Shown here piece by piece: positions 1 through 40,336 of a stretch of 40,336 nt of DNA. The notes under the pieces are model-generated. The model was not told the origin of the DNA, did no database searches, and saw only the letters and a list, made by a program, of their open reading frames with translations. How positions within the stretch are numbered: position 1 is the stretch's first letter; every line of letters begins with the position of its first letter. The stretch is from the IMG/VR virus record IMGVR_UViG_3300020465_000037, positions 1-40,336 of that record; one strand, 5' to 3'. The position numbers and the translations under genes are program-made. The DNA is from a virus.

Positions 1-1
1 A

Positions 2-3000
2 ATACAGGGTGAGAGTACAGATACTATTGCTACAGTTATTGATTCAGGTACTAACCATCTAGATGTTATTAATGTAGTTGGTGGTACAGGTACGTTTGAT
101 CTTAATGAGCAAATTGTAAGAGGAGAGATCTTCGCTGCATTAGTAGAATCTGTTACTCTAATTAACTCAGATACTATATTTGAATTTGGAGAAGCAGTTA
201 CTAACCTCGATGGTGATACTGCCTATATTGAAGAGACTAACGTTGATGTCCAAGGTAATGTTAATGATAGATTGGTTGTAAGTAAGACTTCAGGTACTCC
301 TAGATTTGAAACTGGTATATTTGATCTTAAACTTAACGAGTACATCTATTCTGCATCATCTAAGATCGCAGGTCAGATTACATACATTGCACCTTACACA
401 GATCCTGTTACTGGTGACCCTGTTGATGAATTGATCATTAACAAAGGATCTACATTCTTCGGATTACTATTTGAGCGTTTAGTTTCTCTAACTAACCCAA
501 ATGTCATTCTAGACGACATTTCACAATCATCTATTACTCCTACTAAGCTTTACGATTCTGCAAACAGAATTAACGCTGATTTCCTTGATTTTGAAGAAGT
601 AAGGACAACTGAGATTACATATTCGCAACTTAGTGGTGGTACTCTTGCAGAAAACGAAATTATCCGAAATAAGAAAGTTATTTACGGAAATCCAGTTTCT
701 GCTTTCCATGGAATCGCTGCAAACAGATTCTTAGATGGAAAACGTAATATTGCGAATAATAAGCAAGAAATTATCGATTTTGCTGAAGCAAGTATTGCTG
801 TTGAGTTTGAAGACTACTATTTCCCATCTGACGTTATTACTAACCCATGGAGTCGTTATAAAGACGCATATAGGTTAATTCAGAAGAATAGAGCATTAAT
901 CGCTGGAATGGCGTTTGATGACATGAAGACTCAGTATCCTGGATCTTCTATTCCTTCAGATGACAAATGTAAGAGAGATATCGGATTATTCATCGATGCA
1001 ATCACTATTGACATGTATGCAGGTGGTAATCGTTATTCTCGTAAGTTTATCCAACAATTCTTCGATACTAACGGTAATTTAACCTACGTCAATGCCCAAG
1101 CGGCCGAAACACGTTTTGCATACGAGAAAGCAAAAGATCGTTGCTTAGTTGCTCTTGCTAACGGTTATTCTGGCACAATCAATGCTGCTAACTCTGGAGA
1201 CTCTTGGGTTGCCTATCAAGACCTAACAATCACTGCTGACCCATCACCTAATGATGCATATGGCACTGCTGGCTCTAATACCTCTAATACTGATTCTGAG
1301 AACTGCTCAGACGTACAATCTGCACTTTCAACACTTTGGGAGTTTATAGACGAAGCATTGAATATTTCTTCTCTAACTGAACTTCCTGATGAAACAGAAG
1401 GCACATATTCACCTCATCAAGAGAAGTGTCGTCGTGACCTTGGATATTTCATTGATTCTATTGCTGAGGATATTGGATCTGGTGGTAACTACAATATCGT
1501 TGAATTCACTAAGAAATTCTTCGATGCTGCTGGTGTACCTCTAACTAACGGTATTGTTGGTGAAGAGGCAGAAGCAGTCTTTGCATTCAACTCTGCAAGG
1601 ACATTAATGTATCAGGCGATCAATAACTTGATGTATTGGAAGGAACTCAATACTGCTGGTTATAACCTTAATGATCCTACTACTTACTCTGGTGGTGTTG
1701 CTCCTGCTAATACTTTCGATGCAAACTATGCATCTGGTAATAATCAGGATATTAACAACTGTGCTAACGTTAAATCTTATGTTGACACTTTAGCTGGCAT
1801 TGCAACAACTGCAATGACTGCTGGCAACCTAACCAACGTTAATAGCCTTGCACTTGTTTCTGATGGTACATTTGTTGCTAATGAGACTGTAAGGACTATA
1901 AAACTTGCATATAAGGATAAGTCATCTGGATTATTCATAACTAACGACCAAATCAAAGGTATTACCTCTGGTGCTGTATTCAGCGCAATTGGAGTTAATT
2001 CTGGTCTTAAGTGGTTATTTGCGGGTCCAATTACTGGTACATTCCAAAATGGAGAATATCTCACTAATTCCACCCTCACAAACACAAATTGCTCTCAAAG
2101 TGTAATAATCAAGAAAGCAGAATTAGAAGGAAATAAATCGATTTATATTCCAACTAACGGTCATATAGTTGCTACAGAGAGTAAAGACTTTGAATTTGGC
2201 ACTGGAGACTTCACAATTGAAGGTTGGATCCGTCCTGCTGCTAATGTCGGCACACAAGTACTTGTAGACTTTAGAAGACTAACTGCTGCTCAAGGTTTGA
2301 ATATCTTGATGGATGGGCAGAAATTAAAGGTATATAACGGCACGACCAATACTATCCTTAGTACAGATGTATTTGCGACTACAGGTACTTGGTATCATAT
2401 TTCAGTCTGTAGATCAAGTGGTGTTACACAGGCATTCGTAAATGGATCACAAGTTGGATCTAACTACGTTGATACAAATGATTACCTATATGGTGGTGCA
2501 TATGTTGGAGCAGACTTTAACTTAGCAAATAGTTGGGCTGGTCATATTGATAACTTTGTAATCAAGAAAGGAGTAGGTGATCGTCAAGCAAACTTCACTT
2601 CACCTAATACAATTGATTACGATGTAGATACTATCGTATTTGGTTTAGATGGTGAAGCACCATTTGTATGCTCCACTACTGATTGTTATGCTACATTCTG
2701 TGGACAGAATTCTTCATCTGCAACTGCTAAGTCTATTGATTATTCAGATAGAGATATCATCGTAGAAGACGTTGATACTGGTAGAGCAGAGCAGAAGAGA
2801 TGTGCTGAAATAATTGACCTTAACGCTGCATGGATTGCTGAAGAGGCAGTCGGTAGAATGAAGGTTGCATTCCCAGACTTCACTATTCGTGGTGACGATC
2901 CTGGTAATAACGTATATGGTGGTACTAACCTTTGTGTAAGAGATACTAAGGATTACATCCTTGGAGCACTTATTAAAGACCTTCAAGAAGGTGGAGACTT

Positions 3001-6000
3001 CCATACAATCTATACTGCAAGGACTTATCTAACTGCTAGTGGTAAGTTAGATCACATCGCTGCTGAGATTCTACAATCTCTCTATACATGGAATGAAGTA
3101 TTTAAGATCTGTATTGATGTTATTACAACCACATCTAGTGATCTTACTGGTGAGTATAGTACTAGATTGAGAATACCTAATAACTTCTCAACACCTGCTT
3201 CATCTAACACAACTGATGAGGTTAACACTTTAGGAGAAAATCTACTTAAGGTTGTTGCTCCTATGGATCAGAGATTCAGAGAAGGTGGTTATCAACTTTG
3301 GAAGAATAGAGATTATATCGCAGAAGAAGTTGCTGGATTCATTCAGAATAAGTATGAGAAGGATATCGATGGTATCACATTTGACTTCCTTGAGATGCCT
3401 GGATATGGACAACCATATTGTGAAAGGGATGTTAAAGACTTCATTCTTCCTGCTGTAATTGCTGACCTTGCTACAGGTGGTACATATCAGACTGAAGCTG
3501 TAATTGACAAGTATCTTGATAATCAACAGAATGTAATTCATGTTGAGTCTGAGCTTAATCCAATGCTTGATGCATTCGAGCATACTAAGCTTCTTTGCTT
3601 CAAAGCAATTAATAACCTATTATTATCTTCAGGTGAAGCTGCTTCTGAGTTGGGAGCTATTGCACCTTCATATATCCAAGAAGAGTATTACAGTCCTCTA
3701 TACACTGCAAGAGCAGCATATAGAGATGAGAATATAGTAATTGATACTGAAGCATATCCTCAGGGTCCAACTGGTAGAAACTCTAATGACAGATACCTTG
3801 ACGCTGCTGATGTTATCTGGAATAATAGAAGAATAATTGCTAAGGAATGCGTAGCAATTATGAATGACCTCTCCAAGTATGAGAATCTACAGATTCCTGG
3901 TGGAGCAGTCAATTGTGAAGATGACGTACTTGATATGATTGAGGCAGCGGTTCATGACCTTCGCTTTGATTGTAACGAGAAGACATATGATGCTGCTGCA
4001 TTGTATATCGAAACTGAAGATAATTCACTTAAGCATATTGAGGGTGAGTGGGAAGCATCTATTACAGTTGTTAAGATATTGAGAGATATCATGACAATGA
4101 CAATGCGTAATGCATTTGGTAGAGATTATATTGAAGGCACTGATCTACAGACAACACCAGTACAATCATATAATCAGAACCCACGTGAGGAAATGTATCA
4201 AAAATGTGGGGATGCTATTGATGGAAACATACGCTATATTGCAGAGCAAGCGGTTGCTGCTGGACTTGTCCAATTCCCGAACCTCCTCATCCCAGGGGGT
4301 CCTGCTAACTGTGTGCATGATGTTACTGATATTCTAAGATCATTAGCATTCAACCTTAAGTACGGTGGTAACAACTGGATGCAGTATTCTGCTGAATTCT
4401 ATACCACTTATAATGGTGCTTTAGATCACGTTGCTGCTCAGTCTGCTGAGACTATCTGGATCATGAATAAGGCAAAAGAATTTGCTCTTCGTGCAATGAA
4501 AGGCCAGGTTATTACTAATGCTGCTGGTCATAATGTTGATCAGAGATTCTATGATGCAGTGCCAAGACCTAATAATTCACTATTCAATTCTCTTGTTGAT
4601 ACAGGTATTATTGTTTCACAACCTAATAACCTTGTAACCAGATCATTTATTGCTGGTGAAGATAAAATTTCTACAACTGATAGTGGCACTGGAATTGTAA
4701 CTTCTGAAGATGCAGTATTCCGTTGTGTTACAAAACTACCTTCCAGTCCAATAGATTCATGCTTATTTGAGGCAGGCGATTCAACCTCTGGTGTATGGTT
4801 TGGTATTAGAGATAGTGGTACGTATTTAAGATTAAGAGCTGGTGATGGAACTAATGCTTACACTGGTGGTGCAAACTATAATGATAATGGTCTTGCAATG
4901 CTTGACTTGCAGATTAGCAATCTATCAACATACTTTGATGATGGTGACCACGAGCTAGTATGGGAGATCCGTATTGGTGGTAACTTAGGTACTGGTAGTG
5001 GTAGAGTAAAACTTTGGATTGACGGCACACCTGTTGGTGAAGCATCAACTCCTGGTGCAAACTATACTGGTCTAACAGGTGGTGGTGGAATATTCGCTTC
5101 TTCTAACTTTGCTGGATATGCTATTGGTGGTGGAAACCTAGTTAATGGTGAGTCTGCTACTGTTAACACCTTCACAATTAACGTCGGTCCTGCTCCTAAG
5201 ATTGAGTACGATATCAATCATGCTTCTTATGATAGTAGCAATGGTGATATGGTGATGACTATAGGATCACATAACCAGACGGTTGGTACTTTCTTATCAC
5301 TTGCAACTAACTCTATAAACTTCACATGTGATCAAGATAATAATGCTTCAACTCATTCTTATCCTAGATCTGGTGACCCAGCTGGTAATGCTGCTGTAGA
5401 AGTTATTGCAGTTGGTGCTACTGCACATACTGTAGAGGATGCAGAATATAATCCTGAGAATGGTAGTATGTCAATCACTCTACCTTTCCATGGTATGACT
5501 GATTCTACAATGCATACTATATCTGATGCTACATATGATCCTGAAACTGGATTGTTAGTATGTCAGTCTAATGCACATGGATTCCAAACTGGTGATCAAA
5601 TACAAATTAAGAATGGATCTATAATATTCACTTGTGCTCAAGATAATCATTCTACTAAGCACGGATATCCTAGAGCAAAGGATCCTGCTGGTGATGCTTG
5701 GATGTTAGTGGAGCAAGTAACTACAAATAGTTTCACTGTTAACGTTGGACAAACACCTAAGATTGAGTACAACGTATCTGATGCAAATTATAATCAGATT
5801 GATGGTGAATTAGAATTAGATATCGGTCAGCATAGATTTGTTGGTGCAGATATGCACGTTGCATCTCATGCAGAATATGTTGCTACTAAGGGTCTTCTTA
5901 CTCTAACAGTTCCTGGTCATAAGATTACTAAGGGTGAGCAGATACAAATCTTTGATAACTCCATGACATTCACATGCTCCATGGACAACTATTACAGTGA

Positions 6001-9000
6001 GCATGTATATCCTAGATCAACTGATCCTTGCAGTGGTAAGTGGTTAGATGTTGTAGAGTCTGATATTGATGGTGGTACATTTACTGTTAATGTTGGAGAG
6101 TCACCAACTGTAGGTTGGAATCCAACTGCTGCATCATTTAACTCTACTACTGGTCAATTAACATTGACTGTCGGTAATGGTCATGGTTTAACTACGGGTA
6201 CTAATATTAAGATTGCATCTCAGTCATTATCATTTACTTGTGCAATGGATGATCATGCTTCAGTGCATCAATATCCTCGTCACGTTGACCCAATCCACAA
6301 TGAGCCAACACCTATTGTTGGGGTAACCAATGATGCTATTGTTGTTAATGTAGGTAAGACACCTGAGCAACAATATGATGTAAATGGTGCTACATTTACT
6401 CCTGCTGATGGTAAGTTAGTATTAACAACTGATAGAAAGACAACACTTCGTCAATCTTCAGATCATAGTATATCCACTGCATCATATAATGGTCAGACTG
6501 GATTAATGAGATTGAAGATTACTAACCACGGATTCTCTGCTGGTGATTATGTTAAAGTTGCTGATGGTGGAGTAAGTTTCACTTGCTCAATGGATGCTAA
6601 TGCTTCAGTCCACGCATATCCTAGATCAACTGATCCAATGAGTGATAAGTGGATGGATATTAGAAACGTATCTAAAGATGAGTTTGATATATTCGTTGGA
6701 CGTACTCCTGAAATTCCATTCCTAGTTACTGATGCTGATTTTAATCCTATAACAGGACACATGCAGATTACCATTGGAGATCATAATCTTCGTAATGGTC
6801 AATCTATAAGATTTGCAAAAGAGTCTCTAACATTTACTTGTTTCTTAGATGCTCACCAATCATTACATCCATATCCTAGATCTTCAGGATCTAACTTCTC
6901 TGGTAACGGTGGTGCTGACCCATTCTATAACAAGCCATGTCCAATCATTCATGATGGATCACCTTTAACTGCAACTACAGGTACTTCATATAATCCTACA
7001 ACAGGTATTATGACTGTTGCTTGTGATTCTGCTCATGGATTGAGTAATGGTGATGAAGTTAAGTTTAAAGAAAATGCTGTAACATTCCAATGCTTAGAAG
7101 ATAATAATGGATCTAACCATGCATATCCTAGATCAGGTGATCCATATGCAAATAGATGGATAGCAGTATCCAATGTAGGTCTTTACACATTCGATGTCCA
7201 AGTATTAAGTTATGCTCCTTCAACCAACACTACTACTCATACATTCGTGCAGGGTAGCACTGGTGGAATCACTAAGAAGGATGGCACAATTACTCTTGAT
7301 GTTGGTCAATCTTCTGATACTACAGATCATACCTTTATACCACATGTAGGATACACTCCAACAAGTGCTGTATACAACCCAGTAACAGGTATTCTTAATC
7401 TAACCATTGATGGTCATGGATTTGAAAATGGAGATAAGATCAAGATTGATAACAATTCATTAACATTCACTTGTGCATTGGATGTACATACAACAAAACA
7501 TACTTATCCAAGACCTTCTGATCCATTCTCAGGAAATTGGTTTGAAGTTAGTAACGTAACCTCACAAAGTTTTGATGTCCAAGTACTAACAGATATCCCT
7601 CAGAGTAATACAACTCTACACACCTTTATTGGTGCTTCTCCAAATTGTGTCCATAGAGCAGCTATTGTAACTGGTGGAATCTACGATCACACCTATTCAA
7701 CATCTGTAACTAACTGTGTTAGACATGCTGGTGATAGTGTAAGAATTAAGGATAATGGATTAACATTCAGATGTGCTGCTGATGGCAATTCAAGTAACCA
7801 CACATATCCTAGATCTGCTGTTACTACACATACTCCATCTCATGTTGGATATGATCCTAATACTGGTCAGCTTACATTCCATGTTGATAATCATGGATTC
7901 TTACCATACTCATATGTGAAGATTGCTGATGAGTCTCTATCATTCAGTTGTAAGAAAGATATCACAAGACATACACCTACTGCTATAGATTACAACCCAA
8001 CAACAGGTGTAGCAGAAATAACTATTGGTCAATATCATGGTTTAACAACTAATGATATGATTATGATTACACCTGAGTCTCTAGTATTCACATGTGACTT
8101 TAATGGTGATGGTAATGTAACTGAGAAGAAATATCCTCGTGCAACAGGTGCTGCAACTTCAAATGGTAAGGACTATGCATATGATGCATATCTACCAATA
8201 AATTCAGTATCTGCTGACAGTGTATTTGTTAACTTTAATGGTGGACAAGGTGCTATTACAGATACAAGTACTCATACCTTTAGACCTGGTGATGAGAATA
8301 TAGAATGTGTAACTGGTGTTGTAGTTTCTGCTCACCTATATCCAAGAGCAACAGACCCTGTTGCTGGTAAGTGGTGTCAGATACAAGATACAACTGCTAA
8401 TACTTTCGTAGTTGAAGTACTTGACGTAATACCTTCTACTCATGTTACAGCTCATGCTTTCTTATCTGCTACTAACAATTGCATAACTCATAAGAAGGAT
8501 CACTTCTACGATACTAACATTCCTGTATGGGAAATTGGTGAAACAGATCATACACCTTCTACTATTTCATACAACCCAACTGAGGGTAGTATGCAGATTA
8601 CGGTTGCTAATACTTTCTTAGGACCTAATGAGATTACACCTACAATGTGCACCTTCTATCCTACTACAGGTATATTAAGGTTAACTAAGAATGGTCACAC
8701 TGTGAAGAATGGTGACATGCTGATGATCAGAGATAGCGTCTTTACATTTAGATGTGATAAAGATAGTCAAGCATCTGATCACAGATATCCAAGACCTTCT
8801 GATCCTGTTTCTGGTAAGTGGTTAAAAGCATTTAATATCGGTAGTAATACATTCGATCTACAAGTTGGTAATCTTTATGGTGACTCACCTATCTCTAATA
8901 CTACAACTCACAATTGTACAGTCATTGAAACTGGTGCAATTTATCATGCACGTGATTTTGTAAGATTTGATGAGAATGCAATTACATTTACTTGCAGTAA

Positions 9001-12000
9001 AGATAACAATCAATCAGATCATACTTATCCAAGAAGATCTGACCCAACATACAGACAGTGGTTACCAATCCGTAATGTAAGTACTACTGGATTCTCTGTC
9101 CAAGTTGGTAAGTCTGCTATTAATGATGTATACGATCATCAATTCGTTTCTGTTGATACTAATTCATTACACAGACAAACTGGTACTGTTACACTTGATG
9201 TTGGTAATGGACAAATTACTAACCCAACAACTCATTCATTCCAGAGTGCAGTAAGTGGTGCATTAGTTGCTGGTGGTCAGTATGCTCATACCTTCATTCC
9301 TGGTACTGAGACTTATACTGTAACCAATGCTAACTATCTACCTGCAACAGGTATGATGACTCTTACTATTCCTAATCATGGATTCCATGATGGAGAGAGC
9401 ATCAAGATTAACAATAACTCTTTAACATTCAGATGCTTACAAGATAGTCTAGGTAGTCCTCATTCTTATCCAAGAAGTAGTGACCCTGTAAGTGGTAAGT
9501 GGATAACAATTTCTAATTGCACAGATGATACATTTGATGTCCAAGTACTTGAGAATATTCCATCTACAAACACAACATTACACCAGTTTGAGTCTGCTAC
9601 TCCTAATGGTGTTACTAGAGCACAAGTTGTAACTGGTGGTAACTACAGTCATAAGTTTGTTGCTCCTGCACAACTAACACCAACCAATGTTGCATACAAT
9701 CCAACAACAGGTGTTATGACCATAACTTCTGCGAAGCATGGTCTACAAAATGGTGGAAGAATTAAGGTACAAGATGGATTTGTTACTATGACCTGCACAC
9801 AGGATAGTAACCAAACTAATCACTCTTATCCTAGAAAGAATGATCCATATAGTGATGAATGGATGAAGGTAAGTAACGTCACTGAAGACACATTTGACGT
9901 ACAAGTATTATTCAATATACCTTCTTCTAATACTTCTACTCACTCATTTGTATCAGCAGTACCTAAGAGTATTACTGTTGCAACAATGATGAAGGGTAAT
10001 GATAGTATTAAGATTGCTGCTGATGGTTTAACATTCACATGCTCTAAGGATGGTAACTCTACTGAGCACTCATATCCTAGAATTACTGATCCAGCATACA
10101 ACAATTCACTAAGAATTATTGATGACGGTGTAACAAGACATACTCCAACTGCTGCAACTTATACTCCATCTTCAGGTGTATTAGCAATGACAGTTGTTAA
10201 GCATGGATTCTCTAACGGTGACTTCATCAAGTTAGATGATTATGCTTTACATATGAATTGCACAATGGATGACAATTCATCTGACCATGCATACCCAAGA
10301 GGTACAGATCCTATCAGTGGTAAGTGGGTACAGATATCCAATGTAACTCAAGATGCATTTGAAGTTAATGTTGGTACAACTTCTGCTGCACAATTCACAC
10401 CTACTGATGCTTCTTATGATCCTTACACAGGTATGCTTGAGTTGAATATTGGTAGTCATTCCTTGAAGCAAGGTCAGCACGTTAAACTTGCTGATGGTGC
10501 AGTTACATTTACTTGTGACATGGATCAAAATGGATCTCAACATGCTTATCCAAGGACAACTATTGATTCATTCACTCCTACAGGTGCAGACTTTAATGGT
10601 AATACAGGTTATCTAACTCTTACTATTACTAATCATGGATTAGATAATGGATCTCTTATTAAGATTGCAGACAATGCATTGTCATTGAATTGCACAATGG
10701 ATGGTAATACATCAGCTAAGACATATCCAAGATCTTCTGATCCTATCAGTGGTAAGTGGAAGCCTGTAGAAAATGTAACTGATAATACTCTTGACATCTT
10801 TGTTGGTAAGTCTGAGTTTAGAAGTTTCGATCCTCAGAATGTAGAATATAATCAGTCTAATGGTAATATGGTAATCACTGTTGGTCCTGATCATGGTATA
10901 GAAGTTAACGATAGCATCTATATTAATGAGTACTCAATGATGTTTACTTGTAACTTAGATAGTCATTCATCTGATCACACATATCCAAGAGCAAATGGTG
11001 TAGGTGGAGCAACTGCTAATGACCCTGCATTCCGTAACGCTATTAATGTTACTGCTGTTGATGATAGTACTATAACAGTTAATGTTAACCCATCACCTGG
11101 AACTGATTCTAATCATGCTCATATCTTCAAACCTGCTGTAGGTAAGACACCAACCAATGTAACTTATAGTGGTGCATCTGGTGTTATGACCATCACAATT
11201 CCTGATCATGGAATGTTAGATGGTGAGCAAGTATTGATAGAAGATAATGCATTGATCTTCACATGTGCTAAAGATGACCATGCAAGTGAGCATGCTTATC
11301 CTAGACATGGTGATCCTGCAAGCAATAAGTGGTTAACTATTTCTAATGTAACACAAGACACATTCAGAGTTCAAGTACTTGATAAGGTACCTTCTACAAA
11401 TACAGACACACATACATTTGTAACTGCTAAGGTTAACTCAATCTTAAGAGGTACAATTAGAAAGGGTGGATCATTCTCTCATACATTTGTTTCTGCTGTC
11501 GGTGGTGGTGTAACTCATAAGAGAGATAGAGCATACGATCATTCTATAGAAATTAAAGATGTAGGACATGCAGAGTACACAGCATCTGGTGCAGCATATA
11601 ATGCTGAGACTGGTGTATTAACACTAACTGTATTGAATAACCCATTCAGTAATGGTAATAGAATTAAGTTGAAGCCAAACTCACTTGTAATGACTTGTGA
11701 TATGGATGGCAATGCAACTAATCACTCTTATCCTCGTAAGGGAATCGACCCATCATATGATAAGTGGTTAGAAGTTTCTGGTGTTTCTGGTAACAATTTG
11801 AATATTCAAGTTGGTAAGACATCTCGTGCAAATTATCTTGTTTCTGATGCAACATATGAGCCTACTACAGGTGATATGACACTGAAGATTGGACCACATG
11901 GTTATAAAGGTGGATCCACTCATACTATTACTGATGCTGGTTATGATCCTATATCAGGTAAGTTGACAGTCACAATACCTTCTCATGGATTTACTATCGG

Positions 12001-15000
12001 TGACAGAGTTAAGATTGGTCAAGATTCAATATCATTCACTTGTGGAATGGATGGAAATACATCTGTTAAGACTTATCCTAGGACTACCGATCCTCAGTTT
12101 AATCAGTGGATGCCTATTAGTAATATCACTCATGATACATTTGAGGTTAATGTAGGTACTTCACCTCAGTCTACACATAACGTAACTAATGCTAATTACA
12201 ATCCAACATCAGGTAACATGGAACTTACCATTGGATCTCATTCATTAGATATTGGTGATAGTATTAAGATTAAACCTAATTCATTAACATTCACTTGTGA
12301 TTTCAATGGTGATGGTAACACAACTCAGAAGACATATCCAAGATCATCTGGTGCTTCTACTGGAAATGGTAAGGATTATGTATATGATACTGCTATACCA
12401 ATTACTGCTAAGACTGGTACAACAATTACAGTTAATGTTAACGGAAATCAGGGAGCAATCACTGACGAAACAGCACACATCTGGGCTGGTGGTACTTCTG
12501 CTGGTGCTGTAATTTCTGGTGGTGGTTATGCTCATACATTTAACACTGCTGCTCCTAATGGACTTAAGGTTGCACATGAAGCATTATGGATTGAGAATCA
12601 GTCATTAGTATTCAAGTGTCTCTTAGATGATAATGCAACTGAGCACTTCTATCCTCGTGCAAACGGTCAAGGAAATGCTACTGCTGATGATCCATATTAT
12701 GATACTTCTATTCCAATACAATCTGTTACTGCTGATAGTGTAGTAGTTAACGTTGGTATTTCTTCTAATACTTCTCAGCATACATTTGTAAGATCTGTTA
12801 ATGCATTCACACCTACAGGTGCAACATTCACACCTGGTAGTGGACTCCTAGTATTAACAATTGCTGGTCATCCATTTGCTAATGGAGACAAGATCCAGAT
12901 TAAGGATGAGTCTATCGTATTCAGATGTCAGCAAGATAGTTTCGGAAGTGACCACGCATATCCTAGAAAACAGGATCCTGCATCTAACAATGCATGGTTA
13001 ACTGTTACTTACATAGATGCTAACTCTTTCTCAGTTAACGTTGGTACATCATCTAATACTACAACTCATAACTTCACATCTGCTGAGACAGGTGCAATTA
13101 TTAGAGGTGTTGTTAAGGGTGGTGGATCTTATACTCACGCATTTGTAAGTGCTGAAAATAATGGTTTGATGAGAGAGAATACAACAATCAAACTTGATGT
13201 TGGAGAATCTCATGCTACTGGTTATGGAGTAAGTGGTGCATCTTACGTACCTGGTACTGGTCTTCTAACAATGACCATCGGTACCCATCAACTTAAGGTT
13301 GGTAATTACGTTAAGATTGCAAACAAATCAATGGTCTTCCGTTGTGATCAAGACTCACAAAATTCTGATCACTGGTATCCACGTCCTACAGGATGGGGTG
13401 GTGCTTCAGGTAATGACCCTGCATACAATAATAGAGTTGAGATTACTGCTGTTACTGCTGATGGTATCACAGTTGATGTTGGTACATCTTCTAACACCAC
13501 AACTCACGCATTCCAAAACGCTAATAACACATACTCCACAGAGACTGCATCATACAATCCTGCTAGTGGATTTATGACACTCTCTGTACCTAGAGAGAAG
13601 AAGACTGCTTCAGGTGCAGCATACAACCCAACATCTGGTACTTTAGAATTAACAATCGGTGCTCACACTTTAACCACTGATGATACTATTAGATTGTTAC
13701 CTAACTCTCTAACATTTACATGTGATTATGGTGGAGACGGAAACGTAACTACTAAGACATATCCTCGTGCTGCTGGTGCTCTTACAACAGATGGTGCTGA
13801 CTATGCATACAATAATGAGTTAGATATCACTGCTGTAGACCAAGCTGGTGGAACAATTACGGTTAACGTTAATGGTGGTCAAGGTGCTATCACTGACACT
13901 ACTACTCATGTATTCCAGTCTTCTACTGCAAATGGTATCATGGTTGGTAACGGATTCATTAATGGTGAGTACGTTAAGATTGCAGATAATTCATTAACAT
14001 TCACATGTAAGAAGGATAACAATGTTACTAACCATTCATATCCTAGATCTTCAGATCCTTCAAGTGGAAGATGGTTGAAGATTTCTAATGTTAATTGTGA
14101 CCTCTTTGATGTCCAAGTATTAACAGATATACCTTCTACAAATACAACAGTACATACATTCGTTTCTTCTAACGCATCTAACGTCCAAAGATCTATTGTT
14201 ACTATCGGTGGTGAGTATACTCATACATTCAATTCTGCTCTCACAAACGGTGTTACTGTTGGTGGTAACTATACACATACATTTGCTGATGCGAAGCATA
14301 ATGGTCTTCACAGACAATCTGGTAAGATTACTGTTGATGTTGAAGTTGCACAAACAACTGCTGACATGTATGACCACACATTTGTAAGTGCTCTAGCTGG
14401 TGCTGTTATAGGTGGTGGTAGTTACAGACATACATTCGTATCTGCTGATACTAATGGAGTTGTTAAGGCAAATGATTATGTAATGTTTGATGACTTCTCA
14501 TTATCATTTACATGTGATCTTGATAAGGATGAAACTCCTCATACATATCCAAGACCTACTGACCATGCAAGCAATCAATGGTTACCAGTACACAATGTAT
14601 CTACAACCAAATTTGATGTTGGTGTATTAGGATTCAATATGATTCCTTCCTCATTCCTTGGTACTCATTCATTTGTATCTGCTAAGAAGGAAGGTCTTAA
14701 GAAACAAGACGGTACTATTACAATTAACGTTGGTAAGTCACCAGCTGGAAATACATATCAGCACACATTTGTAAGTGCTAATGCTGGTGCTCTGGTTCAG
14801 GGTGGTAATTACAGACATACATTTGTATCTGCTGCTTCTAACTGTATTACTGTTGCTAATGATGGTACTCAGTTAACACCTACAGACGCATACTATGAGC
14901 CTACAAGTGGTCAGTTAACTCTAACTGTCGCAGGTCATAGTCTTGGTACTGATGATGCTGTTATCATTGATAGTAATTCACTAACCTTTACATGCTCACA

Positions 15001-18000
15001 GGATAGCAACCAGACTAACCACACATATCCACGTGTTACAGACTATGCTGATGGACAGAAATTACCAGTCCAACATGTTAAGTCATGGGCGTGGCCTACA
15101 AGATCTGATCTAGATTACTATAGATCACGTCTAGTTGATCCTGCATATAATGGCAATGAATCTCTCAACGTAGAAAACGAGCTTACTACTCTTGTTACTT
15201 TCGCAACTGATGCATTCAGTAGTCCTAATACTATTGCTGGAAGATCTTACACCCTACCAACTGTATGGCCTGTCAAGTACACTCCTGATGTAGTTGCTAG
15301 AGATCTAACAATTACATACGATACATCTGGTGGTGGTCAAGATTCTAATGGTAACTGGGTTGGCACATGTAATGAAACTGCTTCTGCAATTAATACAATT
15401 GCTGACATATACATCAACACTATATCTCAGGCACAAAATAATAATCAAAACTATCTTGTTAATAGTGTAACTAAGACATTCCCATCTGCATATACTAATA
15501 GTAACTATCAGTCAGGTACATGTTACAATGTCCAGTCTGCTATCGATACATTATTCGATAGTATGTCAACCACTCTTGGTGCTGGCACATATAATAATAA
15601 GATTATAGCTAACATGATTCTCTTCAATCAGCAAGCAATTTCTGGAAGAGCATTCTCTGATACACAAGCAAGTTACCCATCTACTAACTTAACTATTGAC
15701 TTCTGTAATGATGTCCTCAAGGCAGTCCGTTATGACTTGATTACAGGTGGTAATGCTGGTGCATTTGCAATGACACAAGATTGGTTTGATGGTGAAGGTA
15801 ACTTTATTGCATTCCAAGATGTTGTTAGATCTCAGATTCTATTCGCTCTAACAAGATGTAGAGAATACATTAAGAGTATCATGTATCTTGTTGGTACTGA
15901 TAGTGTTTGGGATAACTATGATGTATGGCAACCAGCTGAAAGACTTGAGTGGAATCAGGAAGCAGTTGAGTTTATAATTGACTCTTCACTTAACCCAATT
16001 GAGTTTGCTCTAGAAAGATCATCCTTCCCAACAGAAGCAAGAGTTACATTCGTTGCATCTACTGATGCTATTAACAGAGTTACCAAGTATGAGGTAGGTT
16101 GGGATTACAATACTGACCCTGCATTGGTTACACTAACTCCTGAAGTTGAAGTTGGATTTGATCGTGCTGAGTATAGAATTAGAATTAACCGTGCTAACAA
16201 CTTCAGACGTGGTGACGTACTAAGTTACATTCCTGCATCTGATACATCATTATCTGGATTGACAAATCAACCTTACTTCTATTGCTTGACTGCTACTGCT
16301 GAGTGGTTTGAAATTGGTGCTTCTTACATCCATGATGGAAGATTTAGAATCTTACAGGTAGATACCTCTAACGATGGATCACAAATCATGGCAGTTGTAC
16401 AGAGAAGTGGTATTACACGTAATGCTCCAGTATATGCAATTGATCCTTCAGATACACCAATCCAAGGTGGATTCAATCCTGCTGACGTTATCTACGGTAG
16501 TGTTTCAGGTGCTGAGTCTGAGATAGGAAGAATACAAAATAACGAAGCAAGTATCCGTAAGTTGTATACACATTATCCTATCACTGGAATGTCAACAACA
16601 CAGGGTGGTGAGTATGAGATCTTTGCAAATGGTGAGACAGTTCAAGTACAAGGTGCTGGATCAAATACTGGTTTCGTAATGCAGACTGAGAGGTCTACTG
16701 ATGGTACATCATTAGTTAAACTACAAACTATCGCTGGTACTATTAATCAAAATGATGTATTAGAAGGTCAGACAACTGGTGCTACAGGTACTGCTGGTAT
16801 TCCAACTGATAGATTCTTACTTAATGTTTCTATGGGTGCATTTGCAGCAGGCGATTGGTTCTTCTCTAAAGAATCTAATACTGAAGGATATATTGATGAA
16901 TATGTTAATAAGTCTGGATCACTAACAGGTAATACTGGTGGTCGTATCACAATTGATGTTGAAACAATCGATGCTCAGTGGGTACCTGGCGATGTTATCT
17001 ACGGTAGTGTTACTTCATACATCCTTTCAGTTAAGGGTATAAGTGGTACACAGATTCAACTTAACCAGTACATACATGGTACTGCGGTCTATGAATTAGA
17101 TCTTGGAGTTGCAATCGTTGATATCGGTACTAATGATACATTCCGTGTTGGTGATGAAGTATCACTCCTACAAGGTACAACTGAGAAGAATCCAGGATTC
17201 AAAGCAACTGTAACTAATTACATTAATGGTTTAGAACTTGAGAATACAGATCCTAATTATGGCATACACAAACTCTGGGTTGGTAACGTAATTCCAGTAG
17301 GCACAGGTGAGACAATTGATGCTGTAACACAAGGCACAAATAACATTGGTAAGATTGATCTTGGATCTAACTTCCCAAGCATATATGCTAATGTTACTAA
17401 CGTAACTACAACAACTTACTCATCATACGCTAAAGTCGTATCAATCGAGCAAGTTGGTATTACTGCTGAGATCTGGGTAGAAGACGCATCTGGTTTATTC
17501 GTTGATAATATGTCAGTTATATCTGACTTCGGATGGGGTGGTGCTATTTCTTCTGCTCGCACACTTGAGGGTAGAGTTGACAGATACTTCAGAGGATTTG
17601 ATGGTAGTCAGACACAGTTTGATTTAACTATCTCTAATGGTGAAGCATACTTCCCAGACCCTGCTGGACACATATTAACATTTGTTAATGGTATCCTACA
17701 GCCTCCTGGTGGTAATAACTCTTACGTTGCATTCTCTGATAAGATTCAGTTTGCTGAGGCACCTGTAATTGGATCACAATTCGTTGGTTACTATGTTGGT
17801 AAGTTACGTCAATTAGATGATATCAGTTATGAGTTTGACTCATTGAGATCTTCCTTCAACCTTAAGAGATCTGGATTATTCTACTCCTTGACTCTAACTG
17901 AAGGTGTTTCATCTAACGTTATCCGTCCTGAGAATAATATTATCGTATCACTTAACGGTGTTATACAGGAACCTGGACTCGCATATGAGATTGTTGGTTC

Positions 18001-18883
18001 ACGATTAATCTTCGCTGAAGTTCCACGTGCGGGATCAACTTTCGTTGGTTTCTCATACATTGGATCTGACGCAGACGTTATCGCAGCAACAGTTGTACCA
18101 CCAATCGAAGCTGGTGACAAACTTGAAATAGACGGTGAAGAATTTGCTCGTGAGGTTGCTCTAATTGAGTCTTCAAACTCACTAATCACATTCGAGTACA
18201 CTGGATCTGTTAAGGGTAGAAACGCTGCTGCTATTGCTGCTATCACTTCTGGACAGATTACAAATGCTAACCTAACCAATTCTGGTGATGGTTACGTTTC
18301 ACGTCCTAACGTTGATGTTATCTCCTCCTCTGGATTTGATGCTCGCATCAAGGCATTGATGGGTGTTACTAGAATTGATGTTAAGACTGCTGGTATTGGA
18401 TATGCATTACCAAACGTTACTATAGACAATGAAGTACCTGATAGTTTCACAACTCCAGAAGGATCTCCAATTAACGGTGGATTTGACGTACTCGCTGGCG
18501 AAGGATCTGAATACACAGGTGGTGCTGGAGATATTGAAGCTGGCACAATCGCTATCACTACAGACCCAGTTAACGTAACTGTTAACCAAGGTTACTCTGC
18601 TGCATTCACAGTTGTCTCTACCGTAACTAACGATCAGACAATGAATTATCAGTGGCAGAAGAAGGAGTATGGTACACAAACATGGAGCAACATCATTGGT
18701 GCTAACCAGTCAACATACAACACTCCAAATACAACACAAGCTGATGACAGTGACGAATATCGTGTTGCGATCACTGCATCTGGAGCAACTCCAGTTTACT
18801 CACTATCTGCGATATTGAGCGTCCAGACTGGTGCTACAATCCTAAGCAACTTCTTACCAACACAAATCTTTGATGACATCTAA
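2..18883 (+). CDS. Giant modular repeat virion protein (5' partial, at least 6293 aa)
   Basis: The frame is open from the first in-frame codon of the window to TAA at 18881-18883, so the true start lies upstream. Modules in order: helical C..D/GGN modules (about 860-4430), a ConA-like lectin domain among them (about 2130-2610), a second lectin-like domain (about 4640-5160), about 32 F-T-C...YPR beta repeats (about 5195-15085), another helical module (about 15360-15800), short beta modules including two copies of an NG(I/V)(L/I)Q motif (about 17580-18060), and an Ig-like domain (about 18540-18830). There are no membrane segments and no catalytic motif that I recognise. Its place upstream of gene 8 and its fibre-like repetitiveness suggest a baseplate-attached fibre or adhesin; that role is inferred. 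T4 has gene 7 before gene 8, and I see no gp7-like sequence in the visible part. The reading frame is certain; the function is not. Confidence 0.9.
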   Translation: MQGESTDTIATVIDSGTNHLDVINVVGGTGTFDLNEQIVRGEIFAALVESVTLINSDTIFEFGEAVTNLDGDTAYIEETNVDVQGNVNDRLVVSKTSGTPRFETGIFDLKLNEYIYSASSKIAGQITYIAPYTDPVTGDPVDELIINKGSTFFGLLFERLVSLTNPNVILDDISQSSITPTKLYDSANRINADFLDFEEVRTTEITYSQLSGGTLAENEIIRNKKVIYGNPVSAFHGIAANRFLDGKRNIANNKQEIIDFAEASIAVEFEDYYFPSDVITNPWSRYKDAYRLIQKNRALIAGMAFDDMKTQYPGSSIPSDDKCKRDIGLFIDAITIDMYAGGNRYSRKFIQQFFDTNGNLTYVNAQAAETRFAYEKAKDRCLVALANGYSGTINAANSGDSWVAYQDLTITADPSPNDAYGTAGSNTSNTDSENCSDVQSALSTLWEFIDEALNISSLTELPDETEGTYSPHQEKCRRDLGYFIDSIAEDIGSGGNYNIVEFTKKFFDAAGVPLTNGIVGEEAEAVFAFNSARTLMYQAINNLMYWKELNTAGYNLNDPTTYSGGVAPANTFDANYASGNNQDINNCANVKSYVDTLAGIATTAMTAGNLTNVNSLALVSDGTFVANETVRTIKLAYKDKSSGLFITNDQIKGITSGAVFSAIGVNSGLKWLFAGPITGTFQNGEYLTNSTLTNTNCSQSVIIKKAELEGNKSIYIPTNGHIVATESKDFEFGTGDFTIEGWIRPAANVGTQVLVDFRRLTAAQGLNILMDGQKLKVYNGTTNTILSTDVFATTGTWYHISVCRSSGVTQAFVNGSQVGSNYVDTNDYLYGGAYVGADFNLANSWAGHIDNFVIKKGVGDRQANFTSPNTIDYDVDTIVFGLDGEAPFVCSTTDCYATFCGQNSSSATAKSIDYSDRDIIVEDVDTGRAEQKRCAEIIDLNAAWIAEEAVGRMKVAFPDFTIRGDDPGNNVYGGTNLCVRDTKDYILGALIKDLQEGGDFHTIYTARTYLTASGKLDHIAAEILQSLYTWNEVFKICIDVITTTSSDLTGEYSTRLRIPNNFSTPASSNTTDEVNTLGENLLKVVAPMDQRFREGGYQLWKNRDYIAEEVAGFIQNKYEKDIDGITFDFLEMPGYGQPYCERDVKDFILPAVIADLATGGTYQTEAVIDKYLDNQQNVIHVESELNPMLDAFEHTKLLCFKAINNLLLSSGEAASELGAIAPSYIQEEYYSPLYTARAAYRDENIVIDTEAYPQGPTGRNSNDRYLDAADVIWNNRRIIAKECVAIMNDLSKYENLQIPGGAVNCEDDVLDMIEAAVHDLRFDCNEKTYDAAALYIETEDNSLKHIEGEWEASITVVKILRDIMTMTMRNAFGRDYIEGTDLQTTPVQSYNQNPREEMYQKCGDAIDGNIRYIAEQAVAAGLVQFPNLLIPGGPANCVHDVTDILRSLAFNLKYGGNNWMQYSAEFYTTYNGALDHVAAQSAETIWIMNKAKEFALRAMKGQVITNAAGHNVDQRFYDAVPRPNNSLFNSLVDTGIIVSQPNNLVTRSFIAGEDKISTTDSGTGIVTSEDAVFRCVTKLPSSPIDSCLFEAGDSTSGVWFGIRDSGTYLRLRAGDGTNAYTGGANYNDNGLAMLDLQISNLSTYFDDGDHELVWEIRIGGNLGTGSGRVKLWIDGTPVGEASTPGANYTGLTGGGGIFASSNFAGYAIGGGNLVNGESATVNTFTINVGPAPKIEYDINHASYDSSNGDMVMTIGSHNQTVGTFLSLATNSINFTCDQDNNASTHSYPRSGDPAGNAAVEVIAVGATAHTVEDAEYNPENGSMSITLPFHGMTDSTMHTISDATYDPETGLLVCQSNAHGFQTGDQIQIKNGSIIFTCAQDNHSTKHGYPRAKDPAGDAWMLVEQVTTNSFTVNVGQTPKIEYNVSDANYNQIDGELELDIGQHRFVGADMHVASHAEYVATKGLLTLTVPGHKITKGEQIQIFDNSMTFTCSMDNYYSEHVYPRSTDPCSGKWLDVVESDIDGGTFTVNVGESPTVGWNPTAASFNSTTGQLTLTVGNGHGLTTGTNIKIASQSLSFTCAMDDHASVHQYPRHVDPIHNEPTPIVGVTNDAIVVNVGKTPEQQYDVNGATFTPADGKLVLTTDRKTTLRQSSDHSISTASYNGQTGLMRLKITNHGFSAGDYVKVADGGVSFTCSMDANASVHAYPRSTDPMSDKWMDIRNVSKDEFDIFVGRTPEIPFLVTDADFNPITGHMQITIGDHNLRNGQSIRFAKESLTFTCFLDAHQSLHPYPRSSGSNFSGNGGADPFYNKPCPIIHDGSPLTATTGTSYNPTTGIMTVACDSAHGLSNGDEVKFKENAVTFQCLEDNNGSNHAYPRSGDPYANRWIAVSNVGLYTFDVQVLSYAPSTNTTTHTFVQGSTGGITKKDGTITLDVGQSSDTTDHTFIPHVGYTPTSAVYNPVTGILNLTIDGHGFENGDKIKIDNNSLTFTCALDVHTTKHTYPRPSDPFSGNWFEVSNVTSQSFDVQVLTDIPQSNTTLHTFIGASPNCVHRAAIVTGGIYDHTYSTSVTNCVRHAGDSVRIKDNGLTFRCAADGNSSNHTYPRSAVTTHTPSHVGYDPNTGQLTFHVDNHGFLPYSYVKIADESLSFSCKKDITRHTPTAIDYNPTTGVAEITIGQYHGLTTNDMIMITPESLVFTCDFNGDGNVTEKKYPRATGAATSNGKDYAYDAYLPINSVSADSVFVNFNGGQGAITDTSTHTFRPGDENIECVTGVVVSAHLYPRATDPVAGKWCQIQDTTANTFVVEVLDVIPSTHVTAHAFLSATNNCITHKKDHFYDTNIPVWEIGETDHTPSTISYNPTEGSMQITVANTFLGPNEITPTMCTFYPTTGILRLTKNGHTVKNGDMLMIRDSVFTFRCDKDSQASDHRYPRPSDPVSGKWLKAFNIGSNTFDLQVGNLYGDSPISNTTTHNCTVIETGAIYHARDFVRFDENAITFTCSKDNNQSDHTYPRRSDPTYRQWLPIRNVSTTGFSVQVGKSAINDVYDHQFVSVDTNSLHRQTGTVTLDVGNGQITNPTTHSFQSAVSGALVAGGQYAHTFIPGTETYTVTNANYLPATGMMTLTIPNHGFHDGESIKINNNSLTFRCLQDSLGSPHSYPRSSDPVSGKWITISNCTDDTFDVQVLENIPSTNTTLHQFESATPNGVTRAQVVTGGNYSHKFVAPAQLTPTNVAYNPTTGVMTITSAKHGLQNGGRIKVQDGFVTMTCTQDSNQTNHSYPRKNDPYSDEWMKVSNVTEDTFDVQVLFNIPSSNTSTHSFVSAVPKSITVATMMKGNDSIKIAADGLTFTCSKDGNSTEHSYPRITDPAYNNSLRIIDDGVTRHTPTAATYTPSSGVLAMTVVKHGFSNGDFIKLDDYALHMNCTMDDNSSDHAYPRGTDPISGKWVQISNVTQDAFEVNVGTTSAAQFTPTDASYDPYTGMLELNIGSHSLKQGQHVKLADGAVTFTCDMDQNGSQHAYPRTTIDSFTPTGADFNGNTGYLTLTITNHGLDNGSLIKIADNALSLNCTMDGNTSAKTYPRSSDPISGKWKPVENVTDNTLDIFVGKSEFRSFDPQNVEYNQSNGNMVITVGPDHGIEVNDSIYINEYSMMFTCNLDSHSSDHTYPRANGVGGATANDPAFRNAINVTAVDDSTITVNVNPSPGTDSNHAHIFKPAVGKTPTNVTYSGASGVMTITIPDHGMLDGEQVLIEDNALIFTCAKDDHASEHAYPRHGDPASNKWLTISNVTQDTFRVQVLDKVPSTNTDTHTFVTAKVNSILRGTIRKGGSFSHTFVSAVGGGVTHKRDRAYDHSIEIKDVGHAEYTASGAAYNAETGVLTLTVLNNPFSNGNRIKLKPNSLVMTCDMDGNATNHSYPRKGIDPSYDKWLEVSGVSGNNLNIQVGKTSRANYLVSDATYEPTTGDMTLKIGPHGYKGGSTHTITDAGYDPISGKLTVTIPSHGFTIGDRVKIGQDSISFTCGMDGNTSVKTYPRTTDPQFNQWMPISNITHDTFEVNVGTSPQSTHNVTNANYNPTSGNMELTIGSHSLDIGDSIKIKPNSLTFTCDFNGDGNTTQKTYPRSSGASTGNGKDYVYDTAIPITAKTGTTITVNVNGNQGAITDETAHIWAGGTSAGAVISGGGYAHTFNTAAPNGLKVAHEALWIENQSLVFKCLLDDNATEHFYPRANGQGNATADDPYYDTSIPIQSVTADSVVVNVGISSNTSQHTFVRSVNAFTPTGATFTPGSGLLVLTIAGHPFANGDKIQIKDESIVFRCQQDSFGSDHAYPRKQDPASNNAWLTVTYIDANSFSVNVGTSSNTTTHNFTSAETGAIIRGVVKGGGSYTHAFVSAENNGLMRENTTIKLDVGESHATGYGVSGASYVPGTGLLTMTIGTHQLKVGNYVKIANKSMVFRCDQDSQNSDHWYPRPTGWGGASGNDPAYNNRVEITAVTADGITVDVGTSSNTTTHAFQNANNTYSTETASYNPASGFMTLSVPREKKTASGAAYNPTSGTLELTIGAHTLTTDDTIRLLPNSLTFTCDYGGDGNVTTKTYPRAAGALTTDGADYAYNNELDITAVDQAGGTITVNVNGGQGAITDTTTHVFQSSTANGIMVGNGFINGEYVKIADNSLTFTCKKDNNVTNHSYPRSSDPSSGRWLKISNVNCDLFDVQVLTDIPSTNTTVHTFVSSNASNVQRSIVTIGGEYTHTFNSALTNGVTVGGNYTHTFADAKHNGLHRQSGKITVDVEVAQTTADMYDHTFVSALAGAVIGGGSYRHTFVSADTNGVVKANDYVMFDDFSLSFTCDLDKDETPHTYPRPTDHASNQWLPVHNVSTTKFDVGVLGFNMIPSSFLGTHSFVSAKKEGLKKQDGTITINVGKSPAGNTYQHTFVSANAGALVQGGNYRHTFVSAASNCITVANDGTQLTPTDAYYEPTSGQLTLTVAGHSLGTDDAVIIDSNSLTFTCSQDSNQTNHTYPRVTDYADGQKLPVQHVKSWAWPTRSDLDYYRSRLVDPAYNGNESLNVENELTTLVTFATDAFSSPNTIAGRSYTLPTVWPVKYTPDVVARDLTITYDTSGGGQDSNGNWVGTCNETASAINTIADIYINTISQAQNNNQNYLVNSVTKTFPSAYTNSNYQSGTCYNVQSAIDTLFDSMSTTLGAGTYNNKIIANMILFNQQAISGRAFSDTQASYPSTNLTIDFCNDVLKAVRYDLITGGNAGAFAMTQDWFDGEGNFIAFQDVVRSQILFALTRCREYIKSIMYLVGTDSVWDNYDVWQPAERLEWNQEAVEFIIDSSLNPIEFALERSSFPTEARVTFVASTDAINRVTKYEVGWDYNTDPALVTLTPEVEVGFDRAEYRIRINRANNFRRGDVLSYIPASDTSLSGLTNQPYFYCLTATAEWFEIGASYIHDGRFRILQVDTSNDGSQIMAVVQRSGITRNAPVYAIDPSDTPIQGGFNPADVIYGSVSGAESEIGRIQNNEASIRKLYTHYPITGMSTTQGGEYEIFANGETVQVQGAGSNTGFVMQTERSTDGTSLVKLQTIAGTINQNDVLEGQTTGATGTAGIPTDRFLLNVSMGAFAAGDWFFSKESNTEGYIDEYVNKSGSLTGNTGGRITIDVETIDAQWVPGDVIYGSVTSYILSVKGISGTQIQLNQYIHGTAVYELDLGVAIVDIGTNDTFRVGDEVSLLQGTTEKNPGFKATVTNYINGLELENTDPNYGIHKLWVGNVIPVGTGETIDAVTQGTNNIGKIDLGSNFPSIYANVTNVTTTTYSSYAKVVSIEQVGITAEIWVEDASGLFVDNMSVISDFGWGGAISSARTLEGRVDRYFRGFDGSQTQFDLTISNGEAYFPDPAGHILTFVNGILQPPGGNNSYVAFSDKIQFAEAPVIGSQFVGYYVGKLRQLDDISYEFDSLRSSFNLKRSGLFYSLTLTEGVSSNVIRPENNIIVSLNGVIQEPGLAYEIVGSRLIFAEVPRAGSTFVGFSYIGSDADVIAATVVPPIEAGDKLEIDGEEFAREVALIESSNSLITFEYTGSVKGRNAAAIAAITSGQITNANLTNSGDGYVSRPNVDVISSSGFDARIKALMGVTRIDVKTAGIGYALPNVTIDNEVPDSFTTPEGSPINGGFDVLAGEGSEYTGGAGDIEAGTIAITTDPVNVTVNQGYSAAFTVVSTVTNDQTMNYQWQKKEYGTQTWSNIIGANQSTYNTPNTTQADDSDEYRVAITASGATPVYSLSAILSVQTGATILSNFLPTQIFDDI
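860..4430 (+). repeat. Six helical C..D...GGN modules in the giant protein
   Basis: Six diverged copies share a helix of the type N...IA.EA, then C(x)2D, a helix ending in DL, then GGN or a variant, and an aromatic-rich segment (FFD, YL or FY). The anchor Cys codons are at 968, 1427, 2933, 3419, 3914 and 4310. Examples are CKRDIGLFID, CRRDLGYFID and CVRDTKDYIL. Copy 5 replaces GGN with DCN. A related Cys motif, NC(S/A)(D/N)V(Q/K)S, appears at about 1303 and 1756. I do not recognise the family. The alternation of helices makes a solenoid-like or bundle fold plausible. Confidence 0.75.
2130..2610 (+). other. ConA-like (LamG-type) lectin domain in the giant protein
   Basis: The segment has the hallmarks of the laminin-G/concanavalin-like fold: an FGTGDFTIEGWIRP strand near its start, a GTWYHISVCRSSG strand followed by a FVNGSQVG hairpin in the middle, and a WAGHIDNFVIKKGV strand near the end. 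Such domains often bind glycans, and in a virion protein they usually serve surface adhesion. It sits between helical modules 2 and 3. The fold call is fairly strong; the ligand is unknown. Confidence 0.8.
4640..5160 (+). other. Second lectin-like beta-sandwich domain in the giant protein
   Basis: After helical module 6 comes a domain with the strand pattern of a ConA-like sandwich: SGVWFGIRDSG, then LRAGDGTNAYTGG, HELVWEIRIGG, and RVKLWIDGTPVGEA, ending in a Gly-rich stretch. The ligand-display hairpin RVKLWIDGTPVG matches the FVNGSQVG hairpin of the first lectin domain. It directly precedes the YPR repeat array. Assignment is by pattern only. Confidence 0.6.
5195..15085 (+). repeat. About 32 tandem F-T-C...YPR beta repeats in the giant protein
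   Basis: By hand count there are about 32 copies. A full unit reads: Y(x)P.TG.(M/L).(L/I)TI..HG(x)3G(D/E).I(K/R)I..(N/D)S(L/V).FTC..D(x)5H.YPR..DP.S.KW..(I/V)SNVT..(T/S)F.V.VG. The Cys, Asp, Ser/Thr, His and YPR core is the most conserved part. One copy (about 7945-7960) loses YPR and another (about 8335) keeps only YPR. Inserted between many units is a second short repeat, (Y/T).HTFVSA..NG(V/I). Copies are clearly diverged at DNA level, so the array looks old rather than freshly expanded. I do not recognise a named family; an elongated beta fibre is the natural reading. Confidence 0.9.
15360..15810 (+). repeat. Seventh helical C..D...GGN module, downstream of the YPR array
   Basis: This stretch holds GTCNETASAIN, then GTCYNVQSAIDTL (Cys near 15520), a helix with FNQQAISGRAF, then DFCNDVLKAVRYDL followed by ITGGN and QDWFD (Cys codon 15704-15706). 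It matches the six modules found upstream of the lectin-like domain and YPR array, which shows that the helical series resumes after the array. Confidence 0.75.
18540..18830 (+). other. C-terminal Ig-like domain of the giant protein
   Basis: The segment has a P.NVTVNQGYSAAF strand, a central YQW, an IIGANQSTY strand, and EYRVAITASGATPVY near its end, the usual order for bacterial and phage Ig-like domains. A short tail of about 16 residues follows. The next gene ends in a clearly related domain. Ig-like domains in tailed phages commonly decorate virion surfaces. Confidence 0.75.
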
Positions 18884-18886
18884 ATA
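18880..18886 (+). promoter_or_regulatory. T4-type late promoter motif, CTAAATA
   Basis: CTAAATA overlaps the stop codon of the giant frame. It matches the -10-like late promoter element used by T4-like phages (TATAAATA in T4, CTAAATA-type in cyanophages). The ATG at 18892 starts only five bases after the motif, so a transcript from here would begin at or near the start codon, almost leaderless. The upstream gene probably also reads through. Confidence 0.45.
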
Positions 18887-18891
18887 ACTCA

Positions 18892-20484
18892 ATGAGCGCA
18901 ACAGCAACCTATAACCAAGGTACTAAAATACTTACGGTGGCATCCAATGGATTACCAACGCCAGTGGCACATGGTACATTTCCTAACGATAATAACCCTA
19001 ATGTACCTACTGAGCAAGATTTTGATCACGATTTCTTGTATAGAGGCGGTACGTTCGGTACCTCTAGGACATTCGATTCCAATGTGTATACACATGACGG
19101 ATTCATTCGTTCAATAGCATTATCAGTAACTGATCTTACTATCTTTACTGGTGGTAATATTGTTGCTGGTGACCATGTAATGTTTAAGTTTAGTGATGGG
19201 TTGCACTTAAGATATCTTTATAAAGGTACTGAGTTTACTTCTATCTCTGGTGAGTTCTGGTTAGCAGCAGATGATAGAATAGATTTAATCATGGATACTC
19301 AGGAGATTACTCCTGTTAATGGTACATATGAGTATTGGGATAGTAGAAATGGTAGAGGTGCCACGCCACTGGGGAACATAGGAGTTGCTGGTAATGGAGT
19401 TGCTATTTTTAACCCGTCTGCTGGTACTGGATTAAATCCACCTGCTGGATTCAGTTGGGTTGCTGCTGGAGATGCCCCTTTTGTTGATTCTGGAGAAGAT
19501 GATTGTGGTGGACATCCTACACAGTCAGGCGAATACCATTATCATGACCCACATTTCTTAGATTGTTGGAAAACTAATTCAACAATGGCAAGTTATAACG
19601 ATTATTACGGTAATACACAGTTTAATGGTAATAATATTCGTCATCCTGACGGTCATTCTAAGATAATTGGCATATGTTTTGACGGATTTCCCATCTATGG
19701 TCCTTTTGGATATAGTAGTCCATTCGATAATTTGAGTGGTACTCGTACAATGAGGACTCAATATGGTGTAAGAGACCAAGAAGCACCTGGTAGACCTGAT
19801 TATGGCACGGATTCTGACAATCCTCCTGCTGGTGCACTCATGGAAGACTATGAATATGTGGAAGGTAGTGGAGATTTAGATATTCATAACGGTAGATATT
19901 GCTTTACACCTGAATATCCCACTGGAACGTACGCATATTTCCTAACAGTAGACCCAGATGACAATAATATAACAAAATTCCCTTATATTATTGGCAATAC
20001 TACTAGAGAAACTATTGATACTGGATATACTGTTTCACCTGTATCCAGTGGTGGTGATGGTGGAGACGGTGGAGACCCTCCAATACCTCCAACTTTACAA
20101 TTTACATTACAACCACAGAATGTTACTATCAATTCTGGTCAAACTGCTACCTTCAACATACAGAAGTTGGTAATACCAGAGGACGGACCTGTATCATATC
20201 AGTGGTATAGATCTACAGACGGTGGTTTCGCATTCGCTGTGATCACTGGTGCTACTACAGACACCTATTCTCTAACTGCATTACCCTATATGACAGGGTA
20301 TCGCTTTAGATGTCGTATAACTGGTCCAAATGGTGCACCAGTACCTGCTTCTAACTCACCATTAGATTCACAAGCAGCAATATTGACAGTAACTGGTGCT
20401 GGTGATGGTGGAAGCACTGATAATAGATTCGATAGTACAGCATCTACTATGGATTCTACCTTACAATCTTATGATGGTACCTAA
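18892..20484 (+). CDS. YHYH-domain virion protein with C-terminal Ig-like domain
   Basis: The 530-residue product contains a YHYH domain (Pfam family of that name): YHYH at residues 215-218 within GEYHYHDPHFLDCW, then GICFDGFPIYGPFGY near 260-274 and NGRYCFTPEYP further on. These are the family's defining stretches. The domain's biochemical role is not established; its concentration of His and Cys suggests metal binding, which is inference. A Gly/Asp-rich linker near residues 385-395 leads to an Ig-like domain at about 400-505, with YQWYRS and YRFRCRITG, related to the one ending the upstream gene. No signal peptide is seen. The ATG follows the upstream stop by eight bases, with no clear Shine-Dalgarno sequence. 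Its place in the structural cluster suggests a virion component, perhaps an adsorption or decoration protein. Confidence 0.88.
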   Translation: MSATATYNQGTKILTVASNGLPTPVAHGTFPNDNNPNVPTEQDFDHDFLYRGGTFGTSRTFDSNVYTHDGFIRSIALSVTDLTIFTGGNIVAGDHVMFKFSDGLHLRYLYKGTEFTSISGEFWLAADDRIDLIMDTQEITPVNGTYEYWDSRNGRGATPLGNIGVAGNGVAIFNPSAGTGLNPPAGFSWVAAGDAPFVDSGEDDCGGHPTQSGEYHYHDPHFLDCWKTNSTMASYNDYYGNTQFNGNNIRHPDGHSKIIGICFDGFPIYGPFGYSSPFDNLSGTRTMRTQYGVRDQEAPGRPDYGTDSDNPPAGALMEDYEYVEGSGDLDIHNGRYCFTPEYPTGTYAYFLTVDPDDNNITKFPYIIGNTTRETIDTGYTVSPVSSGGDGGDGGDPPIPPTLQFTLQPQNVTINSGQTATFNIQKLVIPEDGPVSYQWYRSTDGGFAFAVITGATTDTYSLTALPYMTGYRFRCRITGPNGAPVPASNSPLDSQAAILTVTGAGDGGSTDNRFDSTASTMDSTLQSYDGT

Positions 20485-20487
20485 ATA
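20481..20487 (+). promoter_or_regulatory. T4-type late promoter motif, CTAAATA
   Basis: CTAAATA again overlaps the upstream TAA stop, with 21 bases between the motif and the ATG at 20509. That spacing fits a late transcript with a short leader for the cupredoxin gene and the genes behind it. Assigned by motif and position only. Confidence 0.55.
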
Positions 20488-20508
20488 ATCCTGTAATCAA
20501 GTATTCAA

Positions 20509-21990
20509 ATGGCTAAACAAACACTCAGTATTGGTACTACCGCCAATGACGGCACAGGCGACAGTCTGAGAGATGGTGCTATCAAATTGAATCAAGTCAT
20601 TGATGAAATTTACACCAATCTAGGTAACGATACCAATCTTCAAGTCAACGTAGGTGCTCCTACGAATGGACAAACTCTAATATGGAATGGTGCTCAGTTT
20701 GCTGAGAGTCATTTCGCTGCATTTACAGCTGATGTAGATGTATCTGGACAGAAAATCATATCATCTAACAACGGTGACATAGTTGTACAACCTAACGGTA
20801 GTGGTGATATCAAATTCTGGGCAGCAAACACTGGATCGGCACTTACCTATATTGATGGTGCTGATGGTAAACTAAAATGGTCTAATGACTTTGCAACATC
20901 TGGTGATTTACCAGCATTTACTGATCATAAAGGAATGTTTGGTGTTGTTATCGATGAGGCTGCTGCATACTATGCAACTAATACAGCGTGGACTAAGATA
21001 ATAGACACGACATGTAGTGTAGGGATGCTTGATGACGTAGATATGACAGTCGGTGGAGGTCCGAGTGATGGTCAAGTACTTAAATGGTCCGCTTCTAATC
21101 TTGCTTGGGAGCCTAAAAACGATGAGGCAGGATCTGGTGGAGGCGGTGGAACGACTCAAAACCTTTTTGAAGGAATCACTGCTGACACTGGCAGTACTAC
21201 TGCTAGTGCTCCTACTGATGTTCTTACAGTTGCGGGAGGCACTGAAATCTCGACTGCAATCGTCGGAGACACCCTCACAATAAACATGACAGGCACCCTT
21301 GGTGACCTAAACCAAAATGCCTATGGTGTTATTGGAAGTGATTCAGGAAATAAAACAGCAAATGCTGCTACTGCTACTATTAATTTACTTGGTGGCACTG
21401 GTATAAGCACTGCTATATCAGGAGACAACCTTACAATCACTAATGATGCTCCAAACGTATCACAGAATATATTCCAAACAATCGCTGGTGACTCTGGTAC
21501 AACTGCTGCTGGAAGTGCAACTACTACATTAACCGTAGCGGGTGGTAATGGAGTTACAACTGCTGCAACAGCAGATACGATAACCCTAAACGCAGATCTT
21601 TATCTTTCTGGAAGTGCATCCAATAATGATAATATTATATTCAATGGTACTTCATGGGATCCTGTAGAGAGTCCTACAGTTGGTTTCAATATTACTGCAC
21701 CTACCATGAATGATTATCAATTCTCAGGTGGTGGTATGGATTCATCAGCAAATAATCCAACAATCTATGTTTATAGAGGATTCACATACAGATTTAACAA
21801 CACTTCTGGTGTAGCACACCCATTTGAATTAAGACAGTCAGCAGGTGGTGCTGCTTTAAATGTAGGTGTTACTGGATCTACTACAGGAGTCCAATATTAT
21901 ACTGTGCCTCAAAACGTTGCTGCTGGCACAACATATGTTTATCAATGCACACTCCATCCTTCAATGGTTGGTAATATAACAATCGTATAA
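20509..21990 (+). CDS. Virion structural protein with C-terminal type-1 copper cupredoxin domain
   Basis: The 493-residue product has three parts. The N-terminus (about 1-60, starting MAKQTLSIGTTANDGTGDS) resembles the anchoring end seen in structural proteins of T4-like cyanophages. Residues about 217-365 hold three tandem beta repeats of the form F..I..D.G.T.A....LTVAGG.GI.TA..GDT.TI. The last 100 residues form a plastocyanin/amicyanin-like domain: a YVYRGFTYRFNNTSG strand, H437 in AHPFEL, and C480-x2-H483-x2-M486 in YQCTLHPSM, a spacing identical to that of amicyanin. All four expected copper ligands are present. A free-standing plastocyanin is ruled out because the domain is fused to a structural protein. 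Late promoter motif upstream; the next ATG follows the stop by one base. Copper binding itself is inferred. Confidence 0.88.
   Translation: MAKQTLSIGTTANDGTGDSLRDGAIKLNQVIDEIYTNLGNDTNLQVNVGAPTNGQTLIWNGAQFAESHFAAFTADVDVSGQKIISSNNGDIVVQPNGSGDIKFWAANTGSALTYIDGADGKLKWSNDFATSGDLPAFTDHKGMFGVVIDEAAAYYATNTAWTKIIDTTCSVGMLDDVDMTVGGGPSDGQVLKWSASNLAWEPKNDEAGSGGGGGTTQNLFEGITADTGSTTASAPTDVLTVAGGTEISTAIVGDTLTINMTGTLGDLNQNAYGVIGSDSGNKTANAATATINLLGGTGISTAISGDNLTITNDAPNVSQNIFQTIAGDSGTTAAGSATTTLTVAGGNGVTTAATADTITLNADLYLSGSASNNDNIIFNGTSWDPVESPTVGFNITAPTMNDYQFSGGGMDSSANNPTIYVYRGFTYRFNNTSGVAHPFELRQSAGGAALNVGVTGSTTGVQYYTVPQNVAAGTTYVYQCTLHPSMVGNITIV
21679..21987 (+). other. Cupredoxin domain with complete His-Cys-His-Met ligand set
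   Basis: Residues 391-493 of the preceding gene. Ligand codons: His437 at 21817, Cys480 at 21946, His483 at 21955 and Met486 at 21964. The distance from the first His to Cys, 43 residues, lies between those of amicyanin (39) and plastocyanin (47). Strand order and the C-terminal MVGNITIV strand also match the family. Confidence 0.85.
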
Positions 21991-21991
21991 T

Positions 21992-23896
21992 ATGACAAGA
22001 ACAGTCCCTGGCTCTGGTGCACAAATCTTCCCTGTATTTAATAGTATATCAGGGGTGAGAGATGTCTATGTGACTAATCCTGGGAGTGGATATGACCCTA
22101 ATGACCCTCCAAGACTTCGTATTACGAATTGTGGTACGCCTATTCGTGATGCTGTACTAAGACCTGTAATAGAAGGTAGTGCTGGAGAGATTACTGCTGT
22201 GGAAGTGTTAGATCCTGGTGAAGGATATAACCCATTAACATTAGTAGTTGAAGATGATGCATCTGATAATCATGCAGATGGTATAGTCTTCCTTAAAGAA
22301 GACGGTAGTATTGATTTCATTCAGATGACCACACCTGGTGATGGTTATTTTGATGCTACTGCTCGCATTGAAGGTGGTGGTGGATCTGGTGCTGAATTGG
22401 TACCAATCACAGGATTGATAACTGGTCTTTCTATTGAAGAGCAGGGTAGAAACTATACTGAGGAAGACGTTAACCTTATTATTTCAGGTGGTGGAGGACA
22501 GGGTGCAACTGGTGTTGCTGCTGTTAATCCATTCGGTCAGGTTACATCTATTACCTTAACAAATCAAGGTGAATTCTTCGAGGATCCTCCTCTTATACAG
22601 ATAATAAAAGGCGGTGGATCGGGTGCAACGGCCGAAGCGTATATTAACCTCGGACAGATTACAAGCATTAACCTCTTGGCAGGTGGCGGTGGATATAGTA
22701 CGCCTCCTGAGATTATCTTTACTAGGGATACTAACCTTATTAGAGAAGCAAGAGTTAGACAGTCGTTAAATGCAGTTACATACAACCTTACAGGTATTAC
22801 AACTGATTTAACTTCAAGTCAAACAGAAATACCAGTTGAAACTACTGCACCTTTCCCAGGTTCAGGTAAAATTCTACTGGGTAGAGAGTTAGTTAGATAT
22901 ACAGGTAAGACTGAAGCAGGTATAGATGGTGCCTTATATGACGCATTCACTGGATGTGATAGAGGTATTAATTTCCGTTTCGATCAGAAGGTCATACTTG
23001 ATAATCTACAGGACAACCCTGATACTGGATTAACTGCTTATAGTTTCAGTGTTACTGATAAAGTAAGAAGGGTTGAAGAGTCATCTAACAACCGAGTTGC
23101 TATAGTATATGACTGGGATCCTGTCCAGAGAGCACTCTATTTAACCTTCGAGGTTGATGAACTAGCGTTTATTGATGGTGGTAGATCAAATGAGAAGGCA
23201 AAGAATATAGCATTTGTTGGTGGTACTTCTGGATCATCAGGTACAGGTATTGAGCCTCACGTCTTAGTTGAAGTAGAAGGAAGTGACATTGTTACTTTCA
23301 CTGTACCACTAGGTCTTATTCTTAATAGAGCATTTGAGGATGATGATGAAGAGTATACTGATAGTGAAGGTATACAAAGATTTGGTGATGGTATTATTGA
23401 CCTTGTTAACACAGGTACAGACTTTGAAAACCAGATTAATCTAGATGGTGGTATCGCATCGTCTAAATATGGTATAGAGGAAACACTTGGTGGACAAAAC
23501 ACCACTCTATTACAGATTGGTGATCAGATATATGACGGTAGTCAGAATGCATTAGTTGCAACTGTGCAGTCTGCTGGTCAACTTGGCGACGGTGATACTC
23601 ATACATCGACTGCATCTATTATAATAGAATATACTACACAAAATCTTCACTATGTCGAAGCAGGCAATGGTGCAGAAGAGTTAGAAGGTGTTACAACTGG
23701 TGTTAAGTGTACGTCTGTTAGTAGAGTATCTGGACCAAAGTCAAATCAATACACTATTGATGTTAAGAGTCTAGTTAATAGCGGTGACACTTATAAGTTT
23801 AATGTAGGTGAAGTGCTTAGAGGTAATGTCTCTGGAGCATTAGCCAACATCAAAGCTGTTGAATATAATACATTCTCCCGAAACGAGGGTGAATAA
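21992..23896 (+). CDS. Beta-repeat virion structural protein with G.GY repeats
   Basis: The 634-residue product starts with about six tandem repeats of the form (I/V)..(I/V).(V/L)..PG.GY..PP..I.(I/F)..GG..GA.A.(A/P)(I/V), for example NPGSGY, DPGEGY, TPGDGY and GGGGY, between about residues 20 and 250. Next comes a module with an EIPVETTAPFP strand and KILLGRELVRYTGK (about 22795-22970), then CDRG, which recurs in the DUF4815 gene downstream. The C-terminus carries a GEVLRGNVSGALANI motif shared with several neighbours. There is no catalytic motif or membrane segment. The ATG follows the previous stop by one base, so it is probably translationally coupled. A peripheral baseplate or fibre protein is likely; no T4 counterpart is recognisable. 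Confidence 0.82.
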   Translation: MTRTVPGSGAQIFPVFNSISGVRDVYVTNPGSGYDPNDPPRLRITNCGTPIRDAVLRPVIEGSAGEITAVEVLDPGEGYNPLTLVVEDDASDNHADGIVFLKEDGSIDFIQMTTPGDGYFDATARIEGGGGSGAELVPITGLITGLSIEEQGRNYTEEDVNLIISGGGGQGATGVAAVNPFGQVTSITLTNQGEFFEDPPLIQIIKGGGSGATAEAYINLGQITSINLLAGGGGYSTPPEIIFTRDTNLIREARVRQSLNAVTYNLTGITTDLTSSQTEIPVETTAPFPGSGKILLGRELVRYTGKTEAGIDGALYDAFTGCDRGINFRFDQKVILDNLQDNPDTGLTAYSFSVTDKVRRVEESSNNRVAIVYDWDPVQRALYLTFEVDELAFIDGGRSNEKAKNIAFVGGTSGSSGTGIEPHVLVEVEGSDIVTFTVPLGLILNRAFEDDDEEYTDSEGIQRFGDGIIDLVNTGTDFENQINLDGGIASSKYGIEETLGGQNTTLLQIGDQIYDGSQNALVATVQSAGQLGDGDTHTSTASIIIEYTTQNLHYVEAGNGAEELEGVTTGVKCTSVSRVSGPKSNQYTIDVKSLVNSGDTYKFNVGEVLRGNVSGALANIKAVEYNTFSRNEGE

Positions 23897-23901
23897 CCCA
23901 C

Positions 23902-23908
23902 ATAAATA
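23902..23908 (+). promoter_or_regulatory. T4-type late promoter motif, ATAAATA
   Basis: CATAAATAA lies five bases after the preceding stop and 22 bases before the ATG at 23931. A purine-rich AAGAAGG (23911-23917) between them could be a ribosome binding site, though its 13-base spacing is long. It would head a unit containing gp8 and the DUF4815 gene. Confidence 0.55.
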
Positions 23909-23930
23909 AAAAGAAGGCAATTGTATAGTA

Positions 23931-25466
23931 ATGGCATTACTTACCGACCAATTTAGAATATTTACTGCCGAAAGGTTCAGGAAGGCACTTGAAGGGCCAA
24001 ATCCTACTCAGTCTGACCTGGAAGCGGGTACTAGTCGGGATCGCCTTTATGTGTTTATCGGTAGACCCCAACCATGGGATAACGAAAACGCACCTCCAGA
24101 CCCAGTAGATTCATTCCAAGAATTTTCCGATGACTATTCGGATATGATCTCCCTGAAGAGGGTGTTAGCAAATGACACCATTCAGGTTATCCGTCGTACT
24201 GACTGGATTCCCCCTGAGCAAACCACTGGTGGCTTGGGATATGTTTATGATATGTATCGTCATGATTACTCCTCGACTAAAACTGCATCATCGGGTGCGA
24301 CTAAACTTTACGACGCTGATTTCTACGTTGTTAACTCGTCTTACCAAGTTTATAAATGCATTTACAACGGCACCAGTCCTAGTGATCCTAACGGTAAACC
24401 TAGTACTGTTGAGCCTACTGGCACCTCCACTTCAATTATCACAACTGCTGATGGTTACCGTTGGAAGTATATGTTTACGATCCCTGTTGGTCAGGTCTTA
24501 AAATTCTTCTCCAACGAGTACATGCCTGTGTTGTTTGACACTGCTGTTGTTGCTGATGCTATCGGTGGAGAGATTGATACCATTGTTATTGGATCATCTG
24601 GTGCTGGTTATAACAACGGTACCTATGAAAACGTGCCTATTAAAGGAGACGGAGTTGGTGGTAGAGTTTCACTTGTTGTAGATGGTGGTCGTATTGCCTC
24701 TGCTACTGTTACATCTGGTGGATCTGGATACACCTTTGGTAAAGTAATCATCGATGAAGTCAACGGTATTGGTGCTGGAACAGGTACTGGTGGTAGCGTT
24801 GAGGTTGTTATACCTCCTACTGGAGGACATGGTGCTTCCCCTGCAACTGAGTTGGGTGGTTTCCGTGTGATGATCAACACTAAGTTCACCTACGATGAAG
24901 GATCTGGTGACTTCCCAACTGATAACGACTATCGTCGTATTGGTTTGGTAATTAATCCTAACAAGTTTGGTACACAGGAATTAACGTCCGACCTGACATT
25001 AAGTGCCACAAAGGCTGCAATATTTGCACCTACGTTTACTGGAAACTTCCAGACTGACGAGATTATAACCCAGTCTCGTACTGTTGGTGGTCAACAGGTA
25101 ACGGCAAGAGGACGTGTTATATCATGGAATGCAACTACTAAAGTCCTCAAGTACTACCAGAATAGAATTGATGGTATCTTCCCTGAATTCACTGGTAACT
25201 TAATTGAGTTTGAAGGTGGTAACCCAATTGTGGGTGCTATCTCAGGTGCATCTGCTGACCCAGATATTAACTTCCCTATTGTTTCTGGATCCTCCACGAG
25301 GGTTATTAACAATGCTGAGTATGACCTAGGTATGGCATTTACCAACGGATATGCAAAAGCAGAAGTTGATCCTAACTCAGGTGATGTTATCTACATAGAT
25401 AACAGAGGAGCAATTACTCGTGCTGGAGACCAAATTGAAGACATCAAAATCGTAATCGAGTTCTAA
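23931..25466 (+). CDS. gp8: Baseplate wedge protein gp8
   Basis: The 511-residue product matches T4 gp8 along its length from memory of that sequence: FTAERFRKAL aligns with the T4 N-terminus, FIGRPQPWDNEN with FGRSEPWSSNEN, VIRRTDW with VIPRRDW, a YRWKYMFTIP strand followed by NEYMPV with YVWEYLFEIP and NEYIVV, RRIGLVINP with RQISIITNP, and the end IYIDNRGAITRAGDQIEDI with IYMENRPPIIMAMDQTEEI. In T4, gp8 forms part of the baseplate wedge with gp6, gp7, gp10 and gp53. This protein is about 175 residues longer than the T4 one (334). Much of the extra length is a Gly-rich insertion at about 212-305 with repeats of G.GY type like those of the upstream gene, plus a second insertion at about 350-460 with VGAISGASA. 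Late promoter motif upstream. Confidence 0.93.
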   Translation: MALLTDQFRIFTAERFRKALEGPNPTQSDLEAGTSRDRLYVFIGRPQPWDNENAPPDPVDSFQEFSDDYSDMISLKRVLANDTIQVIRRTDWIPPEQTTGGLGYVYDMYRHDYSSTKTASSGATKLYDADFYVVNSSYQVYKCIYNGTSPSDPNGKPSTVEPTGTSTSIITTADGYRWKYMFTIPVGQVLKFFSNEYMPVLFDTAVVADAIGGEIDTIVIGSSGAGYNNGTYENVPIKGDGVGGRVSLVVDGGRIASATVTSGGSGYTFGKVIIDEVNGIGAGTGTGGSVEVVIPPTGGHGASPATELGGFRVMINTKFTYDEGSGDFPTDNDYRRIGLVINPNKFGTQELTSDLTLSATKAAIFAPTFTGNFQTDEIITQSRTVGGQQVTARGRVISWNATTKVLKYYQNRIDGIFPEFTGNLIEFEGGNPIVGAISGASADPDINFPIVSGSSTRVINNAEYDLGMAFTNGYAKAEVDPNSGDVIYIDNRGAITRAGDQIEDIKIVIEF

Positions 25467-25469
25467 GAC

Positions 25470-28400
25470 ATGCCACAGAATACTAATTTAAACATTAGTC
25501 CTTACTTTGATGACTTTGATAAGGACAAGAATTTTTACAGAGTCCTCTTTAGACCAGGATATCCAATACAGGCACGTGAGCTCACGACCATGCAGTCCAT
25601 ACTGCAAAACCAGTTGGAGTCTGTTGGACAGCACTTCTTTAAAGAAGGAAGTATGGTCATACCAGGTCAGGTGGGTTATGACCTTCAAGTACAAGCAATT
25701 GTTCTTCAACAATCATTCCTAGGGGTAGACGTTGAGACGTATCGTACCCAGTTAAATGGACAGATTATTGAGGGTATTACTACAGGTATTAAGGCAAAGG
25801 TACTATATTCTATCCCCTCTACAGAGTCTACTAAAGGTTATGTAACTCTGTATGTTAAGTATGTTGAGTCAGGTGACACCACAAGTGACACTACCCTCAA
25901 GACTTTTCAGCCCAACGAGCAACTATTGGCCGAAAATGAAATAACCTTCGGAACTACTTTGATTGAAGTAGGGTCACCATTTGGACAACTATTACCAGTC
26001 AACGCAACTGCGGTAGCATCTACTGCATACATTAACGCTGGTGTTTACTTTATTAGAGGTCATTTCGTTGATATACCTTCATCTTACTTAATCTTAGATC
26101 AATATGATAATAACCCTTCCTACAGAGTTGGACTTGAAGTCAGTGAGTCAATCGTTACACCAGAAGACGACCCATCTCTTAATGACAACGCAGCAGGTAC
26201 ATCTAACTATTCTGCTCCAGGTGGTCACAGATTTAGAATTAAGACTACTCTCACTAAGAAGCCAATCAATGATGAAACCGATAAGAATTTCATTGAATTA
26301 CTTCGTATCAACAACTCAAAAGTTGAACAGTTTGTTACTCACACAGCTTATTCAGAGCTTGAAAGATCACTCGCAAGAAGAACCTTCGAGGAAAGTGGCG
26401 ACTATGTAATTGACACCTTTACTGTTAAAGCAAGAGAGTGTCTAGATGATGGATTTAACAACGGTGTATACCGTGCAGGTGAAACTACCTCTGGTGGACA
26501 ATTAGCATCAGACGATCTAGTTGCATTTGAGATTAGCCCAGGTAGAGCATATGTTAAAGGTTATAGGACAGAGTTTTTGGTACCACAATATGTGGATGCT
26601 CCTAAACCAAGAGACTTCGCTTCAGTACAAAATACTATTCTACCATTCAGATTAGGACAGTATGTAAAAGTTTATGATGTATATGGATGGCCCGACCTAA
26701 CTGGTGAAGGTGTTACATCTGCATATCAAACTCTAGAGATATATGATGATTGGCAATTAAACACTACTAATACTGTTTCAGGTACACTCATTGGTAGGTG
26801 TCGTACAGTCCAAATTCAAGAGACTTCAATAAATGGTGTCTGGGATTTATGGATATTTGATGCTCAAATGTTTACTGCAATCAACTTTGCAGCAGGTAAT
26901 AACAACGTACAGGTGGGTGATTTACTCAAAGGTAGGTCATCTCAGGCAACAGGTTTCGTTGCAGAGCAAGGTTCAGGTACCAACTGTAGACTAGAGCAAG
27001 TCTCAGGGGTCTTCCAAAATGGCGAGGTTATCGAGCGTGATGGCCGAGTTGTTGGTACACTAGAAGCAGCACATACATTTAACCTAACTGATGCTAGACA
27101 TGTAGTTGGTAGAAACACAGGTAATGCTATTATCTTTGGTGCTAACTTAATGTTGAATGATGTTAGGATCATTGAAGGTACAACTGTTACTATCGATCAA
27201 GCAGGTAATAGTAGACTAGAAGGATTCAGGACTAAGTTTGCACAAGACCTACGTCCAGGCGATGTAGTTACTCCAACTAATACTTCAGATGAAGGTGAAA
27301 ATAGTTTAAGGATTCAGACAGTTGATGTTACAGCAATAAACACTACTTCTGTTAATGCTGCTACTGGTACGTCAGGATATATCTTTGATTACCTAGAACA
27401 ACATGCATTACTAGAAGCAGGTGCTAAGAAAGGTACTGTTAATGATGGGGAAGTAGGTGCTCTAGCACGTATGAGACCATTCATCTTCCAGAAAGACTAC
27501 CAGAATGGTGAGCTATCTATTGACTGTCCACGTACATCAATGAAGTCAATCTCTGACGAATCATTCTTTGTATTCAGGACATTCACTAATAAGACTGTTG
27601 TATCTGGTGGTGTTACTGTTTCACTACCTGAATCAGAGCAGTTTGCTACTCTTGATGAAGAAAACTATATTCTAACTATCATTGCTGAATCAGGATCTGC
27701 ATGGTCAGTTGGAGAAAACTTAGATATAGATGCTCTTAACACTGCTGGTACTTTGACAGTTACCTTTGGTGCTGACAGACAGTCAATCACTATTGATGGT
27801 CTTGCTAACGTATCTACTATCAAACTAACTGCACTGGTATCTAAGAATATCGTCAGTAAGAAGATTAAGACTGCTGCTAAGATGAGAGCGTTGAAAGTTA
27901 TCCGCACTCGTATTAACAACGATCAACAAAAATATGGTTTGGCATATGGTAACCTATATGGCACACGTATTGAAGATGAAGAGATATCATTTGCATTGAA
28001 TGACGTATACAAAGTACATGCTGTATATGAGTCAGAGAATGATAGCGATGCATCACCTCCTTATATTGTATTAACAGAGTCAACTTTCTTTGATAACGGC
28101 ACGGTTATCATAGGTAAGACATCTGGAGCACGTGGTAGAGTTATACAGTTTATCAACTCTACTTTAAGACTATACTATGTCCAGTTAAATGAAATTCCAT
28201 TCGCAGCTGGTGAGACTGTTGATGGTGTAGATGATGATGGAATACCACTATCAGCATTCGTTGATGACGCTGAAGGATCAGTATTCAGAGGTAGTAAAGT
28301 TATCACTACACAGTTTACTTTAGATCCAGGTCAGAAAGCACACTACTATGATGTGTGTAAGATCAGTAGGTATCCACAGTATACTCCACCTATTCGTAAG

Positions 28401-31400
28401 ATGTTAATCATTTTTGATTACTTCATCCATGAATCATCAGGAGACTACTTCTCTGCTCAGTCATATACTGGTATAGCATACAAAGAAATTCCAACCTATA
28501 AACTAGATGGATCTATTAACTTCCTAAGAGACCAAGTAGACTTCCGTCCAGGCGTAGGTGAGTTAGCATCTGGATCAGGTACAGTTACTGCACCTTTCTA
28601 TGTTAACTGTGCATCTTTAGATTTTGCTGCAAGACAGTTTGATACTTCTGGAGGTAGTGGAGGATCAACCATCTTCGATATACCGAAGGTGAATACTGAG
28701 ATCCGTATGGACTACTCATACTATCTTCCTCGTGCTGACAAGTTGTACTTGACACATGATAATAAACTTAAGATAGTTAAGGGTGTATCCTCAGAGGATC
28801 TACCACCCCCAGATGGTATTGCTAATGCTATGCTATTAGCACAGATTGAATACCGTCCTTACACATATGATGTAGAAAGAGATATTCTAATCAGTCCTGA
28901 GATTATCAGACGATATACCATGAAGGATATCGGTGATCTTGAGACAAGACTAGAGCACGTAGAATACTACACATCTCTATCTCTACTAGAATCACAAGCA
29001 GAAAATACTAAAACTTATGATGATAACGGATTTGACCGTCTTAAGAATGGTTACGTTGTTGATGACTTTACCGATCACAACGTTGGTGACGTTTTCTCAG
29101 TTGACTACAAATGCTCTCTCGACTTCAAGAATGGATTCCTTAGACCATCACACTACACAACAAACGTACCACTTGAATTAAATATGTCAGCGTCTTCCAA
29201 TATTGTGAAGACTATTGGTAACATGGCATTGCTACCATGGGAAGACTTAGCAATCATTACTCAACCATATGCATCTAGGGTAGAGAATGTAAACCCATTT
29301 AACGTGTTTACTTTCATTGGTCGTATTGACTTAACTCCTGCATCTGATGACTGGGTTGACATTAAGAGATTACCAGCTCGTGTTGAAAACGTAGAAGGTG
29401 ACTTCTCATCTGTATCAAGAGACTTACAAGTTGACCAGAATGGATTCGCTCCTATTCAGTGGGGATCATGGAAGACTAACTGGACAGGTGAATCATTACA
29501 ATCTACCTCACAGTTTAGAAACAGATCTGGATCATTCAGTGCAGGTGGTCGTAGACTCGGTAGATTGGGTCACGGACAAGGTAGACAGCCTTTATTCGTA
29601 CATGAAAGACGTACTTGGAGGGTTGTTAACAACCAAGCAAGACAGGGTATTAAGACTCGTGTTGTTGCTAAGATTGATAAGAAATCTCTAGGAGATACAC
29701 AGTTATCTCAAACAGCGATACCTTGGATTAGATCTCGTAACGTTTCATTCAACAGTGATAGAATGAAGCCAAGAACAAGAATCTATGCATTCTTCGATGG
29801 TGTTAACGTAACAACTTACATCACACCTAAAGTTATTGAGATTGTTAAGTCATCTACTGCTGATCCTAATACCAACGAAACACCTTTCGTTGAAGGTGAG
29901 ACTGTAGTTGGTAGCATCTCAGGATGTAGATTCAAGGTTGCTCCTGCAAATGATGGATATAAGACTGACCCATACGGAGTGGGTACTGCAACACTAGCAG
30001 AGTCATATGCATCGCAGACACCTTATATTAATATTGATACTGCATCTTTATCCGAGAGTGTCAACCCTAACTATTACGGCAACATGAATGTCGGAGAAGT
30101 ATTGGTAGGACAGACATCTGGTGCACGTGCAGTTGTTAAAGATCGTCGTTTACTTACAGACAATGTTGGAAGTTTCAAAGGATCATTCTTTATTCCTAAC
30201 CCAGGTAACGATTCAAACCCTCGTTGGGCTACAGGTACAAGGACATTCCGATTCACAACGTCAACGACAAATAGTAAGGCGAGTGGAGAAGTAGATTCAT
30301 CTGCTGATACTACATACTCAGCACAAGGTACACTGAAGACTGTTAGAGAGAATATTCTTGCAGTTAGAAATGCTGAATTAGTTAAAGATACCGTTTCAGA
30401 TACTAGACAGGTTATCACCACTAGGACTGAGACCAGACAGATTGGTTGGTATGACCCTCTTGCTCAATCATTCATTGTTGATGATGAGGGTGGTGTATTC
30501 CTAACTGGTGTTGATGTATTCTTCAAGACTAAGGATGCTAACATTCCTATCTCTATGCAGATCAGGACTATGGAGAATGGTTATCCTACTAAGGATATTC
30601 TTCCTTTCTCTGACGTAACAATTACACCTGATTCAATTGAATTGTCAGACAATGCAGCGATTGCATCTCGTTTCACATTCAGATCTCCTGTATACATTAA
30701 GGCATCTACTGAATATTGTTTCGTATTACTATCTGACTCTAACGAATATCAAGTCTGGATCTCCAGAATGGGTGACGTTGATGTCTCTGGTACTAGGACA
30801 ATATCTGAGCAGCCATATGCAGGTGTGTTATTCAAGTCACAAAACGCATCTACTTGGACAGCAGACCAGTATGAAGACATGAAGTTTACTGTCTATCGTG
30901 CTAAGTTTACTGAATTATCAGGTACTGCAATACTTAATAACGCAGAGTTAGGTAAAGGTAATGGTGGTATTCACAACCTTATTGAGAATCCTATATTAAC
31001 CTTGAAACCAACTCAGTTATTAACACTGCCAGCTGGTCAAAACTTTAACTTCACTATTGGTGCAAGAATCACACAGAGTCCATCTGGTGCATCTGCTACC
31101 ATTAAAGAATTTGATGCTAACTCAGATCCAGAGAAGATAACCATCACTGATATAGATGGTGCATTCGCAGCTGGTTTCTTAGATGCTAACAATGACCCAT
31201 TCCAAGGTCTTGCTTCATCTCAGTCAGTATCAACTATAGTATTATCTGCTATCTACAACGGCACGTTTGAAGTAGGTAACGTAGTTAGTGGATCTACATC
31301 TGCTGCTACTGGTATAGTTACAGACTATAATGCAGGTACAAATACATTGACTCTAAACTATATCACTAAAGCATTCGATGCTAGTGATACGTTATCAGAG

Positions 31401-32795
31401 CCAGGAGGCACAAGTGCTACCATTACAAGTATTGGTTACAGTGGTGACTCTTACGTTGCATATCCAACAGCAACTCCTTCCTATCCTTCTGATGATAAGG
31501 AAATCGCAATCTCTTGTAGAAACCATGGTATGCATCAACGTACCAACAACGTAGAGATTGAGGGTGTAATATCTGAAGTACCTATAACAACCTTGACAAC
31601 TACACTGTCACAAGCAGGTACGTCTATACAGGTTTCTGATGCATCTCAATTCCACCAGATTATTGGTGGTGCTGCAATCGATAACCTAAATCCAGGTTAT
31701 CTTAAGATTGGTGATGAGATCATCCAGTACAACAACATCTCTGCTAACGGACAAGTAATTACAGTTGCTACATCTGGTAGAGGTAACAGTGGTACTGCTG
31801 ATGAAGAGCATCCTTCTGGATCAATTGTTGAATGCTACAACCTAGATGGTATACCTCTAACTGAAATCAATAAAGTCCATAGTACTATTGAGTGTCCATG
31901 GTTGGATACATTCATGTTACAGGTTGAGCACGTTGCAACTAATGGTATTAGAGGTGGTGGTACTGATGTATGGTCATCTCAAAACGTCCAGTTTGAAACT
32001 CTGACACCTACCGTATCTACTATGGTATTGCCAGATACTGAGATAACTGCTCGTATTAATACTACTACTGCTACTTCTGTTGGAGATGGTGGTGGTGAAG
32101 GTGCATCATCTGCTCGTGATCAATCATCTTTCGTTAACAATGGTCAATATCTTGACATTGTATTGAATGAGGAAAATTCTTTCACAAGTCCTCAAATGAT
32201 TGCATCTAAGATCAATGAGCAAAATAGATTGGATGGTAATAAGTCATTGACTATGGCACTTACTTTGACTTCTGATGATGATAAATTCTCTCCTTGTATT
32301 GACTTGGATAGATTATCATTAATCACAACTACCAACCGAATCAACTGGTGGCCTGGCGGTCCTGCTCCTTATGGACAACAGGGTCAAATTGATAGGACAA
32401 TGGATGTATCAGTCCTACCAACAGGTGATCAAAACGATGCCGTGTATCTATCACGTCTCGCTCGCCTTGGTTCTGAGGCCAGATCTTTGAAGATCGACTT
32501 CCAGATCACAAGACATCCAAGTACTGAAATAAAAGTATACTATCGTGCATTCAAGCAAGGTGATACTGCCGATCCTAATACTGTCGGTTGGACTTATGTA
32601 GGTGCACCTTCTAATGACTCTCAAGGACAGGCATATGACTCTACTCCTTCTGACGAGCCACTCTGGAAGGACTATGCGTACGAAGTCCGAGGTTTAAATT
32701 TCAATGCTTTCCAAGTTAAGATTGTTATGAGATCTAAGAATCAGGCACGTGTGCCTCTGATTGCTGATCTACGTGCTATCGCCTTAGCTACTTAG
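25470..32795 (+). CDS. Large DUF4815-domain virion structural protein
   Basis: The 2441-residue product opens with the DUF4815 signature of T4-like marine phage structural proteins: SPYFDDFDKDKNFYRVLF, then RPGYPIQARELTTMQ and an FFKEGSMVIPG segment (domain about residues 5-600). Further regions: LETRLEHVEYYTSLSLLE (near 1155), a conserved GWYDPLAQSFIVDD block (near 1658) with beta-rich sequence to about 1800, several G(E/D).(I/V).G..SGA...V modules, a YLKIGDEIIQYNN module (near 2075), and a C-terminal ECPWLDTFMLQVEH block followed by beta-rich sequence. There are no membrane segments and no enzyme motif. The start follows the gp8 stop by three bases, so the two are probably translated from one message. 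T4 has gp9 and gp10 after gp8; I cannot align this protein with either. A baseplate or fibre-attachment role is inferred. Confidence 0.9.
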   Translation: MPQNTNLNISPYFDDFDKDKNFYRVLFRPGYPIQARELTTMQSILQNQLESVGQHFFKEGSMVIPGQVGYDLQVQAIVLQQSFLGVDVETYRTQLNGQIIEGITTGIKAKVLYSIPSTESTKGYVTLYVKYVESGDTTSDTTLKTFQPNEQLLAENEITFGTTLIEVGSPFGQLLPVNATAVASTAYINAGVYFIRGHFVDIPSSYLILDQYDNNPSYRVGLEVSESIVTPEDDPSLNDNAAGTSNYSAPGGHRFRIKTTLTKKPINDETDKNFIELLRINNSKVEQFVTHTAYSELERSLARRTFEESGDYVIDTFTVKARECLDDGFNNGVYRAGETTSGGQLASDDLVAFEISPGRAYVKGYRTEFLVPQYVDAPKPRDFASVQNTILPFRLGQYVKVYDVYGWPDLTGEGVTSAYQTLEIYDDWQLNTTNTVSGTLIGRCRTVQIQETSINGVWDLWIFDAQMFTAINFAAGNNNVQVGDLLKGRSSQATGFVAEQGSGTNCRLEQVSGVFQNGEVIERDGRVVGTLEAAHTFNLTDARHVVGRNTGNAIIFGANLMLNDVRIIEGTTVTIDQAGNSRLEGFRTKFAQDLRPGDVVTPTNTSDEGENSLRIQTVDVTAINTTSVNAATGTSGYIFDYLEQHALLEAGAKKGTVNDGEVGALARMRPFIFQKDYQNGELSIDCPRTSMKSISDESFFVFRTFTNKTVVSGGVTVSLPESEQFATLDEENYILTIIAESGSAWSVGENLDIDALNTAGTLTVTFGADRQSITIDGLANVSTIKLTALVSKNIVSKKIKTAAKMRALKVIRTRINNDQQKYGLAYGNLYGTRIEDEEISFALNDVYKVHAVYESENDSDASPPYIVLTESTFFDNGTVIIGKTSGARGRVIQFINSTLRLYYVQLNEIPFAAGETVDGVDDDGIPLSAFVDDAEGSVFRGSKVITTQFTLDPGQKAHYYDVCKISRYPQYTPPIRKMLIIFDYFIHESSGDYFSAQSYTGIAYKEIPTYKLDGSINFLRDQVDFRPGVGELASGSGTVTAPFYVNCASLDFAARQFDTSGGSGGSTIFDIPKVNTEIRMDYSYYLPRADKLYLTHDNKLKIVKGVSSEDLPPPDGIANAMLLAQIEYRPYTYDVERDILISPEIIRRYTMKDIGDLETRLEHVEYYTSLSLLESQAENTKTYDDNGFDRLKNGYVVDDFTDHNVGDVFSVDYKCSLDFKNGFLRPSHYTTNVPLELNMSASSNIVKTIGNMALLPWEDLAIITQPYASRVENVNPFNVFTFIGRIDLTPASDDWVDIKRLPARVENVEGDFSSVSRDLQVDQNGFAPIQWGSWKTNWTGESLQSTSQFRNRSGSFSAGGRRLGRLGHGQGRQPLFVHERRTWRVVNNQARQGIKTRVVAKIDKKSLGDTQLSQTAIPWIRSRNVSFNSDRMKPRTRIYAFFDGVNVTTYITPKVIEIVKSSTADPNTNETPFVEGETVVGSISGCRFKVAPANDGYKTDPYGVGTATLAESYASQTPYINIDTASLSESVNPNYYGNMNVGEVLVGQTSGARAVVKDRRLLTDNVGSFKGSFFIPNPGNDSNPRWATGTRTFRFTTSTTNSKASGEVDSSADTTYSAQGTLKTVRENILAVRNAELVKDTVSDTRQVITTRTETRQIGWYDPLAQSFIVDDEGGVFLTGVDVFFKTKDANIPISMQIRTMENGYPTKDILPFSDVTITPDSIELSDNAAIASRFTFRSPVYIKASTEYCFVLLSDSNEYQVWISRMGDVDVSGTRTISEQPYAGVLFKSQNASTWTADQYEDMKFTVYRAKFTELSGTAILNNAELGKGNGGIHNLIENPILTLKPTQLLTLPAGQNFNFTIGARITQSPSGASATIKEFDANSDPEKITITDIDGAFAAGFLDANNDPFQGLASSQSVSTIVLSAIYNGTFEVGNVVSGSTSAATGIVTDYNAGTNTLTLNYITKAFDASDTLSEPGGTSATITSIGYSGDSYVAYPTATPSYPSDDKEIAISCRNHGMHQRTNNVEIEGVISEVPITTLTTTLSQAGTSIQVSDASQFHQIIGGAAIDNLNPGYLKIGDEIIQYNNISANGQVITVATSGRGNSGTADEEHPSGSIVECYNLDGIPLTEINKVHSTIECPWLDTFMLQVEHVATNGIRGGGTDVWSSQNVQFETLTPTVSTMVLPDTEITARINTTTATSVGDGGGEGASSARDQSSFVNNGQYLDIVLNEENSFTSPQMIASKINEQNRLDGNKSLTMALTLTSDDDKFSPCIDLDRLSLITTTNRINWWPGGPAPYGQQGQIDRTMDVSVLPTGDQNDAVYLSRLARLGSEARSLKIDFQITRHPSTEIKVYYRAFKQGDTADPNTVGWTYVGAPSNDSQGQAYDSTPSDEPLWKDYAYEVRGLNFNAFQVKIVMRSKNQARVPLIADLRAIALAT

Positions 32796-32838
32796 AACCT
32801 CATCCCCAACCCTTACATGGTTGATTATAATTATTATT

Positions 32839-33123
32839 ATGTCTGATGTCAAGCCCCAAAATCCTGAAGACCACATAAAAGTCTTCAAAGATGATCTGAT
32901 CCCTGTTGACGGCCACGATGGCTGGTTTCGTGATCCCGATTCAAATGCTATTGTAAATTGTAACACTACTCAATATGATGAGTACATGGCTTCATTTAAC
33001 AAGAGACAGAAGAAGGAAAACGATTTCAACGCTTTACAAAATGACGTTGATGGACTAAAATCAGATATAAGTGATATTAAATCATTATTACAAAATTTAG
33101 TGGAGAGAAAAAATGCCAGCTGA
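32839..33123 (+). CDS. Small coiled-coil protein, hypothetical
   Basis: A 94-residue product starting MSDVKPQNPEDHI. I chose ATG at 32839 over a TTG at 32821, which would only add an Ile-rich stub from an AT-rich leader. Residues 1-50 contain a compact segment with GHDGWFRDPDSNAI and NTTQYDEYM; residues about 52-90 form a predicted coiled coil with heptad-like spacing (ALQNDVDGLKSDISDIKSLL). No family recognised. It overlaps the next gene by 11 bases and follows the DUF4815 gene by 43 bases, so it belongs to the same operon. A small structural or assembly factor is possible. Confidence 0.75.
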   Translation: MSDVKPQNPEDHIKVFKDDLIPVDGHDGWFRDPDSNAIVNCNTTQYDEYMASFNKRQKKENDFNALQNDVDGLKSDISDIKSLLQNLVERKNAS

Positions 33124-33334
33124 CGTGACCGAAACAAAAGATCCTGCAGTACTTGTAGGAGAATTCAAAGAAAGATATCAAAATTTGATAAATGAGAACA
33201 ATCAGTTATCAAAAAAGATTAAAGATAATGAAGCAACAGCGTTAAAACTTCTTGGTGCCATTGAGACACTAGAGTATCTAAATCCCCCAGAGGAAGAAGA
33301 AACTAAAGAGGAGACTACCACTGCTGCTGAGTGA
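33113..33334 (+). CDS. Small acidic coiled-coil protein, hypothetical
   Basis: A 73-residue product starting MPADVTETKDP. Residues about 12-52 look like a single coiled coil (LVGEFKERYQNLINENNQL and on), followed by a Pro/Glu/Thr-rich acidic tail. GGAGAG at 33102-33107 lies five bases before the ATG, a good Shine-Dalgarno sequence inside the previous gene, which supports this start and coupled translation. No family recognised. Its position before a tail-fibre gene makes a fibre-assembly or chaperone-like role conceivable, but nothing shows it. Confidence 0.75.
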   Translation: MPADVTETKDPAVLVGEFKERYQNLINENNQLSKKIKDNEATALKLLGAIETLEYLNPPEEEETKEETTTAAE

Positions 33335-33342
33335 TATAAATA
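33335..33342 (+). promoter_or_regulatory. T4 late promoter, exact TATAAATA
   Basis: TATAAATA directly abuts the TGA stop at 33332-33334 and lies 41 bases before the fibre ATG at 33384. It equals the T4 late promoter consensus, the best match among the four junctions. Late transcription of the tail-fibre gene from here is the expected reading. AGGA at 33368-33371 might serve as a weak ribosome binding site. Confidence 0.7.
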
Positions 33343-33383
33343 AACCAGTAAGACTGTATGCAGTGCTAGGATCCTTAAAGTAA

Positions 33384-36300
33384 ATGGCAAATAGATTACA
33401 ATTACGACGTGACGGTGCACAGCAGTGGGCTAACGTCAACCCAATACTAGCTCAGGGTGAGTTGGGTATCGAAATAGATACCTCTCGACTGAAGATAGGA
33501 GATGGTGTTACCTCATGGAACTCTCTCAGATATGAGAGACCATTAGAAACGGAATCAAACACTGCAAATACTCTAGTAAAGAGAGATGCTGACGGTAACT
33601 TTGAAGCAGGTGCTATCACCGCTTCTATTATAGGTAACGCAGCAACCGCAACACGACTAGCAAACGCCCGATCTATTGCCCTAGGTGGTGATATGTCGGG
33701 TAGTGGTACGTTCGATGGATCCTCGAACTTAACCATTACTGCTGAATTGAACTATGTTGTCGCTCTACCTCATTATGATGCTAATGATCTAGATGCACAA
33801 GGTACATACAGTCAGGTTACAGTTGACTCTCGTGGTCGTATTGTTGATGCTAATAACCCTACCACTTTAAGTGCGTATGGAATTGCTGACGCACAACCAT
33901 TAGATACTGATCTAACATCACTCGCTAGTATGACCACCTTTGGTCTGTTATCGAGACAGGCAGAAGGTACTATTGTTAGTAGGACAATTACTGGTGGTAA
34001 CCAGCGTCTTGTTGTACAAAATGGTAATGGTCAGTCATCTAACCCATTCATCGACCTTGCCGATACTACAGTTATTGTCGGTACCTATAACCCTATAGGT
34101 AACCTAGACACACCTTTACTATCTGCAACTACAGGTGATGAGACAGTTAACACAACTAACTTTACAGTAGATAGATATGGTCGTTTGACATATGCTCAGA
34201 CTTCTGCTATTGCTACATCGAAGGAAGGTACATTAACTGCTGCATATGATAATGCTGCAACGTACTCAAGATATGACACAGTAAAGAATACTACTGATAA
34301 ACTTTATCAGGCAATCGCTGATATTTCAGCTGGTGGCGGGGAACCTTCTCATTCTGATACATCTGACACAGGATCTTGGAGATATCTAGGATCAGGTTTA
34401 GCACCTCAGAAGGGACTAGCATCATTTAATCAAGAAGATTTTGATGTAACTGCATGGGATAATGGTAACGGTATAGAGGGTGGTTTTGTAACCATCGCTG
34501 ATGCAGGAGTAGATAACACACAGCTACAAAATAATAGAATTGGTTTTGCTGATGGCAATACCGTAGAGAATTTTGAATTAGATCAGGAGTTGACAGCAAC
34601 TACTGGTTACAGAGGATTTAATTACCTTAACTATACAAAGGTAAACGACACAACTGGTAATCTATTAGTTGGTGCTAATAATACTGGTAATGGTGCTAGT
34701 GGTACTCAGCAAGCGATACAGAATGTTGCTGTTACAGTAGGCACAGACACAGTAGGTGGTCAAGCAACAGGTGTATTCTACTTGGATGGAGTAGAAACTC
34801 CAAGTGGATTCTCACTTAAGAAAGGTATCAAGTATATCTTCAATCAGAATGAGTCATCCAATGCTAACTTCAATAGCATGGCTCATCCTTTGATGGTCAG
34901 TCCAACAACTGACGGTGAGCATAATGGTGGAGACCATTATATGATGGGTATCACCTATAAGTTAGATGGTGCTGTAGTTAGCATGGCTAATTATGCTGAC
35001 ACTGCTAACTTCCAAGCTGCTACCACTCGTACAATGGAATGGTTGGTGCAAGAAGAAGCACCTGCTACACTCTACTATTGGTGTCATCATCACACAGGTC
35101 AAGGTGATAGTTTTACTATTACTCAAGGTGGTGCTGGTGAATTTGATATCAATGTAAGGTCATACTTCAGTCATCCTGATATTACCTTAGATGGTGCAAT
35201 TACTCAGACAATTGATAAGACTGGTGATGGTCATCTTAATTTCCAACTCACTCAAGACACTGCATCAGATAGAAACTTAAGTATTCTTTCTACTAATGCT
35301 GGAGGTGGTAATGGTACCATTCTCATACAGTCTGATAATGACATAACAATAGCAGCAACTAATGTTGCTAATAGAGTTAATGTAGAAGGATTCCAATTCC
35401 AAGATGATACTTTAAGTAGCACTGCTGCTACTATGATCTTGGATCCAAACGATGATGACGCTATTTCAGGTAAGGTTCAGATTCGTGGAGACTTACAGGT
35501 AGATGGTACAACGACCACGGTAAATTCTACTGTTGTTACCATTGATGATCCTATATTCACACTGGGTGGTGATACTGCTCCAGTTGCAGACGATAACAAA
35601 GACCGTGGTATAGAATTTAGATATTATGACACACAAGCAAGAGTCGGGTTCTTCGGATGGGATGAAGATTACGCAGACTCTAACATATGGTCTAGCACTG
35701 GTGGGTTTAGGTTCCTCTACAACGCCACTAACACCTCTGAAGTTTTCTCTGGTACTGACGCTCCTCTCATTGCTGGTAACCTCGCACTCACAACCAACAC
35801 AGAATCAACCTCAACCACGACGGGTACGTTGGTGGTCACGGGGGGATTAGGTCTTTCTGCGAATGCACATATAGGTGGTGAAGTAACCATCGCAGGTCAG
35901 ACTGAGATCAATGACACAGTATTAATCAAGTCTGATAATGAAGACTTTAAGATTCAGACTGCTGCTGGTGTAGATAAGTTTACTGTAGATACTGACACAG
36001 GTAACACAGTTATAGAAGGTACAGTTGATATTCAGTTAGAGACTGAGATCACAGACAACCTTATTATCAGAGCAGACAATAAGAAATTTGATATCCAAAC
36101 TGATGCTGGTGTCAGTGTATTTGATGTAGATACTGACAACGGTAACACACATACAGATGGTACTCTTGACGTAGATGCTGGAGTAACATTCAATAGTACA
36201 TTGGATGTAGATGGTAAGACAACTCTTAATGATGAGTTGGACGTTGATCTAGATGCAGTATTCCATGATGATATAACTCTTGATACAACTGGTAAGAATT

Positions 36301-39300
36301 TTACAATAACCAATGGATCAGTTACCAAGTTTACAGTTTCCTCCACTAACGGAAATACCGATATTGAGGGAAGTCTTAATATTGGTGGCTTCAATACTTT
36401 TGAGCGCACTAACAATATTGCAGTTGATGCGTCTACATCTGAATCGGACATTACACTCAGCACATCTGGCAATACTACTTTCGCTGGTGGTGTTAATATC
36501 GATAAAGATGTCCGTATCGGCACTGACCTCTACGTTGCAGATAGAATAGTAGTTAAGGATGCTGGCACTGGAAGGACACGTCCATCATTATTAAATAACG
36601 TTGATGTATTGTACCATGCATATCTTGGTGCTACTACACAACATAACCCAACATTCGCCAATGACCCTGCGAGTAACTTAAGGGTTGCTGGTGGTGCTGG
36701 TATTGTACAAGATCTATATGTTGGTGACGACTTCTACGTTGGTAAGGTCGCTACTAATGATACAACCGAATTCTCTATATTAGGAGAGAGTGGTAATACA
36801 ACTATTGGTCGTGTTGGACAGGGTAGTAATACTCTTGGAACATTAACTGTCCACGGTGATGTAGAATTAAATCGTGAAGTTAATATTACTGGAGCACTAA
36901 CAACTATTGGTGATGCTAACACTGACGTACTTACAGTCAATGCAGTATCACAATTTACTGATGATGTCACAGTTGACGGAAGTTTAACAGTCAACACCAA
37001 CGCATTAGTCGAAGGTAACCTCACAGTTAATGGTACAACTACTACAGTAAACAGCACTGTAGTCACAGTAGATGACCCTGTGTTTACCCTGGGTGGCGAC
37101 ACAGCTCCTGGTTCTGACGATGCGAAGGATCGTGGTATTGAATTCAGATACTATGACACTTCTGCAAGAGTTGGTTTCTTTGGATGGGATAACTCTGCTA
37201 GTAGATATGCTCTTTACCATAATGCAACTAATAACTCAGAAGCATTCTCAGGTAATAGATCAGGTTTAGATGCTGGATCTATCAAACTATTTGATACAAC
37301 AAATTCATCTGGTGCATCTTCAGGTACCTTAATAGTAGGTGGTGGTGCTGGTATTGGTCTTAATCTATATGTTGGAGCAATACTTGATGTAACATCACAT
37401 GCTTCTGTCGGTGGTAATGCTGACATAACAGGAACACTTGATGTCACAAATGACTTCGCTGTTAATACACAGAAATTTACAGTTGCTGCTTCCACTGGTA
37501 ATACAGTTGTCCAAGGTACATTACAAGTAGATGGCAACGCAACTATTGGTAACGCTGCTGGTGATGCTCACAGTGTTACAGGTACAGTTCAGTTTAACCA
37601 AGCACTGACTACCACAGATATTACTGCTGATAACGTCCAGATCGGTGTAGATGGCACTAATGAAATTAGCACTACCTCTGGTAACTTAATATTAGATTCA
37701 GACGGAGGCACGGTAAATGTTACTGATGATTTAGATGTTGATAATAACCTCAATGTTGACGGCAATACCAAGGTCGATGGTACCCTTACAGTTGACGGGA
37801 ATACTACTATCGGCAATGCTTCTGGTGACTCTCATAGCGTTACTGGTACAATTCAGTTCAACCAAGCAATCACCTCCACCAATATCACAGCTGATGCTGT
37901 TACTATTGGCGTGGATTCTGATAGTGAAATTAGCACTACTGCTGGGAACAATCTCATACTCGACTCCGCCACTGGAGAGACTCAGATCGATGATAACGTC
38001 ACAGTCACTGGTACCTTAGATGTAGATGGTAACACACAGATTGGTAATAACTCTGGTGATGCTCATGCCTTTACAGGTACAGTAACATTTAATCAGGCAG
38101 TTACATCTACTGACATCACTGCTGACAACGTGCAGTTGGGTGTATCAGGTGCATCTGAAGTTGATACCTCAGCAGGTAATTTAACTCTTGACTCTGCCAC
38201 AGGTGAGACAGTTATTGATGATAACGTAACTGTAAATGGCACAGCAGATATCGATGGTTTGACTACTATCACAGACGGTGTAACAGTCAAGGCCGATAAT
38301 AAACTTGTCCAGATCCAGACTGCTGCTGGACTAACCAAGGTCAGCATTGATACTGACAATGGTAATACAGATATTCAGGGTACTCTCAATGTAGAGGGTG
38401 CTACAACAATTGATGACACATTTAATGTTACTCAAGGAGCTGACTTTGATTCTACAGTTAATGTAGATGGTAACCTTACCTCTAGAGCATCATTTAATTT
38501 ACAGGCAGATAACGAAGAATTTAAAATCCAGACTAATGCTGGAGTAGATAAGTTTGTAATAGACTCAGATAATGGTAACACGGATATTCAAGGCACATTG
38601 GATGTTAATGGAGCTACTAATGTTACTAACACTCTTGGTGTTACTGGCATTACCTCCATTACTAATACTACTAATCCTGCTAACCTTATAGGTGCTGCTG
38701 CACTACAGGTCACAGGTGGTGCTGTTATTAATAAGGATGTCTTCTTAGGTGAAGACTTCTACATGGGGCCAAACAATGCTCCATCAATTTCTATTGTTGG
38801 TACTACAGGTAATACTCTTATCGGAGGCACATTGGGTGTCACTGGTACGTCTACACTTGGTATTGCTGATGTTGGTACTCTTAACCTAACATCTAACGCT
38901 AATATATCTGGATCAATCATTGTCAACACTAACAAGTTTATTGTTGCAGGTGCTACTGGTAATGTAGATATCGCTGGTACAGTTGATATCCAAGGTAGGA
39001 CAATCATTGATGACACTCTTAATGTTACACAGGGTGTTGATCTTGATACTACTCTTAATGTTGATGGAGCAACAACTCTTAATGATACATTAACACAGAA
39101 TTCTACATCCTTATTCAAGGATGATATTGTCTTAAGAGGAGCTACTAAGACACTTAAATTACAAAATGGTAGTAATACAACTAAGATTGAATTACAATCT
39201 ACATCTGGTAACATAACTGCTGCTGGTACTCTTGACGTAGGTGCTCTTGACGTAACAAATAACACCACTATCGGTGGCACACTTGGTGTAACAGGACAGA

Positions 39301-40336
39301 TCACTGGTGATGTAACTGGTGACCTTACAGGTAATGCAGACACCTCAACTCTAGTTAATATAACTGAGACTGCATCTTCAAACTTGACGTACTATCCAGT
39401 CTTTGTATCTTCTAACTCAGGTAACACTGAAATCAGGACAGACTCTGGACAGTTCCAATACAATCCATTTGAAAACAGACTTACTGTTACTAACTTCAAA
39501 TCAACTACTGACTTTGAAGTTGCAGGTAACTTAAGTATCACTGGTAATATAACATATACTCAGTCACAGGTTGGTAGTATTGCTAACCATGATACAGATG
39601 CGTTGACTGAGGGATCAACTAATCTTTACTATACTAATGAAAGAGTTGATGATAGAGTTGATGCTCTAATACAAGGTGGCACAGGTATTACTGCTACCTA
39701 TGATGATGCTGGTAATATATTAACCTTGAGTGCTACTCAGTCAGATCTTAATACTGACAACTTCACTGAAGGATCTACCAACCTCTTCACCACTGCAGCC
39801 AGAACGAGGACTCATTTCACCTACGGAACAGGTGTCGAGTTGTCGGGTGGTGGAGAACTTTCTGTTACACAGGCAGACATTGACACTGACAATGTAACTG
39901 AAGGTTCTACTAATCTCTTCACAACTGCTGCAAGGACTCGTGGACATATAAGTGCTACTGGAGACCTATCATACAATGCTTCTACTGGTGTATTCTCATA
40001 CACAATTCCAACTACTATTGCATCTCTATCCAACCATGATACAGATGACGTAGCAGAAGGATCAACTAACAAGTACTATACAGATGAGAGAGTAGATGAC
40101 AGATTGAATGCTGTTATCGTTGCTGGTACTGGTGTTACTAAGGTTTATGATGATGCGGCTAATACATATACATTATCTGTTACTCAGGTAGATATTAATT
40201 CTGACAACGTAACTGAGGGATCAACTAATCTCTTTACTACTGCTGCCAGAACAAGGACGCACTTTACATATGGCACAGGTATTTCACATTCGGGTGGAAC
40301 ACTTTCTGTTACTCAATCTGATATCGACACCGATAA
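33384..40336 (+). CDS. Tail fibre protein with Mtd-like N-terminus and cupredoxin-like insert (3' partial)
   Basis: The frame stays open to the window edge, giving 2317 visible codons. It starts MANRLQLRRDGAQQWANVNP and continues QGELGIEIDTSRLKIGDGV, the N-terminal domain found in Mtd and many phage fibres (about residues 1-55), which attaches fibres to the virion. Then follow a NAATATRLANAR segment typical of fibres, a cupredoxin-like domain (about 455-580), two copies of a DRGIEFRYYD/FFGWD module (about 705-795 and 1215-1290), many LDVDGNT-type short beta repeats, three GD.H/TGT.QFNQA repeats (about 1385-1625), and TEGSTN repeats (from about 2070). The composition suits a long trimeric host-recognition fibre. 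It has its own late promoter. The receptor-binding tip lies beyond the window. Confidence 0.9.
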   Translation, partial: MANRLQLRRDGAQQWANVNPILAQGELGIEIDTSRLKIGDGVTSWNSLRYERPLETESNTANTLVKRDADGNFEAGAITASIIGNAATATRLANARSIALGGDMSGSGTFDGSSNLTITAELNYVVALPHYDANDLDAQGTYSQVTVDSRGRIVDANNPTTLSAYGIADAQPLDTDLTSLASMTTFGLLSRQAEGTIVSRTITGGNQRLVVQNGNGQSSNPFIDLADTTVIVGTYNPIGNLDTPLLSATTGDETVNTTNFTVDRYGRLTYAQTSAIATSKEGTLTAAYDNAATYSRYDTVKNTTDKLYQAIADISAGGGEPSHSDTSDTGSWRYLGSGLAPQKGLASFNQEDFDVTAWDNGNGIEGGFVTIADAGVDNTQLQNNRIGFADGNTVENFELDQELTATTGYRGFNYLNYTKVNDTTGNLLVGANNTGNGASGTQQAIQNVAVTVGTDTVGGQATGVFYLDGVETPSGFSLKKGIKYIFNQNESSNANFNSMAHPLMVSPTTDGEHNGGDHYMMGITYKLDGAVVSMANYADTANFQAATTRTMEWLVQEEAPATLYYWCHHHTGQGDSFTITQGGAGEFDINVRSYFSHPDITLDGAITQTIDKTGDGHLNFQLTQDTASDRNLSILSTNAGGGNGTILIQSDNDITIAATNVANRVNVEGFQFQDDTLSSTAATMILDPNDDDAISGKVQIRGDLQVDGTTTTVNSTVVTIDDPIFTLGGDTAPVADDNKDRGIEFRYYDTQARVGFFGWDEDYADSNIWSSTGGFRFLYNATNTSEVFSGTDAPLIAGNLALTTNTESTSTTTGTLVVTGGLGLSANAHIGGEVTIAGQTEINDTVLIKSDNEDFKIQTAAGVDKFTVDTDTGNTVIEGTVDIQLETEITDNLIIRADNKKFDIQTDAGVSVFDVDTDNGNTHTDGTLDVDAGVTFNSTLDVDGKTTLNDELDVDLDAVFHDDITLDTTGKNFTITNGSVTKFTVSSTNGNTDIEGSLNIGGFNTFERTNNIAVDASTSESDITLSTSGNTTFAGGVNIDKDVRIGTDLYVADRIVVKDAGTGRTRPSLLNNVDVLYHAYLGATTQHNPTFANDPASNLRVAGGAGIVQDLYVGDDFYVGKVATNDTTEFSILGESGNTTIGRVGQGSNTLGTLTVHGDVELNREVNITGALTTIGDANTDVLTVNAVSQFTDDVTVDGSLTVNTNALVEGNLTVNGTTTTVNSTVVTVDDPVFTLGGDTAPGSDDAKDRGIEFRYYDTSARVGFFGWDNSASRYALYHNATNNSEAFSGNRSGLDAGSIKLFDTTNSSGASSGTLIVGGGAGIGLNLYVGAILDVTSHASVGGNADITGTLDVTNDFAVNTQKFTVAASTGNTVVQGTLQVDGNATIGNAAGDAHSVTGTVQFNQALTTTDITADNVQIGVDGTNEISTTSGNLILDSDGGTVNVTDDLDVDNNLNVDGNTKVDGTLTVDGNTTIGNASGDSHSVTGTIQFNQAITSTNITADAVTIGVDSDSEISTTAGNNLILDSATGETQIDDNVTVTGTLDVDGNTQIGNNSGDAHAFTGTVTFNQAVTSTDITADNVQLGVSGASEVDTSAGNLTLDSATGETVIDDNVTVNGTADIDGLTTITDGVTVKADNKLVQIQTAAGLTKVSIDTDNGNTDIQGTLNVEGATTIDDTFNVTQGADFDSTVNVDGNLTSRASFNLQADNEEFKIQTNAGVDKFVIDSDNGNTDIQGTLDVNGATNVTNTLGVTGITSITNTTNPANLIGAAALQVTGGAVINKDVFLGEDFYMGPNNAPSISIVGTTGNTLIGGTLGVTGTSTLGIADVGTLNLTSNANISGSIIVNTNKFIVAGATGNVDIAGTVDIQGRTIIDDTLNVTQGVDLDTTLNVDGATTLNDTLTQNSTSLFKDDIVLRGATKTLKLQNGSNTTKIELQSTSGNITAAGTLDVGALDVTNNTTIGGTLGVTGQITGDVTGDLTGNADTSTLVNITETASSNLTYYPVFVSSNSGNTEIRTDSGQFQYNPFENRLTVTNFKSTTDFEVAGNLSITGNITYTQSQVGSIANHDTDALTEGSTNLYYTNERVDDRVDALIQGGTGITATYDDAGNILTLSATQSDLNTDNFTEGSTNLFTTAARTRTHFTYGTGVELSGGGELSVTQADIDTDNVTEGSTNLFTTAARTRGHISATGDLSYNASTGVFSYTIPTTIASLSNHDTDDVAEGSTNKYYTDERVDDRLNAVIVAGTGVTKVYDDAANTYTLSVTQVDINSDNVTEGSTNLFTTAARTRTHFTYGTGISHSGGTLSVTQSDIDTD
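34740..35125 (+). other. Cupredoxin-like domain in the tail fibre (His-Cys-His-Gln)
   Basis: A GVFYLDGVE strand and a KKGIKYIFNQNES strand are followed by H501 in MAHPLMVSP and by YYWCHHHTGQG, with C567, H570 and Q573 in the C-x2-H-x2-axial arrangement of cupredoxins. Gln in the axial place is known from stellacyanin. The loop between H501 and C567 (66 residues) is longer than in small cupredoxins and holds GEHNGGDHYM. Copper binding is plausible but less certain than in the 493-residue protein. Confidence 0.6.
35499..35780 (+). repeat. Fibre module DRGIEFRYYD/FFGWD, copy 1
   Basis: This module reads DGTTTTVNSTVVTIDDP, then FTLGGDTAP, DRGIEFRYYDTQARVGFFGWD and FLYNATNTSEVFSG. Copy 2 lies about 1.5 kb downstream with nearly the same protein sequence. 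Such modules separate strings of short beta repeats in cyanophage fibres. Confidence 0.85.
37026..37260 (+). repeat. Fibre module DRGIEFRYYD/FFGWD, copy 2
   Basis: It repeats copy 1: NGTTTTVNSTVVTVDDP, FTLGGDTAP, DRGIEFRYYDTSARVGFFGWD and LYHNATNNSEAFSG. The protein is close to copy 1, but the codons differ at most positions (see findings). Confidence 0.85.
37530..38240 (+). repeat. Three tandem GD.H/TGT.QFNQA fibre repeats
   Basis: Three units of roughly 78-88 residues each contain (T/Q)IGN..GD(A/S)H..TGT(V/I).FNQA, then T(D/N)ITAD.V..GV, then (E).(S/D)T(S/T)(A/S)GN(x)L.LDS. The GD(A/S)H cores lie near 37560, 37824 and 38056. Beta-structured fibre shaft is the likely role. Confidence 0.85.
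39590..40330 (+). repeat. TEGSTN repeats of the fibre
   Basis: Five units carry EGSTN, near 39607, 39769, 39898, 40057 and 40216. Two types alternate: one continues with YYT.ERVDDR, the other with LFTTAARTR. The order is A-B-B-A-B, so the visible part is a higher-order unit of about 447 bases followed by the start of another. TEGSTN repeats are widespread in phage fibres. Confidence 0.85.

Follow-up and report, generated by a model that had tools for sequence, protein, structure and literature searches.

The gp9-like protein and its cupredoxin domain

The window, that is, the whole 40,336-base stretch of a virus record analysed here, carries a structural gene cluster of the T4-like cyanophage type. 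Its genes follow one another in the order 6203-aa giant structural protein, 530-aa YHYH protein, 493-aa gp9-like protein, 634-aa protein, gp8 and 2441-aa protein, and the gp9-like gene and its neighbours are positioned as follows:

18892..20484, + strand: YHYH protein (PF14240), 530 aa, neighbour of the gp9-like gene (Pfam)
20509..21990, + strand: gp9-like baseplate wedge/tail-fibre connector protein, 493 aa (phrog_677 at 1.5e-135; profile of 24 homologues against T4 gp10 and gp9)
21992..23896, + strand: 634-aa protein, phrog_22827/phrog_708 (baseplate wedge subunit), next gene downstream of the gp9-like gene (phrog match)
23931..25466, + strand: gp8 baseplate wedge protein (Pfam and phrog matches)

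The gp9-like ORF sits in a cluster of baseplate genes that includes gp8 and a relative of phrog_708, and no redox enzyme or redox partner was recognised among the scanned genes beside it. The original prediction had placed this ORF between the YHYH protein and gp8, which is correct on the YHYH side; on the other side the 634-aa gene intervenes and gp8 lies one gene further.

Three parts can be distinguished in the 493-aa protein:

20515..20706, + strand: N-terminal T4_gp9_10_N domain (PF07880), residues 3-66 (37.8 bits against a cut-off of 25)
21157..21618, + strand: three beta-type repeats of ~50 residues each, residues ~217-370, putative stalk (sequence itself)
21673..21987, + strand: C-terminal cupredoxin domain, residues 389-493 (AlphaFold2 model, Foldseek, VIA-align, BFVD)

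Both the PF07880 domain and the match to phrog_677, which is annotated as 'baseplate wedge tail fiber protein connector', lie on this one ORF, as expected for a gp9-type baseplate wedge protein; as had been claimed, the domain is joined to a phage structural protein. The protein has no NCBIfam match, and the record of phage P-TIM40 names its own gp9-like protein 'baseplate wedge subunit and tail pin'. With a profile built from 24 homologues, the N-terminal part is matched to T4 gp10 (1.9e-11) and T4 gp9 (1.8e-8) and the C-terminal part to amicyanin (4e-4). The C-terminal part of T4 gp9 holds the long tail fibre; no counterpart of it was found in the cyanophage protein, the 24-homologue profile being aligned only to T4 gp9 residues 7-115. 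The three beta repeats that had been described ahead of the domain are directly visible, with starts near Q217, Q269 and Q319; this part has a mean gap of 0.31 among 23 homologues, and many homologues are about 406 aa long. A full-length model made with 11 close sequences is poor (pLDDT 47.8; values of 70 or more are limited to the C-terminal domain and some short segments), and hence we infer the geometry of stalk and tip.

In contrast to the full-length model, residues 385-493 alone were predicted by AlphaFold2 with a pLDDT of 94.9 and a pTM of 0.87, giving the Greek-key beta sandwich of a cupredoxin. Foldseek places amicyanin at the top (E 3.4e-5) and returns 28 chains at E 0.001 or better, including plastocyanin and the cupredoxin domain of Hyphomicrobium nitrite reductase, whereas the best VIA-align match is the N-terminal domain of Hyphomicrobium NirK (2dv6; Z 10.4, rmsd 2.4 Å over 93 residues). 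The comparison with amicyanin and plastocyanin that had been proposed for these residues therefore returned a predicted cupredoxin, and not some other fold. At the sequence level, amicyanin is matched in the PDB at E 0.18 by the single sequence and at E 5e-4 by a profile of 58 relatives. The window domain scores 15.3 bits against PF00127 (Copper-bind), under the cut-off of 21.2 bits, and so do the gp9 domains of S-SZBM1 (16.8 bits) and P-TIM40 (14.1 bits).

For 21679-21987, corresponding to residues 391-493, the original prediction had named four type-1 copper ligands, which are found exactly in place in the ORF:

21817..21819, + strand: His437, putative copper ligand (sequence and 85-copy alignment)
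21946..21948, + strand: Cys480, putative copper ligand (sequence and 85-copy alignment)
21955..21957, + strand: His483, putative copper ligand (sequence and 85-copy alignment)
21964..21966, + strand: Met486, putative axial copper ligand (sequence and 85-copy alignment)

The Cys, His and Met residues lie in the last loop of the predicted sandwich with C-x2-H-x2-M spacing, which is of the amicyanin type; amicyanin also ranks first by sequence and by Foldseek. In the model, one strand finishes at Cys480, Met486 immediately precedes the last strand and His437 is located just ahead of a strand, the same placement as in the known cupredoxin fold. A looser C..H..M search in all six frames of the window gave 14 matches, some of them spanning stop codons, and the motif by itself is hence no evidence; it is the predicted fold, together with the retention of all four ligands among relatives, that lifts the site above chance. 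Modelling and fold comparison thus predict with high confidence that the C-terminal domain of the gp9-like protein is a cupredoxin, with a complete putative type-1 site.

Conservation of the predicted copper site

Loci were gathered by patterns lying outside the ligands and were then searched with a ligand-masked profile. The two contig sets overlap, the same contig occurring under two locus ids, and counts are therefore also given without repeated sequences. In viral contigs, 134 ORFs with a gp9 N-terminus were found, 124 of which have the domain (121 complete and 3 cut by a contig end); the 10 others comprise 9 cut by a contig end and a single complete ORF of 197 aa (L240). The cupredoxin domain is accordingly present on 121 of 122 complete gp9-type ORFs, or 100 of 101 distinct sequences, L240 being the exception. 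The same fusion, the search for which had been suggested at the outset, is normal for the gp9-like family in marine T4-like cyanophages and not peculiar to this genome.

The four ligands are invariant in 24 of 24 relatives. For a larger set, only domain matches that began at profile position 12 or earlier and reached position 104 or beyond were taken, from 121 contig ORFs and 22 of the 23 isolate-file entries (window included). Reduction at 90% similarity left 85 non-redundant copies, 71 from contigs and 14 from isolates; no fewer than 5 of the 85 are on proteins without a recognised gp9 N-terminus. Despite a median pairwise identity of 48% and a minimum of 25%, the ligands are kept in 85/85 copies and do not vary freely. 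They account for four of the seven invariant columns among 107 (Gly, His, Pro, Tyr, Cys, His and Met), an outcome that a random placement of the invariant columns would give with a probability of about 7e-6. The ligand loop reads C-x2-H-x2-M in 82 copies, C-x4-H-x2-M in two and C-x2-H-x3-M in one, so the ligand residues persist while the loop length changes; known cupredoxins likewise differ from one another in the length of this loop. The invariant Pro directly follows the first His, a position at which plastocyanin and amicyanin have Asn, and the gp9 copper site may therefore differ from theirs.

A motif filter missed 9 of 109 distinct domains, namely three cut by a contig end, one partial domain (L174) and five on upstream proteins; the last had a short profile match or no Pro after the His, and all four ligands are visible in their ORFs. 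Among divergent copies checked by eye, 11 of 11 retain the full set of His, Cys, His and Met. The partial domain of L174 is a second one with the sequence CHHHTGQG, in which Gln stands at the place of Met and is possibly the axial ligand. Stellacyanin has Gln at the axial position. The domain has a median dN/dS of 0.28, taken over 65 pairs drawn from 12 sequences, and the rest of the protein a slightly lower value of about 0.22, which points to purifying selection on the cupredoxin domain. Judging from these alignments, selection for the four ligands over such divergence would be hard to explain without metal binding.

Distribution of the domain and relation to known cupredoxins

When 50,697 phage records were searched with the whole 493-aa protein, 328 matches were obtained, with the names Synechococcus, Prochlorococcus, 'Cyanophage' or 'Marine'. 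The domain alone matched 337 records at E 0.1, and a query with a more general family member matched 360 at E 0.001, including two Pelagibacter phage records and one from an Actinomycetia phage. The N-terminal part alone is found in 846 records, 342 of which are named Escherichia; since the domain queries miss these Escherichia records, the domain looks like an addition made in the aquatic group. A domain search of viral contigs confirmed at least 565 stretches among the 600 matches listed; one of the two patterns used in this search includes the ligand loop, so that alignment A3 is biased. Each of 23 isolate genomes, which were chosen for having matches, has at least one copy of the domain. 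Syn9 has one match and some genomes have several copper-type domains, for instance four matches in P-SSM2. No match was found at E 0.1 in the genome of the related cyanophage S-CREM2, and the domain is hence not indispensable.

The domain also occurs on other proteins. It is fused to an S8 (subtilisin-like) peptidase in two loci (L063 and L073, cyanophages ACG-2014e and S-CAM4), and is carried by a gp7-like protein of Bellamy, by a tail-spike-like protein of P-SSM2 with two copies and by fibre-like proteins of viral contigs. Matches to the domain in BFVD comprise gp9, proximal tail fibres, S8 and S74 peptidase-type proteins and a YHYH protein. Taken together, these sequences indicate that the cupredoxin is a module shared among tail-type proteins. 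For the YHYH domain, a function as a metal-dependent hydrolase associated with tails has been predicted (Iyer et al. 2021, PMC7824862), and the words 'cupredoxin', 'copper' and 'plastocyanin' are absent from the main text of that paper. Several further cases were noted. The YHYH proteins (PF14240) of L222, L226 and L227 have a cupredoxin domain of their own after the YHYH part, and in L160 the phrog_708 protein combines a YHYH part with a GHPM...CGYHRHM stretch that by eye is copper-type. The giant protein upstream of gp9 ends in a cupredoxin copy (THA...C-x2-H-x2-M) in L231, L232, L234 and L235, that of L231 being a phrog_701 match. A minor tail protein L (PF05100) of Marine virus AG-345-A17 (L065) has a cupredoxin-type insertion with C-x2-H-x3-M, and the large protein downstream of gp9 in ACG-2014d (L267) and S-ShM2 (L268) has a copper-type domain whose ligands are separated by a long insertion.

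Several known systems resemble the gp9 domain in part. Amicyanin of Paracoccus, a free periplasmic electron carrier, shares the cupredoxin fold, the His...Cys-x2-His-x2-Met ligands and a Y-x-C before the ligand loop; in contrast, the gp9 domain is the C-terminal part of a baseplate protein and has His-Pro at the first ligand in place of the His-Asn of amicyanin. The N-terminal cupredoxin domain of Hyphomicrobium NirK (2dv6, 6tfd) is also fused to a larger protein; however, it is part of an enzyme and has 25% identity to the gp9 domain. T4 gp9 (phrog_677, PF07880; baseplate wedge and tail-fibre socket) has the N-terminal domain, family and gene neighbourhood in common with the cyanophage protein, the remainder of which consists of beta repeats and the cupredoxin. 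The HxH sites of T4 gp37 and marine tail fibres are likewise conserved metal sites of phage tail proteins; they differ in binding octahedral iron in a trimeric fibre, without a cupredoxin or copper (PMC11705849).

Cyanophage plastocyanin, PetE, is a cupredoxin-family copper protein of the same phages; however, it is encoded by a separate short gene that exceeds the PF00127 cut-off, and such a gene is present in 17 of the 23 isolate genomes. The gp9 domain, being part of a 493-aa ORF and below the cut-off, does not fit this description and is distinct from free plastocyanin, as the original prediction had held. A metabolic copper protein and a structural domain are thus found side by side in many phages. 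For the same reason, a recent duplication of petE is unlikely as the origin of the domain, although an ancient link between the two may exist. The genome_contigs set was scanned for a cellular source with a single ligand-containing pattern, which gave three loci and no clear cellular ancestor. One, filed under a Rhodopirellula MAG (L160, NZVD01000020.1), was rejected since it carries a cyanophage-type cluster with phrog_677, phrog_708 and phrog_438 in order, and it is probably a binning error; a Thaumarchaeota locus was rejected since it lies on a protein with a tail-fibre-assembly match. The third locus, from Bacteroidetes, falls between ORFs of 150 aa or more.

Possible role on the virion

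The original prediction thus stands as regards the fold, the ligand spacing, the structural fusion and the separateness from plastocyanin, and its carrier can be refined to a gp9-like baseplate wedge protein. We hypothesize, with about an even chance of being right, that this protein consists of a baseplate anchor, a stalk and a copper-binding cupredoxin tip that serves as a docking module of a tail pin or fibre joint and not as a carrier in photosynthesis. The N-terminal gp9/10 domain would anchor the protein in the baseplate, and the short beta repeats would form a stalk with the cupredoxin as its distal tip. The tip, with its complete His, Cys, His and Met site, would most likely bind copper, which could be taken up after assembly or release and would hold the beta sandwich rigid and stable. 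Located at the edge of the baseplate, the tip could dock a long tail fibre or a component of the host surface, a structural or adhesive role and not that of a carrier in host photosynthesis. T4 genes 10, 11 and 12 are listed in a review among those not found in cyanomyoviruses (PMC2984593), which would leave room for gp9 as a pin or short fibre.

The oxidation state of the copper might instead shift when the copper meets a host redox partner or leaves the cell, and this could help to trigger the baseplate. All electron-transfer ligands are kept, including the weak axial Met that a purely structural metal site does not obviously need, and amicyanin, the closest of the solved structures by sequence and Foldseek, is an electron carrier; however, no redox enzyme or partner was recognised among the scanned neighbouring genes, free plastocyanin is encoded separately in 17 of 23 genomes and the occurrence of the domain on many unrelated tail-type proteins better suits a general binding module, so that we regard such a switch or electron-transfer module as unlikely. 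A similarly low probability is given to a functional site that holds another metal, or copper as a folding aid only, with a role limited to stability. Virion proteins often use metals structurally, and other soft metals could be bound by these four residues; among known cupredoxins, however, a Met and type-1 spacing are characteristic of copper. Host targeting or scavenging through copper, a counterpart of the Ferrojan Horse in which the metal engages a host metal-uptake protein or travels between hosts, appears quite improbable to us. It would agree with the several copper-type domains of genomes such as P-SSM2 (four matches) and with the iron in T4 gp37 and the iron-binding tails proposed for marine phages (PMC11705849); however, a dN/dS of 0.28 does not fit the rapid evolution that a specificity domain might show. 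We know of no link to a host copper receptor.

Cupredoxin-fold proteins without copper, such as the ephrins, exist, and the gp9 domain could likewise be a decayed copy in which the fold is kept as an adhesion module and the metal is lost. The Gln at the Met place in the partial second domain of L174 would be in line with such a loss, which nevertheless seems very improbable given ligands that are unvarying in 85 of 85 non-redundant copies and complete in all 11 divergent ones. A chance motif in an unrelated beta fold is hardly credible: the bare motif does occur by chance in the window, but chance would not account for the predicted fold, the PDB matches and the profile match to amicyanin at E 5e-4.

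Based on these sequences, marine cyanophages may carry copper on their particles. As a more far-reaching and rather doubtful proposal, most marine T4-like cyanophage virions would be copper metalloproteins, with a ring of blue-copper gp9 tips on each baseplate, in some phages also copper domains on fibres, S8 peptidases and YHYH proteins, and with the loading or redox state gating adsorption or the baseplate trigger. The ring would have 18 tips if gp9 is present three times per wedge, as it is in T4. In a widespread group of ocean viruses, the baseplate proteins appear to have an intact and strictly conserved type-1 copper site that the usual annotation (baseplate wedge tail fibre connector) omits. 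Should this site be loaded, the particles would carry a bioactive trace metal, with consequences for adsorption, stability in seawater and copper cycling, much as the idea of iron in phage tails implies for iron. In the open-licence PMC literature on cupredoxin, plastocyanin or copper in cyanophages or in phage tails, virions or baseplates, the titles and abstract openings listed contain no report of this domain in a phage tail protein; fold and site are both known, but no description of them in this position was found there.

With respect to virion composition, a virion protein table exists for S-CREM2 (PMC10665884); since the genome of that phage has no match to the domain, the table does not place it in the particle. 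Sullivan 2010 (PMC3037559) reported 41 virion proteins of S-SM1, including cluster GC969, and gp9 is not named in the passages of that article on S-SM1 virion proteins. The giant neighbour upstream of gp9 in S-SM1 is T4-GC969, and gp9 belongs to cluster T4-GC398. In the window, the 6203-aa giant protein matches phrog_701, phrog_5342 and phrog_1276. Its ORF (272-18883) contains by eye roughly thirty copies of a repeat with the pattern TFTC..D...S.H.YPR..DP, the conserved Cys, Asp and His of which suggest a possible role in metal binding or cross-linking, and a Laminin_G_3/concanavalin-like lectin domain is found at residues 634-764 of the translation of 272-9271 (2.9e-13).
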